From Caballeronia ptereochthonis (lineage in GTDB: Bacteria; Pseudomonadota; Gammaproteobacteria; Burkholderiales; Burkholderiaceae): 64,000 nucleotides of DNA. This document shows, piece after piece, positions 1 to 64,000 of this stretch. The stretch is from positions 124,001 through 188,000 of the forward strand of contig NZ_FCOB02000014.1 in the NCBI RefSeq assembly GCF_001545075.1, written 5' to 3'. The notes under the pieces were generated by a model, which had not been told where the DNA came from, ran no database searches, and saw only the letters and a list, made by a program, of their open reading frames with translations. The translations under genes were made by a program, and so were the position numbers. How positions within the stretch are numbered: position 1 is the first letter of the stretch; each line of letters begins with the position of its first letter.

Positions 1-1
1 C

Positions 2-178
2 TTCGAGGACTACGACCTGAGCCTGCGCACGCGGGATATCGCCCGCATCGCCTATGTGCCGTCCGTGCGCATCCTGCATCACGGCGGCGGCGCGGCGAAG
101 AAGGGCTCGGTGCACATCAAGCTTTTCGTCACGTCGGCGTGCAGGTTCTTCAACCGCTTCGGCTGGAAATGGCTATGA
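2..178 (+). CDS. Glycosyltransferase family 2, C-terminal fragment
   Basis: The 5' part lies outside the window; 58 codons to a TGA remain. The tail opens with FEDYDLSLRTR, which fits the (E/D)D-x-D-L-S-x-R acceptor-side motif of GT2 rhamnosyltransferase-like enzymes. It continues with a HHGGGAAKKGS stretch and an aromatic C-terminus ending FGWKWL. Family knowledge suggests transfer of a sugar from a nucleotide donor during O-antigen assembly at the inner face of the membrane. The stop codon overlaps the ATG of the following epimerase gene in an ATGA arrangement, so the two are translationally coupled. By position before WbiG/H/I-like genes it may be a WbiF-type transferase, but donor and acceptor cannot be read from the fragment. 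Confidence 0.75.
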   Translation, partial: FEDYDLSLRTRDIARIAYVPSVRILHHGGGAAKKGSVHIKLFVTSACRFFNRFGWKWL

Positions 179-1164
179 GCGCGTCGGACGGACGCATTGC
201 GATGACTGGCGCGAACGGCTTCGTCGGCCGCGCGGTGAGCCGCGCCTTGCTCGCTCGCGGCATCGCGGCGACGGGTCTCGTGCGGCGCGGCTCGGCTTGC
301 GAGCCGGGCGTCGATGCGCGCTACATCGACGGGCTCGATGCCATCGCCCCCGAAGCGTTCGAAGGCTGCGACGCCGTGATCCATCTCGCCGCGCGCGTGC
401 ACGTGATGCGCGATGCCGCCGCGCAGACGCAATCGGCGTCGCGGGCGCAGGCGGTGCTCGAAGCCTACCGGGAGACCAACGTCGACGGCGCGCTCGCCAC
501 CGCCGAGGCGGCGCGGCGCGCCGGCGTCACGCGCTTCGTCCTGATGAGCAGCATCAAGGCGCTCGGCGAGAGCGACCCGGGGCGTCCTTTCACCGAAGAC
601 GACGAACGGCGCCCGCCCGATGCCTACGGCGTCTCGAAGGCCGAAGCCGAGGTCCGGCTGCTCGAGTTCGGCAGCCGCACCGGAATGGAGGTCGTCGTCG
701 TGCGACCGCCGCTCGTCTACGGTCCCGGCGTGCGCGCCAACTTTCTCGCGATGATGAACGCGATCGCGCGCGGCCTGCCGCTTCCGCTCGGCGCGATCGA
801 CGCGCGGCGCAGTCTCGTCAGCGTCGACAATCTGGCGAGCGCGGCGATCGAGTGCGCGCGCAATCCGGCCGCCGCCGGCCGCGTGTTTCATGTGACCGAC
901 GGCGAGGACCCGAGCGTCGCCGGGCTCGCGCGCAAGCTGGGCGAGCATCTCGGCAAGCCGGCGCGGCTCGTTTCCGTGCCGGCGGGCGTGTTGCGCGGCG
1001 CGGCGCGCCTGGCCGGCAAGACGGCGCAGATCGAGCGGCTGACGGGAAGTTTGCGCGTCGATTCCAGCCGCATCCGCGACACGCTCGGCTGGCGGGCGCC
1101 TCAATCGCTCGACCAGGGGCTGGCCGCCACGGCCGCCTGGTATCGCTCGACGCGCGGGCGCTAG
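175..1164 (+). CDS. wbiG: NAD-dependent nucleotide-sugar epimerase/dehydratase (WbiG-like)
   Basis: A 329-residue extended short-chain dehydrogenase. The N-terminus has the Rossmann glycine motif TGANGFVGRAV. The catalytic YxxxK is seen as YGVSK (Tyr151, Lys155), preceded by a serine strand LMSSIKALGE. Proteins of this type reduce or epimerise C4 of UDP-hexoses to make O-antigen precursors; this one resembles the WbpV/WbiG group. ATG 175 was chosen because it overlaps the upstream TGA. An ATG at 169 is also possible, and an in-frame ATG at 139 lies deep inside the upstream gene and is unlikely. It is followed by a WecA-like and a WbpM-like gene, the order wbiG-wbiH-wbiI known from Burkholderia O-antigen clusters. 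The exact substrate is inferred, not shown. Confidence 0.85.
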   Translation: MSASDGRIAMTGANGFVGRAVSRALLARGIAATGLVRRGSACEPGVDARYIDGLDAIAPEAFEGCDAVIHLAARVHVMRDAAAQTQSASRAQAVLEAYRETNVDGALATAEAARRAGVTRFVLMSSIKALGESDPGRPFTEDDERRPPDAYGVSKAEAEVRLLEFGSRTGMEVVVVRPPLVYGPGVRANFLAMMNAIARGLPLPLGAIDARRSLVSVDNLASAAIECARNPAAAGRVFHVTDGEDPSVAGLARKLGEHLGKPARLVSVPAGVLRGAARLAGKTAQIERLTGSLRVDSSRIRDTLGWRAPQSLDQGLAATAAWYRSTRGR

Positions 1165-1400
1165 GCGCCACGCAAATCGCCCGACTCCGCGCGGCTTGCG
1201 CGAAGAAATCCGCGCTGCGGCCGGGCGCCGGCGAGTATATATCCTGCAAGCTTGCCGCCCGCGCTGTCAGCCCGATTTTCATTATTTGTCAGACGTTTAA
1301 AAGTAAACCGGGCCAGCATTCGCGTATCCTTTAGGGTTTTGCCGAGCGAAAATCCGTCAGGACGACGGGCGCTCGTCGCTTCGACCACCGATACTCCAGC

Positions 1401-2426
1401 ATGCCGTTTTCGTTTCTTGAAGCTTCGCCGCCGATTGCCGCGATCCTGGTTGCGGCATTGGCCTTTGTCGCGTGCGCGCTGATTCTTCAGACGCTTGTCC
1501 GCACCGGCCTCGCGTGGCGTCTCGCCACCGACATCCCCAACGAGCGCTCGCTCCACGAGCGGCCCACGCCGCGCGTCGGCGGCTGGGGCATCGTGCCGGT
1601 CGCGGTGATCGCACTGCTGGTCACGGCGCCGTCGATGTGGCTCGTCGCCGCCTGCGCGGTGTTTCTCGCCGCCGTCTCGCAGATCGACGACCGTCGCGGC
1701 CTGCCGGCGCGCGTGCGCTTCGCCGCGCATCTGGTGGCGGTCGCGGTCGTGATCGTCGCGCATCCGGCGGACGCGCCCTGGTGGGCGCTCGCCATCGTCG
1801 GCTTTCTGATGCTGTGGCTCGTCAATCTTTACAACTTCATGGACGGTTCGGACGGTCTCGCGGGCGGCATGGCGCTTTTCGGCTTCGGCGGCTATGCCCT
1901 GGCTGCGCTCGCCGGACCCGCGTCCGATCTGGCGCTGGGTCTCGCGAGCGCGGGAATCGCGGGCGCCGCCGCGGGCTTTCTGACCCTGAATTTCCATCCG
2001 GCACGGATTTTTCTTGGTGATGCCGGGTCTATTCCCTTGGGATTTCTCGCCGGCGCGTTCGGGTATTGGGGCTGGCAAACGGGCGTGTGGCCCGTGTGGT
2101 TTCCGGCATTGATTTTTTCGCCGTTCATCGGGGACGCGTCCGTGACGCTGCTGCGGCGTCTCGCGCGGGGCGAAAAATTCTGGCAGGCGCATCGGGAGCA
2201 CTACTATCAACGCATGGTGCGCCTGGGAATGGGCCATGCGCGCACCGCACTCGTATGGTATTTGCTCATGCTGGCGGGCATAATCCTCGCCAACTGGGCG
2301 CTGCGGTTTTCCTTCATGGGTCAGTGGGGCGCAGTCGCGGGCTGGGCAGTCGTGGTTGTGGCAGCGGGCGCGGTGGTCGACGCGCGTTGGCGGCGTCATG
2401 AGGCGCGCCATTCTGAACAATCTTGA
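1401..2426 (+). CDS. wbiH: Undecaprenyl-phosphate glycosyl-1-phosphate transferase (MraY/WecA family, WbiH-like)
   Basis: A 341-residue polytopic membrane protein of the WecA/WbpL family. These enzymes start O-antigen by moving a HexNAc-1-phosphate from UDP-sugar to undecaprenyl phosphate. Family marks in order are NERSLHERPTPRVGG at about 47-61, the QIDD acidic pair at 94-97, NLYNFMDGSDGLAGG at 142-156 (Mg and catalytic Asp), FLGDAGSIPLGF at 204-215, and the cytoplasmic HREHYYQR loop near 264-271. Hydrophobic stretches fit about ten transmembrane helices. A 236-bp gap precedes it, so it may have its own promoter. Its stop is 12 bp from the next start, suggesting an operon with the 4,6-dehydratase. 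UDP-GalNAc, UDP-GlcNAc or UDP-QuiNAc cannot be told apart here. Confidence 0.88.
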   Translation: MPFSFLEASPPIAAILVAALAFVACALILQTLVRTGLAWRLATDIPNERSLHERPTPRVGGWGIVPVAVIALLVTAPSMWLVAACAVFLAAVSQIDDRRGLPARVRFAAHLVAVAVVIVAHPADAPWWALAIVGFLMLWLVNLYNFMDGSDGLAGGMALFGFGGYALAALAGPASDLALGLASAGIAGAAAGFLTLNFHPARIFLGDAGSIPLGFLAGAFGYWGWQTGVWPVWFPALIFSPFIGDASVTLLRRLARGEKFWQAHREHYYQRMVRLGMGHARTALVWYLLMLAGIILANWALRFSFMGQWGAVAGWAVVVVAAGAVVDARWRRHEARHSEQS

Positions 2427-2438
2427 GGGTCCGTGCTG

Positions 2439-4337
2439 ATGAATCGAATAAAAGCTTCGTGGCTATCGGCAGGCGCGTTCGTCTTCGATCTGGTCGCCGT
2501 CGTCGGCTCCTGGCTTGCCGCTTACGTCATTCGCTTCAACGGAACCGTGCCGCACGACTTCCGTGAGGGCGCGCTCGCCGCGCTCGTCTGGGTGTTGCCG
2601 GTGTATGCCGTCGTCTTCCGCATGTTCGGCCTCTATCGCGGCATGTGGGTGTTCGCGAGCCTGCCGGACCTCATGCGCATCTCCAAGTCCATCGCGGTGG
2701 GCGCGCTCGTCGTCATGGTGGGCGCGGTGATGTCGCAACCCACGCCCGTCATTCCGCGCTCGGTGCTGATCGTCTCGCCGCTTCTGCTGTTCCTCGCGAT
2801 GGGCGGCGCGCGCGCGCTCTATCGCGCGGGCAAGGAGTTCTATCTGTACGGCGGCCTCGTCGGCCAGGGCAAGCCCGTGATCGTGCTCGGCGCGGGCACG
2901 GCCGGCGCGATGCTCGCGCGCGAGCTGTCGCGTTCGAGCGAGTGGCGCCTCGTCGGCCTGCTCGACGACGATCCCGCCAAGCAGGGACGCGAAGTGCTCG
3001 GTCACAAGGTGCTCGGCCCGTTCGGCGACCTGCCGCGCTTCGCCGAGCAACTGAAAACCGACTACGTGATCATCGCGATTCCGTCAGCCTCGGTCGAGGA
3101 GCAGCGGCGCGTCGCCACGCTGTGCGTGCGCGCGGGCGTCAAGGTGATGGTGCTGCCCGCGCTCAGTCAACTGACGCAGGGCGAGGGCGGCTTCCTGTCG
3201 CGCGTGCGCCAGATCGACCTCGAAGACCTGCTCGGCCGCGAGCCGGTGAAGATCGACATGCCGCACGTCGAGCAACTGCTGCACGGGCGCGTCGTGATGG
3301 TGACCGGCGCGGGCGGCTCGATCGGCTCCGAGCTGTGCCGCCAGATCCTGCGTTTCTCACCCGCGCAGCTGATCGCCTACGATCTCAGCGAGTACGCGAT
3401 GTATCGCCTCATCGAGGAGCTGCACGAGAAGTTTCCGGAGTGCTCGGTGATTCCCGTTGTCGGCGACGCGAAGGATTCGCTCCTGCTCGACCAGACCATG
3501 GCGCGCTTCACGCCGCACATCGTCTTCCATGCGGCGGCCTACAAGCACGTCCCGCTGATGGAAGAGCAGAACGCCTGGCAGGCCGTGCGCAACAACGTGC
3601 TCGGCACGCTGCGCGTCGCGCGCGCGGCGATCCGCCACGACGTGCGCCACTTCGTGCTGATTTCCACCGACAAGGCCGTCAATCCGACCAATGTGATGGG
3701 CGCATCCAAGCGTCTCGCCGAGATGGCGTGCCAGGCGCTGCAGCAGGCTGCGCCGCGCACGCAGTTCGAGACCGTGCGCTTCGGCAACGTGCTCGGCAGC
3801 GCCGGCAGCGTGATTCCGAAGTTCCAGCAGCAGATCTCGAGGGGCGGCCCCGTCACGGTCACGCATCCGGAAATCACGCGCTTCTTCATGACGATTCCCG
3901 AGGCCGCGCAGCTCGTACTGCAGGCATCGAGCATGGGGCGCGGCGGCGAGATCTTCATTCTCGACATGGGCCAGCCGGTGAAGATCGTCGATCTCGCGCG
4001 CGACCTGATCCGTCTCTACGGCTACTCGGAGGAGCAGATCCGCATCGTGTTCACGGGTCTGCGACCGGGCGAGAAGCTCTACGAGGAACTGCTCGCCGAC
4101 GACGAAACCACCACCCGCACGCCGCATCCGAAGCTGCGTATCGCGCGGGCGCGCGGCGTGCCGGACAACTTCATCGACGAACTCCTGCCGTGGCTCATGC
4201 AGCATCGCGTGCTTTCCGACGATGAAGTGCGCCGCGACCTGCGCCGCTGGGTGCCGGAGTATCAGACGGCGACGCTGCCGGTGCTGCAGAGCGTGCAGGT
4301 TGCCAAGGCGGCAAACGAGCGCGGTGCGGTGGGCTGA
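2439..4337 (+). CDS. wbiI: Membrane nucleotide-sugar 4,6-dehydratase (WbpM/CapD family, WbiI-like)
   Basis: A 632-residue protein with four N-terminal transmembrane helices, a first nucleotide-binding domain (VIVLGAGTAGAML) and a second, catalytic SDR domain starting at VMVTGAGGSIGSELCRQIL. The active-site region TDKAVNPTNVMGASKR has methionine (Met420) where other SDRs have tyrosine, followed by Lys424. This Ser-Met-Lys arrangement is typical of WbpM-like UDP-GlcNAc 4,6-dehydratases and is not a defect. It makes the 4-keto-6-deoxy intermediate that a partner such as WbiG reduces. An in-frame GTG at 2433 is possible, but ATG 2439 sits about 8 bp after GAGGGT, which is better spaced. It ends the O-antigen run proper. 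Confidence 0.92.
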   Translation: MNRIKASWLSAGAFVFDLVAVVGSWLAAYVIRFNGTVPHDFREGALAALVWVLPVYAVVFRMFGLYRGMWVFASLPDLMRISKSIAVGALVVMVGAVMSQPTPVIPRSVLIVSPLLLFLAMGGARALYRAGKEFYLYGGLVGQGKPVIVLGAGTAGAMLARELSRSSEWRLVGLLDDDPAKQGREVLGHKVLGPFGDLPRFAEQLKTDYVIIAIPSASVEEQRRVATLCVRAGVKVMVLPALSQLTQGEGGFLSRVRQIDLEDLLGREPVKIDMPHVEQLLHGRVVMVTGAGGSIGSELCRQILRFSPAQLIAYDLSEYAMYRLIEELHEKFPECSVIPVVGDAKDSLLLDQTMARFTPHIVFHAAAYKHVPLMEEQNAWQAVRNNVLGTLRVARAAIRHDVRHFVLISTDKAVNPTNVMGASKRLAEMACQALQQAAPRTQFETVRFGNVLGSAGSVIPKFQQQISRGGPVTVTHPEITRFFMTIPEAAQLVLQASSMGRGGEIFILDMGQPVKIVDLARDLIRLYGYSEEQIRIVFTGLRPGEKLYEELLADDETTTRTPHPKLRIARARGVPDNFIDELLPWLMQHRVLSDDEVRRDLRRWVPEYQTATLPVLQSVQVAKAANERGAVG

Positions 4338-4354
4338 GCGCGTCGAGGGCACGC

Positions 4355-5404
4355 ATGACGACGCTCGATGAAGTCCATGCGCTGACCCACGCGGGCTCGC
4401 TGTTGTCGCGAAACGGCGAGATCGTTGCGCCGTACGATCTGGAAGTCGCGCCCGGCGATGCATCCGGCTTTTCACCTTTGGGCCGTGGCATTCTCAATGC
4501 GGGCCGCGAGCCGTTCGAAGCGGACTATGCGGGCGCGCGCCGCGTTCATCTCGTCAATGCCTTCGGGGTCACGCTCGGCGATTCGATCATCGGCTTGTCC
4601 GCGCTCTTTGCCGTGAAGCGCCGCCATCCGCATCTTGCCTTCACCGTCTATCGCCCGGCGCGCGCGCCGTACTACGTGAAGCGTCTCTATGAACTGGCCG
4701 CGCCGCTGTTCGGCGCGATCGTCGATTTGCCGGTGCCGCTCGCGAGCCTTCCGGACGATGAACTCAAGATCGACATCGGCAATCAGCTGTTCTGGACGCG
4801 CTTCGCGTCCATGCCGATGATCGATTTCTTTCTGTGGGCGCTGGGCGTCGCGCCGGAAAGCGTCGCCGCCGCCGACAAGCGCAATCGCTGGCTCGCGGAC
4901 GTGCCCCTGCCTGCGCCGGCGAGCGAGCCGTACGCGTTGTTCTGTCCGGACGCGAGCACGCCGGTGCGCAGCATTCCCGCGTCCGTGAGAGCGCGCATCG
5001 TCGCGCGGCTCGCGGATGAAACCGGCTTCGCCGTTTATGGCTTCGGCGCGGTCGATCATCCGCGCTATCGCGATATCGCGCCGCTTTCCGCCGACACGAC
5101 GGACTTCCTCGCGTGGATCCGACACGCGCGCTATCTGGTGACGGCGGACACGGCGGCCCTGCACGCCGCGGCCGGCTTCGACGTGCCGACGACCGCGTTC
5201 TTCACGACGATCCCCGCGCACATGCGCGCGCGCGATTACGCGAACTGCATCGCGGTCGAACTGGGCTTGCCGCATTTGCGCGGCATTCATGCGAGCGCGC
5301 GGGCGGCGGATCTGGACGCGCTGGAACGCGTGTATCGCGAATACGACTGGCGTGCGATGCCGCTCGCGCGCGGCGCGTCGGAAGCGGCGTCGGGCCTCGT
5401 GTGA
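4355..5404 (+). CDS. GT9-like glycosyltransferase (heptosyltransferase-related)
   Basis: A 349-residue protein beginning 17 bp after the WbiI-like gene, so probably cotranscribed. The N-terminal half has FGVTLGDSIIGLSALFAVKR, resembling the 'GDxxxxxPxLxAL+' start of GT9 enzymes. The C-terminal half has YLVTADTAALHAAAGFDVP, which matches the 'D(T/S)gxxHlAaAxxxP' donor site of heptosyltransferases. The segment before the first motif (about 60 residues) is longer than in WaaC or WaaF. Function is inferred as transfer of a sugar onto an O-antigen or core acceptor at the cytoplasmic face of the membrane. It could also be a degenerate GT9 member without activity. The next gene converges, with only 4 bp between the two stop codons. 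Confidence 0.7.
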   Translation: MTTLDEVHALTHAGSLLSRNGEIVAPYDLEVAPGDASGFSPLGRGILNAGREPFEADYAGARRVHLVNAFGVTLGDSIIGLSALFAVKRRHPHLAFTVYRPARAPYYVKRLYELAAPLFGAIVDLPVPLASLPDDELKIDIGNQLFWTRFASMPMIDFFLWALGVAPESVAAADKRNRWLADVPLPAPASEPYALFCPDASTPVRSIPASVRARIVARLADETGFAVYGFGAVDHPRYRDIAPLSADTTDFLAWIRHARYLVTADTAALHAAAGFDVPTTAFFTTIPAHMRARDYANCIAVELGLPHLRGIHASARAADLDALERVYREYDWRAMPLARGASEAASGLV

Positions 5405-5408
5405 GCGC

Positions 5409-6332
5409 TCAGCCCGTCTTGCCGTCGACCTGGAAAGACGGCAGCCGGTTGTAAAGCTCCGCGACCCAGTCGATGAACACGCGCACGCGGCGCGGCTGAT
5501 GGCGATTGGCCGCATACAGCACCGACACCACGCGCGGATACGACGGATACTCCTGCAGCACTTGCTTGAGCGCGCCGCTTTTCACGAGCGGATCGAGCGT
5601 GTAGCTGGAGCTCTGGATCAGGCCGAGTCCCGAGACGCCGGCGGCGATATACGAATCGCCGTCGTTGACCGCGATCTTGTGCTTCATCGCGATGATGCGC
5701 GTTTCGCCATCGACGACGAATTCCCAGTTGCGCACGCGCCCCGAGTTGTTCAGCACGTAGCCGACGGCGAGATGCTGGTCGAGCTCGTCGAGGGTCTTCG
5801 GCTCGCCGTGCTTTTCGATGTATTCGGGCGATGCGCACGTGATCTGCGTGTACGCGCCGATGCGCTTCGCCACGAGCCCGACATCGCCGACCGCGCCCAC
5901 GCGCACGACGCAATCGACCGCTTCCTCGACGAGATCCACTTGCCGGTCGGTGAGCAGCAGCTCGACGCCGATGTCCGGGTAGGCAGTGAAGAATTCGGGC
6001 AGCGCGGGAATGATCGTGTTCTTCGCCATCACCTGGGGCAGGCTGACTTTCACGTTGCCCTTGGGACTCAGTTTCGAATGCGACAGCGATGCTTCCATGT
6101 CGTCCACTTCGCCCAGCACGCGCACGCAGCGCTCGTAATAGGCTTCGCCGTCCTCGGTGATGCTGATGCTGCGCGTCGTGCGGTTGATGAGGCGCGCGCC
6201 CAGATGCGCCTCGAGCGCCTGCAGCGTGCGTGACACGCTGGCGGGAGGCAGGCGCAGGGCGTCGGCGGCCTTGGAGAAACTGCCCGCCTCGACGACCCGC
6301 GCGAATACTTTCATTGCAAGGAAGCGATCCAT
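5409..6332 (-). CDS. LysR-family transcriptional regulator
   Basis: A 307-residue LysR-type regulator. The winged helix-turn-helix is at the N-terminus, with SFSKAADALRLPPASVSRTL at about residues 18-37, followed by LEAHLGARLINRTTRSISIT. The substrate-binding domain begins near SPKGNVKVSLPQVMAK and contains VDCVVRVGAVGDVGLVAKRIG, placing it in the CrgA-like group common in Burkholderia. It lies convergent with the O-antigen run and tandem with a PAP2 gene whose stop is about 150 bp upstream of its start. No inducer or target can be named from sequence, and there is no divergently transcribed neighbour, so the usual rule for guessing a LysR target does not help. Confidence 0.9.
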   Translation of the reverse strand: MDRFLAMKVFARVVEAGSFSKAADALRLPPASVSRTLQALEAHLGARLINRTTRSISITEDGEAYYERCVRVLGEVDDMEASLSHSKLSPKGNVKVSLPQVMAKNTIIPALPEFFTAYPDIGVELLLTDRQVDLVEEAVDCVVRVGAVGDVGLVAKRIGAYTQITCASPEYIEKHGEPKTLDELDQHLAVGYVLNNSGRVRNWEFVVDGETRIIAMKHKIAVNDGDSYIAAGVSGLGLIQSSSYTLDPLVKSGALKQVLQEYPSYPRVVSVLYAANRHQPRRVRVFIDWVAELYNRLPSFQVDGKTG

Positions 6333-6484
6333 GCTCGGGGTCCGGAAACGTGATCGCGCGCGAGCGAATGCGCGCGTGAAGGGTGAGCCTGCCTTTTCAA
6401 GCGACGATCATACTTAAGATCGCCCGCGCACGCGCCGCGAGTGAACACGGCGCCGCGCGGAAACGGGAGGGGTCACCCGGCGTC

Positions 6485-7072
6485 TCAGAGCCCGAGTCCC
6501 TGGCAGAGCCACCAGGAGTAGTGTTCGATCATCCGCTGGAACGGCGCGTGATGGCCGTAGGCGATCGACGACACGGCAAGCAGCCCCGCGCCCGCGACCA
6601 GCGCGCGCGGCATCTTGCGCGGCTTGTCGAAGACGCGCAGCAGAAGCAGGGCGGCGATGACCGCGCCGAGCAGCCAGCCGGCGACGACTTCGGCGGGCGT
6701 ATGCGCGTCCTGCATGATGCGGCTCGCGCCGATCGCCGCCGCCAGCGCGAGGCCGCCCACCGCGCCCAAGCGGTACCAGCCGCCGCCGAAGCCGCCGAAG
6801 AGGAGTCCGCCGGCCACCGTATAGATCGACGCGGCGAGCATCGTGTGACCGCTGATCATGCGCAGTTGAATGGCGGAGAATTCGATGCCGCAGCCGGCGT
6901 AGAGAATCTTCGAGAGCCCGACGAGCCCCATGCCCGCCGCGAGCAGCACGGCCCAGCGCACGGCGAGGCGCATGTCGACCGAACGCAGCCAGAGCGCGCA
7001 GCCGAGCGCGAGCGGCAGCAGGAGCGCCGCGTCGCCGAGATTCGAAAGAGTCCAGAGTACCTTTGTTTCCAT
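6485..7072 (-). CDS. PAP2-family phosphatase, membrane protein
   Basis: A 195-residue protein with five or six hydrophobic helices and a split phosphatase signature: ISGHTMLAA (the PSGH-like part, with Ile for Pro) and SRIMQDAHTPAE. The first KxxxxxxRP motif of classical type-2 phosphatidic acid phosphatases is not evident, and the last motif has Glu where many members have Asp. Likely action is at the periplasmic face on a lipid phosphate or undecaprenyl pyrophosphate, which would suit a surface-glycan region, but this is inference. ATG 7072 was chosen because the protein becomes hydrophobic and family-like from METKVLWTLS; the longer reading frame upstream is arginine-rich and runs antisense to the end of the adjacent regulator. 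Confidence 0.75.
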   Translation of the reverse strand: METKVLWTLSNLGDAALLLPLALGCALWLRSVDMRLAVRWAVLLAAGMGLVGLSKILYAGCGIEFSAIQLRMISGHTMLAASIYTVAGGLLFGGFGGGWYRLGAVGGLALAAAIGASRIMQDAHTPAEVVAGWLLGAVIAALLLLRVFDKPRKMPRALVAGAGLLAVSSIAYGHHAPFQRMIEHYSWWLCQGLGL

Positions 7073-7115
7073 ACGTATCCGTTGTAGGTAACCTCGCGGG
7101 CGCTGACGAACCCGC

Positions 7116-8186
7116 TTACGAGCCGTCGTCCTGCCTGCGGCGGCCCGCCATCCGGTATTCGGTCGGCGAGATCGACAGCCGTTTGCGAAAGATCTTCGCG
7201 AGGCCATCGCCGCTGCCCGCGCCGCAGCGCCGCGCGATCTTGTCCACCGGCAGATCGGTCGATGCGAGCAGCATGCAGCTCGCATCGAGCCTCGCGCGCA
7301 ACAAATATTCCGACGGCGTGAGCCCGATCTGCGCCTTGAAGCGGCGCAGGAAATTGCGTTCGCTCATCGCCGCGACCCGCGCCGCATCCGTGATCGAGAT
7401 CGGCCGCACATAGTTTTCGCGGATCCAGCGCGCGGCCGCATCGATCTTCTGGCGCACGCCGCCGCTATCGGTGTCGTCGAGCACGGTGGCGAGCTTCTGC
7501 CACGCGCCCGGAATCGAGCGCTCCGACACTTCGCGCGCGATTGCCGCGCCGTGATCGCGCTTGATGATCGACAGCGCCGCCGCGATCGGACCCTTCGGGT
7601 CGTCGAGCGTGAGTGTCTGCTCGGCGATGAAGCGCGGGTTCGATATGCCGGGCAAGAACGCCGGCGAGAGCACGGGCGCCGCCGGTTCCTCGGCAAAATC
7701 GAGCGAGCGGTTCTGTAGCGTCAGGTTGGCCGCGGCGAGGATGTGCGCGCCTTCGCCGATCGCCTTGATGAACGGAATCTTCGGCGCCACGCGCCCGAGC
7801 CGCTTTCTCAGCAACGCATCGTGACGTGCGCGCCGCGCGCCTTCGCCGCCGGCGATGAACAGCGCGTCGCACTCGTTCATCCAGCGCGTTTCGAGGCTTT
7901 CGGTCCAGATGCGCATCGAGCAGCTGCTCGCCACGCTGCCACCTTCACTCGACAAAAACAGCAGCGAATAGTTCGGCGTGCACCAGCGCTCGCCGGCGTC
8001 CGCGGGCACGCGAACCTGATTGGCGAGCGAGAAGACCTCGGAGATCGAACTGACCTCGACGAGCGAAAAGTCCTCGAAGATCAGAATGCCGATCCGCTTT
8101 GCCGTACTGGCCATGTCGGCGGGCGGCGTGTCGGGCGCGACTCCTCGCACGACCTGAAGCCTGCCCATCCCATTGGCATATACCAT
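7116..8186 (-). CDS. GlxA-type AraC-family transcriptional regulator (EPS-flanking copy 1)
   Basis: A 356-residue regulator with an N-terminal DJ-1/PfpI-like (GATase1) domain beginning at KRIGILIFEDFSLVEVSSI. A C-terminal AraC DNA-binding domain carries two helix-turn-helices, MSERNFLRRFKAQIGLTPSEY and LPVDKIARRCGAG. The start at 8186 is preceded by GGGAGA at a 5-bp spacing, and the N-terminus MVYAN matches MPYAN in the paralogous regulator at 13672-14673, which supports both starts. It is divergent from galU across a 324-bp gap. The position at one edge of the EPS locus suggests control of that locus. The ligand is unknown. Confidence 0.88.
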   Translation of the reverse strand: MVYANGMGRLQVVRGVAPDTPPADMASTAKRIGILIFEDFSLVEVSSISEVFSLANQVRVPADAGERWCTPNYSLLFLSSEGGSVASSCSMRIWTESLETRWMNECDALFIAGGEGARRARHDALLRKRLGRVAPKIPFIKAIGEGAHILAAANLTLQNRSLDFAEEPAAPVLSPAFLPGISNPRFIAEQTLTLDDPKGPIAAALSIIKRDHGAAIAREVSERSIPGAWQKLATVLDDTDSGGVRQKIDAAARWIRENYVRPISITDAARVAAMSERNFLRRFKAQIGLTPSEYLLRARLDASCMLLASTDLPVDKIARRCGAGSGDGLAKIFRKRLSISPTEYRMAGRRRQDDGS

Positions 8187-8510
8187 CGACTTCTCCCAGT
8201 CGACCGGAGTTGACGCTTCGACGCCTGCGCCGGTCACATGCAACGAAGTTGCCGGATTCCCCGAAAGGAACGCAAGGAGCGGGAAAGTGAGCTCACATGC
8301 GTCGCACTATACGCGGCAGGCAACATTCGCCGCGCGTCGAGTCGGATAATGACGAACTGTTGGCAGATGATTTCGATATTCGAGGGATAAGCTCCCCTTA
8401 TTCCTGTCGTCTGACGAAACGGGCGATGTGAACGGACAAGAAGAGGCGTGTCACGAACGCTCCACGACGCGTCGCGCACGCCAATCGCTACCATCAGACG
8501 AGGTGAGCCG
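8187..8510. promoter_or_regulatory. Divergent intergenic region between GlxA-type regulator and galU
   Basis: This 324-bp stretch has no convincing gene. It is AT-richer than the flanking genes, especially 8340-8420, and must hold promoters for the regulator (leftwards) and galU (rightwards). An imperfect dyad, GGGATAAG followed four bases later by CTTATTCC, lies near 8381-8404 and could be an operator. No clean -35/-10 pair could be assigned by eye. The galU ribosome site GAGGTGA is at about 8500-8506. Confidence 0.4.
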
Positions 8511-9467
8511 ATGCTAAAAGTACGCAAGGCGGTGTTCCCTGTCGCGGGTCTCGGCACGCGATTCCTTCCGGCGACCAAGGCGAGCCCGAAGGAAATGCTT
8601 CCCGTCGTGGACAAGCCGCTGATTCAATATGCCGTTGAGGAGGCGATGGCCGCCGGCATCACGGAGATGATCTTCGTCACCGGACGCAGCAAGCGCGCGA
8701 TCGAAGATCATTTCGACAAGTCGTATGAAATCGAAGCCGAACTGGAAGCGCGCGGCAAGGAGAAGCTGCTCGAGCTCGTGCGCGGCATCAAGCCGAGCCA
8801 TGTGGACTGCATCTATGTGCGGCAGGCCGAAGCGCTCGGTCTGGGGCATGCCGTGCTGTGCGCGGAGAAGCTCGTCGGCAGCGAGCCTTTCGCCGTGATC
8901 CTCGCCGACGATCTGCTCGACGGCGAGCCGCCCGTGCTGTCGCAGATGGTCAGCGTATTCGATCACTACCATTCGTCGGTGATCGGCGTCGAGGAAATCG
9001 ACCGGCAGGATTCGCGCTCATATGGCGTGATCGAAGGAAAGCCGTGGGACGACGGTCTCTTCAAGCTCTCGCGTGTCGTCGAGAAGCCCGAGCCCGCGCT
9101 CGCGCCGTCGAACTTCGGCGTCGTCGGACGTTATGTGCTGATGCCGCGCGTCTTCGACTTTTTGCGCAAGCAGAAGCCCGGCGCGGGCGGCGAGATTCAG
9201 TTGACCGATGCGATTGCCGCACTGCTCGCACAGGAGCAGGTGCTCGCGTTCCGTTATCGTGGCAAGCGCTTCGATTGCGGCAGCAAGCTCGGCTATCTGA
9301 AGGCGACGGTGGAGTTCGCGCTGCGTCATCCGGAAGTGCGCGACGAATTCGAGCGCTATCTGCGCGCGCATTTCGGCGTGAAGGAAGAAGCCGCGGCCCA
9401 GCTGCCCGCGCAAGCGCAGGCGGCGGACGCCGGCGACGCGAGCGAATGCTCGACGGTCGAGGTGTGA
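8511..9467 (+). CDS. galU: UTP-glucose-1-phosphate uridylyltransferase
   Basis: A 318-residue enzyme making UDP-glucose from UTP and glucose-1-phosphate in the cytoplasm. The N-terminal nucleotide site reads [19 protein letters not shown] followed by VVDKPLIQY. Further family marks are the ILADD segment that holds the metal ligand, [20 protein letters not shown], and [17 protein letters not shown] 8511 was chosen over an in-frame codon at 8448 because it follows GAGGTGA by four bases and starts exactly where bacterial GalU proteins start. It supplies donor for the WcaJ-type starter and glucosyl or galactosyl transferases nearby. A perfect hairpin follows the gene. Confidence 0.96.
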
Positions 9468-9513
9468 TTCGCGATCGCTCGCGGCGGCAAACGTTTCTTG
9501 GCGGTAGGGGAGG

Positions 9514-9541
9514 CGGCGCGCAGCGATGCGCGCCGTTTGTC
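9514..9541 (+). terminator. Putative intrinsic terminator after galU
   Basis: A nine-base-pair perfect stem (CGGCGCGCA at 9514-9522, TGCGCGCCG at 9527-9535) with a GCGA tetraloop, followed by a T-rich run TTTGTCTGTT. It lies 46 bp after the galU stop and just before the convergent GDP-mannose hydrolase gene. Confidence 0.65.
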
Positions 9542-9555
9542 TGTTCAGCGCGGGG

Positions 9556-10008
9556 TCAGCGGAAATACGCCTTGGTGTTCTCGTGCACGTCGTCGCGCGC
9601 AAGCAGTTCGTCAGGCAAGAGCCATTGATATTCGCTGTGCTGATCGAACCGGCCGATGGGCACGGTGCCGCTCAAGGTCATCGCGTAGGCGAGCACGATG
9701 TAGTGCGTGCCGAAGCCCTGGACGTCCGCGAAGTTGTCGTCGTAGCGATGCTCGTACACGCCGAAGAAGCGCGACGCCGAACGCTCCATGCTCGCGACGC
9801 CGAGCTCGTTGTTGGCGATGCGCTTGAACGCCTCATCGAGCGATTCGTTCTTGGCGATGCGGCCGCCCGGCACGAACCACGTTCCCTGCGCCGGCTTGTT
9901 GCGCCGGTGTCCCACCAGAATCCGCCGGTTGCCGTCGGTGACGATCAGGTCGATCGACACGAGCGGCGTGAGCCGCACCACCGTCAGAAAATCCGCCTCG
10001 CTCAGCAT
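9556..10008 (-). CDS. gmm: GDP-mannose mannosyl hydrolase (Nudix)
   Basis: A 150-residue Nudix protein. The box reads GGRIAKNESLDEAFKRIAN and then NELG. It has the RIANNELG variant in place of the canonical REUxEExGU, as in Escherichia coli GDP-mannose hydrolase (RLTMAELG), and begins VRLTPLVSIDLIV like that enzyme. It hydrolyses GDP-mannose or GDP-glucose to GDP plus sugar in the cytoplasm and occurs in colanic-acid type clusters beside gmd and fcl. A GGAG ribosome site lies six bases before the ATG. It is convergent with galU. Here it could balance the GDP-mannose pool shared by manC, gmd and mannosyltransferases. Confidence 0.9.
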   Translation of the reverse strand: MLSEADFLTVVRLTPLVSIDLIVTDGNRRILVGHRRNKPAQGTWFVPGGRIAKNESLDEAFKRIANNELGVASMERSASRFFGVYEHRYDDNFADVQGFGTHYIVLAYAMTLSGTVPIGRFDQHSEYQWLLPDELLARDDVHENTKAYFR

Positions 10009-10179
10009 CTTCGCTCCGTATATCGCGCCCTTCGTCGCAGTGTTCAGCGCGAATCGAGTGTAGCGCGCGGATGCAAGCGGCAGGCGGACGCGGCACTGGC
10101 GAAAAACGCCTAAAGGCCGTCCGCCAAGGCCATGCGGTAAAAGCGCGCGGGATGCTTCAGAAAGCGGGCTCTTCGGGAT

Positions 10180-12471
10180 TCATTGCCCGGTATATCCCGC
10201 GGGCTTCGTCACGTTCGCGCGCATCGCGTCGGCGTTGTCGGAAACGACATAGATCGGCGCTTCGGTGAGCACGAGCGGCACGCGCCCGTCGCTGTACTGC
10301 ACGGTCGACGCGTTGCCCATCATGTCGAACACGGTGACGGAGCCGGACTTGGTCGGCGCATCGACCACCAGGCTGTAATTCACCGCGTGCGATGCGTCGA
10401 AGCCGTTCGGGCCGGGCCAGACCGCGTTGCTGTGCGTCCAGAGCGCGGTCACGACCTTGCCGTTGTTCAGGCGCTGGAACGCGTAGGCGTGGACGCCTTT
10501 CGGCGCGTCGTTGACGTAGCCCATCGTCGTCGTGCCGTCGATGATGCGCGTCATCGTGGCGACCGCCATCGCGGCGGGCTTCGGGCTGATCTGCTTCTGT
10601 CCGAAGCCGCCTTGCGGGTTGAGCAGATCGAAGAAGATGCCGTAGCCGGTTTCGTTGGGAATATCGGCGGAATAGAACACGAAGCTCACGTCCGCGCCTT
10701 CGCCGAGCAGGATCAGATGCGCGCGCGCGACCACCGCGCCTTGCGCATAGAGCACGTTCCAGTTCGGCGAGCCGGGACCGTACTTGCTGCCGAGGTCGTA
10801 GCTCACGCCCGTCTCGGTGACGAAGAGCTTCGCGCCAGGCTTCACGGTCTCGCTCATCGCGCGGCGCAGGTCGCGCATCATTCCGGGCATGGCGCGCGCG
10901 GCGGTCGACGGATCGGCGTCGAAGCGCTCGGGCGGATGCGACGGCGAGGTGCCGACATCGTAATAGCCGTGCGCGCTCACGCCGTCCAGATACTTGCCGA
11001 TGCCGAGCGGCGCGAGACGTCTCAGCCATTTCGCATTCGATGCGAGATTCGAGAGCGTGAGCCCCATGACGACCGCGTTCGGATCGCCCGCGTGAATCGC
11101 TTCGTGCGTCGCCTTGTACATCGCGACGAGATTCGCGTCCGAATCCTTCCACGGCAGGCCGCCTTCGTAGTCGGGCTCCCACGTCACCTGATAGTAGTTA
11201 TGCGTTTGCCGTGGAAACCAGGTCTTGCGCACCGTGTTCGATTCCTCGCCGACGCGTTTCATATAGGCGCTGTAGGCATCGAGCGAGACGGGCGCCCAGC
11301 TGTGCGTGCGTTCCTTCGTCGGGCTCGCCCATGCGGGAATGCCGTCGAGCTGGATGAGCCGCAGGAGATCGCCCGGCTTGAAGAAGGCCGCGAGATTGTC
11401 GGCCGATGCGTTGAAGGTGTTCGGGCCTTTCTCCTCGGTCATGTACCAGTTGCGGTTGTCGTTCACCCACGTGAGGCCGAGATCCGTATAGAGCGGGCGA
11501 TAGCCGTCGCCGGAGCAGCAGTCCTCGCCGGGCTTCAGATACGCGGCACCCTGTCCGCCGAAGCGATGCTGGTCCGGATGCGCATACGTCACGGGCGCCA
11601 GCGCCGACGATACGTCCGGCAGCACGCCGAATGTTGCGATGCCCGAAGGCCGCGTGCCGCGCATGGGTAGCGTGCTCCTGGCCGAGGCGAGCGAGGCGCT
11701 GACCGAGAAGTAACCCGCCGCGCCCGACGTGCAGGCGAGCGTGTAGGTTCCCGGCTGCGCCTGAACCGCAAAGCGGCCGCTCGCCTTCACCGTGTTCCAT
11801 GCATCGCGGATCTCCCAGTCGACGGTGTCGGCGGTCTTCGCGCGCGTCGTGATCGCGACGCGCACCGGCACGTCGAGCGCGAACATGCGCGTGCCATCGC
11901 TGCCAGGCGTGTCCGCTTCGATCGCATCGCCGGCTTCCTTCGCCGCGACGGGCGGCGCCGGTGCGCTGCAACGCAGTGGCGGCGTATCCGACGGATCGGG
12001 CTCGGAGACGTTCGCCAGCGCCGCGCGTTTGGCGCCGGGGTTGGTGCTTCCATGCGCGCCGTCCGGCGCGCCGGACGGAACCTTTACGGCACCGCTGCGT
12101 GCATACCAGCAATGCTTCTCGATGCCCGGCGCCGGATCGTCGAACACGCTGTTGTCGCAGCGCGCCTGGTCCGTGAACGTCTTGATCGCATGCTGCGCGG
12201 GCGTGCCGTACAGCACGCGCGTGCTGCCCGAAAACGTGCAGGTGCCGTATTCCGCCGCGCACGGTATCCAGTCGACGCCGTCGCGCGCGAACGCGCCCGA
12301 GGCGGCTTGCGGCCCCGCGCCCTGAGCGGCATGCGCATTCATCGTCTCGTCGGAGGTGGCCTTGTCGCAGCCGGCGATCATGAGCCATGCGGTGGCGACC
12401 GCGGCGAAGCGGCGCGCGCGTCGGGTTGGACGAGCAGCAGCGGTGAAACGCGAAGCGCGAGTTCGGTTCAT
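10180..12471 (-). CDS. Lipoprotein glycoside hydrolase-like protein (TIM-barrel, GH-A clan-like)
   Basis: A 763-residue predicted lipoprotein. The N-terminus is Arg-rich, then hydrophobic (AAVATAWLMIAGC), with a lipobox cysteine at about residue 35. Roughly residues 40-280 form a beta-rich part with paired cysteines. From about 300 the protein resembles TIM-barrel glycosidases of the GH39/GH5 kind. TWEPDYEGG (Glu432) is a candidate acid/base and LFVTETGVSYD (Glu553) a candidate nucleophile, 121 residues apart. A beta-sandwich follows the barrel. The usual Asn before the acid/base Glu is Trp here, so the assignment is tentative. It may trim or remodel the EPS in the periplasm or at the surface. 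ATG 12471 was chosen for the signal peptide; no strong ribosome site is visible. Transcription is divergent from regulator 2. Confidence 0.7.
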   Translation of the reverse strand: MNRTRASRFTAAARPTRRARRFAAVATAWLMIAGCDKATSDETMNAHAAQGAGPQAASGAFARDGVDWIPCAAEYGTCTFSGSTRVLYGTPAQHAIKTFTDQARCDNSVFDDPAPGIEKHCWYARSGAVKVPSGAPDGAHGSTNPGAKRAALANVSEPDPSDTPPLRCSAPAPPVAAKEAGDAIEADTPGSDGTRMFALDVPVRVAITTRAKTADTVDWEIRDAWNTVKASGRFAVQAQPGTYTLACTSGAAGYFSVSASLASARSTLPMRGTRPSGIATFGVLPDVSSALAPVTYAHPDQHRFGGQGAAYLKPGEDCCSGDGYRPLYTDLGLTWVNDNRNWYMTEEKGPNTFNASADNLAAFFKPGDLLRLIQLDGIPAWASPTKERTHSWAPVSLDAYSAYMKRVGEESNTVRKTWFPRQTHNYYQVTWEPDYEGGLPWKDSDANLVAMYKATHEAIHAGDPNAVVMGLTLSNLASNAKWLRRLAPLGIGKYLDGVSAHGYYDVGTSPSHPPERFDADPSTAARAMPGMMRDLRRAMSETVKPGAKLFVTETGVSYDLGSKYGPGSPNWNVLYAQGAVVARAHLILLGEGADVSFVFYSADIPNETGYGIFFDLLNPQGGFGQKQISPKPAAMAVATMTRIIDGTTTMGYVNDAPKGVHAYAFQRLNNGKVVTALWTHSNAVWPGPNGFDASHAVNYSLVVDAPTKSGSVTVFDMMGNASTVQYSDGRVPLVLTEAPIYVVSDNADAMRANVTKPAGYTGQ

Positions 12472-13671
12472 CGTGTGGAGGGCGTGAGCGCGCCGGTGCC
12501 TTGAGTGCGACGAAGGGCGCATGTGCCGAGCGCCAAGCGCACACGATGATGCCTGCGCAAGCGCGCCACCGTGCGCGCGCGCACGCGCCGACGTGCTTCG
12601 TCCGATCAATGCGGCACGCGCTGCCCGCGTTGCGAATGTGAACGGTCTCGATGCTCGTTGCGTGCGCGGACGCACATCGAATATCAGGAGTGAAACACGA
12701 GCGCGTGACAATCGCTTCCGGCATATCGTCGCGAAACCGGAAATCCTGACCGATCGAGAGCCGTGGCTGTCGCGCGGAAATTGCGTCGCCGGATCGGCGA
12801 CTGCGCGCAACAAACCGGCCGCATTCGCCCGACAATTACGAAACCGTCAATCGGGCATTCCCAAAAAAAGCGTCAAAGCGTGCGCCGCCGCAAAACACTA
12901 GCGGATGGCCGACGCGTCCGCGGCCCGAACCGGCGCGCACGCGGCTTCGACGGCCTCGCGTCCACCTTGCGGCGCAGCACGAAACCTCATATGAAAACAC
13001 CCTGATTATGCCGTTTAATAAAAACGCGCATGATTAATATTAAATCCATCGGCGAATAAAAATATGGCAAATGGAAAATCGGTCGTGATTAATGGGCGGT
13101 CTAATTGCCATTTTAAAACGGCGAATGGAATATCGATTACCGTAAGTTCGTTCATGCGGTGAAAGAACCAAAATTTTCCGATTTCGATGAAACGCACGAC
13201 CATCCGGGTGGCAATCGATGTTTCAAAGTTGAATCAGTTTTTTTGATCTGACGCAGCGGCGGCGCCGTCCCGTGAGCCGCATAGGGCCGTGGCTCGGGGC
13301 TGCGCGGTCGTTCAACTGTCCGATCGGGCAGGGCGCGATTCGATTTGCACTAAGCCGCGGCGTAAAAGTTTGTATGACAAATTCACCTTTTGTTTCCCCT
13401 GCGCTTTGCAAAACAGGCTACTCCGAATTTGGGGAAGGATATCAATGTGCGCTCACCCTCATATCGGAACAGATTTTGTGGTTTAAGCGCGAAAATCTAG
13501 AGCACAAAAATGTTTGTCTGCTTATTATTCAAGCCAGCGGATCGATTCCGCCATCAACTCGTTCCAATCGGTCACGGCAACCCGGCGAAGTTCGGGAAAC
13601 TCCATTGATGCGCCGCAATGATCGAGAAACTCATCCGCACCTCCTTGGAAATAAAGCTGCAGAGGATGACC
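12472..13671. promoter_or_regulatory. 1.2-kb divergent intergenic region with an AT-rich block
   Basis: There is no convincing gene in 1,200 bp between the lipoprotein glycosidase (leftwards) and the second GlxA-type regulator (rightwards). The left third is GC-rich. From about 12985 to 13620 base composition drops clearly, with runs such as ATTAATATTAAA and AATAAAAATA. This suggests a promoter and silencer region of the kind bound by H-NS-like proteins. A small dyad TTTGT-ATG-ACAAA lies at 13369-13381. I looked for sigma-54 sites (GG/GC at -24/-12) and found none with correct spacing. A 62-codon ORF on the minus strand (13015-13203) has no support. Confidence 0.45.
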
Positions 13672-14673
13672 ATGCCTTACGCCAATCTGGAACCCGCAGT
13701 CATGGGTTGGATGCCCCCCGCGACGAGAGCCTCACAGACCGAGGTCCGCCACATCGCGATTTTGCTGTTCGACGGCTTTTCCCTGCTGGGCGCAGGGATC
13801 GTCGCGGAGGTCTTCCACATGGCGAACGAATTGTCGTCGGCCAAGTCCCGCGCGGACTGCACCTACGACGTGCGATTTCTCTCCGTCGAAGGCGGCAATG
13901 TCGCCTGCTCGTCGTCGGTGCGCGTGTGGACCGACGGGCTCGACGCGCGCCACTACGGCGGCTTCGACGCGCTCTTCGTCGCGGGCGGCCGCGGCGCGGA
14001 GGATGCCGCGAAGGACGACCGCATCGTCGAATGGTTGCGCCGCGTGCATACGAAGACCACGGTCGTGCGCTCGATCTCCGAGGGCCGCAAGGTGCTCGAC
14101 GCGGCCGGCATCGGCAACGCGCCGGACTCGCAGGCGCGCTACGGCAACGCGATGATCCATCTCGTGCGCGACGAGCAGTCGGGCGACGCGGGTGACCGCT
14201 ACGAATCGATGAAGGGCGCGCTCCTGATCGTGAAGCGCGATCTCGGCATCGACGTGTCGCGCAGCGTGGCCGAGCGCCTGATGCCTGGGTCCGCCGCGAA
14301 GCTCGTGTCGATTCTCGGCGATAGCGGCGCGGCTTCCGCGGGCGACAAGATCCGCGCGGCGGCGCGCTGGCTGCAGGACAACTGCGAACGGCCGATTTCG
14401 GTCGTCGATGCGGCGCAGGTGGCCGCGATGAGCGAGCGCAACTTTTTGCGCCGCTTCAAGATCGAGATGGGCATCACGCCATCCGATTACTTGCTGCAGG
14501 CGCGTCTTGCCGTGACCTGCGCGCTTCTGACCGATTCGGAGCTGCCGGTCGACAAGATCGCGCGCAGAAGCGGCATGGGCAACGGCGACAGGCTCGCCAA
14601 GATTTTTCGCAAGCGTCTCCTGATCTCTCCGACCGAATACCGGATGCAGAGCAGGCGCGAGGCAAACGGCTGA
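13672..14673 (+). CDS. GlxA-type AraC-family transcriptional regulator (EPS copy 2)
   Basis: A 333-residue paralogue of the regulator at 7116-8186. The N-terminal DJ-1/PfpI-like domain starts at RHIAILLFDGFSLLGAGIVA. The C-terminal AraC domain carries MSERNFLRRFKIEMGITPSDY and LPVDKIARRSGMGNGDRLAKI, nearly the same as copy 1. ATG 13672 follows GAGG by six bases and gives MPYAN, equivalent to MVYAN in copy 1. An upstream in-frame ATG at 13618 has no ribosome site, and one at 13666 abuts the GAGG. It sits 135 bp before manC on the same strand, so it probably activates the EPS operon or is cotranscribed with it. The signal sensed is unknown. Confidence 0.9.
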   Translation: MPYANLEPAVMGWMPPATRASQTEVRHIAILLFDGFSLLGAGIVAEVFHMANELSSAKSRADCTYDVRFLSVEGGNVACSSSVRVWTDGLDARHYGGFDALFVAGGRGAEDAAKDDRIVEWLRRVHTKTTVVRSISEGRKVLDAAGIGNAPDSQARYGNAMIHLVRDEQSGDAGDRYESMKGALLIVKRDLGIDVSRSVAERLMPGSAAKLVSILGDSGAASAGDKIRAAARWLQDNCERPISVVDAAQVAAMSERNFLRRFKIEMGITPSDYLLQARLAVTCALLTDSELPVDKIARRSGMGNGDRLAKIFRKRLLISPTEYRMQSRREANG

Positions 14674-14808
14674 TTCCGCCGCTCGCGGGTCGCCGAAACA
14701 ACTATGGCGTATAGCGTCGAACATTTGGCCGGACCTGATCGGTTCGGCACTTAATCATTCTCGGGCGGCATGCACCGCGCCGTACGAACACGCAGGCAGG
14801 AGTCCTAT

Positions 14809-16335
14809 ATGACGAATGAGGCACGCACGGAAGATCGGCTGAAGACAGGAGCGGCAAGCGCGGAGGCGGATTCGGGTGCCAGCCGCTGCCGCCGCATCGT
14901 TCCCGTCATTCTCGCCGGCGGCTCGGGCACGCGCCTGTGGCCGATGTCCCGTGAGCAATTCCCGAAACAACTGATCGGCATCGTCGGCCGGGACTCGCTT
15001 CTGCAGGCCACCGTCTCGCGCATGAAGGGCTTTTCCGGCGACTTCGAAGTGGCCGCCGAGCCGATCATCGTGTGCGGCGAGGAGCATCGCTTCACTACCG
15101 AAGAGCAGACGCGCGAATCCGGCGTCGACGCACGCATCATCGTCGAGCCCGCGCGCCGCGACACCGCGCCCGCCCTCACGCTCGCGGCGCTCGCCGCGAG
15201 CAAGGACGGCGAGGACGCGATCATGGTCGCGATGCCCGCCGATCACTCCATCGCCGACATTCCCGCGCTGCATCGCGCGATCGCGATCGCGGCGGAACAC
15301 GCCGAGCGCGGCGTGATCGCGACGCTCGGCATTCCGCCGACGCGCCCCGACACGGGCTTCGGCTACATCCGCCTGGGCGCGGCGCTGGAAGACGGCGCGC
15401 ACGAGATCGACCGCTTCGTCGAGAAGCCGGCCGCCGAGCTCGCGGCGCAATACGTCGCCGCCGGCACGTACTGGTGGAACAGCGGCATCTTCGTCGTGCG
15501 CGCGAGCGTGTGGCTGGCTGCGCTGCAAAAGCTCAACGGCGAGATGCACGCGGCCTGCTGCGCGGCGCTCGGCGAGGGCAAGGACGACGGCAAGTTCTTC
15601 CGTCCGGCCGCCGCGCAATTCGGCCGCGCGCCGTCCGATTCGATCGACTACGCGGTGATGGAGCACATCGGCACGCCGAGCAAGCCGTGCGACGGCGTGG
15701 TCGTGCCGCTCGTCGCGGGCTGGTCGGATCTCGGCTCATGGGATGCCGTGTGGGACGCGATGGACAAGGACGACTCCGGCAACGTCGCGAGCGGCCGCGT
15801 GGTGTTCGAGGGCGCGACGTCCAGCTATGCGCGCTCCGAAGGCGGACGGCTCGTCGCGTGCGTGGGCACGACCAACATCATCGTCGTGGAGACGGACGAC
15901 GCCGTGCTCGTCGCGGATCGTTCGCGCGTGCAGGACATCAAGGGGCTGGTTGCGCGCATCCGCGAGCAGCACGCGCCCGAAGCCGACACGCATCGCAAGG
16001 TGCGCCGTCCGTGGGGTTTCTACGACTCGATCGAGCACGGCGAGCGGTTCCAGGTGAAGCGCATCGTGGTGTCGCCGGGCTCCAAGCTGTCGCTGCAGAT
16101 GCATCACCACCGTGCCGAGCACTGGATCGTCGTGTGCGGCACGGCGCTCGTCACGCGCGGCGAGGAGCAGTTCCTCCTGAGCGAGAACGAATCGACGTTC
16201 ATTCCGCTCGGCGTGCGGCATCGCCTGGAGAACCCGGGCAAGGTGCCGCTCGAGATCATCGAGGTGCAGTCGGGCAGCTATCTGGGCGAAGACGACATCG
16301 TGCGCTTCGACGATACCTACGGCCGCTGCAACTGA
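14809..16335 (+). CDS. manC: Bifunctional mannose-1-phosphate guanylyltransferase / mannose-6-phosphate isomerase
   Basis: A 508-residue type II enzyme. The N-terminal GT-A-like pyrophosphorylase domain carries the GTP site LAGGSGTRLWPMSREQFPKQ. The mannose-1-phosphate site region FVEKPAAELAAQYV is followed by YWWNSGIFV. The C-terminal cupin domain (RRPWGFYDSIEHGERFQVKR, then LSLQMHHHRAEHWIVV) is the phosphomannose isomerase part. Together they convert fructose-6-phosphate via mannose phosphates to GDP-mannose, with a mutase such as the ManB at 48615. ATG 14809 follows CAGGAG; the in-frame ATG at 14770 adds a non-homologous basic leader. This is the first biosynthetic gene of the EPS run and provides the precursor for Gmd and mannosyltransferases. 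Confidence 0.95.
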   Translation: MTNEARTEDRLKTGAASAEADSGASRCRRIVPVILAGGSGTRLWPMSREQFPKQLIGIVGRDSLLQATVSRMKGFSGDFEVAAEPIIVCGEEHRFTTEEQTRESGVDARIIVEPARRDTAPALTLAALAASKDGEDAIMVAMPADHSIADIPALHRAIAIAAEHAERGVIATLGIPPTRPDTGFGYIRLGAALEDGAHEIDRFVEKPAAELAAQYVAAGTYWWNSGIFVVRASVWLAALQKLNGEMHAACCAALGEGKDDGKFFRPAAAQFGRAPSDSIDYAVMEHIGTPSKPCDGVVVPLVAGWSDLGSWDAVWDAMDKDDSGNVASGRVVFEGATSSYARSEGGRLVACVGTTNIIVVETDDAVLVADRSRVQDIKGLVARIREQHAPEADTHRKVRRPWGFYDSIEHGERFQVKRIVVSPGSKLSLQMHHHRAEHWIVVCGTALVTRGEEQFLLSENESTFIPLGVRHRLENPGKVPLEIIEVQSGSYLGEDDIVRFDDTYGRCN

Positions 16336-16477
16336 CGCCATGAAGGGGCGACGAAGCATGACGGAATAAGGCAGGGCAAGAGACTTCTTTGCAGCGGCTT
16401 CAAATCACATAAAGACTGCTCGGCGAGGGAGGACACGGGAAGGGGCGTTACAGGGCGATTGCGTTCGGGGGAATGAC

Positions 16478-17857
16478 ATGCGCGATTTACAAGGATTGCT
16501 GGCTCGTCTGTTCGACGTCGTAATGATCGTCGGCGGCGCGGCCGTGGCGTCGCAAATCAGGTTCGAGTACATCGAGGCACATGCGTACTCGGTGGCGTTC
16601 GTCGCGTTCGCGGCGGCGTTCTCGCTCGCGCTCTTTCCGGGCTTCGGCGTCTATCAGTCCTGGCGCGGCCGCAGCAAGCTCCAGCTCGCGTGCCAGGTGT
16701 CGCTCGGCTGGCTCGTCGTGCAGGGCTGCGCGCTCGCGCTGATGTTCTCCCTGCATCGCCTCGACTATGTATCGCGCCTCTGGTTCGCGTACTGGACCGC
16801 GATGTCCGGCGGTCTCATGATCGCGGGCCGCCTCGCCACGCACGCCGTCCTCGCGCACATGCGCCATGCGGGCATGAACCTGCATCAGGTGGCGATCGTC
16901 GGCTGCGGCAGGCATTGCGAGTCCATGATCCGCAAGGTCGACCGCGCGACGGATTCCGGCTTCCGCGCGACCGCCGCGTTCAATGCGTCGCCCGGAACGA
17001 GCCTCCTCAACACGCGCGTGCCGGTGTTCGAGAACTACGAGGCGTTCGTCAACTACGTGCGCACGCAGAACGTGCATGAAGTGTGGCTCGCGCTGCCGCT
17101 GTCGCAGGAGCGCATGATCCTGCGCTTCGTGAACGAGTTCCGCGACGATCTCGTCAACGTGCGCTTCATTCCCGACGTGCGCAGCCTCGCGCTCTTCGAA
17201 AGCGGCGTGACGGATCTGCTGGGCGTTCCCGCGATCAATCTCGTCGCCTCGCCGCTCTCGCCGTCCGCGATGCTGCAGAAGGAGCTCTTCGACCGCGTGT
17301 TCGCGCTCGGCGCGATCATCGCCGTCGCGCCGCTGATGATCGCCATCGCCATGGCGATCAAGCTGACTTCGCGCGGCCCGGTGCTTTTCAGGCAACGCCG
17401 CAAGGGCGCGGACGGGCGCGTCTTCACCATCTACAAGTTCCGTTCGATGCGCATGCACACGGAGCAGGCCGGAGTGCTGCACCAAGCCACGCGCAATGAT
17501 CCGCGCGTGACCCGTGTCGGGGCATTCCTGCGCCGTACCAGCCTCGATGAGCTGCCGCAGTTCTTCAACGTTCTGCGCGGCGACATGTCGGTCGTGGGCC
17601 CGCGTCCACACGCACTCGAGCATGACGACCTGTATCAGAAGGTCGTATCGGGGTACATCCATCGTTACCGGATCAAGCCAGGCATCACCGGCTGGGCCCA
17701 GGTCAACGGCTTTCGTGGAGAAACGGATCGGATCGAAAAGATGGAAGGACGCGTCGCTCACGATTTGTACTACCTGGGTAATTGGTCGTTCGGACTCGAT
17801 ATGAGAATCATCGCCGCAACGATCTTCAAGGGACTACGCCACACCAACGCTTACTGA
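16478..17857 (+). CDS. wcaJ: Undecaprenyl-phosphate glucose phosphotransferase (WcaJ/PssY type)
   Basis: A 459-residue polyisoprenyl-phosphate hexose-1-phosphate transferase. The N-terminal half has four hydrophobic helices and a CoA-binding-like fold (HQVAIVGCGRHCESMI). The C-terminal catalytic half has KELFDRVFALGAIIAVAPLM, then the signature RRKGADGRVFTIYKFRSMR, LRRTSLDELPQFFNVLRGDM and SVVGPRPHALEHDDLY. It should start the EPS repeat by moving glucose-1-phosphate from UDP-glucose to undecaprenyl phosphate; galactose-1-phosphate is the alternative. GGGGGA lies six bases before the ATG. Its stop codon overlaps an in-frame upstream ATG of the exporter gene, indicating coupling. Confidence 0.93.
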   Translation: MRDLQGLLARLFDVVMIVGGAAVASQIRFEYIEAHAYSVAFVAFAAAFSLALFPGFGVYQSWRGRSKLQLACQVSLGWLVVQGCALALMFSLHRLDYVSRLWFAYWTAMSGGLMIAGRLATHAVLAHMRHAGMNLHQVAIVGCGRHCESMIRKVDRATDSGFRATAAFNASPGTSLLNTRVPVFENYEAFVNYVRTQNVHEVWLALPLSQERMILRFVNEFRDDLVNVRFIPDVRSLALFESGVTDLLGVPAINLVASPLSPSAMLQKELFDRVFALGAIIAVAPLMIAIAMAIKLTSRGPVLFRQRRKGADGRVFTIYKFRSMRMHTEQAGVLHQATRNDPRVTRVGAFLRRTSLDELPQFFNVLRGDMSVVGPRPHALEHDDLYQKVVSGYIHRYRIKPGITGWAQVNGFRGETDRIEKMEGRVAHDLYYLGNWSFGLDMRIIAATIFKGLRHTNAY

Positions 17858-17874
17858 TGCAGGGGACGACCATC

Positions 17875-19062
17875 ATGCACAATCAACAACAACCGGGCAC
17901 CGCCTCCATGGCCGCCAATACCAACGTGTCGGGCATCTTCCGCCTCACGAGCCTGGCTGCGGCTGCTTCTTTCTGCGCGATTTTCGCGGGCTGCGGGCTC
18001 GCGCCTGGCATGCACTTCGAGTCGCCTCCGCAGCTCGTGGAGACATCGAACGACCAGGGCGAGCCGGCTACCGCGCAGAACATTCCGATCACGAATATCG
18101 ACCTCTCGCTCATCCGCAAGATGAAGGCGCAGCAGCCGTCGGCCTCCAACGATCCGAATGCGTCGCTCTACGGCAAGCCGGCTCCGTACAAGCTCGGCGT
18201 CGGCGACGTGCTGCAGATCACCGTGTGGGATCACCCCGAACTCGTCGCGGCGCTTGGCCAGCCGCCGCAGCAGACGCGCACGTCGGATGCCGCGCCCGGC
18301 TTCGTCGTGGATGCGGACGGCAATCTGCAGTTCCCGTATGTGAACCGCTCGCTGCACGTCGCGGGCAAGACCGAGGCGCAGGTTCAGCGCGAGCTCTACA
18401 CCGAGCTCTCAAAGGTGTTCGTGAAGCCGCAGGTGACGGTGCGCGTCGCGTCCTTCCGCGCCTCGCAGGTGTATATCGACGGCGACGTGCGCACGCCGGG
18501 CGCCCAGCAGATCAACGACATTCCGATGACGCTCACCGAGGCCATCGGTCGCGCGGGCGGCTTCGCGCCGACCGCGGATCAAAGCCGGGTCACGCTGATC
18601 CGCGACGGCGTCACGTACCACATCAACATGGCGGGCATGACCGCGAAGGGCCGCAGCCCATCGGACGTCATGCTCAGGCCGGGCGATGCGCTGCGCATCG
18701 ATTCGCGCGACGAAAACGGCGTGTACGTCATGGGCGAAGTGACGAAGCCCGCCACCGTGATCCCGATGCGCAACGGCAAGCTCACGCTCTCGGATGCCAT
18801 TTCGCAAGCCGGCAGCTTCAACGCCGAGACGTCCGATCCGAAGCAGCTGTACGTGATCCGCAACGGCAAGACGGATAGCCCCGAGGTGTATCACCTCGAT
18901 GCGCGCTCGCCGGTGTCGATGCTGCTCGCGAATGGCTTCGAGCTGCAGCCGAACGACGTCGTCTACGTGGACAACAACGGGCTCGTTCGCTTCTCGCGCG
19001 TGTTGAACCTGCTCTTGCCGGCGATCAACGCCGGTCTGACGGCGGCCGTTTTGACCAAGTAA
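17875..19062 (+). CDS. wza: Outer-membrane polysaccharide export lipoprotein (Wza/OPX family)
   Basis: A 395-residue export channel lipoprotein. A signal sequence ends in AIFAGC (Cys40 as lipid site). The polysaccharide export domain starts at YKLGVGDVLQITVWDHPE. SLBB-type repeats follow (YIDGDVRTPGAQQI and YVMGEVTKPATVI). The C-terminus is VLNLLLPAINAGLTAAVLT, similar to the Wza helix that spans the outer membrane. Known members form an octameric channel that works with Wzc. ATG 17875 follows AGGGGA by eight bases; ATG 17857 overlapping the previous stop is an alternative and would add six residues. The gene sits between the starter enzyme and the tyrosine kinase, as in other Wzy-dependent clusters. 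Confidence 0.94.
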   Translation: MHNQQQPGTASMAANTNVSGIFRLTSLAAAASFCAIFAGCGLAPGMHFESPPQLVETSNDQGEPATAQNIPITNIDLSLIRKMKAQQPSASNDPNASLYGKPAPYKLGVGDVLQITVWDHPELVAALGQPPQQTRTSDAAPGFVVDADGNLQFPYVNRSLHVAGKTEAQVQRELYTELSKVFVKPQVTVRVASFRASQVYIDGDVRTPGAQQINDIPMTLTEAIGRAGGFAPTADQSRVTLIRDGVTYHINMAGMTAKGRSPSDVMLRPGDALRIDSRDENGVYVMGEVTKPATVIPMRNGKLTLSDAISQAGSFNAETSDPKQLYVIRNGKTDSPEVYHLDARSPVSMLLANGFELQPNDVVYVDNNGLVRFSRVLNLLLPAINAGLTAAVLTK

Positions 19063-19131
19063 GCCTTTGACCGGCGCGCAGGGGCGCGCCGGCAAACATT
19101 GTTCGACTTAAAGAATTGAGCGAGCGAGACC

Positions 19132-21360
19132 ATGGCGATGAACTTTGATTCACGATACTCGGACGTATCGACGGGCGACGAGTTACGTTTGTCCGATTAT
19201 CTGGCGGCCGTGCTGGGCAACTGGAAGCTCGTAACGGTCGTGATGCTCGCCGTGGTCGCGCTGGGAACGGCATACGCATTCATCGCGACGCCGACGTACA
19301 AGGCGGACGCGCTGATCCAGGTGGAAGAGACCAACAACAATAACAATCCGAACGCCAACGCCAATGCGGTGCAGGCGGTCTCGCAGATGTTCGATGCGAA
19401 GTCCACCACCGCCGCGCAGATCGAGCTGCTGCGCTCGCGCCTCGTCGTCGACGACACGGTGCGGCGCCTGCATCTCGACATCAGCGCGGTGCCGCACGGC
19501 TTTCCGGTGCTGGGCGGCCTGATCGGCAGCGTCTTCTCGATGTTCAACATGCAGGTTCCGCCGGGTTACTTGTCGCGCTTCGCGTGGGGCGGCGAGCAGA
19601 TCGACGTGCCGCTCTTCGAGACGCCGAAGGATCTCTACGACCAGAAGTTCACGCTCGTCGCGGGCCAGAACGGCAGCTACGTGCTGAACGATCCGGACGG
19701 CGTCGCGATCCTCACCGGCCGTGTCGGACAGGAAGCCACGGGCGTCACGCCGCAGGGCCCGGTGAAGCTCAGGGTCGACAAGCTCACCGGCAACCCCGGC
19801 GTGCAGTTCGAGCTGCAGCGCTTCTCGACGCTCACCACCATCGACAATCTGCAGAAGCGCCTGACCGTCGCGGAAACGGCGCTGCAATCCGGCATCATCG
19901 GCTTGAGCCTGGAGGGCAGCAACCCGAAGGAAATCGCGCAGATCGTCAATAACATCGCGAACCGCTACGTCGCGCAGGACGCGGAGAAGCGTTCGGCCGA
20001 AGCGGAGCACACGCTCGCCTTCCTGGATCAGCAACTGCCGATCCTGAAGAAGCAGCTCGACGAATCCGAGCAGAAGTACAACTCCTTCCGCAACAAACAG
20101 GGCACGGTGGATCTCTCGGAAGAGAGCCGCCTGTTGCTGCAGCAGATCGTCGACAACAAGACGAAGCTGTCCGACCTGCAGCAGCAGCGCGCGGAACTGT
20201 CGCTGCGCTTCACGGCGAATCACCCGTCGGTGCAGGCGCTCGACGCGCAGATCGCTTCGCTGACCGGCGCCCAGTCGCGCATGGCGAAGAACGTGTCGGC
20301 GCTGCCGGACACCGAGCAGACCGCGCTGCGCTATCTGCGCGACGTGCGCGTGAACACCGAGCTCTACACGAACCTCCTGAACAGCGCGCAGCAGCTGCGT
20401 ATCGCGAAGGCGGGCCAGATCGGCAACGTGCGCGTGGTGGACTTCGCGCAGGCGCCGGACGATCCCGTGCGTCCGAAGCGCGTGCTCGTGATCCTGATCT
20501 CGGCGGGCGTGGGTCTCGTGCTCGGCATCATCCTCGCGTTCATCCGCAAGTCGCTGTATGGCGGCGTCGAGCGTCCGGAAGAGATCGAAAAGCAACTGGG
20601 CGTGCGCGTCTTCGCGATCGTGCCGCGCAGCACGCAGCAGCTGCGCCTGCAGCGCAAGGTCGGCCTGCGTCGCGAAGGCCTGCACGTGCTCGCCGCACAG
20701 GCGCCGGAGGATGCCGCGGTCGAAGGCATCCGCGGCCTGCGCACCTCGCTTCAATTGCAGCTCGCCGATGCGCGCAACAACGTCGTGATGCTGACCGGCT
20801 CGCGGCCGGAAGCGGGCAAGTCGTTCCTCTCGGTGAACCTCGCGACGCTCGTCGCCTCGACGAGAAAGCGCGTGCTGCTGATCGACGGCGACATGCGCCG
20901 CGGCGACATCCACTCGCACTTCGGCGTGCGTCACTCGCCGGGCCTGTCGGACGTGCTGATGGGCGCGGACGTGACGAGCGCGATCCTGCACGACGTGCTG
21001 CCCGGCGTCGATCTCATCACCAAGGGCTCGCTGCCTTCGCACCCGTCGGAGCTCCTTGCGAGCGACCGCCTGGGCGACGTGCTGGGCGAGCTCAAGCAAC
21101 TCTACGACCTCGTGATCATCGACACCCCGCCGGTGCTGGCGGTGACCGATGCGACGGTCATCGGCAAGCACGCGGGCACGAGCCTGCTCGTCGTGCGACA
21201 CGGCAAGAACCAGGTGCAGGAGATTGGCGAAACGATGAAGCGCCTGCACCACGGTGGTGTGAACATGAAGGGTGTGCTGCTTACGGATGTTCCGCAATCG
21301 AAGATGTTGATGGGAAGTACATACGCCGGGTATTACGGCTACGAAAGCATCGCGGAGTAA
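19132..21360 (+). CDS. wzc: Polysaccharide co-polymerase and tyrosine autokinase (Wzc/BY-kinase)
   Basis: A 742-residue inner-membrane protein. It has a first transmembrane helix near 30-50 (Wzz domain) and a long periplasmic coiled-coil region. The second helix ([20 protein letters not shown]) is near 443-462. A cytoplasmic BY-kinase domain carries Walker [12 protein letters not shown], Walker A' [12 protein letters not shown] and Walker [10 protein letters not shown]. The C-terminus [13 protein letters not shown] holds four tyrosines, the cluster that is autophosphorylated in this family. Cycling of that cluster controls chain length and export through Wza. No low-molecular-weight tyrosine phosphatase (Wzb) gene is present in this window. 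The asparagine-rich stretch [11 protein letters not shown] near 67 is a local oddity. Confidence 0.95.
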
Positions 21361-21458
21361 GGCGTCGCGGAGAACAAAAGCTCGGTAGTGCCCGGTACAA
21401 CAATGTCGGCGCCTCCCCGCGCGCCGCATCTTTGAGACCGAAGATGGAGAGGTTACGC

Positions 21459-22577
21459 ATGGACCGCAAAGTCGCTTTGATCACCGGCATCACGGGGCAA
21501 GACGGGTCGTATCTTGCCGAACTGTTGCTCAGCAAGGGTTACGAGGTGCACGGCATCAAGCGCCGTAGTTCGCTATTCAATACAGACCGCATCGACCACC
21601 TGTACCGCGATCCGCACGAAGCGGACCAGCGCCTGTTCCTTCACCACGGAGACCTGACCGATTCGACGAGCCTCGTGCGCATCATCCAGCGGGTGATGCC
21701 CGACGAGATCTACAACCTCGCGGCGCAGAGCCACGTCGCGGTGTCGTTCGAGGAGCCCGAGTACACGGCCAACGCCGATGGCCTGGGCGCGCTGCGCATT
21801 CTCGAGGCGATACGCATTCTCGGCCTCGAGAAGAAAACGCGTTTCTATCAAGCTTCGACATCCGAACTATATGGTCTGGTTCAGGAGATCCCGCAGCGCG
21901 AGAGCACGCCGTTCTATCCGCGCAGTCCGTATGCGGTCGCGAAGCTCTACGCGTACTGGATCACGGTGAACTACCGCGAGGCGTATGGCATGTACGCGTG
22001 CAACGGCATTCTTTTCAACCACGAATCGCCGGTTCGCGGGGAAACGTTTGTCACACGAAAGATCACGCGCGCGATCGCACGCATCGCCGTGGGGCTGCAG
22101 GACGATCTGTATCTCGGCAATCTCTCCGCGCTGCGCGACTGGGGTCATGCGCGCGACTACGTCGAGATGCAGTGGATGATGCTGCAGCAGGAAAAGCCCG
22201 AGGACTTCGTGATCGCGACGGGCGTGCAGTACAGCGTGCGCGAGTTCGTCCAGCATGCGGCCGCCGAGCTCGGCGTGCACGTGCGCTTCGAGGGCGAAGG
22301 CGTCGATGAAATCGGCGTCGTGGATCGCGTCGAGAGCCGCGAGACCAAGCTCGCGCCGGGACAGGTGATCGTGCGCGTCGATCCGCGCTACTTCCGCCCG
22401 ACCGAGGTCGAGACGCTGCTCGGCGACCCGTCCAAGGCGCATGCGAAGCTCGGCTGGCGTCCCGTCACGCCGTTCGCGTCGCTCGTCAAGGAGATGGTGC
22501 GCGCCGACTATCAGATCGCCCGACGCGACGCGCTCGTCACGCTCGCCGGTTTCAAGGCCCTCGAACATCACGAGTGA
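21459..22577 (+). CDS. gmd: GDP-mannose 4,6-dehydratase
   Basis: A 372-residue extended SDR making GDP-4-keto-6-deoxymannose, the first step to GDP-fucose or GDP-rhamnose. It starts [20 protein letters not shown], with the NADP motif. It has the family element [16 protein letters not shown], a Thr/Ser-Tyr-Lys active site (STSELYG and [12 protein letters not shown]) and [20 protein letters not shown] 21459 has GAGAGG six bases upstream; the in-frame ATG at 21432 would add nine basic residues. It follows wzc by about 100 bp, and its stop overlaps a GTG of the following fcl gene, so the two steps of GDP-fucose synthesis are coupled. Confidence 0.96.
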
Positions 22578-22582
22578 AGCGC

Positions 22583-23539
22583 ATGGACAAGCACGCACGT
22601 ATCTTCGTTGCAGGACATCGCGGCATGGTCGGCTCGGCGCTCGTGCGCCGTCTCACGGACGCGGGCTATCGCAACATCGTCACGCGTACGAAGGCGCATC
22701 TCGATCTCACCGACCAGGGCGGCGTGAACCTGTTTTTCGAGGAGGAGAAGATCGACGTCGTGTTGCTCGCGGCGGCGCGCGTAGGCGGCATCCTCGCGAA
22801 TTCGACGATGCCCGCCTCGTTCATCTACGAGAACCTCGCGATCGAAACGAACGTGATCCACGCGGCGTGCCGCTGGAACGTGTCGAAGCTGATCTTCTTC
22901 GGTTCTTCGTGCATCTATCCGAAGGCGTGCCCGCAGCCGATCCGGGAGGAGTACCTCCTGCAATCCGCGCTGGAGCCGACCAACGAAGCCTATGCGATCG
23001 CGAAGATCGCGGGCCTGAAGATGTGCGAGGCCTACAACCGCCAGTACGGCACGAAGTTCGTCTCGCTGATGCCGACGAACCTCTACGGCCCGAACGACAA
23101 CTACGACCTGAAGAGCAGCCACGTGCTGCCCGCGCTGATCCGCAAGGCGCACGAGGCCAAGCTGCGCGGCGAGGCGACGTTGCCCGTATGGGGCTCGGGC
23201 ACGCCGCGCCGCGAGTTCCTGCACGTGGACGATCTCGCGGATGCCGCGACCTTCCTCATGGAGCGCGACGTGAGCGATGGCGTGTTCAATGTCGGCGTGG
23301 GCGAGGATCTGACGATCCGCGAACTGGCGCAGACGGTCTGCCGCGTGGTGGGCTTTCACGGCGATCTCGTATTCGATCCGGGCAAGCCGGACGGCACGCC
23401 GCGCAAGCTGCTCGATGTCTCGAAGCTTGAAGGCATGGGATGGAAGGCATCGATCGGCCTGGAAGAAGGGATTCGCGCGACCTATGAGGAGTTTCTCGCG
23501 CGCTACGCATCGATGCAGCAGGCGCCGGTCGCCGCTTGA
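22583..23539 (+). CDS. fcl: GDP-L-fucose synthase
   Basis: A 318-residue bifunctional 3,5-epimerase/4-reductase converting the Gmd product to GDP-L-fucose with NADPH. Visible marks are RIFVAGHRGMVGSALVRRL, GSSCIYPKACPQPIREEYLL, the active-site NEAYAIAKIAGLK, the NLYGPNDNYD loop and SGTPRREFLHVDDLADA. ATG 22583 is chosen; a GTG at 22574 overlapping the Gmd stop would add three residues. No clear ribosome site precedes either, which fits translational coupling. Together with gmd it predicts fucose in the EPS. Confidence 0.96.
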   Translation: MDKHARIFVAGHRGMVGSALVRRLTDAGYRNIVTRTKAHLDLTDQGGVNLFFEEEKIDVVLLAAARVGGILANSTMPASFIYENLAIETNVIHAACRWNVSKLIFFGSSCIYPKACPQPIREEYLLQSALEPTNEAYAIAKIAGLKMCEAYNRQYGTKFVSLMPTNLYGPNDNYDLKSSHVLPALIRKAHEAKLRGEATLPVWGSGTPRREFLHVDDLADAATFLMERDVSDGVFNVGVGEDLTIRELAQTVCRVVGFHGDLVFDPGKPDGTPRKLLDVSKLEGMGWKASIGLEEGIRATYEEFLARYASMQQAPVAA

Positions 23540-23598
23540 GCGCAGCCTGATCGCGCATCGACCACGACGATAACGACACTCCCAGGGACAAAACAAAA

Positions 23599-24741
23599 AT
23601 GTCAGCAACAGTGACCATCTTTCATAACGTCGTGTGGTCGCGGCACAAGGGTGAAGTGCTGTCCGCGCTCCACAATATCTCGGGGTCCGGCTCGATCCGC
23701 TATTCGATGGTGCAGATCGCGGATACGGAGCATGATCGTATCGGCTTCTCCGATGTCGACTATTCGTTTCACCGCTATCCGATGAAGAAGCTCTTCAACG
23801 GCTGCTACGAGGACGTGCCGACCTGGCGCATGACCATGCGTCTCACGTGGGAAGTGCTGAAGACGAAGGCGGATCTCGTGGTTTTGCCGGGGTATCACCG
23901 TCCCGAATATTGGGCGATGATGGCGGCGTGCATCGTGACGGGCAAGCGTCGCGCGGTGTTCTGCGATTCGACCGCGCGCGACAATCCGCGCCGCATGATC
24001 ACCTCGATTCCGAAGCGCGTGTTCTTCGCGCTGTGCGACGGCTACTTCGCGTTCGGTATGCGCAGCCGCGAGTATCTGATGTCGCTCGGCGCGAAGCAGG
24101 ACACGATCTTCAGTCCGTGCCAGGCGGCCGCCCTGCCGCGCTCGTTCTCGCCGGACACGGTGGTGCCGGACAGGCTTGCGTATCGCGAGGGCAACAAGCC
24201 GGTTTTTCTATTCGTTGGCCGTCTGTCCGCTGAGAAGGGAATCGACACGCTCGTCGAAGCGTTCAAGATGTTGAAGGAGCGCGTGCAGGATGCGGAGCTG
24301 CGCATCGTCGGCACGGGGCCGCTCGGCGATCAGTTGAAGGAGCAAGTCGCCGATACCGGTCTGCAAGACTCCGTGAAGTTTCTGGGCAGTCTGCAGGACG
24401 AACCGCTTTCGCGCGAGTATTTCAGCGCCACGTGCATGGTGCTGCCGAGCCTGCGCGAGCCCTGGGGCCTCGTGACGAACGAGGCGTTGAGCCACGGCTG
24501 TCCGGTCATCGTCAGCGATAGCTGCGGCTGCGTGCCGGAGCTCGTGGTGGACGGCGTGTCGGGCTATGCGTTTCCGGCAGGCGATGTGCCGGCGCTGCAC
24601 CGCGCGATGCTGAAGTCGCTGGAAGCGTTCGCCGATACGGCGGGCGTCGCCAGACGCTGTACCGACGTGATCCAGCGTTTCGACCCGCCGTCCGCGGCGG
24701 CGAACATCGCACGCGGCTGCGCGCTGCTCTTGACGAACTGA
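23599..24741 (+). CDS. GT4 glycosyltransferase (EPS)
   Basis: A 380-residue GT-B fold transferase. The second domain carries the family 4 features: VFLFVGRLSAEKGIDTLVEA and LPSLREPWGLVTNEALSHG, containing the ExxxxxxxE donor motif (EPWGLVTNE), then GCPVIVSDSCGCVPELV. The N-terminal domain has RHKGEVLSALHN and PGYHRPEYWAMMAA. It acts at the cytoplasmic face on a lipid-linked EPS intermediate; donor unknown, with GDP-fucose, GDP-mannose and UDP-glucose all available. AGGGA precedes the ATG. A 14-bp hairpin follows the gene. Confidence 0.85.
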   Translation: MSATVTIFHNVVWSRHKGEVLSALHNISGSGSIRYSMVQIADTEHDRIGFSDVDYSFHRYPMKKLFNGCYEDVPTWRMTMRLTWEVLKTKADLVVLPGYHRPEYWAMMAACIVTGKRRAVFCDSTARDNPRRMITSIPKRVFFALCDGYFAFGMRSREYLMSLGAKQDTIFSPCQAAALPRSFSPDTVVPDRLAYREGNKPVFLFVGRLSAEKGIDTLVEAFKMLKERVQDAELRIVGTGPLGDQLKEQVADTGLQDSVKFLGSLQDEPLSREYFSATCMVLPSLREPWGLVTNEALSHGCPVIVSDSCGCVPELVVDGVSGYAFPAGDVPALHRAMLKSLEAFADTAGVARRCTDVIQRFDPPSAAANIARGCALLLTN

Positions 24742-24771
24742 ACGAAGGGAGGGCTCATACGCGGTGAAAAC

Positions 24772-24805
24772 GCCGCCGGATACGCGGCCCTGCGTATCCG
24801 GCGGC
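24772..24805. repeat. Perfect 14-bp inverted repeat (hairpin) between two EPS transferase genes
   Basis: GCCGCCGGATACGC at 24772-24785 and its exact complement at 24792-24805 enclose a six-base loop. There is no T-run on the + strand; on the - strand the stem is followed by GTTTTC. It may attenuate or stabilise the EPS transcript, or be a terminator read from the other strand. Confidence 0.6.
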
Positions 24806-24873
24806 AGGCGCTTTGCCCGAGCGGCGAGGACCCGCTTGGGAAATCCGGGCGCGAATGTCGGGCGAGGGACCAC

Positions 24874-26229
24874 ATGAAAATACTGATCTACGGGCTGAAT
24901 TACGCGCCCGAGTTGACGGGTACGGGCAAATACACGGCGGAAATGGCCGAGGCGCTGGCCGAAGCGGGCCACGACGTGCGCGTCGTCTGCGCGCCGCCGT
25001 ACTACCCGGATTGGAAAGTGGGTCCGGGCTACAGGAGCTGGATGCATCGCATCGAGACGCGCCGTGGCGTGCGTCTGTGGCGCGCGCCGCTCTGGGTGCC
25101 CGCGAAGCCGAGCGGCGCGAAGCGGATGCTGCATCTCGCTTCGTTCGCGTTCGCGTCGCTGCCCGCGCTGGCCGTGCACGCGCTATGGCGTCCGCATGTC
25201 GCGATGACCATCGCGCCGAGCTTGCTCAATGCGCCCGGCGCGCTCATGCTCGCGCGCATGACGGGCGCGCGCTCGTGGCTGCATATCCAGGATTTCGAGG
25301 TCGATGCCGCGTTCGATCTCGGCCTCCTGAGGAATCCCCGCGCCGGCCGCATGGCGCTTGCATTCGAGCGCTGGCTCATGAAGCGCTTCGACGTGGTGTC
25401 GTCGATCTCGGACAAGATGGTCGATCGCGCCGTGAACAAGGGGGTCCCGCTCGCCAACGTGTTTCATCTGCCGAACTGGGTCGATACCGCCGCGATCTTT
25501 CCACTCGATCGTCCGAGCGAGTTTCGCCGCGAGCTGGGCATAGGCGAGCACACGGCCGTCGTGCTGTACTCGGGCAACATGGGCGCGAAGCAGGGTCTCG
25601 AGGTGCTCGCCGATGCCGCCGCCGCGCTCGCGTCGCGCGAGGATATCGTCTTCGTGTTCTGCGGCAACGGCGCGACCCGGGCGCAGTTGCAGAAGCGTTG
25701 CGCCGATCTGCCCAATACGCGCTTCCTGAGCCTGCAGCCCATCGAGCGCCTGAACGAGCTGCTCAATCTCGCCGACATTCACGTGCTGCCGCAGCGCGGC
25801 GACGTCGCGGATCTCGTCATGCCGTCGAAGCTGACCGGCATGTTCGCGAGCGCGCGCGCCGTGGTCGCGATGGCGCATCCGGGCACCGAGCTGCACGAGG
25901 CGGTGAACGGTCGCGGCGAGGTGATCGAGCCGGAGAACGCGCCGGCGCTCATCGGCGCGATCGAAAGGCTCGTCGCCGAGCCCGAGCTGCGCGCGCGTCA
26001 CGGTGCGGAAGGGCGGCGCTTCGCGCAGGAGCGGCTTGCCCCGGCAGTGGTGTTCGCGCATCTTCAGGAGCGGCTCTTCGCGCTCGCGGGCTCGCGTCTT
26101 CCGAATGCGGCGGAAGTGCGCCTGCAGGAAGTGGCCTCGCAGACGCGGCCCGCCGACGTGCCCGATGTCACGCTCACGCGCATGACGGAGCGCGCGCCGA
26201 TCCTGCCGCAGATCGAGAAGATCGAATAA
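24874..26229 (+). CDS. wcaI: GT4 glycosyltransferase, WcaI-like (colanic acid type)
   Basis: A 451-residue protein very close in pattern to WcaI of colanic acid clusters. It begins MKILIYGLNYAPELTGTGKY, followed by APPYYPDWKVG and then LHIQDFEVDAAFDLGLL. The GT-B C-terminal domain has VLYSGNMGAKQGLEVL, VMPSKLTGMFASAR and HPGTELHEAVNGRGEVIEPE. WcaI is thought to be a fucosyltransferase, and GDP-fucose synthesis is encoded just upstream, so transfer of fucose is a reasonable guess. The C-terminus has about 40 extra residues. It is the last + strand gene before a bidirectional hairpin, so the first EPS transcript probably ends there. Confidence 0.88.
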   Translation: MKILIYGLNYAPELTGTGKYTAEMAEALAEAGHDVRVVCAPPYYPDWKVGPGYRSWMHRIETRRGVRLWRAPLWVPAKPSGAKRMLHLASFAFASLPALAVHALWRPHVAMTIAPSLLNAPGALMLARMTGARSWLHIQDFEVDAAFDLGLLRNPRAGRMALAFERWLMKRFDVVSSISDKMVDRAVNKGVPLANVFHLPNWVDTAAIFPLDRPSEFRRELGIGEHTAVVLYSGNMGAKQGLEVLADAAAALASREDIVFVFCGNGATRAQLQKRCADLPNTRFLSLQPIERLNELLNLADIHVLPQRGDVADLVMPSKLTGMFASARAVVAMAHPGTELHEAVNGRGEVIEPENAPALIGAIERLVAEPELRARHGAEGRRFAQERLAPAVVFAHLQERLFALAGSRLPNAAEVRLQEVASQTRPADVPDVTLTRMTERAPILPQIEKIE

Positions 26230-26251
26230 GGTTTTCGGCTTTCCGGTTGCC

Positions 26252-26287
26252 CGGGCCTTGCGTGAACCTACGTTCACGCAAGGCCCG
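26252..26287. terminator. Bidirectional hairpin between convergent genes
   Basis: A perfect 16-bp stem (CGGGCCTTGCGTGAAC at 26252-26267, complement at 26272-26287) with a four-base loop CTAC. It lies between the wcaI-like stop and the stop of the convergent small exported protein gene, the expected place for a shared terminator, although T-runs are short. Confidence 0.65.
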
Positions 26288-26292
26288 AATGC

Positions 26293-26766
26293 TCAGTACG
26301 GCGACTTGTAGATGTCCCGGGCACGCGCCGCGTTCGCGGCCGGCGGCTTGAGGCCTGCGGGTGTCGGATAGAGCGTCGCGGCCGCGCCTTGCGGCATCAT
26401 CATCGTCTTGGCGTCGGCCTTGCGTCCCGTCGGGCGAAGCTGCGCGCCCGCGGCGGGATTGCCCACGTAACCGTTCTGTTGCGCGAGCAGCTTGTCCGTC
26501 GGCGAGACGCCCTGCGCGGTCTGCGCATTGGTGATCGGGCCGCGCTGGCCGCCGCGTCCGTTGGTCGGCGCGCCATATGGGTCCGAGTACGTGCTGGGAC
26601 TGCCGAGGAGATCCATTTCGGCCGGCGCGCCGCCGCCGGCCTCACCCTTGCTGATCGCCGCATCGGCGAAATTGCCCGCGTGCGCGGTCTGTGATGCGAC
26701 AAGCGCGCACGGCGCGAGAGCGGCCATGACCAGCGCTAGCGACGCCGTGCGTAGCTCGTGTTTCAT
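26293..26766 (-). CDS. Small exported protein of unknown function
   Basis: A 157-residue protein I do not recognise. ATG 26766 is preceded by GGAGG at a six-base spacing. The first 30 residues are a clear signal peptide (LALVMAALAPCALVASQTAHA, cut predicted after AHA). The mature part is low in complexity and rich in Gly, Ala, Pro, Asn and Gln, with GGRGGQ-type segments, a KTMMMPQG stretch and the C-terminus YKSPY. No enzyme motif is visible. It lies inside the EPS locus but on the opposite strand. It could be a periplasmic or secreted matrix-associated protein; this is only inferred from location and composition. Confidence 0.7.
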   Translation of the reverse strand: MKHELRTASLALVMAALAPCALVASQTAHAGNFADAAISKGEAGGGAPAEMDLLGSPSTYSDPYGAPTNGRGGQRGPITNAQTAQGVSPTDKLLAQQNGYVGNPAAGAQLRPTGRKADAKTMMMPQGAAATLYPTPAGLKPPAANAARARDIYKSPY

Positions 26767-27274
26767 CGGTGCCTCCAGGCGTATTGCAATGATTCGTCGT
26801 GCATCGTAATGTGGCATCGCGCATCGTTTCGGAGCGCGCCGACAAGTGTCTTGTCGACCAGAGCGGGTGCTTGATCGCCTTGCGCTGGATGAGTCGCGCG
26901 CGCATGAAAACAGGATATTGCGCGCCACCGCCGGCTACCGCCAAAAGCCATGCCGAAGCGGCCATTCGTATCCGGGCGCACGCGGTGCATCGCACCCTTC
27001 GCCGATAATTGACCTACCAGATTCCGCACGTCGGCGATGGGAGGGCGCGCGTTCCCTGCGAATGGGTGGACGACAAAACAGCCTCGATCGCGTGATCATG
27101 CGGTGCAGGAAAGGCAGGGCCCCGCTTCGTATGACGAGAATCGAAATACAAGTCGCGAACACGGGACAGGGCTGGAAAGCGACAGGTCTTCGAAAGAAGA
27201 CGGCGCTGCGAACGATACGCATGGCGCGCCGCAAGGCGCCCTTGGGGCAAGAGCGGTGATATGGCGGGGGTCAT
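26767..27274. promoter_or_regulatory. 508-bp divergent intergenic region
   Basis: No gene is supported between the small exported protein (leftwards) and the acetyltransferase (rightwards). Reading frames here are arginine-rich shadows. It must carry promoters for both flanking genes. No clear -35/-10 pair or strong dyad was seen. Confidence 0.35.
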
Positions 27275-27904
27275 ATGGACAGAGTGATCGGGGAGCGTTG
27301 TGTCGGTCATGCCGATGACGGCGACGCACTCGCTGCGCGAGGCACGACGGCGCCGGGAAAAGTGATCGATCTGTCGCGCGCCGGTTCCGGCAACTTCGTT
27401 GCGAAGCGCGGGTTCATCACCGAGCTCGTGTGGTTCTTCATCGAAGCATGCTTCATCAACAACAAGCTGATTCCGGTTTCCTTCGTGCGCGTCGCGCTGC
27501 TGCGCGCATTCGGCGCGCGCATCGGCAGGAACTGCCGCATGCCGCATCCCATTCGCGTGAAGGCGCCCTGGAATCTCGAAGTCGGCGACAACTGCTGGTT
27601 CGGCGTCGACGCGTGGATCTACAACCAGACCAGCATTCGTATCGGCAACAACGTCTGCATCTCGCAGGGCGCGTTTCTGACGACGGGCTCGCATGACGTG
27701 GCCGGCAACATGGACCTGCAAGTCGCACCGATCGTGATCGAGGACGGCGTCTGGATCACATCCAAATGCGTGGTGCAGATGGGCGTCATCATCGGGCGTT
27801 CAGCGGTCGTCACGCCGCTTTCCGTGGTGCATCGCTCGCTCGAAGCGGAAGGCGTGTACGGCGGCAATCCCGTGCGCTTCATCAAAAAGCGCTTTCCCGT
27901 GTAA
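27275..27904 (+). CDS. WcaF-like sugar O-acetyltransferase (left-handed beta-helix)
   Basis: A 209-residue hexapeptide-repeat acyltransferase of the WcaF group. After a leader of about 35 residues come ELVWFFIEACFINNKLIP and LLRAFGARIGRNCRMPHPIRV. Hexapeptide coils follow (LEVGDNCWFGVDAWIYN, IRIGNNVCISQGAFLTTGSHDV, IEDGVWITSKCVVQMGVIIG). The catalytic His is in TGSHDV. It should transfer acetyl from acetyl-CoA to a lipid-linked EPS sugar in the cytoplasm. The gene stands apart, 370 bp from the next coding start on either side, so it may have its own promoter. EPS O-acetylation is common in Burkholderia. Confidence 0.88.
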   Translation: MDRVIGERCVGHADDGDALAARGTTAPGKVIDLSRAGSGNFVAKRGFITELVWFFIEACFINNKLIPVSFVRVALLRAFGARIGRNCRMPHPIRVKAPWNLEVGDNCWFGVDAWIYNQTSIRIGNNVCISQGAFLTTGSHDVAGNMDLQVAPIVIEDGVWITSKCVVQMGVIIGRSAVVTPLSVVHRSLEAEGVYGGNPVRFIKKRFPV

Positions 27905-28313
27905 ATCATCAGGCCGCGAGAACGGCGTTCGTGCGCGCCTCATCGCGATGCGTGTCGTTTGACGTTGCACGACGCTGGAGACGGCGAGACAGACAGCGCG
28001 CCCGGCGCGACGGATCGAAGAGCTCGACCAGGAGCCGCCACGGAGCACCGGGATTTCGTGAACCGAATTGCGAAGGAGGCAGTGAAGCCGAACCGGAGCC
28101 GCAGGGCACGCAACCGCGCGACAGGCGCGCGGTGCGCGTCGTGAGAGGGGCGCCGTCGAGATCGTTCGTATCGTGTGCGCGGGTCGCGCCGTTACCTCGT
28201 GTGACGGGCACCGTGCTCGGATACGGCGTTTTGGACAATGGGTCAGAAGCGCGGTGGCAACGCAAGCGACACGTGACACCGCTCTAAGCACGGAACAAGA
28301 GGGAGCACGGGGC
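27905..28313. other. 409-bp intergenic region without a supported gene
   Basis: Lies between the acetyltransferase and the GMC oxidoreductase on the same strand. Only short shadow reading frames are present. No terminator hairpin or sigma-54 site with correct spacing was found. The right end has the strong GAGGGAG ribosome site of the next gene. Confidence 0.35.
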
Positions 28314-30056
28314 ATGTTCATTGACAGCCGGAGTGTAGAAGAAGGCGCAGTCATAGAGACCACGGTTTGCATCATCGGCGCGGGCGTGGCCGGCATCACG
28401 CTGGCGCTGGAACTCGAAAAGCAGGGCATCGACGCGTGCATGCTGGAAAGCGGGGGATATCGCCCCGATGACGAAACGCGCGACCTGTATCGCGGCGAGA
28501 ACGTCGGCGTGCCGTACGAATTCGCCGATGGCTGCCGCAGCCGCTATCTCGGGGGCAGCAGCAATTGCTGGGGCGGATGGTGCCGTCCGCTCGATCCATG
28601 GGATTTCGAAAAACGCGACTGGGTGGCCGACAGCGGCTGGCCGTTCGGTCTCGACGAGCTGCGTCCGTACTACGCGCGCACGCATCAGCTTCTGCAACTG
28701 GGTGAGAACAACTTCGAGCCCGCGTACTGGGAAGCCGCGATTCATCGCGAGGACGTGAAGCGTCATCCGTTTCCGAGCGGCACCGTGCGCGACACGATCT
28801 CGCAGTTCAGCCCGCCGGTGCGCTTCGGCAAGGTGTATCGCAAGCATCTGCTCGCCGCGCAGAACGTGCGCGTGCTTCTCTTCGCGAACGCGCTGAACAT
28901 CGACACCGATGGCGACGCGCGCTCGGTCACGAAGATCGATGTCGGCACGCTGACGGGCCGGCGCTTCGCGGTGCGCGCGAAGATCTTCGTGCTGGCGACG
29001 GGCGGCATCGAGAATGCGCGCCTGCTGCTCGCGTCGAACAAGGTCCAGGCGGCGGGGCTCGGCAACGGCAACGATCTGGTCGGCCGTTATTTCATGGACC
29101 ATCCGCGCATCATGTCGGCGAACGTGCGCTTCACGAAGCAATGGGCGCGCAACAAGCTCTACGACATCAAGTACCACTATCAGAACCGGGCGGTCTCGGC
29201 GCACGGCACGTTCATCTCGTCGCAGTTCGCATTGACGCAGCAGGTGCTCGAGCGCGAGAAGCTCCTGAACGCGCGCTCGTGGTTCTATTCGGTGTTTCGC
29301 GGCGAAAACACGAAGGGTTCGGAAGCGCTGATCCGCATGAAGCAGCGGCTTCTCAAGAAGGATGAACCCGGCTACAACACGGCAACGGACCTCGTCACCA
29401 TGATGACGCATCCGGTCGATACCGCGTGCTTCGGTCTTGCGCGTCTGTTGCAGCCGCGTCCGCTCATCACCGAGGTGAAGATCCAGACGATCGTCGAGGC
29501 CGAGCCGAACCGCGACAGCCGCGTGACGCTATCCGCGCAGAAGGATTGCCTCGGCATGAACCGCGTGCAGGTGAACTGGCAGGTGACCGAGCTCGTGAAG
29601 CGCACATTCGATCGAACGGTCGCGCATATCGCCGCGGACCTGAAGCGCGGCGGCGTCGCGGACGTGACGCTCGACGAGCCGCTCGAAGGCAAGCCGTGGC
29701 CCGCGCAACTGGAAGGCACGTGGCATCACATGGGCACGACGCGCATGCACGATTCGGAGAAGCACGGCGTGGTGGACCGCAATCTCAGGATCCACGGCAT
29801 GAGCAATCTGTACGTGGCGGGCAGCTCGGTGTTTCCGACCGTGGGCGCGAACTTCCCGACCATCACGATCGCGGCGCTGACCTTGCGGCTTGCGGGACAT
29901 CTCGGGCGCGTCATCAAGGGGGACGAAACGGCGACGACGCTCGTCACGCCGTCCGGCATGGCCGTGAAGAGCGATGCGCCGGCGGAAACGCTGCCGATCG
30001 CCGCATCGACGATGCACATGCCGGGCGATCTCGCGCTGCAGATGGCGAAGAAGTAA
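28314..30056 (+). CDS. GMC-family FAD oxidoreductase in the EPS locus
   Basis: A 580-residue FAD enzyme. The dinucleotide motif is TVCIIGAGVAGITLALELE followed by KQGIDACMLESGG. The GMC signature near GGSSNCWGGWCRPL and the C-terminal active-site block TWHHMGTTRMH and VDRNLRIHGMSNLYVAGSSV are present, then FPTVGANFPTITIAALTLRL. The two histidines of TWHHMG are the likely catalytic pair region. No signal peptide is visible, so it acts in the cytoplasm. GMC members oxidise alcohols or sugars. Inside an EPS locus it might oxidise a sugar hydroxyl on a nucleotide sugar or lipid-linked unit, but no such role is proven. GAGGGAG lies about eight bases before the ATG. A terminator follows. Confidence 0.88.
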   Translation: MFIDSRSVEEGAVIETTVCIIGAGVAGITLALELEKQGIDACMLESGGYRPDDETRDLYRGENVGVPYEFADGCRSRYLGGSSNCWGGWCRPLDPWDFEKRDWVADSGWPFGLDELRPYYARTHQLLQLGENNFEPAYWEAAIHREDVKRHPFPSGTVRDTISQFSPPVRFGKVYRKHLLAAQNVRVLLFANALNIDTDGDARSVTKIDVGTLTGRRFAVRAKIFVLATGGIENARLLLASNKVQAAGLGNGNDLVGRYFMDHPRIMSANVRFTKQWARNKLYDIKYHYQNRAVSAHGTFISSQFALTQQVLEREKLLNARSWFYSVFRGENTKGSEALIRMKQRLLKKDEPGYNTATDLVTMMTHPVDTACFGLARLLQPRPLITEVKIQTIVEAEPNRDSRVTLSAQKDCLGMNRVQVNWQVTELVKRTFDRTVAHIAADLKRGGVADVTLDEPLEGKPWPAQLEGTWHHMGTTRMHDSEKHGVVDRNLRIHGMSNLYVAGSSVFPTVGANFPTITIAALTLRLAGHLGRVIKGDETATTLVTPSGMAVKSDAPAETLPIAASTMHMPGDLALQMAKK

Positions 30057-30079
30057 CGCGTGCACGGAGCGAAAGGAAG

Positions 30080-30111
30080 CGCCGCCGGTTTGAAAGCCGG
30101 CGGCGTTTTTT
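30080..30111 (+). terminator. Intrinsic terminator after GMC oxidoreductase gene
   Basis: A nine-base-pair GC stem (CGCCGCCGG at 30080-30088 with CCGGCGGCG at 30097-30105) and an eight-base loop, followed by six T residues. Classic intrinsic terminator 25 bp after the stop codon. Confidence 0.9.
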
Positions 30112-30150
30112 CGTGGATCGGGGAATCCGCGCGGCTCGGTCGCGCATCGC

Positions 30151-30156
30151 TATAAT
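30151..30156 (+). promoter_or_regulatory. Perfect -10 hexamer TATAAT upstream of small lipoprotein gene
   Basis: TATAAT lies 36 bp before the GTG start of the lipoprotein gene and after the preceding terminator. No good -35 is seen at 17 bp, so sigma-70 use is probable but the promoter is incomplete by consensus. Confidence 0.5.
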
Positions 30157-30191
30157 CGCCGTCCGACCTGGCTTTTTTTGGTGTCCCGCTC

Positions 30192-30650
30192 GTGAAAACC
30201 CTCACCGCTCTCGCACTTGCTTCGATTTTCCTTGCTGCCTGCTCGTCCGTGGACAAGGAGCAACAGAAGGAACGCACCTTCCTGCTGTCGCAGCAGTCGC
30301 TCGATGTCGCGCAGCGCAACGCGACCATCGCGTGCCGCGACGCCGCGCAATGCGACGCGGTCTGGAAGCTCACGAAGACTTACGTCGAGCAGAATTCGAA
30401 GGAACGCCTGACGCGCGCCGACGATGCCGCGATCGAAACCGACGTGCCTTCGGGGTCCGGCAAGCCGGTGTTTTCCGCCACGCGCGTCGCCAACGGCAAC
30501 GGCGCGACGGTCTCGCTCTTCGCGCAATGCAAGGGCATGTACGGCGACGAACGCGCGCGCGGCTCCGACTTCGACGACTGCGCGACGAGGATCATTGCCG
30601 TGCAAAACGGATTCGCCCCCTATCTGAGGGCGCATTTGCCCGCGCAGTAA
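30192..30650 (+). CDS. Small lipoprotein of unknown function
   Basis: A 152-residue protein starting at GTG 30192. The signal peptide MKTLTALALASIFLAAC carries a clear LAAC lipobox (Cys17). The mature part holds CRDAAQCDAVW, giving two close cysteines, then VEQNSKERLTRADDAAIETD, and CKGMYGDERARGSDFDDC with two more cysteines, which suggests disulfide-bonded periplasmic folding. I know no function. It has its own TATAAT element and sits between a terminator and the convergent transferase gene, whose stop lies 9 bp beyond this stop. Its presence in the EPS locus may be incidental. Confidence 0.8.
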   Translation: MKTLTALALASIFLAACSSVDKEQQKERTFLLSQQSLDVAQRNATIACRDAAQCDAVWKLTKTYVEQNSKERLTRADDAAIETDVPSGSGKPVFSATRVANGNGATVSLFAQCKGMYGDERARGSDFDDCATRIIAVQNGFAPYLRAHLPAQ

Positions 30651-30659
30651 GCCGGGTGT

Positions 30660-31856
30660 CTATTGCGCGGGCAGTGTCCCGCGCGCGAATGTCCCGCCTT
30701 GCGTGCCGGCGCTTTCGCGCAGCACGCGCAACAGATCCTTCGACATCGCCTCGACGTGGAAGCGCTTCGTGAAGGTTGCGAGCGCCTGATCGCGCATCGC
30801 ATCGGCTTGCCGGGCGTCCATGCGCAGCCATGACGACAGCGCTTCAGTCGCGCCGTCGACGGTATCGGTCGTGACGATGCCCGCGCCGTCCGCCTTCACT
30901 TCGCGCCAGATGTTGACCTTGTCGGAGATCAGTACGGGCAGGCGCGAACCGAGCGCTTCCGCCACCGCGATGCCGAAGTTTTCCTGATGCGACGGCAGCG
31001 CGAACACATCGCTCGTGCGGAACGCGCCCCACTTCAGGTCGCCGGTGAGCATGCCGGTCCACGTCGTGCGATTCCCGATGCGCAGCTCCTTCGCGAGCGC
31101 GCGCATCTGCGTGGCGTATTCGCCGTCGCCGGGACCGGCCATCACGAGATGCGCGTTCGGATCGATGTCGCGCACTTGTGCGAACGCCTTCAATAACAGG
31201 TCGCAACCTTTCTTTTCATGAATGCGCCCGAGAAAGAGAATCGCGCGCTTGCCCGCGAGTTGCGGAAACTTCGCGAGAAACGCTTCGCGTAGCGCGCTCG
31301 AATTCTCGGGCGGCTGGCGCGTGCCGAACGCGACCACTTCCTCGTTCGCGCGATAGAGCCTGAACGAGCGGCGCGCGAGCAGGCGTTCTTCTTCGGTCGT
31401 GAAGAGCACGCGGCGTGCATCGCGCAACACGCGATACTCGGCCCACGGCCAATAGAGGCATTTCTTCAGATGCTTGAGCGGATAGGTGCGCTTGAACCAA
31501 GGATCGAGCATGCCGTGCGGAAAGACGTAATACGGCACGCCGCCGCCGTGCAGTGCCTTCCACGCGCCGAAGCTGTGGTATTGCCAGAGCCCGTTGACGA
31601 TCACGGCATCGAAGCGCGCCGCGTGCTCCTTCAGCCATGGCACGAGCTTCGGGCACAGGCCGTAGAAGCCGCGCGAAGGCCCGAGCGCATGCAGGCGCAG
31701 CCCGAACGCGGCGAGATACGGCGCATCCGGTGCGTCGAGCGACACGACTTCGACCTCGTGCCCCATCGCCCGCATGCTGAGGCCGCTTTGCAGCACGCCT
31801 TCGGTGGGACCGCCCGCGCGCGGATCGACGGTGGAGAGCAGATGCAGGATCTTCAT
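30660..31856 (-). CDS. GT4 glycosyltransferase (EPS)
   Basis: A 398-residue GT-B enzyme. The N-terminal acceptor domain begins MKILHLLSTVDPRAGGPTEG and contains VNGLWQYHSFGAWKAL and YYVFPHGMLDPWFKR. The C-terminal donor domain has AILFLGRIHEKKGCDLLLKA, MAGPGDGEY and ALPSHQENFGIAVAEALGS with the ExxxxxxxE donor motif. It acts on the lipid-linked EPS unit; sugar unknown. ATG 31856 was chosen by homology, since a longer reading frame upstream is arginine-rich and overlaps the polymerase gene in another frame. It lies 49 bp after the stop of the Wzy-like gene on the same strand, so the two likely form a leftward operon within the otherwise mainly rightward locus. Confidence 0.88.
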   Translation of the reverse strand: MKILHLLSTVDPRAGGPTEGVLQSGLSMRAMGHEVEVVSLDAPDAPYLAAFGLRLHALGPSRGFYGLCPKLVPWLKEHAARFDAVIVNGLWQYHSFGAWKALHGGGVPYYVFPHGMLDPWFKRTYPLKHLKKCLYWPWAEYRVLRDARRVLFTTEEERLLARRSFRLYRANEEVVAFGTRQPPENSSALREAFLAKFPQLAGKRAILFLGRIHEKKGCDLLLKAFAQVRDIDPNAHLVMAGPGDGEYATQMRALAKELRIGNRTTWTGMLTGDLKWGAFRTSDVFALPSHQENFGIAVAEALGSRLPVLISDKVNIWREVKADGAGIVTTDTVDGATEALSSWLRMDARQADAMRDQALATFTKRFHVEAMSKDLLRVLRESAGTQGGTFARGTLPAQ

Positions 31857-31905
31857 GACGTGATGGCCGATTCCGTGAAAAGCGCCTGAAGCCGGACTGC
31901 GCCGA

Positions 31906-33390
31906 TCAGGCGTTGGGCGCGAACGAGCTGGCGCCGGGCGGCGGCTCGTGGTGGCGTCCCTGGCCGGCCGGAAGACCCGGTGCGGAGGCGCCATGCGTCG
32001 GCAGGATCTCCGGCACCGGCTCGTCGTGCGGGCGCATGTCGGGCGGCATGCCGCCGGGTGCGCCGCGGGCGGGCCTTCTGCCGCGCGCCTGTTGCGCGGC
32101 CGTTTCGGCGGCGCGCATGCGCATCGCATGGGCGATACGCGCATACGACGCCACGAGCAGGCCGAGCGCTACGCCGAACACGACGCCTGAGAAGCGGTTG
32201 CCGAGCGGATTGCCGCCGATCGATGTCGCGGGCAGGGCGGCGACGACGAGCAGGGCGCGTCCGAGCACGGGCAGATAGAGCGCATCGGGCGCGCGATGCC
32301 GCCACGAACGATAGGCCATCGAGCCGCGCCAGAGCGCCCACAGGATGGCGATCGGCAATGCGAGACCGAACAGCAGGCCGCCGGCGAAGAACTGATAGAC
32401 CCAGAAGTTGTGGCCGGCGGCCCATTCCTTGATCGCGTAGAAATCCTTCTTGCTGAACTGGCCGGCGAGATCTGGCAGGTAGGAAGGCGAATAGCGATAG
32501 TCGTGACCGTAGCCCATGCCCACGATGGTCGAGAGCGTCGAGGACATCGCCTGATCGTACTGGTCCTTCATTTCAGCGAGACGCGTGATGGTGGTCGGAT
32601 CGCGGCCGGATTCGGTGTCCTTCGCGAAGGACATGCGCTGGACCCAGTGTTCGGCGACGGCCGGGAAGAACGCGGCCGATGCGGCCGCCATCGCGCCGAG
32701 CAGGGTCAGGATCATGACGGCGCGCAGGCCCGCGGTGAACAGATGCTTGAGCGAGGGCGCGGCGAGCCACGTCGCATACGCGAACAGCAGCACGGTGCCG
32801 ACGAGCAGACTGCGCGTCACGCTCAGCAGTTCGATGACGATGGTCGCGAGAAAGATCAGCACGGTGAATTTCGTGATGCGCTTTGCCACGACGAATTCAT
32901 GCAGAAGCAGCCCTTGCAGGCAGAGGAAAGTGACCGAGACGATGCGAAAGCGCACGCTTTCGAGGCTGCCGCCGGTCGCCATGCCGAAGCCGAAGCTGAA
33001 GACGAGCGATGCGATCATCGACCAGTACATCGCGCGTTCGATTTGCGCGAGACGCTGCGAATCCCACGGACGGCAGCCGACGAAATAGCCGAGCAGCATC
33101 AGCAGGAACGGCAGGATCACGCGCATGTAGTTGCCCGAGTCGTTGCCTTGCAGCACCTGCGTGGCGACGCTGCCGAGCATCGTGAGCAGAAACAGCGAAG
33201 TGACGAGCGTGCGCATGCGCGAGCGGCGCGCGAAGCGCGGCGCGATCAGCAGCAGCAGGCAGCCCGCGGCCATCGAGGGCACGGTGAGCAGAATCTGAAT
33301 GGCCTTGCTGGCTGTCTCGGCGCCCTTGAAGTCGAACGCGAGCGGAAGCAGGAAAAGCCACATCCAGACGACGGCGAACTTGTTGCGCAT
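31906..33390 (-). CDS. O-antigen ligase/polymerase family membrane protein (EPS polymerase, Wzy-like)
   Basis: About 494 residues with ten to twelve hydrophobic helices and a large periplasmic loop (MSFAKDTESGRDPTTITRLA to AGHNFWVYQFFAGG). It contains the GHNFWVY element typical of the Wzy_C/O-antigen ligase superfamily (GxxHNxxL-like). It probably polymerises flipped repeat units at the periplasmic face. The C-terminal 70 residues form a Pro-, Gly-, Ala- and Arg-rich cytoplasmic tail that is not typical. ATG 33390 (MRNKFAVVWMW) is chosen for an AGAGA-type ribosome site and immediate hydrophobic start; ATG 33417 is an alternative adding nine residues. No other polymerase candidate exists in the locus. 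Confidence 0.82.
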   Translation of the reverse strand: MRNKFAVVWMWLFLLPLAFDFKGAETASKAIQILLTVPSMAAGCLLLLIAPRFARRSRMRTLVTSLFLLTMLGSVATQVLQGNDSGNYMRVILPFLLMLLGYFVGCRPWDSQRLAQIERAMYWSMIASLVFSFGFGMATGGSLESVRFRIVSVTFLCLQGLLLHEFVVAKRITKFTVLIFLATIVIELLSVTRSLLVGTVLLFAYATWLAAPSLKHLFTAGLRAVMILTLLGAMAAASAAFFPAVAEHWVQRMSFAKDTESGRDPTTITRLAEMKDQYDQAMSSTLSTIVGMGYGHDYRYSPSYLPDLAGQFSKKDFYAIKEWAAGHNFWVYQFFAGGLLFGLALPIAILWALWRGSMAYRSWRHRAPDALYLPVLGRALLVVAALPATSIGGNPLGNRFSGVVFGVALGLLVASYARIAHAMRMRAAETAAQQARGRRPARGAPGGMPPDMRPHDEPVPEILPTHGASAPGLPAGQGRHHEPPPGASSFAPNA

Positions 33391-33936
33391 GGCGTTCTCT
33401 TGAATCGCAGAGCTCATTCGAGTCTTCATCGCGGCGTCGATGCCGATGCGTACCCTGGAAGCCTTCGTCGCGTGACCTGCCGTGCGGCGCATGATGGATG
33501 CGCCCGATGAATGCGACGTTCCCGGGAACCCCGTATTTGTGGGTCGAATATATCAGCGGGCCTTGCCGCGCGCCGTCGCGGCGGCGTTTAGCGACTAGTC
33601 TTCGGCGCCAAACGACGGGTGCCCATGTGCGCCGCGCCACGCTTCGCGTGAAGCGTTTCATTGCCGTGACGCGCGACGGCTTTTCGAGTGTTGCAAATAC
33701 TGCACCCCTGTACCGCCGATGGCCGCAAACAGCGTGATTCTGGCGGATCGCCCCGATTTTCTGGACCGAAGATTGAAGAGCCGTAAACGGCATGAGACCG
33801 CTCGATGTGTGCGATGCGCGTGAGCGCGCCGATTCGAGGTACCCGCGGGATTCGGGGAAACAAGTCTACGAGGACGCGCGGCTGCGGTCGTGCGAAACCG
33901 GACCACAACAAACGACCTTCGCAGAAGGGGAAAGGC
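33391..33936. promoter_or_regulatory. 546-bp divergent intergenic region
   Basis: Between the Wzy-like gene (leftwards) and the acyltransferase (rightwards). Base composition is lower in GC than the coding parts around 33530-33780. No gene is supported. It should contain two divergent promoters; none could be assigned with confidence. Confidence 0.35.
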
Positions 33937-35076
33937 ATGGGCTTGTTTGGCGCGACACGCGTGCAAGGACCCAGTCGATCGATCGAACTCGATTTCATCC
34001 GGGGACTGGCGATCATCGCGGTGATGGGGTTTCACTTTCATTCGTATCCCACGGGCAGCGCGATCATCGCGGGCATCGAATATCCGATGAAGAGTTTCGG
34101 GCACGAGGGCGTGAACCTGTTCTTCACGCTCTCGGGCTTTCTCGTCGGCGGACTGTTGCTCAAACAGTATGCACAGGAAGGGCGCATCGATGCGGGGCGT
34201 TTCATCGTGCGGCGGATCTTCAAGATCTGGCCCGCGTATTACGTGCTGATCCTGTTTCATGTGGTCGCGGGGCGTCATCCGACGAACACGTTTCTCGTGC
34301 AGAACCTCACGCACATGCAGAACTATTTCGGGTCTTCGATTGCGCAGACCTGGAGTCTTGCCGTCGAGGAGCATTTCTATCTGTTCCTTCCGCTTCTGCT
34401 CATCGTGCTGGCGCGCTGGCGCACGCGCGTCAATGCGATTCTTTGCGTGCTCGGGTCGATTTGTCTTGTGGTGCTGATCGCGCGCAGCGTCGCGGTTTAT
34501 CGCGGCGACTTGCAGGGGACGTTCTTCTATACGCAATACCGCATCGACAGTCTTTTGTTTGGCGTGATGCTTGCCGCGTTGTACTGGATGAAGCCGGCGG
34601 TCTATCGCGCGATTGCGGAGCGCAAGCGTGTGTTGATTGCGATGGTCGTGGGCGTCGTGTTGTGGCTCGTGCTCGGCACGCGCAACGTGGCGCTTGATCA
34701 GAGCATTGGCTATACGATTCAGGCGATCGGGTTTTGCGCGCTCATCGTGTTGACGCTGGAGTATTCGGGATCGATTCGTTCGACGATGGTGTTTCGTGCG
34801 ATCGGATGGATCGGTGTGTATTCGTATGGCATTTACCTGTGGCATTCACTTGCGCTCGCGCCGGGCGATATGTTGATCCGCAAGGCTGCGGCGATGCATT
34901 TGCCTGCCATTCCTGCGTGGTTCGCCATTATGGCGGCGCAGTTTGCGATTGCCGTCGTGGTGGGGTATGTGACGACTCGAGCTGTCGAGTTTCCGTTCCT
35001 GCGGATTCGGGATGCGTTGTTTCCTGCGAAGCGGAAGGTGGCGGTTGATGTGGCGGGGGGGGGGCGGCGGGCTTGA
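33937..35076 (+). CDS. Acyltransferase family 3 membrane protein
   Basis: A 379-residue integral membrane O-acyltransferase with about ten helices. The N-terminal family motif is seen in SIELDFIRGLAIIAVMGFHF, with the conserved Arg and His, followed by NLFFTLSGFLVGGLLLKQY and WSLAVEEHFYLFLPLLL. Members acetylate or succinylate sugars of exported polysaccharides, moving the acyl group across the inner membrane. ATG 33937 follows AAGGGGA; an in-frame ATG at 33805 gives a non-homologous basic leader. Codons in the last third are less GC-biased than in neighbours (many ...T third positions), a sign of separate ancestry. A large inverted-repeat element follows directly. Confidence 0.88.
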   Translation: MGLFGATRVQGPSRSIELDFIRGLAIIAVMGFHFHSYPTGSAIIAGIEYPMKSFGHEGVNLFFTLSGFLVGGLLLKQYAQEGRIDAGRFIVRRIFKIWPAYYVLILFHVVAGRHPTNTFLVQNLTHMQNYFGSSIAQTWSLAVEEHFYLFLPLLLIVLARWRTRVNAILCVLGSICLVVLIARSVAVYRGDLQGTFFYTQYRIDSLLFGVMLAALYWMKPAVYRAIAERKRVLIAMVVGVVLWLVLGTRNVALDQSIGYTIQAIGFCALIVLTLEYSGSIRSTMVFRAIGWIGVYSYGIYLWHSLALAPGDMLIRKAAAMHLPAIPAWFAIMAAQFAIAVVVGYVTTRAVEFPFLRIRDALFPAKRKVAVDVAGGGRRA

Positions 35077-35768
35077 ATTTGCTTCGTTTGTTTGTTCTTT
35101 GCTTGCGCTTTCATGAAATCCTGAATTCTTAGTGGTCTGTTAGCGTTGCCCCTGTGCGGGGCGGCAGTCACTTTCTTTGCTGCTGCAAAGAAAGTAACCA
35201 AAGAAAGCAGCTTCTGGCCCGGAGTGATTGAGGCGGACGCGTCGTCATGGTTCGGAGTGGCCCAGTCCCTAAGTGTCGCCCTCAAAGGACTCACGCGGCT
35301 TGGCTCGCGCACGGTCTGCCCCATCGCACCACAAGACGAACTGGTTCAGCACCAAAAAGCTCCAGCCCGCTGCGCGGCCGATGGGTCCATCGGGTTTGCG
35401 CGTGCTTCTTGGCTAACGCCTCCATCTCACCGCATTCGCTAAAGATCGGTTTCCCTTGCCTACCCTGCGGCAGCGCGTAGCGCTGTGCCGGAACGCTTTG
35501 GGGCTGAACCAGCGTCTTTAAACTTCTAGCTCGGCAGACCGTGTGCGAGCCAAGCCGGGTCAGTTCTATGAGGGCGACACTTAGGGGCTGGGCCACTCCG
35601 AACGATGACGACGAGTCTGCCTGGGCCAAAAAGCTGCTTCTTTGGTTACTTTCTTCGCAGCAGCAAAGAAAGTGACTGCCGCCCCGCACAGGGGCAACAC
35701 AAATAGACCATAAAGAAATCAGGATTTCATAGAAGCCCAAGCAGAGAGCGAACGAAAAAAACGCAAAC
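35077..35768. other. 692-bp region between convergent genes, mostly an inverted-repeat element
   Basis: No real gene is supported. Short reading frames with TFFAAAKKVT in several orientations come from the repeat itself. The inverted repeat occupies 35113-35730 and is described separately. Confidence 0.7.
35113..35730. repeat. 618-bp inverted-repeat element with nested hairpins
   Basis: The left arm is 35113-35356 and the right arm 35497-35730, inverted copies with scattered mismatches around a 140-bp centre. The arms start at the outer end with ATGAAATCCTGA. Each holds a GCCCC-GGGGC hairpin (35148-35162 and 35681-35695). Each also holds an ACTTTCTTTGC-type hairpin, with a perfect 11-bp stem at 35170-35195 and one mismatch at 35648-35673. 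The centre has a small palindrome CAGCGC-GTA-GCGCTG at 35471-35485. No transposase and no clear target duplication are seen. From memory, similar 'CTTTCTTTGC..GCAAAGAAAG' elements are common between genes in Burkholderia relatives. It may act as a transcript end for the two converging genes. Confidence 0.85.
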
Positions 35769-36944
35769 TCAAACCACCACCTGCCGCAGAGTCTCCTTAA
35801 ACTGACTAAGCGTATTGCGCTCAAGCAGATGCCCCGAAACCACAGGCCGCGCGCGCCGCGCAAGAACATCATCAAGCGCGCGATTGATGGAACACACCGC
35901 AAGATCCTCGATGATGGGCCCCAGTTCGCCCGTACGACAGAACCACCCGATCAACCCGTCAGCGGTCGCGACTACCGGCTTGCCGAAGCGGTAAGCCTGC
36001 ACGAGCACGCCGGACATGCCGTAATGCCCCTTGTAGCCGAGCCAGACCACATCGCAGGCAGAGAACAGATCCAGCTCGTCGTCGCTGGAAATGAACCGGT
36101 CGAACACGACCGGCGGGGGCGTCAGCTTCGCGGCAGCAGCCGTCAACCGATCCCGCACATCCGCATCCTGCGCCCCCGCGATGACGAGCGTCGGCCCATA
36201 AGCCCCGCCCGCGCGCCCGGCAAGGGCATCGATCAGTTCGAACACGCCCTTGCGATCGTTGATCGCGCCATACACCAGCACGTGCGTGCCGTCCGACAAC
36301 CCAAGACGCGCCTTCGCCGCGGCTGGCTCCGCCGCGCGCGCATCGGGAAACGGATCGGCGAGATATTCGATCGTCGTGCCCGAAGGCCGCGCATTCTTCT
36401 TCCACCAGTCCGGCAGCGTCGGATCGATGGTCAGCAGCGTCTTCATGCCGCCCGCGCGGATCGCGCGCGCGAAGAGCCGCGCCTTCACCGCATTGACGAG
36501 CGGCCGGCGCGGCGCACGCACGCCCACGAGATGATGATGAAAGTTCGAGCGCATCGTGATGCCGACCCACGGCGTCGCACCGAATGGCGAGCGCAGGAAC
36601 GGCAGCGCGAGCAGGAAGTAATCGACGTAAGGCACGACGACGAGCGCCACCGCGCGATCCTTCTTCGCGGCTTCATACGCGTGCTGAAACTGCCGATGCA
36701 TGCGCGCATAGCTGAGCTTCGACGCGACGCCGCCGCTATCCGCGGGCGGCGCGACGAGCGCGATGTCGAGATCAGGCGCGCCTTGCTCGCGAATCTTCCT
36801 GACGAGCGGATGCGCCTCGTTACGCGGCTCGGTGACGATCACGCAGCGAAAGCCCGCCTCCATGTACGCGTTCGCCGCCCACTCGGCATAGCGCCAGCGG
36901 TGCCCGCTGAAGTCGGGTTCGATGATGAGGACGCTATCGTTCAT
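35769..36944 (-). CDS. Glycosyltransferase, GT-B/GT4-like (EPS)
   Basis: A 391-residue protein with a GT-B layout. The N-terminal domain begins SVLIIEPDFSGHRWRYAEW. The C-terminal domain begins HVLVYGAINDRKGVFELIDA, then TLVIAGAQDADVRDRL and VWLGYKGHYGMSGVLVQAYR followed by FGKPVVATADG. The donor-site ExxxxxxxE motif of GT4 is replaced by GYKGHYGMSGV, as in some divergent EPS transferases, so the family assignment is moderate. Substrates unknown. ATG 36944 is chosen because the beta-strand VLIIEPDF begins just after it; the longer frame adds a basic leader without support. It is convergent with the acyltransferase across the inverted repeat. Confidence 0.78.
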   Translation of the reverse strand: MNDSVLIIEPDFSGHRWRYAEWAANAYMEAGFRCVIVTEPRNEAHPLVRKIREQGAPDLDIALVAPPADSGGVASKLSYARMHRQFQHAYEAAKKDRAVALVVVPYVDYFLLALPFLRSPFGATPWVGITMRSNFHHHLVGVRAPRRPLVNAVKARLFARAIRAGGMKTLLTIDPTLPDWWKKNARPSGTTIEYLADPFPDARAAEPAAAKARLGLSDGTHVLVYGAINDRKGVFELIDALAGRAGGAYGPTLVIAGAQDADVRDRLTAAAAKLTPPPVVFDRFISSDDELDLFSACDVVWLGYKGHYGMSGVLVQAYRFGKPVVATADGLIGWFCRTGELGPIIEDLAVCSINRALDDVLARRARPVVSGHLLERNTLSQFKETLRQVVV

Positions 36945-37352
36945 CGCAGGTTTTGGCCTTTGCAGTCGCTGTGTGAGGTCCCGCACGACAGACGGCGCGG
37001 GACACGCCGATTGTGCCGACGAATGAACACTAGCATCGCGCATGCGGATCCGAACGCCATATTTGAGCGTTTATCGGCGTGGCGGAAGGGCGTCAGGAAC
37101 AGTCGAAAACAATAAGCTCCAGCCGTCAACCGGCATTGATACCCATTTCGGGCCGATTTCGACTACGCGTTGGCGTCCGCCGTGCCCCGACCCACGATAC
37201 TTTTGCCACAGTCGCCTGAAAAAGAAGTGTGGCCGCGCTCGCCCCCAGTCGTCCGGACGTGGCGTCGAAACGGCCCGCAAGGTGGTTCGCCCGCGATACC
37301 GACATATCGCGGCTCGCCACGAATCGAAATGTCAGCTGCGCGGGGAATTTGC
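36945..37352. promoter_or_regulatory. 408-bp divergent intergenic region
   Basis: Between the leftward transferase and the rightward flippase gene. No gene is supported. It should contain promoters in both directions. The GGGGA ribosome site of the flippase is at 37342-37346. Confidence 0.35.
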
Positions 37353-38600
37353 GTGAGATCAGTCCGGCTTCCTTTCCTACCTGCGCGCGCACGGTTCGAG
37401 CACGATGCGGCGTTCTGGGTGCTCCTGCAACAGGTTGTCGTGCGCGGCTTCGTCGCCGTCAAGTTTCTCGCCATCGGGCGGATTCTCGGGCCCGAGGCGA
37501 TCGGCGCGGTCAGCATCGCGCTGCTCGCGGTCGCCATCGCCGAATCGCTTTCGGATACGGGGCTCGCGCAGGCCGTCGTTCAGGGACGCGATGCGCCCAG
37601 CCACGACGAGCTCGGCTCCGTGTGGGCCACGCTCGCGATGCGCGGGCTCCTGATCGGCCTGTTGCTCGCCGCGCTCGCGCCGTTCATGAGCAGCCAGTTT
37701 CACCTGAACGGCTCCATCGGCCTGATTCTGCTCGCCGCCGTCCTGCCGATCCTGCGCGGCGTCGCATCGCCCGCTTACTTCATCGTCACGCGGCAGCGCG
37801 GCTTCCAGAAGCTCGCGGGCGTCGAGACGTCCGCCGCCTTCACCGATTGTGCCGTCGGCCTCGTTTGCGCGCTTTCGGGAGCGGGCGCGTATTCCGTGCT
37901 GATCGGGCTGGTCGCGGGCGAACTGCTCAAGACCGCGCTCACCTGGACCACGATGTCGCCGCGCCCGCCGCTGCGTCTCTCGTTCTCGGGCATCGGCCAT
38001 TACGTGAACTTCAGCCGCTGGATCTGGGCGGGCAGCGTCGTCAATCTTCTGCTCAATCAGTTCGACAAGGTGGTCGTCGCGAAGCTGCTCGGGCCGCTGC
38101 AACTGGGCGCTTACCAGATGTCGTCGAAGCTCGCGCAGATGCTGCTGGCGGACGCCGCCATCGCGATGTCGCAGTATCTTTTTCCGACGTTCTCCGAGCA
38201 TCATCGCCGCGACGTGCACGCGGCGCGCAAGCTCTTTCGCCGCTATCTGATGCTTGCGGCGGCCGGCCTCGCGCTGCTCGTGATCGTGCTGCGCTTCGCC
38301 GCCGCGCCGCTCTTCAATCTCGTGCTCGGCCCCGCGTGGCTCACGGCCGTGCCGCTCTTCAAAATCTTCGTCATCAACATGGCGATCGGCGCGATCATCG
38401 CCGTGCTGGTGTCGTGGCTGCGCGCCGCCGGCATGCCGAAGGTCGCGACGCATGCGTCGATCATCCAGGCGATCGTGCTGTGCGTGACCGTACCCGTCGC
38501 GACGCATCTGTGGGGCGTGACGGGCATCGCCTGGGCGATGACGGTGGGCCTCGGCTCGGCGGCCGGCTGGATGCTCTATCGAATCGTGAGGGAGGCGTGA
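37353..38600 (+). CDS. EPS flippase (Wzx-like, MOP superfamily)
   Basis: About 415 residues with roughly twelve transmembrane helices and the look of Wzx/RfbX and PST transporters. It begins FWVLLQQVVVRGFVAVKFLA, and ILGPEAIGAVSIALLAVAIA is the usual early conserved stretch. SRWIWAGSVVNLLLNQFDKV marks the start of the second half. It should flip undecaprenyl-pyrophosphate-linked EPS repeats to the periplasm. The start is likely GTG 37353, six bases after GGGGA; ATG 37329 and ATG 37170 lack ribosome sites and add unrelated residues. Its stop abuts the ATG of the following transferase, indicating coupling. Confidence 0.88.
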   Translation: MRSVRLPFLPARARFEHDAAFWVLLQQVVVRGFVAVKFLAIGRILGPEAIGAVSIALLAVAIAESLSDTGLAQAVVQGRDAPSHDELGSVWATLAMRGLLIGLLLAALAPFMSSQFHLNGSIGLILLAAVLPILRGVASPAYFIVTRQRGFQKLAGVETSAAFTDCAVGLVCALSGAGAYSVLIGLVAGELLKTALTWTTMSPRPPLRLSFSGIGHYVNFSRWIWAGSVVNLLLNQFDKVVVAKLLGPLQLGAYQMSSKLAQMLLADAAIAMSQYLFPTFSEHHRRDVHAARKLFRRYLMLAAAGLALLVIVLRFAAAPLFNLVLGPAWLTAVPLFKIFVINMAIGAIIAVLVSWLRAAGMPKVATHASIIQAIVLCVTVPVATHLWGVTGIAWAMTVGLGSAAGWMLYRIVREA

Positions 38601-39680
38601 ATGCGCATAGTTCACCTCGTGCTCGCACCGCGTCTGTCAGGTGCCGAAGTGTTGGCGAAGGACCTGGCGATTCATCAGCAAAAGGGCGGCGAAACGGTGG
38701 CGGTGGCTTCGCTCACGCCCGCGCATGACGATTTCAAGACGCTCGAGGCGGAGCTCGTCGCCAACGGCGTGCAGTGTCTCTTTCCGGAGCGGATGTATGG
38801 CCGCGTCGGCAAGCTGTGGAACCTCTATCGGACCATGCGGCGCTATCGCGCGGATGTGCTCTTCGCGCACGCCACCATTCCCGCGTTCTATGCGCGCACG
38901 CTGCCGCTCGCGGTGCCGGTCGTCTATGTGATGCACTCGGCCACCAATGACTTCGAGCGGTCCCTTTTCAGGCGCGTCGAGCGGCTGCTGTCGCGCCGGG
39001 CGCGCGCGGTGATCGCGGTGTCGCCGAACAATATCGACGATTACGTGGGCGCCGTGGGCCGCCATCCGGCGATGACGCTGATCCCGAACGGCGTCGACAT
39101 GTCGCGCTTCGGCATGCGCACGCGCACTCAGACGCCGGACGGCGCGCAGATCGTGCAGATCGGCCGGTATACGTCGGTGAAGAATCAACTGTCGACGGTG
39201 CATGCGTTTCGGCAGGTCGTCGACAAAGTGCCCGATGCGCGCCTGCTGCTGTGCGGCGTGATCGAGGATCCGGCGTATCACGCGGCGGTCGGCGATCTCG
39301 TCGAGAAGCTCGGTCTCGCCGAGCGCGTGAGCCTGCAAGGGCCGCGCACGGACGTCGCGGAACTGCTGTTCGCATCGAGCGTGTTCGCCATGCCCTCGCG
39401 CTCGGAAGGGCACAGCATCGCGTTTCTGGAGGCGCTGGCCTCGGGGGTGCCGGTGGTGGCGAGCACCATTCGGCCGTTCAGCTTCGCCGCCGATTTCGCC
39501 GGCGTGCATCTGTGCGATCCGGACGACACGAAGGCCTACGCCGATGCGCTTCTGCTCGCGTTGTCGGAGCCGCGCTCGCATCGACCGCTCGGCGGACTCA
39601 CGCTCGCCGATACGGCCGCACGCTATCTGGCCGTCGCGCGCGAGGTGACGGGGCCGGTTCCGCGCACCGCGCCGGCGTGA
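38601..39680 (+). CDS. GT4 glycosyltransferase (EPS)
   Basis: A 359-residue GT-B enzyme. It starts MRIVHLVLAPRLSGAEVLAK and continues with VVYVMHSATNDFERSLFRR, IAVSPNNIDDYVG and LIPNGVDMSRFG. The donor domain has IVQIGRYTSVKNQLSTVHAF and then FAMPSRSEGHSIAFLEALAS, with the ExxxxxxxE motif (EGHSIAFLE), and GVPVVASTIRP. The ATG directly follows the flippase stop, with GGGAGG just upstream inside that gene. It is the last recognisable gene of the EPS locus, giving five GT4-type transferases beside the WcaJ starter. That is compatible with a repeat unit of up to about six sugars, though branch enzymes may be shared or absent. Confidence 0.88.
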   Translation: MRIVHLVLAPRLSGAEVLAKDLAIHQQKGGETVAVASLTPAHDDFKTLEAELVANGVQCLFPERMYGRVGKLWNLYRTMRRYRADVLFAHATIPAFYARTLPLAVPVVYVMHSATNDFERSLFRRVERLLSRRARAVIAVSPNNIDDYVGAVGRHPAMTLIPNGVDMSRFGMRTRTQTPDGAQIVQIGRYTSVKNQLSTVHAFRQVVDKVPDARLLLCGVIEDPAYHAAVGDLVEKLGLAERVSLQGPRTDVAELLFASSVFAMPSRSEGHSIAFLEALASGVPVVASTIRPFSFAADFAGVHLCDPDDTKAYADALLLALSEPRSHRPLGGLTLADTAARYLAVAREVTGPVPRTAPA

Positions 39681-40021
39681 GGTGCCCTGATTCGGCGCCT
39701 GCGGCACTTTCCGCTTTCTACTCGGGCTTCCATTCCGACGCCAGGCGATTCAATGCTGGCGCGCGCGTCGATTTTCGCCTATCACATAAGCGCTTGCCGC
39801 TTCGATTAGCCACGCGTCGCGCCGTTGCCAGGCTTCAAGGCAAGGCGCCGATCGCTTCATGCACGGCCGCGCAAGGCTTTCTCCGGGCGCTACGTCTCAC
39901 CGTCACACAGACGTTTCACACTTCGACAACCGGTGGTCGGGCGCACGCTCGATGAGCGCGTCACCACGCCCGCCGGATGAGTCGCATTTCCCAACTGCTG
40001 GATAGCCGAGGAGTTCGCACG
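39681..40021. other. 341-bp intergenic region at the right edge of the EPS locus
   Basis: No gene supported. A short imperfect stem (AGGTGCC with GGCGCCT, 39680-39700) lies right after the transferase stop but lacks a T-run. The rest is plain GC-rich sequence ending in the AGGAG ribosome site of the next gene. Confidence 0.35.
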
Positions 40022-40843
40022 ATGAGCACGATCAGGACAAAGGACGGCACGTCGATCTATTACAAGGACTGGGGCAGCGGCAAGCCGGTGGTCTTCTCGC
40101 ACGGCTGGCCGCTCGACGCCGACGCCTGGGACGCGCAGATGCTGTTCCTGTCGGCCAAGGGTTATCGCGTGATCGCGCACGACCGGCGCGGGCACGGCCG
40201 CTCGGATCAGCCGTCCGAAGGCAACGACATGGACACCTATGCCGACGATCTCGCCGCGCTCCTCGATGCGCTCGACGTGACGGGCGCCACGCTCGTCGGC
40301 CACTCGACGGGCGGCGGGGAAGTGGCGCATTACATCGGGCGGCACGGGACGAAGCGCGTGGCGAAGGCCGTGCTGATCGGCGCGGTGCCGCCGCTCATGC
40401 TGAAGACCGAGGCGAATCCGGAAGGCTTGCCGATCGAGGTGTTCGACGGCATCAGAAAGGGCGTCGCCGCCGACCGCTCGCAGTTCTACAAGGACTTGAC
40501 CACGCCGTTCTACGGATACAACCGCGAGGGCGCGAAGATCTCGCAGGGTGTGATCGACCTGTTCTGGCTGCAGGGCATGCGCGGCGGAATCAAGGGGCAG
40601 TACGAGTGCATCAGACAGTTCTCGGAGGTCGACTACACGGCCGACCTCGAGAAGTTCGACGTGCCGACGCTCTTTCTGCACGGCGACGACGACCAGATCG
40701 TGCCGATCGGCGCGGCGGCGGAGAAGGCCGTGAAGATCGTGAAGAATGCGACGTTGAAGGTTTATCCGGGTGGCGCGCACGGGATGTGCACCGTCGAGGC
40801 GGATAAGGTGAATGCGGATTTGCTGGCGTTCATCGAGTCTTGA
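40022..40843 (+). CDS. Alpha/beta hydrolase, non-heme chloroperoxidase-like
   Basis: A 273-residue cofactor-free haloperoxidase/esterase type hydrolase. The oxyanion region is [18 protein letters not shown]. The nucleophile elbow is [18 protein letters not shown], the acid [10 protein letters not shown], and the catalytic His GGAHGM near the C-terminus. The order and spacing match bacterial Cpo proteins. ATG 40022 follows an AGGAG; the in-frame ATG at 39977 adds 15 residues without homology. Such enzymes hydrolyse esters or perhydrolyse short acids; the true substrate is unknown. There is no obvious link to the flanking glycan clusters. Confidence 0.9.
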
Positions 40844-41006
40844 AGTCAGGGCGCGGCTCGCCTTGTGCGGCGGGCCGCGGCGAGGCCGGCCATTCGGACG
40901 AGATGCGTAGAGACGCAACATCCTCGATGATAGACTCCATCGCGAGAATGCAAAGGATATCGAAGTATCCGTTGCGCGAAGAACTTGCTGATGAGGGCAA
41001 TCAATC

Positions 41007-41471
41007 ATGCCGAAGATGGCTGCGCGGTACATGCTTTCGAAGTATTGGGACGGGAGGTTGCCGGTCGATCCATTCGCGATTGCCCGGTCTGCGAATGTGG
41101 CAGTCGAACACGAGGCGGACATGGAAGACGCCTTTGGGCGATTCGAGATCGTGAACGGACGACCGCACATTTATATCAACCCTGACGAACCGGGAATGCG
41201 GCAGCGCTTTGTCCTTGCTCACGAGCTTGGGCATTTCGCGTTGAAGCATGGCAGGCACTTTGTCGATACCTCGCGCGAATTCGCTCCAGTGCAACTGGAT
41301 GAGATCGAGAACCAGGCCAACCGCTTTGCGATGGAATTGCTGATACCTGGCTTTGCGGTCAACATTTTGATCGAAAAGCGGAATATCACGAACTTCATCC
41401 GGCTGACGGACGCTTTTGCTGTATCCCAACTCGCCATGAAACTACGCTTGAAGAAGCTAAGATGGCTGTAA
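41007..41471 (+). CDS. ImmA/IrrE-family metallopeptidase
   Basis: A 154-residue protein with the zinc motif AHELGHFALKHG (HExxH) and a downstream glutamate helix DEIENQANRFAMELLIP, as in ImmA and IrrE. The N-terminus YMLSKYWDGRLPVDPFAIAR is typical. These peptidases usually cleave a partner HTH repressor in mobile elements or stress switches. Here no HTH gene lies beside it: the 160 bp upstream code only a short frame (MIDSIARMQRISKYP). Codon use is less GC-biased than in neighbours, which suggests transfer. GAGGG lies about nine bases before ATG 41007. It may be a free-standing remnant of a prophage or toxin-antitoxin-like module. Confidence 0.85.
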   Translation: MPKMAARYMLSKYWDGRLPVDPFAIARSANVAVEHEADMEDAFGRFEIVNGRPHIYINPDEPGMRQRFVLAHELGHFALKHGRHFVDTSREFAPVQLDEIENQANRFAMELLIPGFAVNILIEKRNITNFIRLTDAFAVSQLAMKLRLKKLRWL

Positions 41472-41713
41472 TGTGCGCGCTCTTGAATTCGAATGACACA
41501 GGCTCCCAACGCGATGACGCGTCGGAACTGACGATGGCTGGTCTGGCCGAGAGAGAATTGACGGACCATCCGACGCTCATTGAGCAAGATATCGCTGACC
41601 GAAAGCACTATCGTCAGCTCAGGCAATATTCTTTCTATGGCGTAGCGGGGCTGATCGCCACGCGGACGTTTTCAGGGAGAATCGCGGTGACGAAGACGAT
41701 CACAATGACCTGA
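41462..41713 (+). CDS. Hypothetical small ORF overlapping the ImmA/IrrE gene, possibly frame-disrupted
   Basis: An 83-codon frame that overlaps the end of the peptidase gene by 10 bp. It starts MAVMCALLNSNDTGSQ, goes on with LIEQDIADRKHYRQLRQYSF and ends TKTITMT. Its first part looks coding; the last 25 residues look less so. Another frame, open from 41599 to a TGA at 41788-41790, reads RENRGDEDDHNDLTLRQTL and then IKELADPVKHYLGRSKPAA, which resembles a real protein end. This could be one gene broken by a frameshift at about 41620-41670, or a chance overlap. No family is recognised. Confidence 0.3.
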   Translation: MAVMCALLNSNDTGSQRDDASELTMAGLAERELTDHPTLIEQDIADRKHYRQLRQYSFYGVAGLIATRTFSGRIAVTKTITMT

Positions 41714-41837
41714 CTCTCCGGCAGACCCTCATCAAGGAGCTGGCCGATCCCGTCAAGCACTATCTGGGCAGAAGCAAGCCCGCGGCATGAGATCGGTCCA
41801 TCCGTGTCCGTAACATCATTTCATCCAGGAGACTCCC
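41472..41837. other. 366-bp region holding a possible decayed gene and the dienelactone hydrolase leader
   Basis: Apart from the doubtful frames described at 41462-41790, nothing is supported. The last 45 bp hold the AGGAGA ribosome site of the next gene. Confidence 0.3.
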
Positions 41838-42533
41838 GTGTCCGACATGCTCAGCATTTCGACGCCCGACGGCAACTTCGACGCCTACGTCGCGTATCCC
41901 GCGCAAACGCCCGCGCCGGCGGTGGTCGTCATCCAGGAGATATTCGGCATCAACGGCGATATGCGCGAAACCTGCGACGAGTACGCGCGCCAGGGCTATG
42001 TCGCGCTTTGCCCCGACCTGTTCTGGCGGCTGGAGCCGAACGTCGAGCTCACCGACCGCACCGAAGCCGAATGGCAGCAGGCCTTGAAGTACTACAACGC
42101 GTTCGACGTGAACACGGGCGTCGAGGACATCGCGGCGACCATCGGCTTCGCGCGCGGGCTCTCGCAGGTGAAGGGCAAGATCGGTTCGGTCGGCTTCTGC
42201 CTGGGCGGATTGCTGTCGTTCCTGACGGCGGCGCGAACGGATGTCGATGCCTCGGTTTCATACTACGGCGGCGGCACCGATCAGCATCTGGACGAGCTGC
42301 CGAAGATCAAGATTCCGCTCATGCTTCACCTCGCGGAAGAGGACGAATTCATTCCCGCCGACGCGCGCAATCGCGTGCTCGCCGCCGTGAAGGGCCACGC
42401 GAACATCGAGGCGTTCACCTATCCCGGTTGCCATCATGCGTTCGCGCGCAACCAGGGCGCCCATTACGACGCGGCCGCCGCGCAACTCGCCAATGGCCGC
42501 ACCGCAGGGTTCTTCGGCAAGCACCTGAAGTAA
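41838..42533 (+). CDS. Dienelactone hydrolase family protein
   Basis: A 231-residue alpha/beta hydrolase with the DLH marks. VVVIQEIFGINGDMRETCDE has the conserved Glu, GSVGFCLGGLLSF the nucleophilic cysteine, LAEEDEFIP the acid and YPGCHHAFAR the catalytic His. Family members open dienelactone or act as carboxymethylenebutenolidases; many in Burkholderia have unknown substrates. GTG 41838 follows AGGAGA by a normal spacing; an ATG nine bases further is possible. It is convergent with the ogc cluster, with a hairpin between the stops. Confidence 0.92.
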   Translation: MSDMLSISTPDGNFDAYVAYPAQTPAPAVVVIQEIFGINGDMRETCDEYARQGYVALCPDLFWRLEPNVELTDRTEAEWQQALKYYNAFDVNTGVEDIAATIGFARGLSQVKGKIGSVGFCLGGLLSFLTAARTDVDASVSYYGGGTDQHLDELPKIKIPLMLHLAEEDEFIPADARNRVLAAVKGHANIEAFTYPGCHHAFARNQGAHYDAAAAQLANGRTAGFFGKHLK

Positions 42534-42553
42534 CCGGCGCTGCAAACAGAAAG

Positions 42554-42574
42554 GCCGCCCCGGAGCAGGGCGGC
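42554..42574. terminator. Hairpin between dienelactone hydrolase and ogcI stops
   Basis: A seven-base-pair GC stem (GCCGCCC at 42554-42560 and GGGCGGC at 42568-42574) with a seven-base loop. On the minus strand it is followed by CTTTCTGTTTG, so it probably ends the leftward ogc operon. Confidence 0.5.
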
Positions 42575-42580
42575 GTCGGC

Positions 42581-43690
42581 TCACTTCTTCGCCGCATGCG
42601 GCCGGCGGAACACCAGCCAGCGCGGCGCCTTGAAGCGCACGATGCTCATGTAGAGCCACACATAAGTCGCCGCGAACACGACGACGAAGCAGAACAGATG
42701 CACCGTGTGCCGCCAGAAGAGCGTCGCGGGAATCACGGCGATCAGGCACAGCAGCCAGAGATACGGCGACGTGAGCGAATTGCGCCGCGTGAGCTCGTGC
42801 GCGTTTTTCGCGCCCACGGCCCAGCGCATCAGACGCTTGTAGACGAGCATATGCAGATGCACGCCGTCCGGAATGCCGGGCGAGATGCCGCGAATGAACT
42901 TCTTGCGATAGATCGAGAAGCACGTCTCGAAGATCGGGTACATGAAGAGCAGCACCGGATACCATGCGGAGACGTCGCGGTTGCGCATCACGAGCATGAT
43001 CGCGAGTTCGCCCAGCATGAAGCCGACGAAGTACGCGCCGCCATCGCCGAGAAAGATCAGGCCCGCGGGGAAGTTCCAGATGAAGAAGCCCATCACCGCG
43101 CCCATCATGATGAGCGAGCCCGACAGCACCACCGGGTCGTGCACCTGGAACGCCACGTAGGCGAGCGAGGCGAACATCATGAAAGTGACCATCGAGGCGA
43201 GGCCGTTGAAGCCGTCGATGATGTTCACCGCGTTGGCGAGCGCGGCCACCGCGAGCACCGTCACCGCGCACGAAATGATCGCGTAGGACAGCAGGAAATC
43301 GAGCGGCGGCACGCTGATGCGCGTGACCGCGATGTCGAGGAACGCGTAGGCGAGACCCGCCGCCGCCATCGTGCAGACGAGGCGCACGAGCGGCGTGACG
43401 CGCTTGGTCAGGTCCTCGGCGAGGCCGGAGAGAAAGGCGGGCAGGCCGCACGCGATAATGCCGAGAATGCCGCCCGAGACCGCCGGATAACCCCATCGAA
43501 GCTGCACGGCCGAGGCGGTCAGCCCGCACAGGATGCCGACGCCGCCGATGCGCGGCACCGGCCGCGCGTGAAACTTCTGCACGCCGGCGAGATCGGTGTC
43601 GCCGAGCACGCCCTCCTGCAGGTGCGCGAAGCGCACGATGAACAGCGTCACCAGCAGCGAGACCAGAAAAGCAAGCGCGAAACTGAGCAT
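42581..43690 (-). CDS. ogcI: Glycan-initiating polyprenyl-phosphate transferase (WecA family, OgcI-like)
   Basis: A 369-residue polytopic protein of the MraY/WecA family. Marks are HARPVPRIGGVGI, the acidic pair region LSGLAEDLTKR, ANAVNIIDGFNGLASMV and LIFLGDGGAYFVGFMLGEL, and a loop with PDGVHLHMLVYKRLMR. It should load HexNAc-1-phosphate on undecaprenyl phosphate. It is the last gene of a leftward set wzx-GT2-GT4-galE-wecA, the order described for the Burkholderia cenocepacia ogcX-A-B-E-I cluster for general protein O-glycosylation, so it is named on that basis. ATG 43690 gives an immediate hydrophobic start (MLSFALAFLVSLL), but no good ribosome site is seen. Confidence 0.85.
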   Translation of the reverse strand: MLSFALAFLVSLLVTLFIVRFAHLQEGVLGDTDLAGVQKFHARPVPRIGGVGILCGLTASAVQLRWGYPAVSGGILGIIACGLPAFLSGLAEDLTKRVTPLVRLVCTMAAAGLAYAFLDIAVTRISVPPLDFLLSYAIISCAVTVLAVAALANAVNIIDGFNGLASMVTFMMFASLAYVAFQVHDPVVLSGSLIMMGAVMGFFIWNFPAGLIFLGDGGAYFVGFMLGELAIMLVMRNRDVSAWYPVLLFMYPIFETCFSIYRKKFIRGISPGIPDGVHLHMLVYKRLMRWAVGAKNAHELTRRNSLTSPYLWLLCLIAVIPATLFWRHTVHLFCFVVVFAATYVWLYMSIVRFKAPRWLVFRRPHAAKK

Positions 43691-43764
43691 GAAAGTGGAC
43701 CGAGGGAAGAATGCCGCCCCGCATCGTACCGTACTGGAGATGGACGACGCGGGGCGCGGCGGCT

Positions 43765-44814
43765 TTACGCGAACCCTTGCGGATTCTGCGACTGCCAGCG
43801 CCAGTGATCCGCGCACATGCGTTCGATGCCGTGCTCCGCGCGCCAGCCGATCAGCTCGGCGGCGGCGGACGGATCGGCGTAGCAGGCGGCGACATCGCCC
43901 GGGCGGCGCGGCACGAGCTCGTACGGAACACGCTTGCCCGACGCCGCTTCGAACGCCTTCACGACATCGAGCACGCTGTAGCCTTGCCCCGTGCCGAGGT
44001 TCACGACGAAGCTGCGGTCGAGCCTGTTCAGCGCCTCGATGGCCGCGATGTGCCCGCGCGCCAGATCCACGACGTGAATGTAATCGCGCACGCCGGTGCC
44101 GTCGTGCGTCTCGTAATCGCTGCCGAACACACGCAGGCGCTCCAGCTTGCCGACGGCCACCTGCGCGACGTACGGCATCAGATTGTTCGGCACGCCCGCC
44201 GGATCCTCGCCGATCAGGCCGCTCTCGTGCGCGCCCACCGGATTGAAGTAGCGCAGCGTCGCGATGCGCCACGACGGGTCGGACACTTCCAGGTCGCGCA
44301 GAATCTGCTCGGCGATGAGCTTCGACTGGCCGTACGGATTGGTTGCCGAAAGCGGAAACGATTCGTCGATCGGCACGCTTTCCGGCACGCCGTACACCGT
44401 CGCGGACGAGCTGAACACGAAGTTGCGCACGTTGCGCTCCTTCATCACCTTGAGCACAGCGAGCAGGCTGCCGATGTTGTTGGCGTAGTACTCGATCGGC
44501 ATCGCGACCGACTCGCCCACGGCCTTCAGCGCCGCGAAATGAATCGCGCCGGTGATCGGATGCGCGTCGAAGATGCGGTTGAGCGCGGCTTCGTCGCGCG
44601 CGTCTTCCTGATAGAACGCAACGCTCTTGCCCGTGATGCGCTCGACGCGCTTCAGCGACTCGGCGCGGCTGTTGACCAGATTGTCGATGACCACGACGCC
44701 GAAGCCCGCGTCGAGCAGTTCGACGCACGTATGCGATCCGATGAACCCCGCGCCGCCGGTCACGAGAATCGTGCCCTTCGTCGCGGTATTCGGCGACTGA
44801 TTGCCATTCATCAT
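43765..44814 (-). CDS. ogcE: UDP-glucose/UDP-HexNAc 4-epimerase (GalE family, OgcE-like)
   Basis: A 349-residue GalE. It has TILVTGGAGFIGSHTCVELL, HFAALKAVGESV, SSSATVYG, the active-site YGQSKLIAEQIL (Tyr and Lys), RYFNPVGAHESGLIGEDP and VRDYIHVVDLARGH. It makes UDP-galactose and, if the hexose pocket allows, UDP-GalNAc from the gluco forms. The ogc trisaccharide of B. cenocepacia is built of Gal and GalNAc, so this enzyme would supply its donors; it may also serve LPS and EPS. GGAGAG lies just upstream. An alternative start is the next codon (ATG 44811). Confidence 0.93.
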   Translation of the reverse strand: MMNGNQSPNTATKGTILVTGGAGFIGSHTCVELLDAGFGVVVIDNLVNSRAESLKRVERITGKSVAFYQEDARDEAALNRIFDAHPITGAIHFAALKAVGESVAMPIEYYANNIGSLLAVLKVMKERNVRNFVFSSSATVYGVPESVPIDESFPLSATNPYGQSKLIAEQILRDLEVSDPSWRIATLRYFNPVGAHESGLIGEDPAGVPNNLMPYVAQVAVGKLERLRVFGSDYETHDGTGVRDYIHVVDLARGHIAAIEALNRLDRSFVVNLGTGQGYSVLDVVKAFEAASGKRVPYELVPRRPGDVAACYADPSAAAELIGWRAEHGIERMCADHWRWQSQNPQGFA

Positions 44815-44835
44815 GTGCTCTCCAAATGATTCAGA

Positions 44836-45975
44836 TCAGAGTGAAATGCCGGTGATGGCATGTATTGTGCCCTTGTATCGTTCGACGACGTTTTTTTCGT
44901 CGAATTCATGGGCGACCTTTTCACGGCCGCGCTGCGCCATCGCCGCGCGTTCTTCGGCGGGCAGCGTCATCATGCGCTCGAGCGCCGCGGCGAGGCTGTC
45001 CGCGCTTTTCACCTCGCAGAGCAGGCCGTTGACGCCGTGCTCGACCACTTCGCGGCAACCGGGCACGTCGGTGGCGACGATCGGGCGGCCCATGGCCGAG
45101 GCCTCCATCAGCGTGCGCGGCACGCCCTCGCGATATGAAGGCAGCACGACGCAGTCCGCCGCGGCCACGAGCGGCCGCACGTCGTTCGCTTCGCCCAAAT
45201 ATTCGACGATATTCTCGGCCTCCCAGTTCGCTACGTCCGTGCGGCTGATCGCGCTGGGATTGTCCACGCCGACCGGACCGAGCAACTGGAAACGCGCGTG
45301 CGGAAAGCGCGGCTTCAGGCGCCGCGCGGCTTCGACATATTCCGCCACGCCCTTGTCCCACAGCAGCCGCCCGATCAGGATGAAGACGAAATCCTCGCGC
45401 GCGGGCAGCGGCGTGAACGCGAATTCTTCGAGATCGACGCCTTCGCCGTGCAGGCGCCGCGCGCGATCCGGATGCGCGAGCAGGTTTTCATGCACGAATG
45501 CCGCGTGATCGTCCTGATTCAGGAACCAGACTTCGCGCGGAAAGCGAAACGCAAAGCGATAGAGCCGCTTCGCGATCTGCGCCGTGCGGCTCTTCTGGAT
45601 GAAGACGTAGCCGAGACCGGTCGTCACCGCGATCGACGGCACGCGCGCGAGCATCGCGGCGAGCGAACCGTAGATGTTCGGCTTGATCGTGTAGTGAAAC
45701 ACGATGTGCGGGCGCGTCGCGCGATATTCGCGGTAGAGCGCGGCGAGCGTCTTCAGGTCCTCGCGCGGATCGGTGCCTTTCGACGCGACCGGCAGCTCCA
45801 CGCAGCGGCAGCCCATTTCGGTGAGCGGCTCGAAGGTGCGGTCGCGCGGCGCGATGATCGTCACCTGGGCGCCGCGCGCGGTCAGCATGCGCAGGACGCC
45901 GCGCCGGTAGGTGTAGATCGCCCAGGCCGTGTTGCAGACGAGGGCGATGCGAAGACTCGACTTTTCTTTCGTCAT
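44836..45975 (-). CDS. ogcB: GT4 glycosyltransferase (OgcB-like)
   Basis: A 379-residue GT-B enzyme of the CapM/PglA-like GT4 group. It begins LRIALVCNTAWAIYTYRRGV, with LRMLTARGAQVTIIAPRDRT following, then HYTIKPNIYGSLAAMLARVP. The donor domain has FVFILIGRLLWDKGVAEYVE and then LPSYREGVPRTLMEASAMGR, with the EGVPRTLME donor motif. In the ogc cluster the gene in this position adds the second HexNAc to the lipid-linked glycan. The ATG at 45975 is followed by MTKEKSS; no clear ribosome site precedes it, and an in-frame ATG at 45999 is possible. The gene is 22 bp from ogcE, consistent with one operon. Confidence 0.85.
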   Translation of the reverse strand: MTKEKSSLRIALVCNTAWAIYTYRRGVLRMLTARGAQVTIIAPRDRTFEPLTEMGCRCVELPVASKGTDPREDLKTLAALYREYRATRPHIVFHYTIKPNIYGSLAAMLARVPSIAVTTGLGYVFIQKSRTAQIAKRLYRFAFRFPREVWFLNQDDHAAFVHENLLAHPDRARRLHGEGVDLEEFAFTPLPAREDFVFILIGRLLWDKGVAEYVEAARRLKPRFPHARFQLLGPVGVDNPSAISRTDVANWEAENIVEYLGEANDVRPLVAAADCVVLPSYREGVPRTLMEASAMGRPIVATDVPGCREVVEHGVNGLLCEVKSADSLAAALERMMTLPAEERAAMAQRGREKVAHEFDEKNVVERYKGTIHAITGISL

Positions 45976-46083
45976 CCGGAGGTCATGGTTCGACGGCATG
46001 GATCGCGCGGCATGATTCACGCGGATTCGCCGTGCGCTCAACGTAGCGCAAAACTAAACAAAAACAATTCGACAAAATTACGG

Positions 46084-46890
46084 TTACGCGGAAGAAGTGG
46101 TCTTGAGCAGCTTCGCCTTCAGGCCGCGCAACGCGCGATACGGCAGCAGCAGATGCGCGATGCTCTTCACGACGCCGAACCAGTCGAGCAGGTTCGTCAC
46201 GCGCAAATGGCGCAGTTGCAGGCGCAGCGTCGAGATGACCTGTGCGCGCCGCTTCGTCGCGCTGATGCCGCCCTCGTTCAGCTCGTAGAACAGGCCGAAC
46301 TCGGGCAGATTTGCACCGTCGTGGCGCTCCATCAGCCGCAGGATCAGATCGAGATCCTCGGCGGCGCGGTATCGCGCGCGGTAGTTGCCCGCATCGATGA
46401 CCGCATCGATACGCAGCATCAGCGACGGATGCGTGAAGCACGTCCGCGCGAGCATCGTGCGGCGGATCGCGGCTGGCTCGGCCGGCGGCCTCAGGTCGAA
46501 GAGCGGTGCGCCGTCGGTCGATACGACATGCGTCCACATGCCCAGCACCGCCACGCGCGGATGCGCCTCCATGTACGCGCGCTGCTTGTCGAGCCGTCCG
46601 GGCGTCGCGAGATCGCCCGCGTCGATGCGCGCCGCGTAACGCACGCCGCGCGCGGCGAGCGCCTCGATGCCCGTCTGGAGCGCGCGCTCGATGCCGCCGT
46701 TCTTCGGCATCCGCAGAATTTCGATCTGCATCCCGTCGACGGCGGGCGCGACGATCGGCGGCGTGCTGCCGTCGTCGACGATCAGCACACGCACCGGCGA
46801 CGTTTCCCGGAACGACGCGAGCGTGCGCTCGACATCGGCCTGGCCGTTGAACGCGGGTATCAACACGGCGACATCGGAGAGATCAGTCAT
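46084..46890 (-). CDS. ogcA: GT2 glycosyltransferase (OgcA-like)
   Basis: A 268-residue GT-A enzyme. DVAVLIPAFNGQADVERTLA starts the fold, VRVLIVDDGSTPPIV holds the first donor Asp pair, RYAARIDAGDLATPGRLDKQ holds the D-A-G-D variant of the DxD motif, and AEDLDLILRLMER follows as the catalytic-base region. In the ogc pathway the corresponding enzyme adds the terminal galactose; UDP-galactose would come from the adjacent epimerase. Its ATG overlaps the stop of the flippase gene (ATGA), so the two are coupled. A longer upstream frame is a shadow of the flippase gene and was left out. Confidence 0.87.
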   Translation of the reverse strand: MTDLSDVAVLIPAFNGQADVERTLASFRETSPVRVLIVDDGSTPPIVAPAVDGMQIEILRMPKNGGIERALQTGIEALAARGVRYAARIDAGDLATPGRLDKQRAYMEAHPRVAVLGMWTHVVSTDGAPLFDLRPPAEPAAIRRTMLARTCFTHPSLMLRIDAVIDAGNYRARYRAAEDLDLILRLMERHDGANLPEFGLFYELNEGGISATKRRAQVISTLRLQLRHLRVTNLLDWFGVVKSIAHLLLPYRALRGLKAKLLKTTSSA

Positions 46891-48149
46891 GCGCGCAGCC
46901 GGAAACGGATGTAGTAGAAATTGACCGACGCCGCGGCCACATAGCCCGCCGCGAGGCCGATCAGCGCGCCGTAGCCTTCGAAGCGCGGAATCGCGATCCG
47001 GTTCACCGCGAACGCAACCGCGAGCGCGAGCAGCCATTTCGACAACAACACGTACTTCGCCTGATATTTCAGCACGACCAGATTGCCGATCGCCTCGATG
47101 CCCGCCGGGACCGAAAGCCACACCGCCCAGCGGAAGATGCCGGCGGCGTCGGCGTAGTTCGGCCCGAACACGCGTGCGATGATGAAGCCCGCGAGCGCAT
47201 CCAGCACGGCGGCGCCCGCGATCATCAGGACGGCGGTCATCGCGAAGAGGCGCAGGAGATTGCGCTTGAGCGCCCTGGTTTCCTGCACGCGATAGACGAA
47301 CGCGGGCGCGATGGTCTGCGAGAGCATGAGCGCGAGCGCGATCCAGTTCTCGTTCAGTTGCTGCGCGGCGGAGTACAGGCCGAGCTCCGCGAACGACACC
47401 TGATGCGCGAGCATCAGACGGTCGAGCTTCAGGAACAGATACATGCAGATGAGCCCGAGCCAGAACACCGTGCCCGCGCTCGCGAAATGCCTGAACAGCG
47501 CGCGATCGAAGCGCCAGCCCAGCTTGCCGCCGTGCCGGCGCATGTAATACAGCACGAGCGCGCCGCTGATCGCCGCGGCTTCGAGCGCCCAGAGCCAGCC
47601 GAAGCCCGGCGGCCCTGCGGCTGCGCGCACGAGCGCGTAGACGAGCCCCGCCTTGACGATGGCGGCCGCCATGCTCGCGACGAGCTGCGGCTTGCTGTAA
47701 GTGAGGCTTTGCAGCCACGAATTGATGACGCCGATGAACGGCTCGCGAAACAGCATCGTGACGGCGAGCCCGGCGAGCATCAGTCCGACCATCGGATCGG
47801 TGCCGCCCGCCGCGATCCAGATCCACGTGAGCACGAGCGCGAGCACCGAGACGCCCATGCGCAGCACGAACGCGCTGCCGAGCACGGCGCCCGTCTCGGC
47901 GGGCGGCCGGTGGACGATGGTCGGAACCAGAATCTCCGCGCCGCAGACCCAGGTGATCGGCGCGATCACGAGCAGCAGCGTGTTCGCGTATTGCCATTTG
48001 CCGAAGTCGCCGGGGCCGAGATAGCGGGCGAGCAGGCCGGAAATGACGATGGCCACCGCGATCTGCGTGAGCCGTTCGAGCCCGAGCCAGACGATATTGG
48101 CGAGCGCGCGGGCGACGTCCGGATTGCCGGAGCGCAGCAGGGCTCTCAT
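46887..48149 (-). CDS. ogcX: Lipid-linked oligosaccharide flippase (Wzx-like, OgcX-like)
   Basis: A 420-residue MOP-superfamily flippase with about twelve helices. The early stretch LARYLGPGDFGKWQYANTLL resembles other Wzx proteins, and FRHFASAGTVFWLGLICMYL and KLDRLMLAHQVSFAELGLYS mark the second half. It should move the short protein-glycosylation glycan to the periplasm for a PglL-type oligosaccharyltransferase, which is not in this window. The start at ATG 48149 is followed by RALLRSGNPDVARALAN. An in-frame codon at 48221 would add a basic leader. It is first in the leftward ogc operon, so the operon promoter should lie in 48150-48614. Confidence 0.87.
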   Translation of the reverse strand: MRALLRSGNPDVARALANIVWLGLERLTQIAVAIVISGLLARYLGPGDFGKWQYANTLLLVIAPITWVCGAEILVPTIVHRPPAETGAVLGSAFVLRMGVSVLALVLTWIWIAAGGTDPMVGLMLAGLAVTMLFREPFIGVINSWLQSLTYSKPQLVASMAAAIVKAGLVYALVRAAAGPPGFGWLWALEAAAISGALVLYYMRRHGGKLGWRFDRALFRHFASAGTVFWLGLICMYLFLKLDRLMLAHQVSFAELGLYSAAQQLNENWIALALMLSQTIAPAFVYRVQETRALKRNLLRLFAMTAVLMIAGAAVLDALAGFIIARVFGPNYADAAGIFRWAVWLSVPAGIEAIGNLVVLKYQAKYVLLSKWLLALAVAFAVNRIAIPRFEGYGALIGLAAGYVAAASVNFYYIRFRLRA

Positions 48150-48614
48150 GCGGCCAAGTCCGCGCCGGAAGCGGGCACGGCGTGTGCTAGCTGCGCCTGA
48201 TCGGCCGGCAAATGCGCGCAATCGATCGGGTTCCGGGTCAAGTTTTGTGTGTTTGCGCGCGAAGGCGCCTCATTCGAAGACATCGAGGCGAAAGAGCGTT
48301 TGAGCATTGGATTAGAATGAACGCGCAGGCTTGAACTGGGTTTATCCCCAGCGCGCGCAACACGGAAGCGCCGAAAGACAGCGATTATAAGTGCGATCCG
48401 GCGCGCGTCCTCCGCTTTGGTTTTTTGCATCGATTTGCTTCCATTTGTTTCATTCGTATTGATTTAACAGACGCATAGGCACAATTCGATACGTCATCTG
48501 GCAGTCGTTCGCGCGCTCCTGTACCGCGCCGGCGTACCAACCGTCACGACCTGCACGCCCTCATGGCTGCATCGCCGAGAATCCATCAATTAATAGAGAA
48601 GAGGTAGCCATCTC
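48150..48614. promoter_or_regulatory. 465-bp divergent region between ogc operon and manB
   Basis: No gene is supported. The middle (about 48415-48490) is AT-rich with TTTGTTTCATTCGTATTGAT, a reasonable place for promoters in both directions. No consensus pair could be fixed. An AAGAGG ribosome site precedes manB. Confidence 0.4.
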
Positions 48615-50015
48615 ATGAGCCAAGTATCCCAATCCATTTTCAAGGCTTACGACATTCGCGGCATCGTCGGCAAGACGGTCGACCAGGACGTCGCGAAGCG
48701 CATCGGCCAGGCATTCGGCAGCGAGATCAGGAAGCAGGGCGGCGATTCGGTCGTGGTCGCGCGCGACGGCCGCCTTTCCGGTCCCGAGCTCGTCGGCGCG
48801 CTCTCGGACGGGCTGCGCGCCGCGGGCGTCGATGTCGTCGATATCGGCATGGTGCCGACACCCGTCGGCTACTTCGCCGCGAGCGTGCCGCTGCCGCTGC
48901 CCTCGGGCGAGCGGCGCGTGGATTCGTGCATCGTCGTGACGGGCAGCCACAATCCGCCGGACTACAACGGCTTCAAGATGGTGCTGCGCGGCGCCGCCAT
49001 CTACGGCGACCAGATCCAGGGCCTGTACAAGCGCATCGTCGATAGCGATTTCACCACGGGCGAAGGCAGCTACACCGAGTTCGACGTGTCGCAGATCTAT
49101 CTCGACCGCATCGTCTCGGACGTGAAGCCGGTGCGCGCGATGAAGATCGTCGTCGATACGGGCAACGGCGTCGCGGGCGGTCTCGCGCCGCGTCTGTTCA
49201 AGGCGCTCGGCTGCGAGCTGGTCGAGCTGTTCACGGACATCGACGGCACCTTCCCGAATCATCACCCGGACCCGGCGCACCCGGAAAACCTGCAGGACGT
49301 CATCAAGGCGCTCAGGGAAACCGACGCCGAAGTCGGCTTCGCGTTCGACGGCGACGGCGACCGCCTGGGCGTCGTGACGAAGGACGGGCAGGTCATCTAT
49401 CCGGATCGTCAGCTGATGCTCTTCGCGCAGGAAGTGCTCTCGCGCAACAAGGGCGGCCAGATCATTTATGACGTGAAATGCACGCGGAATCTCGCGAAGT
49501 GGGTGCGCGACCAGGGCGGCGAGCCGGTCATGTGGAAGACGGGCCATTCGCTCGTGAAGGCGAAGCTGCGCGAAACGGGCGCGCCGCTCGCGGGCGAGAT
49601 GAGCGGCCACGTGTTCTTCAAGGACCGCTGGTACGGTTTCGACGACGGCCTGTACACCGGCGCGCGCATGCTCGAGATCCTGTCGCGCGTGGCCGATCCG
49701 AGCAAGCTGCTCAACGATCTGCCGAACTCGCTCTCGACGCCCGAGCTGCAACTGAAGCTGGAAGAGGGCGAGAACTTCGCGCTGATCTCGAAGCTGCAGA
49801 AGAACGCGAAGTTCACCGGCGCGGACGACGTGCTGACGATCGACGGTTTGCGCGTGGAGTATCCGGACGGCTTCGGGCTCGCGCGCTCGTCGAACACGAC
49901 GCCGGTCGTCGTGATGCGCTTCGAGGCGGATAGCGACGCGGCGCTCAAGCGTATTCAGGAGGATTTTCGCCGCGTGATTCTGGCGGAGAAGCCGGACGCG
50001 AAGTTGCCGTTCTGA
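48615..50015 (+). CDS. manB: Phosphomannomutase/phosphoglucomutase
   Basis: A 466-residue alpha-phosphohexomutase. The phosphoserine loop is VVTGSHNPPDYNGFK (Ser111). The Mg loop is FAFDGDGDRLGVVTK, the sugar-binding loop GEMSGHVFFKD and the phosphate-binding end RSSNTTPVVVMRFEAD. It converts mannose-6-phosphate to mannose-1-phosphate and glucose-6-phosphate to glucose-1-phosphate. It therefore completes both the GDP-mannose route with ManC and the UDP-glucose route with GalU. The gene is divergent from ogcX and is followed by a strong terminator. Confidence 0.95.
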   Translation: MSQVSQSIFKAYDIRGIVGKTVDQDVAKRIGQAFGSEIRKQGGDSVVVARDGRLSGPELVGALSDGLRAAGVDVVDIGMVPTPVGYFAASVPLPLPSGERRVDSCIVVTGSHNPPDYNGFKMVLRGAAIYGDQIQGLYKRIVDSDFTTGEGSYTEFDVSQIYLDRIVSDVKPVRAMKIVVDTGNGVAGGLAPRLFKALGCELVELFTDIDGTFPNHHPDPAHPENLQDVIKALRETDAEVGFAFDGDGDRLGVVTKDGQVIYPDRQLMLFAQEVLSRNKGGQIIYDVKCTRNLAKWVRDQGGEPVMWKTGHSLVKAKLRETGAPLAGEMSGHVFFKDRWYGFDDGLYTGARMLEILSRVADPSKLLNDLPNSLSTPELQLKLEEGENFALISKLQKNAKFTGADDVLTIDGLRVEYPDGFGLARSSNTTPVVVMRFEADSDAALKRIQEDFRRVILAEKPDAKLPF

Positions 50016-50046
50016 GGTTCGCGGGCGTTGCTCGATGCCCGATGAG

Positions 50047-50080
50047 AAGCGGTGCGGTCGATTCGATCGCGCCGCTTTTT
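50047..50080 (+). terminator. Intrinsic terminator after manB
   Basis: A 13-bp stem with two G-T wobbles (50047-50059 pairing with 50065-50077) and a five-base loop, running into TTTTT. It lies 32 bp after the manB stop. Confidence 0.8.
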
Positions 50081-50104
50081 GCTTATCTGATGCGCGCGCC
50101 GCGC

Positions 50105-50110
50105 TAAAAT
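50105..50110 (+). promoter_or_regulatory. Possible -10 element TAAAAT for the waaC-kdoO-waaA run
   Basis: TAAAAT lies about 64 bp before the GTG of waaC and just after the manB terminator. A poor -35 (TTATCT) is at 16-bp spacing. Weak but well placed. Confidence 0.35.
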
Positions 50111-50173
50111 CCCCGTTTTCCCGCTCCGTCCAACGCGCGGCCCGCAAGTCGGCCCGCGCCCTCCATTCACAGC

Positions 50174-51169
50174 GTGCAAAAAATCCTGATCGTCCGCGTG
50201 TCGTCGCTCGGCGACGTCGTTCACAACATGCCGGCCATCGCCGACATCCGCCGGCGCTATCCGGATGCGCAAATCGACTGGCTCGTCGAGGAAAGCTTCA
50301 CGAGTCTCGTCGAACTGGTTCACGGCGTGCGGCGCGCGATTCCGTTCTCGCTCAGGCGCTGGCGCCGCGCGTTCGCGTCGCCTGCGAACTGGCGCGAGAT
50401 CGGCAAGTTCAAGCGCGAGCTCGCCGCCGAGAAATACGATCTCGTGATCGACTGCCAGGGCCTCATCAAGACCGCGTGGGTCGCGAGCTGGGCGCGCGGG
50501 CCGCTCGTCGGGCTCGGCAACCGCACCGACGGCGCGGGTTTCGAATGGCCCGTGCGCTTCTTCTACGGCCGGCGCGTGCCGATCGAGCCGCGCACGCACG
50601 TCGTCGAGCGCACGCGGCAACTGGTGGCGGCGGCGCTCGGCCTGCCGAAGCCCGAAATGACCGACGACATCGACTTCGGCCTCGACACGCGCCGCGCCGC
50701 GCTCGCCATCTCCGGGCTCGGACTGAACCTGCCGGTGCCCTACGTCGTGTTCGTGCACGCCACCTCGCGCGCCGACAAGCAATGGCCCGAAGCCGCGTGG
50801 ATCGAACTGGGGCAGGCGCTGGTGACGCGCGGCGCGTCGATCGTGCTGCCATGGGGCAGCGAAGCCGAGCGCGCGACGAGCGAGAAGCTCGCGAAGGAAT
50901 TCGGCGCGGCGGCGATCGTGCCGCCGAAGCTCTCGCTGCCCGCGGTGGTCGGCCTGATCGACGGCGCCGCCGCGACCGTGGGCGTCGACACCGGCCTAGT
51001 ACATATTGCCGCGGCGCTGAAGCGCCCGACCGTCGAGTTGTACAATTTCTCGACCGCATGGCGCACCGGCGGCTACTGGTCGCCACAGGTCATCAATCTG
51101 GGCGACGCGAGCCGGCATCCGACGCTCTCCGAAGTCAAGACCGCGCTCGCCGGCTTCGGCCTGCTGTAG
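50174..51169 (+). CDS. waaC: LPS heptosyltransferase I
   Basis: A 331-residue GT9 enzyme that adds the first L-glycero-D-manno-heptose to Kdo of the LPS inner core. It begins KILIVRVSSLGDVVHNMPAI and then ADIRRRYPDAQIDWLVEE. The C-terminal domain has VVFVHATSRADKQWPEAAWI, LPWGSEAERATSEKLA and the donor site VGVDTGLVHIAAALKRPTVE. The start is GTG 50174. It heads a rightward run waaC-kdoO-waaA with short spacing, consistent with one transcript for inner-core assembly. Confidence 0.94.
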   Translation: MQKILIVRVSSLGDVVHNMPAIADIRRRYPDAQIDWLVEESFTSLVELVHGVRRAIPFSLRRWRRAFASPANWREIGKFKRELAAEKYDLVIDCQGLIKTAWVASWARGPLVGLGNRTDGAGFEWPVRFFYGRRVPIEPRTHVVERTRQLVAAALGLPKPEMTDDIDFGLDTRRAALAISGLGLNLPVPYVVFVHATSRADKQWPEAAWIELGQALVTRGASIVLPWGSEAERATSEKLAKEFGAAAIVPPKLSLPAVVGLIDGAAATVGVDTGLVHIAAALKRPTVELYNFSTAWRTGGYWSPQVINLGDASRHPTLSEVKTALAGFGLL

Positions 51170-51228
51170 CGCGTCCATCGTGCGTGGCGGCGGGTAACGG
51201 GCAATCCAAGGTCGAAGGTCGAAGTCAC

Positions 51229-52113
51229 ATGACGGAATCTCAAATCATCGAAGTCGCATCGGTCGACTGGCAGGGAAAGAATCTTTCCGTGCCGCGCGAG
51301 ACGCTCCTCGCCGGCGTCGAAAACGGCAAGGTGCTGTATTTTCCCAATCTGCGTTTTACGATCGAAGGCGGCGAGCTCTCGCTGCTGGATCCGGCGATCG
51401 CGGACCCGAAGCGCAAGAACATCAGCCTCGCGCCCAACGGCGGCGCACTGAACGGCGTGCTCGGCGACAACGTGATGCAGTCGGCCGTGCGCTCGCTCAT
51501 CAAGCGCTATCAGGACAACGCGCGCTCGCTCGTCGACGGGCTCTTTCCCGAGTACGACGGCAAGCTGCGCGTGGCGCCCACGAGCCTCAGACTGCATCAG
51601 GTCGAAACCCGCGAGACCTCCTGGCGCAAGGACGACAGCCGCCTGCACGTCGACGCCTTCCCGTCGCGCCCGAACTACGGCGAGCGCATCCTGCGCGTCT
51701 TCACCAACGTGAACCCGAAGGGCGCGCCGCGCGTGTGGCGCGTGGGCGAGCCGTTCGAGGACATGGCGAAGCGCTTCCTTCCCGGCATCAAGGCGCAGAT
51801 GCCCGGCTCGGCGTGGCTCATGAACCTGCTGCACGTCACCAAGACGCCGCGCTCGGAGTACGACCATCTGATGCTGCATCTGCATGACGCGATGAAGGCC
51901 GACCTCGGCTATCAGAAATCGTCGCCGCAGGAAACGATGCCGTTCCCGCCCGGCTCGGTATGGGTCTGCTTCTCCGATCAGACCTCGCACGCCGTCATGT
52001 CCGGCCAGTTCATGATGGAGCAGACCTTCTTCCTGCCCGTCAAGGCGATGGCCCGTCCCGAGTGCGCACCGCTCGGCATTCTCGAACGCCTGAAGGGCAG
52101 GGCGCTCGTTTGA
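51229..52113 (+). CDS. kdoO: Kdo 3-hydroxylase (Fe(II)/2-oxoglutarate dioxygenase family)
   Basis: A 294-residue protein of the KdoO family known from Burkholderia and Yersinia, which hydroxylates the outer Kdo to give the Ko-type residue of the inner core. The iron-binding facial triad is visible as RLHVDAFPSRP (His140, Asp142) and SDQTSHAVMSGQ (His254). The ATG at 51229 sits 60 bp after the waaC stop. The stop overlaps the start of waaA. The position between waaC and waaA supports the function. Kdo hydroxylation makes the linkage more acid-stable; this is family knowledge. Confidence 0.9.
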   Translation: MTESQIIEVASVDWQGKNLSVPRETLLAGVENGKVLYFPNLRFTIEGGELSLLDPAIADPKRKNISLAPNGGALNGVLGDNVMQSAVRSLIKRYQDNARSLVDGLFPEYDGKLRVAPTSLRLHQVETRETSWRKDDSRLHVDAFPSRPNYGERILRVFTNVNPKGAPRVWRVGEPFEDMAKRFLPGIKAQMPGSAWLMNLLHVTKTPRSEYDHLMLHLHDAMKADLGYQKSSPQETMPFPPGSVWVCFSDQTSHAVMSGQFMMEQTFFLPVKAMARPECAPLGILERLKGRALV

Positions 52114-53489
52114 GCGGCGCGGCTTCCCCGAGCGCATCGGCCGCGGTGCTGAGGCGCGTCTACCGGGCGCTCTGGTGGATCGTCGCGCCGCTCGCGGTGC
52201 TGCGGCTCTACATCCGCTCGCGCAAGGAGCGCGGCTATCGCGAGCATATCGGCGAGCGCTTCGGGCGCGTTCCGCCGCGCCGCGCCGACGATTCCGCGCC
52301 GCTCATCTGGGTGCACGCGGTATCGGTCGGCGAGACGCGCGCCGCGGAGCCGCTGATCGCCGCGCTGATGAAGGCGCATCCCGAAGCGCGCATCCTGCTT
52401 ACGCACATGACGCCGAGCGGACGCGCGACGGGCGTCGAACTGTTCGGCGACCGCGTCTTGCGCAGCTATCTTCCCTACGACCTGCCGATTCTCGTGCGGC
52501 GTTTCCTGCGCGCGTGGCGGCCGTCGCTCGGCATCGTGATGGAGACCGAAGTCTGGCCGACGCTCATCGACGAATGCAAGCGCGCCGACGTGCCGCTCGT
52601 CCTGACCAACGCGCGCATGTCGGAGCGCTCGTACCGGCGCGCGGCCCGCTTCGGGCGTGCGGTGCGCGAAGTGTTCGGCGGCTTTTCGCGCGTGCTCGCG
52701 CAGACGCCGTCCGACGCCGAGCGGCTCACCGCGCTCGGTGCGCGCAACGTCGCGGTGCTCGGCAACCTGAAGTTCGACATGGGCGCGCCGCCCGAACTCG
52801 TGGCGCGCGGTCAGGCATGGCGCGCGGCGATCGGCGACCGGCCGGCATGGGTCGCCGCGAGCACGCGCGAGGGCGAGGAGACGCTGGTGCTGCGCGCGTT
52901 CGCTGCGCTGAACGTGCCCAATGCGCTGTTGATCCTCGTGCCGCGCCATCCGCAGCGTTTCGATGAAGTGTCGGCGCTCATCGCGAGCGCCGGCATGACG
53001 AGCGCACGCCGCTCGGTCTGGGCGCCGAAGCCCGTCGCGGCGGGCTCGGGTGCGGACGTGCCGGAGCCCTTGCCGTCGAGCGTGCAGGTCCTGCTCGGCG
53101 ATTCGATGGGCGAACTCGGCGCGTATTACGCGGCGGCGGATCTGGCGTTCATCGGCGGGAGCCTGTTGCCGCTCGGCGGGCAGAATCTGATCGAAGCGTG
53201 CGCGGCGGGCGTGCCGGTGCTGATCGGGCCGCACACCTTCAACTTCACGCAGGCGACCAACGATGCGATCGCCGCCGGCGCCGCGCTGCGCGTGCAGGAC
53301 CCGCCGGATCTCGCGCGCGGCCTGCGGGAAATCTTCAACGACAAGGCGCGACGTCTCGCGATGAGCGCGGCGGCCTCGGCGTTCGCGGCGCGTCATCGGG
53401 GCGCGACCGAGCGCACGGTGAGCGTGCTGAGCGCGCTGCTGGAAGAGGGCGAAACGGCGAAGCACGCCTCCGCCGCCTTGCCCGAGTAG
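52110..53489 (+). CDS. waaA: Kdo transferase
   Basis: A 459-residue GT30 enzyme that adds Kdo to lipid IVA. It has the membrane anchor YRALWWIVAPLAVLRLYIRS, then IGERFGRVP, IWVHAVSVGETRAAEPLIAA, GIVMETEVWPTLIDECK and LTNARMSERSYRR. The C-terminal domain has AASTREGEETLVLRA, DLAFIGGSLLPLGGQNLIEA and GPHTFNFTQATNDAI. The likely start is TTG 52110, overlapping the kdoO stop as TTGA, with AGGGCAGGG upstream. GTG 52146 (giving a first residue before LRRVYRALWW) is the alternative and fits the usual N-terminus more closely. The next gene converges 4 bp away. Confidence 0.94.
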   Translation: MSGAASPSASAAVLRRVYRALWWIVAPLAVLRLYIRSRKERGYREHIGERFGRVPPRRADDSAPLIWVHAVSVGETRAAEPLIAALMKAHPEARILLTHMTPSGRATGVELFGDRVLRSYLPYDLPILVRRFLRAWRPSLGIVMETEVWPTLIDECKRADVPLVLTNARMSERSYRRAARFGRAVREVFGGFSRVLAQTPSDAERLTALGARNVAVLGNLKFDMGAPPELVARGQAWRAAIGDRPAWVAASTREGEETLVLRAFAALNVPNALLILVPRHPQRFDEVSALIASAGMTSARRSVWAPKPVAAGSGADVPEPLPSSVQVLLGDSMGELGAYYAAADLAFIGGSLLPLGGQNLIEACAAGVPVLIGPHTFNFTQATNDAIAAGAALRVQDPPDLARGLREIFNDKARRLAMSAAASAFAARHRGATERTVSVLSALLEEGETAKHASAALPE

Positions 53490-53493
53490 CCGG

Positions 53494-54768
53494 CTAGGGG
53501 TTTTCGACCGCGAGCAGCGCCGCCGCGCAGCGCGCGAAGCGTTCGTTGCTCGCGGCGATGCCGTACTCCTGCGCGCGCTCGAGCGCGCGTTCCTTCATGC
53601 GCGTTCTGAGCGATTCGTCGGTGAGCACGCGGCGCAGCGCATCGGCGAGTTGCTCGACCGAGCCCACCGGAAACAGGATGCCGAAGCGGCCGTCGCCGAG
53701 AATCTCGCGCGGGCCGGTCGGGCAGTCGCTCGCGACGACGGGCTTGCCGAGCGCGAGCGCTTCGAGCAGCACCATCGGCATGCCTTCATAGCGCGAACTG
53801 AGCACTTGCAGCCGCGCGCCCGCCACGAGCGCGTGCGGATTGTTGCGATAACCCGTGAAATGCACGCGCTCCGCAATGCCGAAATCCTTCGCGAGCGCTT
53901 CGAGTTCGCCACGAAACGCGCCGTCGCCGACGATCACGAGATGCTCCTCGATCTCCGCGCCGCGCACGAGGTCGGCATACGCGCGCAAGAGCGTGCGATG
54001 GTCCTTCTGAATCTCGTCGAGCCGCGCGACCGAAATGATGTACGGCGCGTCGCAGGGCGGTGCTTCCTTCGCCGCGCCGTTGTCGCGGATGCGCTCGATG
54101 TCGATCGCATTGGGCAGCACGAAGAGGCGCTTGAGCGCGCCGCCGAACATTTTGCGCGCTTCCTCGGCCATGTGCTCGTTGAGCGCCGCGACGCCGTCGT
54201 AGCGCGCGAACTGCGCGGAGAGACGCCGCTTCTTGCGGTTGCGATTGGCGAGGCGCGCATCGAAGCTGAAGTGGTTCACGCCGAGCCACGCGGTGCCGAA
54301 GCGGCCCGCGAGGCGGCGCAGCGACATGTCGTAATCGACGATCAGCGCGTGCTTGCGCGCCAGCTCGGCGACGCGGCGCTTCACATAGGGACGCACCGCG
54401 AGCGTGTTGAAGACGTCGCGCCCGACGCGGCCGAGCTTGCTCAGGCGACGCGCGTAGCGGCGCGACTGAAAGTAATTGAGCCAGGGCTTGTCGGCGAGGA
54501 TCTCGATGCCGACGTCCTGCGGAACGAGCGCGCGAAAGCGGTCATGGAACGCGGGGGACGGATGCATGACCGAGAGCGTGACGACGAAGCGCTCGCGGTC
54601 GAACACGCGCAGCCACTGGATCAGCGACGATTCGATGCCCCCATCGCCGAAATCGACGATGTGAAAGAGGACGGGGATGCGCTCTCGGGCGGGTTCACGC
54701 GGCTGCGACACGGCGGAGCTGTTGCGCGGTCCGCTCGGGTTCGGCCGGGTGGAGAAGGCAGTGGGCAC
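53494..54768 (-). CDS. GT4 glycosyltransferase (probable LPS core)
   Basis: A 424-residue GT-B enzyme. After a Pro/Arg-rich leader comes VLFHIVDFGDGGIESSLIQW (acceptor domain), then DYDMSLRRLAGRFGTAWLGV and VLPNAIDIERIRDNG. The donor domain has YIISVARLDEIQKDHRTLLR, VGDGAFRGELEALAKDFGI and LSSRYEGMPMVLLEALALGK with the EGMPMVLLE donor motif. Next to waaA and waaC it is most likely an LPS core transferase; donor unknown. The first 30 residues are not conserved in style, so the start could lie further in. Convergent with waaA. Confidence 0.85.
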   Translation of the reverse strand: MPTAFSTRPNPSGPRNSSAVSQPREPARERIPVLFHIVDFGDGGIESSLIQWLRVFDRERFVVTLSVMHPSPAFHDRFRALVPQDVGIEILADKPWLNYFQSRRYARRLSKLGRVGRDVFNTLAVRPYVKRRVAELARKHALIVDYDMSLRRLAGRFGTAWLGVNHFSFDARLANRNRKKRRLSAQFARYDGVAALNEHMAEEARKMFGGALKRLFVLPNAIDIERIRDNGAAKEAPPCDAPYIISVARLDEIQKDHRTLLRAYADLVRGAEIEEHLVIVGDGAFRGELEALAKDFGIAERVHFTGYRNNPHALVAGARLQVLSSRYEGMPMVLLEALALGKPVVASDCPTGPREILGDGRFGILFPVGSVEQLADALRRVLTDESLRTRMKERALERAQEYGIAASNERFARCAAALLAVENP

Positions 54769-55065
54769 GGTGAGGCGTGGACGGAATTTTCCAAAGACGC
54801 AATGCTACCGCAGGTTGGCGGGCGCGGCCGGAAGCGCGTCGCGCATTCCGGGCGTTCGGCACGGTCGCGCGAGCCTGTCGTCGGAAGAATGACCGCCCAT
54901 GCGCCAGGTACGCATGCGTTGGGACGCGTCGCCACCGATCGCGCCCCGTGCTTTCCTTTCTTGCCGGCAACTGCTTCGATCGCCTATATATTGATTGGCC
55001 GAGCACGTCCTCTCGCACGGCACGAACGCGAGCACGACCCGGATAACTCTGATATGGGGTGCGAC
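54769..55065. other. 297-bp region between core transferase and the membrane-protein gene
   Basis: Divergent spacer with no supported gene. An AT-richer patch CTATATATTG near 54981-54990 may belong to a promoter for the downstream pair. It marks the left edge of a segment with less GC-biased codons. Confidence 0.35.
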
Positions 55066-55446
55066 ATGCAGCACAAAGAGGTGCTCTGGTTTGCAGGCGG
55101 CGAGCTGGCGATCATGTTGATCATGTCACTGATGATTCTCTCTCTGCGCAAGGCGCCCGTCGTGGACCGCTCACACGACACGCGATTGCTCTATTTTGCC
55201 GCCGTCATCCTCACGGCGCTGGGCCTGATCTTCATGTTCAGCATGGCGATGTATTTCTGGGAAGGGGCGTCCGAAAACCAGACGCCGGGTCCCGGTCAGG
55301 ACATATTCCGGCAATGCTCGCAGGTAATCCCGCCCATCGTCACCCTGGTGCTCGGCTATTTTTTTGGACGTCAGGAGTCCAGCGAACACAAGAGGAGAGC
55401 CGATGGAGGCGGCGGCCCGCCTCAGGCCGGACCGGAATCCGACTAA
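55066..55446 (+). CDS. Small three-helix membrane protein, partner of the hydrolase-WD40 gene
   Basis: A 126-residue protein I do not recognise. It has three hydrophobic stretches: GGELAIMLIMSLMILSLR, LYFAAVILTALGLIFMFSMA and IPPIVTLVLGYFFG. A loop ENQTPGPGQDIFRQCSQ lies between the last two, and the charged tail is ESSEHKRRADGGGG. The tail suggests a cytoplasmic C-terminus. ATG 55066 follows GGGG by six bases; ATG 55054 would add four residues. It is on the same strand and 100 bp before the 1002-residue hydrolase-WD40 gene, with a hairpin between, so it is probably coexpressed with it. It could anchor or regulate that protein at the inner membrane. Confidence 0.7.
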   Translation: MQHKEVLWFAGGELAIMLIMSLMILSLRKAPVVDRSHDTRLLYFAAVILTALGLIFMFSMAMYFWEGASENQTPGPGQDIFRQCSQVIPPIVTLVLGYFFGRQESSEHKRRADGGGGPPQAGPESD

Positions 55447-55464
55447 GGCTTTCATTCTGATTCC

Positions 55465-55497
55465 GCGTGCCCGGGCTGCTCTGCTTGCCCGGGACGC
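55465..55497. repeat. GC-rich hairpin between the membrane-protein gene and the hydrolase-WD40 gene
   Basis: An 11-bp stem with one bulged G (GCGT-CCCGGGC at 55465-55476 pairing with 55487-55497) and a ten-base loop. No T-run follows, so it may reduce readthrough or stabilise the mRNA rather than terminate. Confidence 0.5.
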
Positions 55498-55546
55498 TCG
55501 AATTCGCGCCTGCCCGAAGCAAAGCGCCTTCGACCCGAGGTGAGGA

Positions 55547-58500
55547 ATGTACGATCCGCACAGCGCTCATCGCGTCATTCTGACCGTGCATGGCATCCGA
55601 ACCTACGGGAAGTGGTCCGACAGACTGAGGATGCTCATTCATGCGCGCGATCCTCGGTTGCCCGTCGAGAACTATTCGTACGGGTTCTTTTCGACGTTCG
55701 CGCTGTTGCTGCCGCCGTTCAGATGGTTTGCGGTATGGCGCTTCGCGAAAGAGCTTCGTAGCCTGGCCGGCCGATATCGTCATGCCCAGTTCGACATCGT
55801 TGCTCATAGTTTCGGGACCTTCATCGTAGGCAAGACGCTCAAGCGGACCGCTTCAGCGGATTTGCCGCGAATCGGCACGGTGATCTTTGCCGGGAGCGTG
55901 CTCAGGCAGACGTTTCCGTGGCGAAAGATCTTCGAGAAGAAGGCGGTGAAACGCGTCGTCAACGAGTGCGGCGTGGACGATCACGTTCTCATCATCAGCC
56001 AGCTCTTTGTCCTTTTCACGGGCATGGCCGGGCGTGTCGGCTTTCACGGGTTTCAGGGCAACACCCTGCGCAATCGATATTTCAGCGGCGGGCACAGCCT
56101 TTACTTCACCGACGAGTTCATGTCGGAGCGATGGATACCATTGCTGGTGGACGAGGCGGCTGCGTCCCCCGTCGACGAGCGAAGAGAACTTTCGGCCTTG
56201 TCGGCAGCGGCGATGTGGCTCGTTCAGAATTTCGAGCCCTTGAAGATCGCGTTATACATCGGCGCTCCATGCTGGCTGATGATCTGGCAAGTCGATACGT
56301 GGAACAAGGCCTATGCCCAGGAAGTCGCCACGCGCGCGGCGGCGCTCGTCGGTCCGGCGAAGGCGTCGACACTCGACGGGCTTGCCCTGGCGATCGAATC
56401 CGTCGCAACGAAGCCGACGAAGCTGGGCCTGGAGACGCTGGAACGCGCGACCGCCATGCTGCCCGACGAAGCCTATAGCGTCCGCTTGCAGGCGAACAGG
56501 ACGTCATCCGGGGCGGCGCACGCCACCGACTATGACGCATCCCAGGGCATCGGTCCGATATTGATCGGGGCTCGTGGCAACACGGGTCTGGTGGGAACCG
56601 ACAAGGGCGCAATCGTCGCGTTCGACACGAAGAACTGGAGCGTCCTCAGGGCCATCTCGCTCGGAGACGATCCGATCGACGTGATCGCTCTCGATGACAG
56701 CGGCCAACATGCGTTCGCGTCGGATCAGGAGGGCGCGATCGCGCTCTGGAATCCGGCGAATCAGAGCGCCCCCGTCCGCATCGCGGGGCGGGGTCGTATT
56801 TTCGCGGCTGGATTCTCCGGTGACGGAAAATCGCTCTGTCTGCTTTCCGAGCCTGAAGAAGGCGGCGCGGAGATGCGTGAGCTGGACGCCGTGTCCGGCG
56901 TGCAGCGAAGCGCGACGGCGCTGGAGCCCGCGCGCGTCACGGCAGCCGCAGTGAGTCCGGATGGCACACTGGCCGCGACGGCCACCAATCGCGCGTCCGA
57001 GCTGACCGACGACGTCATGACGCCGCCCAACGCGATCCGCTTGTGGAACACCCGAAACGGAAAGCTGATTCACTCCTTCATTTCGAGCGGAGAAGTCACC
57101 TCCGTCTCGCTGAGCCCTGACAATCTGTTTCTGGCCGCGGGCGATGTCTTCGGGGTCACGCAGGTGTGGTCCCTCAACGACCCGTCTCCGATCTTCCAGT
57201 CCAGGCAAGCCGTGCCGATCGCCTTCGTTCAGTTCAGCCGGTTCGACAGTCCGATGACCATGCCCGCCGAGCTCTCGATCAAGGACTGGATGGAGGATCA
57301 AACCATCGAGACGGCGCTCGAAAGAGGCATCGCATTATATCCGCAGATCATGCTGGCGTCCGCGGGAAAGGATGGAACGGTCTCGATCATCAATCTGGTG
57401 ACGAGAAAGGAGACGGGTCTGGTCTTGCAACGCGAACATGTCAGAAGCGTCTCTTTCTCGAAAGGCGACGATCTGCTCTTCATCGGGAACGGCAGCGGCA
57501 TCAACGCATGGAGGACGTCTGCGTTTGCCAATGCCGAAGTGGTGCTGAACAGTCCCATCGAAGCCATCTCGATCGGTCCGCAGTCGAACACCATTCTCGC
57601 CCTGGGATCGAACGCGCTCTATCGCGCCTGGAATCGAAACACCGGTCGTCAGGTGGTCCAGGAAACCCTGTATCAACCCGGCTGGCGAAACGCGCCGGAG
57701 CTCGAAAACAGCGCGATTGCCGTGACGCCGAAGGCCATTACATTTCTCGGCAGCCTGGCCAGCATCGCTCCGGCAATGGTGAGCCGGTGGGATGGAGTGA
57801 CCGGCACTCCACTCCCGCCCGTGCGCGTCGCTGCGCTGGTCACGCGTGTGACCGTCTCGCAGGACGGGCAGCGCATGGCGGTCGCCTCCGATGACGGACT
57901 GATTCATCTCTACCCGGTTCTGCCGGACCCGGACGACCCGCCGGTCACCGTTTCCACGACGTCCAGCCCGACCGCCATGTCCCTCTCCGAAGATGCGCGC
58001 TGGTTGATCGCCGGAAATGCCTCGGGACGAGTGGATGTCTGGGATACGGCGACGCTTGCCCACCGCGCCTTTCAAGGCCAGGGCAAGATCGTGGAGGTGG
58101 CGGCCAGTGTCGAAAGCGGCCGCTTCGTCTTTGCGGACGAACAAGGGCGCGTGGTATCGATCGACGCAAGCTCCGGCGAAGCTTCCACCATCGTGGCGGA
58201 CAACGTGCCGGTCGGCTCGCTCGCGTTCTGGGGAAAAAACCTGCTCGCCGTTTCCAAGAAGACCCTGAAAGTATTTGATCTGTCCTCGCGTGGCGTGCTC
58301 GCGGAACGCGAAGTCGAAGGGCCGGTCAGGAACGTCGTGTTCGGCCATGACGGCTACGATATTTACTACACCGTTGGCAACAAGGTCCAGCAATGGCGCT
58401 GGGACCGCCAGGCCCTTCTGCGTGTCGCCTGCGTGCGCGCAGGAAGATCGCTCGACAACGATTTTCGCGAGCGCTTCGGGCTGCGCTCGCATGCGGAGAA

Positions 58501-58555
58501 CTGGTTGCTTCTCGCCCTCACCGGCAACCGTTTGAAGGGCTGTGAAAGTTCCTGA
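55547..58555 (+). CDS. Alpha/beta hydrolase - TM - WD40 repeat protein, STAND-like without NTPase
   Basis: A 1002-residue protein. Residues 1-200 form an alpha/beta hydrolase: RVILTVHGIRTYGKWSDRL (oxyanion loop), nucleophile elbow FDIVAHSFGTFIVG (Ser88), possible acid Asp144/145 (CGVDDHVLI) and His183 (SGGHSLYF). A membrane helix follows at about 233-249 (LYIGAPCWLMIWQ). The linker AYAQEVATRAAALVG and then LAIESVATKPTKLGL is like the one before propellers in STAND/WD40 proteins. From about 335 to 940 come degenerate WD40 repeats (ALWNPANQ, IRLWNTRNGKLIHSF, VDVWDTATLAHRAF), enough for two seven-bladed propellers. The end LLRVACVRAGRSLDNDF resembles the ACxxAGRxL cap of such proteins. No P-loop is present. 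AGA/AGG codons are frequent. Function unknown; a sensor-linked lipase or esterase is inferred. Confidence 0.82.
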   Translation: MYDPHSAHRVILTVHGIRTYGKWSDRLRMLIHARDPRLPVENYSYGFFSTFALLLPPFRWFAVWRFAKELRSLAGRYRHAQFDIVAHSFGTFIVGKTLKRTASADLPRIGTVIFAGSVLRQTFPWRKIFEKKAVKRVVNECGVDDHVLIISQLFVLFTGMAGRVGFHGFQGNTLRNRYFSGGHSLYFTDEFMSERWIPLLVDEAAASPVDERRELSALSAAAMWLVQNFEPLKIALYIGAPCWLMIWQVDTWNKAYAQEVATRAAALVGPAKASTLDGLALAIESVATKPTKLGLETLERATAMLPDEAYSVRLQANRTSSGAAHATDYDASQGIGPILIGARGNTGLVGTDKGAIVAFDTKNWSVLRAISLGDDPIDVIALDDSGQHAFASDQEGAIALWNPANQSAPVRIAGRGRIFAAGFSGDGKSLCLLSEPEEGGAEMRELDAVSGVQRSATALEPARVTAAAVSPDGTLAATATNRASELTDDVMTPPNAIRLWNTRNGKLIHSFISSGEVTSVSLSPDNLFLAAGDVFGVTQVWSLNDPSPIFQSRQAVPIAFVQFSRFDSPMTMPAELSIKDWMEDQTIETALERGIALYPQIMLASAGKDGTVSIINLVTRKETGLVLQREHVRSVSFSKGDDLLFIGNGSGINAWRTSAFANAEVVLNSPIEAISIGPQSNTILALGSNALYRAWNRNTGRQVVQETLYQPGWRNAPELENSAIAVTPKAITFLGSLASIAPAMVSRWDGVTGTPLPPVRVAALVTRVTVSQDGQRMAVASDDGLIHLYPVLPDPDDPPVTVSTTSSPTAMSLSEDARWLIAGNASGRVDVWDTATLAHRAFQGQGKIVEVAASVESGRFVFADEQGRVVSIDASSGEASTIVADNVPVGSLAFWGKNLLAVSKKTLKVFDLSSRGVLAEREVEGPVRNVVFGHDGYDIYYTVGNKVQQWRWDRQALLRVACVRAGRSLDNDFRERFGLRSHAENWLLLALTGNRLKGCESS

Positions 58556-58609
58556 GAGCGTTCCTTCGACGCTTCGTTGCCGGATGTCACGACACCCGAA
58601 CGGCGCGCG

Positions 58610-59260
58610 TCAGACCGCCAGCAAGCCCTTCTTCTCGATGAACGAAATCACCTGATCCAGCCCCTCCAGCGCTTTCAGATTGCACATCACGAACGGCCGC
58701 TCGCCGCGCATCTTCTTCGCGTCGCTCGCCATGACATCGAGATTCGCGCCGACGTATGGCGCGAGGTCCGTCTTGTTGATCACGAGCAGGTCCGACTTCG
58801 TGATGCCGGGTCCGCCCTTGCGCGGAATCTTTTCGCCGCCCGCGACATCGATCACGTAGATCGTCAGATCGGACAGCTCCGGGCTGAACGTGGCCGCGAG
58901 GTTATCGCCGCCCGATTCGATGAACACGATGTCCGCGTCCGGAAACTTCGACACCATGCGATCGACGGCTTCGAGATTGATCGACGCATCTTCGCGGATC
59001 GCCGTATGCGGGCAGCCGCCCGTCTCGACGCCCATGATGCGCTCGGCGGGCAGCGCGCCCGCAACGGTCAGGAGCCGCTGATCTTCCTTCGTGTAGATGT
59101 CATTGGTGATGGCGACGAGATCGTACTTCTCGCGCATCGCCTTGCAGAGCATTTCGAGCAGCGTGGTCTTGCCGGAGCCGACCGGCCCACCCACGCCGAC
59201 GCGCAAAGGCGGCAGTTTCTTGGTTCGGCGAGCGGCGGCGGAATAAGCGGGAGCGTTCAT
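58610..59260 (-). CDS. ureG: Urease accessory GTPase
   Basis: A 216-residue SIMIBI GTPase that drives nickel delivery to apo-urease. The P-loop is [20 protein letters not shown]. The metal-binding [15 protein letters not shown] (Cys-Pro-His) and the base motif [16 protein letters not shown] are present. It is last in the leftward run ureA-B-C-E-F-G, 30 bp after ureF. The protein works with UreF and UreD/UreH; the latter is not encoded here. Confidence 0.96.
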
Positions 59261-59290
59261 GCGATTGTCGATGCGAGATGCGGATTCGAG

Positions 59291-59971
59291 TTAAGAGCGA
59301 AAGAGCCGCGAATATTGCGACTCGTGACGCGCCGACAGAATGCCGAGCTGCGGCGCGAAGGTGTGGACGTGTTCGGGCGACGTATCGAGCGCGCGACGCA
59401 CGGCGGCATCGATCGGCTCGCGCAACGCGACGATGATGCGCTGTCCGGCGAGCTGACCGAGCGGCACGGCCTTGAGCGCGGCGGCCGCCTGATTCTCGAC
59501 CCAGCTGAATGCGTAGGCCGCGAGCGCCGCTTCAGGCGCGGCCTCGTGCGCGAACGCGGCGAAGGCGAAGGCCGTCGGCTGCGCGACGGGTTTGATCGTG
59601 GCGAGCGTCGCGCGGCGTGCCTCGTCGCCCCATTCGAGCGATGCGCAAAGCTGCGTGAGCGACCAGCCCATCTGCTCGGTTTCGCGCCTCAGCTCGGCGG
59701 ATTCACGGCTGGCGATGTATTCGTCATTGGCGGCTTTCAAAGCGGCTTCGTCGTGCGAACGCCAATGCTCCATCTGATGCGCGAGCAAGGGCAATTCGCC
59801 GCGCGCGAGCACGTTCATCAGGCCGCTTGAGATCCAGTCGCGCGCGCTGTCGCCGTCGTGAATCAGGCCGTGCTCAATCGCGGCTTCCAGGCCTTGCGAA
59901 TAGCTGAACGCGCCGATCGGCAGCGCCGGCGACGCGAGATGCAGGAGCGCCGTGAGCTCAGCGATGCGCAT
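59291..59971 (-). CDS. ureF: Urease accessory protein UreF
   Basis: A 226-residue all-helical accessory protein. It starts [20 protein letters not shown] and [17 protein letters not shown], the typical UreF opening, and ends with YSRLFRS. It acts as a GTPase-gating partner of UreG in the urease activation complex. ATG 59971 lies inside the end of ureE (14-bp overlap); the longer frame upstream is a shadow of the His-rich ureE tail and was left out. Confidence 0.94.
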
Positions 59972-60557
59972 GGCCGTGGTGATGATGACCGTGGTCATGA
60001 TCGTGACCGCATGACGAGTGATCGTGGTCATGCGAATGGTCATGACCATGATGCTCGTCGAAAACCTTCTGCGCGAGCGCATAGTCTTCGCTGAAGGTTT
60101 CGTCGTGACCGTGCCTGTGGCCGCCGCCATACGCGCCGGTCTCCGGCTGAAACGGCTGCGATTCGCGCGCGACGACAACGCCCAAGCGCTTCAGCATGTC
60201 TTCGAGCACCGGATCGGCCTCGAGCTTCAGGTAATCCGCGCCGACTTCGACCGGCGTATGGCGGTTGCCGAGGTGATACGCGGCGCGCGTGAGCATGCGC
60301 ACGCTCGGCGCGCGCACGATGAGCACATCTTCCTCTGCCGCGACGACGCGCACGAAGCCGCCATCATCCGCGACGAGCATGTCGCCGTCCGCGAGCACGG
60401 TGCCGCGCGGCATCACGAGGGCGACTTCCTCGCCGTTGTCGAGCGTGGCGGCCAGCCGGCTCTTGCAGCGCGCGTCGAAAGCGAGCGTGAGCGTGGGGGC
60501 GCGCTTGACGAGCACGGGTGCGAGTTTTGCGCTCAGACGTTTGTCGATGGTACGCAT
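59958..60557 (-). CDS. ureE: Urease accessory nickel chaperone UreE with His-rich tail
   Basis: A 199-residue UreE. It has [20 protein letters not shown] (N-terminal domain) and [13 protein letters not shown], with the interface His motif that binds nickel. The C-terminus is long and His/Asp-rich (about 25 His in the last 55 residues, e.g. [13 protein letters not shown] and [11 protein letters not shown]), longer than many UreE tails and likely a nickel store. Spacing to ureC is 6 bp. Overlap with ureF suggests coupled translation. Confidence 0.95.
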
Positions 60558-60563
60558 GAAGAT

Positions 60564-62270
60564 TCAGAACAGGAAATAGCGTTGCGCCATCGGCAGCACG
60601 GTGGCGGGATCGCAGGTGAGCAATTGCCCATCGGCGATCACCTGGTAGGTCTGCGGATCGACGCTGATGGATGGCTGCCATGCATTGTGAATCATGTCGG
60701 CCTTCGTCACATTGCGGCAGTTCTTCACCGCGACGACCTGCTTCTTCAACTCGTAGCGATCCGCGATGCGCGATTCCGCCGCCAGCTGCGACACGAACGT
60801 CAGCGACGTCTTGCCGAGCGCGCCGCCGCGCGTCGCGAACATCTCGCGGTAATGCACCGGCTGCGGCGTCGGAATCGACGCGTTCGGGTCGCCCATCTGC
60901 GCGACCGCGATCATGCCGCCCTTGACGATCAACGCGGGCTTCACCCCGAAGAACGCCGGCTCCCAGAACACGAGATCGGCCCACTTGCCCGGCTCGATCG
61001 AGCCGACCTCATGCGCGATGCCGTGCGTGATCGCGGGGTTGATCGTGTACTTCGCGACGTAACGCTTCGCGCGGAAGTTGTCGTTACGCGCGCCGTCTTC
61101 CGGCAATGCGCCGCGCTGCACCTTCATCTTGTGCGCCGTCTGCCAGGTGCGGATGATGACTTCGCCGACGCGGCCCATCGCCTGCGAATCGGACGAGAGC
61201 ATCGAGAGGGCGCCGAGATCGTGCAGGATGTCCTCGGCCGCGATGGTCTCGCGGCGAATGCGCGACTCCGCGAACGCAATGTCCTCCGCAATCGACGGAT
61301 CGAGGTGATGGCACACCATCAGCATGTCGAGATGTTCGTCGAGCGTGTTGACCGTGTAGGGGCGCGTCGGATTGGTGGAAGAGGGCAGCACGTTCGATTC
61401 GCCCGCCACCTTGATGATGTCCGGCGCATGCCCGCCGCCCGCGCCTTCGGTGTGATACGTGTGGATCGTGCGGCCCTTGAACGCGGCGATGGTGGTCTCG
61501 ACGAAGCCCGCTTCGTTCAGCGTATCCGTGTGGATGGCGACTTGCGTGTCGGTATCGTCGGCGACCGAGAGGCAGTTGTCGATCGCGGCGGGCGTCGTGC
61601 CCCAGTCCTCGTGCAGCTTGAGCCCGATCGCGCCGGCCTTCACCTGTTCGACGAGCGGCTCCGGCAGGCTCGCGTTGCCCTTGCCGAGAAAGCCCAGGTT
61701 GATCGGCCAGCCATCGGCGGCCTGCAGCATGCGCTCGATGTGCCACGGGCCCGGCGTGCAAGTGGTTGCGTTGGTGCCGGTCGCGGGGCCCGTGCCGCCG
61801 CCGAGCATCGTCGTCACGCCGCTTGCGAGCGCCTCGTCGATCTGCTGCGGGCTGATGAAGTGGATGTGCGTATCGACGCCGCCCGCCGTGACGATCATGC
61901 CTTCACCCGCGATCACTTCGGTCGCCGCGCCGATCGCAATCGTCACGTTCGGCTGGATGTCCGGATTGCCTGCCTTGCCGATCGCGAAGATGCGTCCGCT
62001 CTTGATGCCGATGTCGGCCTTCACGATGCCCCAGTGATCGAGGATCAGCGCGTTGGTCACGACGGTATCGACCACTTCGGCCGCGGGGCGTTGCGACTGG
62101 CCCATGCCGTCGCGAATCACCTTGCCGCCGCCGAATTTCACTTCTTCGCCGTAGGTGGTGAAGTCGCGCTCGACCTCGATGATGAGATCGGTGTCGGCGA
62201 GGCGCACGCGGTCGCCGGTGGTCGGGCCGAACATTTCCGCATAAGCGCGGCGGCCGATGCGTAGCGTCAT
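60564..62270 (-). CDS. ureC: Urease alpha subunit
   Basis: A 568-residue catalytic subunit splitting urea to ammonia and carbamate. Nickel ligands are seen as [12 protein letters not shown] (His135, His137) and the carbamylated lysine in [13 protein letters not shown] (Lys218, His220). The active-site flap is in [20 protein letters not shown]. All key residues and full length are present, so the enzyme should be active if UreD is supplied from elsewhere. It lies 16 bp after ureB. Confidence 0.98.
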
Positions 62271-62286
62271 GTTGTTGATGTCCTGT

Positions 62287-62592
62287 TCAGAGTGGGCCCA
62301 TTACGAGGCCATTGAAGCCATAGACATGCCGATCGCCGGCGAGCGCGACGAGCTCGACCGTACGTTCCTGTCCCGGCTCGAAGCGCACGGCGGTGCCGGC
62401 CGCGATGTTCAGGCGAAAGCCGCGCGCCTTCTCGCGCTCGAACCTGAGCGCCGCGTTGACTTCGTAGAAGTGGAAATGCGAGCCGATCTGGACCGGCCGG
62501 TCGCCGTGATTCGCGACGACGACCGTCACGGTCTCGCGGCCCGCGTTGAGCTCGTGCTCGCCATCGTCGATGAAATATTCGCCGGGGATCAT
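62287..62592 (-). CDS. ureB: Urease beta subunit
   Basis: A 101-residue structural subunit starting [19 protein letters not shown]. It has [18 protein letters not shown] and the C-terminus FNGLVMGPL, all typical. Start ATG 62592 is standard for UreB. A TTG at 62610 overlapping the ureA stop could add six residues but is not needed. Confidence 0.96.
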
Positions 62593-62606
62593 CAGCGTCG
62601 CTCTTC

Positions 62607-62909
62607 TCAAGGAATGGGATGGTGGACGGTCACGAGCTTCGTGCCGTCGGGGAAGGTCGCTTCGATCTGGATGTCGGGGATCATCTCGGGCACGCCTTCC
62701 ATTACGTCGTCGCGGGTGAGAAGCGTGGTGCCGTAGTGCATGACCTCGGCGACGGTCCTGCCGTCGCGCGCCGCTTCCATCAGCGCGGCCGAAATGAACG
62801 CGACGGCTTCCGGATAATTGAGCTTCAGGCCGCGCGCGCGGCGGCGTTCGGCGAGCAACGCTGCGGTGAAGATCAGCAGCTTGTCCTTTTCACGGGGCGT
62901 GAGTTTCAT
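62607..62909 (-). CDS. ureA: Urease gamma subunit
   Basis: A 100-residue structural subunit: [40 protein letters not shown] and the end LVTVHHPIP are typical of UreA. It is the first urease gene here. The 112 bp upstream separate it from an ABC transporter gene on the same strand, so either it has its own promoter there or it is read from the transporter transcript. The usual Burkholderia neighbour ureD is missing at this place. Confidence 0.96.
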
Positions 62910-63021
62910 GGGCTCTTTCTTTCTGGAGCAGGGCAAATGGGCCTTGCAATCCTAGCATCGGATGTCATGCGGTTCAGGGCCTTTTTTGAAGGCTTTCCAT
63001 GAGCTTGCAGTGCCGTCGCGT

Positions 63022-63727
<706 letters not shown>

Positions 63728-63741
<14 letters not shown>

Positions 63742-64000
63742 TCCATTTCCTTTCGAGCGTGCGTGCGTAGCGCGTGAGCGGATAGCACAGCACGAAGTAG
63801 ATCACGGCGACGAGCCCATACACGAGGAACGGCCGGAAAGTTGCATTCGAAATCATCGTGCCGGCCTTGGTGAGCTCGGTGAAGCCGATGATCGAGACCA
63901 GCGCCGTGTCCTTCACCGCCTGCACGGCGAAGCCGACCGTCGGGCCGACCGCGATGCGCGTCGCCTGCGGCAGGATCACGTGGCGAAGCTGCTCGAAGTA
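63728..64000 (-). CDS. Polar amino-acid ABC transporter permease, C-terminal part (partial)
   Basis: The gene runs off the right end of the window; the last 90 codons are present. The EAA loop is seen as LRHVILPQATRIAVGPTVG, the cytoplasmic contact with the ATPase. Helices FAVQAVKDTALVSIIGFTEL and FLVYGLVAVIYFVLCYPLT follow, and the end is RKWNAAR. This is the HisM/GlnP permease type. An internal codon at 63979 could be read as a start, but the conserved EAA loop begins before it, so the gene extends beyond the window. Confidence 0.9.

Follow-up and report, generated by a model that had tools for sequence, protein, structure and literature searches.

A predicted hydrolase-membrane helix-WD40 protein of Caballeronia ptereochthonis related to the effector domain of PDC-M60-type operons

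Detocs, a defensive two-component system, was reportedly described by Rousset and colleagues in 2023, and a variant with a hydrolase effector is said to be listed there; the PADLOC candidate system PDC-M60 is presumably Detocs. Detocs is presented as a family of three-gene defence systems, the best-described member of which carries a PNP effector (PMC11249213), and it is composed of a histidine kinase protein, a response regulator and a buffer protein (PMC11728103). PMC8195603 lists alpha/beta hydrolases, as enzymes that hydrolyse membrane lipids, with the effectors used in bacterial conflict systems.

The hydrolase part of a 1002-aa protein encoded in the genome (7.7 Mb) of the soil bacterium Caballeronia ptereochthonis was found to be homologous to the PDC-M60 (Detocs-like) effector, with 38% identity over residues 10-244 to the protein of Caballeronia grimmiae. 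The catalytic triad of the PDC-M60-type REC-hydrolases is invariant and shared with this protein, and a helix follows the hydrolase in most of them. Unlike PDC-M60, the protein has no kinase, REC domain or operon, and a WD40 double propeller on the hydrolase chain itself takes the place of a sensor, putatively. Neither a REC domain nor a PDC-M60 match was found in the two proteins of the locus, and no genes of that kind were recognised beside them by reading, so the locus was not assigned to PDC-M60. The window, that is, the whole stretch of DNA analysed (64,000 nucleotides; contig NZ_FCOB02000014.1, positions 124,001 to 188,000), contained the features listed in Table 1. Judged from its sequence, the 1002-aa protein is a real, intact-looking and accessory putative sensor-effector of a patchy, modular family, and it looks like a stand-alone relative of a candidate antiviral operon that has a related enzyme domain as its output part.

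Table 1. Features of the locus, in positions of the window
Feature	Position	Strand	Basis
Segment missing at the matching site of the closest genus relative, G068 (about 180 bp there)	54682..58618		locus alignment
Small membrane protein, 126 aa, two clear and one probable helix	55066..55446	+	ORF; 100 bp upstream of the 1002-aa gene
1002-aa reading frame, hydrolase-helix-WD40 protein	55547..58555	+	ORF translation
Alpha/beta hydrolase domain, residues about 1-215; oxyanion loop H15-G16, nucleophile S88, acid D145, base H183	55547..56191	+	profiles, alignment, model
Probable membrane helix, residues about 231-249	56237..56293	+	hydropathy 1.21 (weak), model; stronger in many relatives
Linker, residues about 250-362	56294..56632	+	model: first part helical, low confidence from about 304
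First WD40 propeller, residues about 363-659	56633..57523	+	Pfam, model, fold search
Second propeller, residues about 660-953	57524..58405	+	Pfam, model, fold search (Apaf-1 rows, overall rmsd 12.3)
C-terminal helical cap, ACVRAGRSL motif	58406..58552	+	sequence, model

Layout of the 1002-aa protein and its hydrolase domain

The reading frames of the 1002-aa and 126-aa proteins were confirmed by an ORF check, and a promoter and terminator scan at the locus gave nothing above shuffles. In a Pfam scan the 1002-aa protein matched WD40 repeats (PF00400, 44 bits against a cut-off of 27) and no NTPase; an NCBIfam scan gave no match, and PADLOC gave a single weak match in the WD40 region to a generic HEAT-ARM model (E 0.0081). 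The hydrolase part was without a match in these full-length Pfam, NCBIfam and PADLOC scans. When it was scanned alone, Abhydrolase_6 was the sole Pfam match (E 0.0091, below the curated cut-off), and among 15 family members compared with Pfam (E up to 0.01), Abhydrolase_6 was matched by 7 and Hydrolase_4 by 4. A comparison with lipase and DUF676 families, proposed in the original prediction, gave matches to both: DUF676 was matched by 3 of the 15 members, and the family profile matched the lipase of PDB entry 2zyi (E 1.3e-4) over 53 profile positions at the nucleophile elbow, which in this alpha/beta lipase, as in the hydrolase family, is of the form HSxGT. We know of no propellers in the 2zyi lipase.

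Ser88, Asp145 and His183 were invariant in all 34 aligned sequences. A model built from 34 sequences (mean pLDDT 76.6; about 87-97 over residues 51-260) placed these residues after strands 81-87, 134-142 and 174-179, respectively, as in alpha/beta hydrolases; its pTM was 0.42, and the arrangement of the domains in it is therefore unreliable. A single-sequence fold (pLDDT 37) was set aside. The order of the triad, the nucleophile elbow and the order of strands, as placed along the chain, assign the domain to the alpha/beta serine hydrolase superfamily. The hydrolase part was absent from the list of a fold search with the whole model because the propellers filled that list, and the hydrolase fold thus rests on sequence profiles and strand order. 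In the model and the fold search, residues 363-659 folded into a propeller that closely matched a WD40 domain from bacteria, and residues 660-953 into a second propeller; with the PF00400 match, this places the protein among the WD40 propeller proteins. A cap like that of the 1002-aa protein was seen by eye in the relative L093, as ACRIARRNLTRDEW.

Much of what the original prediction had read from the sequence was borne out: a hydrolase-membrane helix-WD40 fusion of 1002 residues (by ORF, Pfam, profiles and model, the helix being weak), an intact-looking oxyanion loop, nucleophile and His, two propellers upon structure prediction, and no NTPase domain, in the place of which lies a linker of about 110 residues. 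Its likeness of layout to STAND/WD40 proteins was also supported, by a plasmid protein of Caballeronia sp. NK8 (L111), in which Pfam found nSTAND1 and WD40 with a membrane helix between them and a short tail, and which has an integrase gene two genes on. The membrane helix, linker, long WD40 region and C-terminal tail of L111 stand in the same order as in the window protein (linker and tail likeness by eye), whereas a TIR and an nSTAND1 NTPase stand where the window protein has its hydrolase; the TIR was taken from annotation and was absent among the 25 of 45 Pfam families listed. Assignment of the window protein as a STAND or NLR-like protein was rejected, as there was no NTPase match and the linker was partly helical and partly of low confidence. 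From the alike back half of L111 and the hydrolase effectors named in PMC8195603, the propellers would be the sensor and the hydrolase the output. No description of a hydrolase-helix-WD40 protein was found in the literature, including the accessible parts of PMC8195603, PMC3501461, PMC7159879, PMC10907252, PMC13092281 and PMC13236601; absence in print is not thereby shown.

Genomic slot, distribution and the upstream gene

The locus is flanked by waaA and a glycosyltransferase gene on one side and ureG on the other (names by reading of the sequence). The closest relative in the genus (G068, 94% identical) matched window positions 53350-54684 and then 58619-60713, with about 180 bases between them in place of a segment of 3.9 kb, and a second genome (G023) showed the same pattern with about 200 bases between. 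No target duplication was recognised in a search for flanking repeats at the edges of the insert. Among 58 genomes of the genus, ureG gave a long match in 53 (own genome included), a short stray match in 4 and none in 1. For comparison of the slot, 30 ureG loci were returned, 29 besides that of the window; the end of waaA lay at most 1500 bases from ureG in 21 of the 29, a glycosyltransferase was there in three (L045, L062, L069), and neither was within reach in five (hand count). Since the neighbours of ureG are mixed in these 29 loci, the slot is variable, and the suggestion of a variable slot holds on this ground and on the absence of the segment from the closest relative. Third-position GC was 0.75-0.77, against 0.81-0.90 in seven neighbouring genes; the less GC-biased codon use noted beforehand was thus recovered, and it fits a putative recent arrival.

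The hydrolase-WD40 protein and the 126-aa gene were each present in 1 of the 58 genus genomes, and the full 1002-aa protein, sought in 37 of the 58, was found in no other genome; four other genomes of the genus held a related hydrolase in another architecture. Residues 1-330 were matched in 5 of 58 genomes of the genus, 6 of 300 of the order and 6 of 398 of the phylum; each figure includes the genome of the window, and one of the matches in the order and one in the phylum were weak and partial. The distribution of the hydrolase is patchy. A hydrolase search of phage records gave no match. That the gene encodes a housekeeping esterase of LPS or envelope metabolism, belonging with waaA and the glycosyltransferase, would agree with its position beside LPS-type genes in this genome, but is very improbable in view of the missing segment in the closest relative, the lack of the full protein from the other genus genomes among the 37 searched and the unrelated genes that adjoin its relatives. 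The reading as a housekeeping LPS gene was rejected.

A three-helix membrane gene on the same strand, forming a constantly paired two-gene unit with the hydrolase gene, had also been predicted. The gene itself is present, with two helices clear and the third probable, but the pairing was not supported: no relative of the 126-aa protein was found at E up to 1 in 36 hydrolase loci (L075-L110), some of which stop near the hydrolase gene at contig ends. No relative was found in 57 other genus genomes; one weak relative occurred among 299 other order genomes and another on a Nitrosospira plasmid (41% identity over 68 residues), with no hydrolase match near either and none among the annotated neighbours on the Nitrosospira plasmid. 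A conserved two-gene unit was therefore rejected, and the 126-aa gene may be a chance neighbour brought in on the same segment. A lipase-like domain adjoined by a small membrane gene also suggests an exported (type VI) lipase effector with its immunity protein; this can be given hardly any credence, because the domain is fused to REC domains in relatives and the small gene is not kept with them.

Architectures of the family and the link to PDC-M60-type operons

A domain search of named genomes gave 35 hydrolase loci, which were sorted by eye. Forms with an N-terminal REC numbered 11 and WD40 forms 10; TPR-like forms and those with a degenerate propeller-like part numbered 5 each, a coiled and OmpA-like part was seen in 2, and a C-terminal REC-like part and a protein kinase in 1 each. 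Further REC, propeller-like and TPR-like forms and one with DUF6932 came from plasmids and one viral contig, and other genomes added two GAF-like forms and tandem hydrolases with C-terminal helices. Most of the labels REC, TPR-like, OmpA-like, GAF-like and degenerate propeller were assigned by eye. Pfam confirmed WD40 in L076, L079, L091 and L093 and the kinase in L109, and found REC in L098, where the match in the hydrolase protein itself was below the cut-off; no Pfam family was matched at E 1e-4 by L036 (TPR-like) or L082 (REC-like).

In a quick tree of 48 hydrolase domains (short search, many weak forks), 14 label changes were counted against 29.7 in shuffles, so the architecture labels are clustered without being single-origin groups. 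The WD40 forms were not one group, since at least two label changes for WD40 are required by starred branches. The window protein was loosely placed, apart from the other WD40 forms, in a starred set whose 25 rows include REC, degenerate-propeller and OmpA-like forms. Hydrolase-helix-propeller proteins of Rhizobium, Ensifer, Mesorhizobium and Bradyrhizobium have a like order of parts and 32-48% identity in the hydrolase part, but their propeller sequences differ much from those of the window protein, and the Rhizobium copies, unlike it, adjoin a tandem hydrolase and what looks by eye like a patatin-like membrane protein. On these comparisons the hydrolase is a putative modular effector, joined in its relatives to WD40, other propeller-like, TPR-like, REC, kinase or OmpA-like parts.

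All 14 REC-hydrolase genes examined (L096-L100, L102-L107, L110, L039 and L040) were the third gene after DtcA-like and DtcB-like genes; the queries were the C. grimmiae, Enterobacter and Klebsiella gene sets, themselves three of the sets counted, and the DtcA-like frame was short, cut or split in L097, L104, L107 and L110. In PADLOC the C. grimmiae set matched PDC-M60A (3.5e-54), PDC-M60B (7.1e-40) and PDC-M60C (1.8e-28, REC part only). PADLOC scans of five other propeller, TPR-like or OmpA-like forms gave no match for 4 and the same generic HEAT-ARM match as in the window protein for 1.

Neighbours were scanned with gene calls taken as longest ORFs, those under 120 aa being dropped. The 52 neighbour genes of 11 REC loci included several defence-type matches (mad3, mad8, a restriction endonuclease, AriA, a BREX or Dpd helicase and PDC-S32). 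At 23 non-REC loci (107 neighbours scanned of 110, 3 long ones being left out), each of the 25 of 64 PADLOC families listed matched one protein, 23 of the 25 were DNA methyltransferase models, and the Pfam housekeeping families SecA, ribosomal S2, EF-Ts and PdxJ were present. The defence matches of REC neighbours were thus more varied than those listed for the non-REC neighbours, both scans being without a random-gene control, and among the matches listed no defence islands were seen around the 23 non-REC loci, likewise without that control. The WD40 forms stand alone. The occurrence of non-REC forms among ordinary genes, with no visible defence enrichment among the matches listed, and the LPS- and urease-like neighbours in the window (names by reading) would suit a sensor-effector that responds to envelope or metabolic stress and not to phage, its propellers detecting a signal from the host and its hydrolase remodelling lipids or some other ester. 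With the patchy presence of the hydrolase and the use of the same domain in PDC-M60-type operons set against it, this reading was judged possible but rather unlikely.

Membrane side and a candidate mode of action

A stretch with hydropathy of at least 1.6 followed the hydrolase in 30 of 36 loci (hand count); the helix of the window protein reached only 1.21. Lys and Arg were commoner on the C-terminal side of the helix in 17 of 23 rows of relatives, equal in 4 and fewer in 2 (hand count; rows with more than 100 aa after the helix, 6 of 29 dropped for a misplaced helix), and acidic residues were likewise commoner there. In the underlying charge and cysteine table the helix position was wrong for the window row, which was among the 6 dropped, and for several more. 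Eight cysteines followed the helix in 7 of 8 degenerate-propeller rows, and some TPR-like rows had 7-8. In one relative a weak OmpA match followed the helix (E 0.0037, below the Pfam cut-off); L108 resembles this relative by eye. In L082 a REC-like part was seen by eye after the helix.

The hydrolase in the REC forms should be cytosolic, as REC domains are, with the helix there a C-terminal anchor. The REC forms and the OmpA-like part would favour propellers outside the inner membrane, and the charge counts and the one REC-like tail propellers inside. A transmembrane receptor, with a cytosolic hydrolase, a single spanning helix and periplasmic propellers sensing the cell surface or an adsorbing phage, would draw on the REC forms, the weak OmpA match with its look-alike L108, and the cysteines; it is doubtful, given that the Lys and Arg excess points to a cytosolic C-terminus (with the reservation that acidic residues, too, are more frequent on that side), that L082 has a REC-like part after the helix, and that the helix is weak in the window protein. 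Its fuller form, in which an outward-facing WD40 double propeller would sense an envelope event such as phage contact and switch on a cytosolic lipase through the single helix, in one chain and with no use of nucleotide, as a member of a large family of effectors that come under phosphorelay, propeller, TPR-like or kinase control in turn, was considered similarly improbable.

The best explanation, to which we give about an even chance, is a stand-alone sensor-effector composed of a membrane serine hydrolase effector and sensing propellers, in which a trigger would release or cluster the hydrolase, acyl esters would be cleaved and growth would stop. The N-terminal membrane-associated serine hydrolase, lipase- or esterase-like, would be the effector and the two C-terminal WD40 propellers the sensor. 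At rest the propellers would restrain the hydrolase or keep it apart; once a trigger had bound to them, the hydrolase would be released or clustered at the inner membrane, where it would cleave acyl esters, most likely those of phospholipids. We infer the restraint at rest, the phospholipid substrate, the trigger and a role in conflict, for example abortive infection. As an NTPase-free sensor-effector, the protein would probably serve in conflict or abortive infection. From the membrane lipase or esterase with a sensor propeller in a variable slot that the original prediction proposed, the hydrolase-helix-propeller layout and the slot have stood and a link of the hydrolase domain to a defence-type operon has been added, while the two-gene unit has not been supported.

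A hydrolase that full-length Pfam, NCBIfam and PADLOC scans had left unmatched is now tied to the effector domain of PDC-M60-type operons. One membrane hydrolase module appears joined to WD40, REC, kinase and DUF6932 parts (by profiles) and to TPR-like, GAF-like and OmpA-like parts (by eye). If the effector role is true, the protein would be an immune-type output that works with neither an NTPase switch nor a phosphorelay in the same protein.

The waaA-ureG slot

The waaA-ureG interval (window positions 53490-58620) is a variable slot, the content of which differs across the genus. Among 29 ureG loci from genus genomes other than the window's own (L045-L073), the slot was almost empty in some, held about 1 kb of other content in many, and included a glycosyltransferase in three.

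Partners of related hydrolase domains

Loci carrying domains related to the window's hydrolase, and one compared as a STAND-WD40 protein (L111), are listed below.

Features at loci from the searches (positions within each locus)
Locus	Feature	Positions	Source
L041	DUF6932-hydrolase locus	2934-11416	Klebsiella pneumoniae plasmid
L025	hydrolase + GAF-like protein	3442-4515	
L026	hydrolase + GAF-like protein	2399-3502	
L037	cluster	5608-13475	Rhizobium plasmid
L037	tandem hydrolase	11775-13475	
L038	cluster	5584-13432	Rhizobium plasmid
L038	tandem hydrolase	11741-13432	
L027, L028, L029, L031, L032, L033	tandem hydrolases		
L110	kinase-like + REC + REC-hydrolase operon	1-4882	contig classed as viral
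L111	TIR-annotated protein and neighbours	814-8021	Caballeronia sp. NK8 plasmid

In L041, the hydrolase was joined to a DUF6932 domain and followed by two genes of unknown kind; nearby, genes annotated as an ATPase and a UvrD-like helicase form a pair that, judged by annotation, may resemble Gabija. The L025 and L026 proteins, two copies within one genome, have an apparent GAF domain by eye after the hydrolase; a Pfam scan of the L025 protein alone gave no match.

Each Rhizobium cluster combines, on a single strand, a tandem hydrolase and a hydrolase-TM-propeller protein with a membrane protein that by eye is patatin-like; a lysozyme gene lies close by and, at L038, a DUF2235 gene as well. Tandem proteins combine two alpha/beta hydrolase domains, the second being that related to the window's, with C-terminal membrane helices.

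TIR-annotated protein and viral-contig operon

In the L111 protein, annotated as TIR, nSTAND1 is accompanied by a membrane helix and by 15 WD40 stretches closely similar to each other in appearance; a DUF4231 gene and then an integrase follow its gene. The L110 operon is possibly a prophage-borne defence system.
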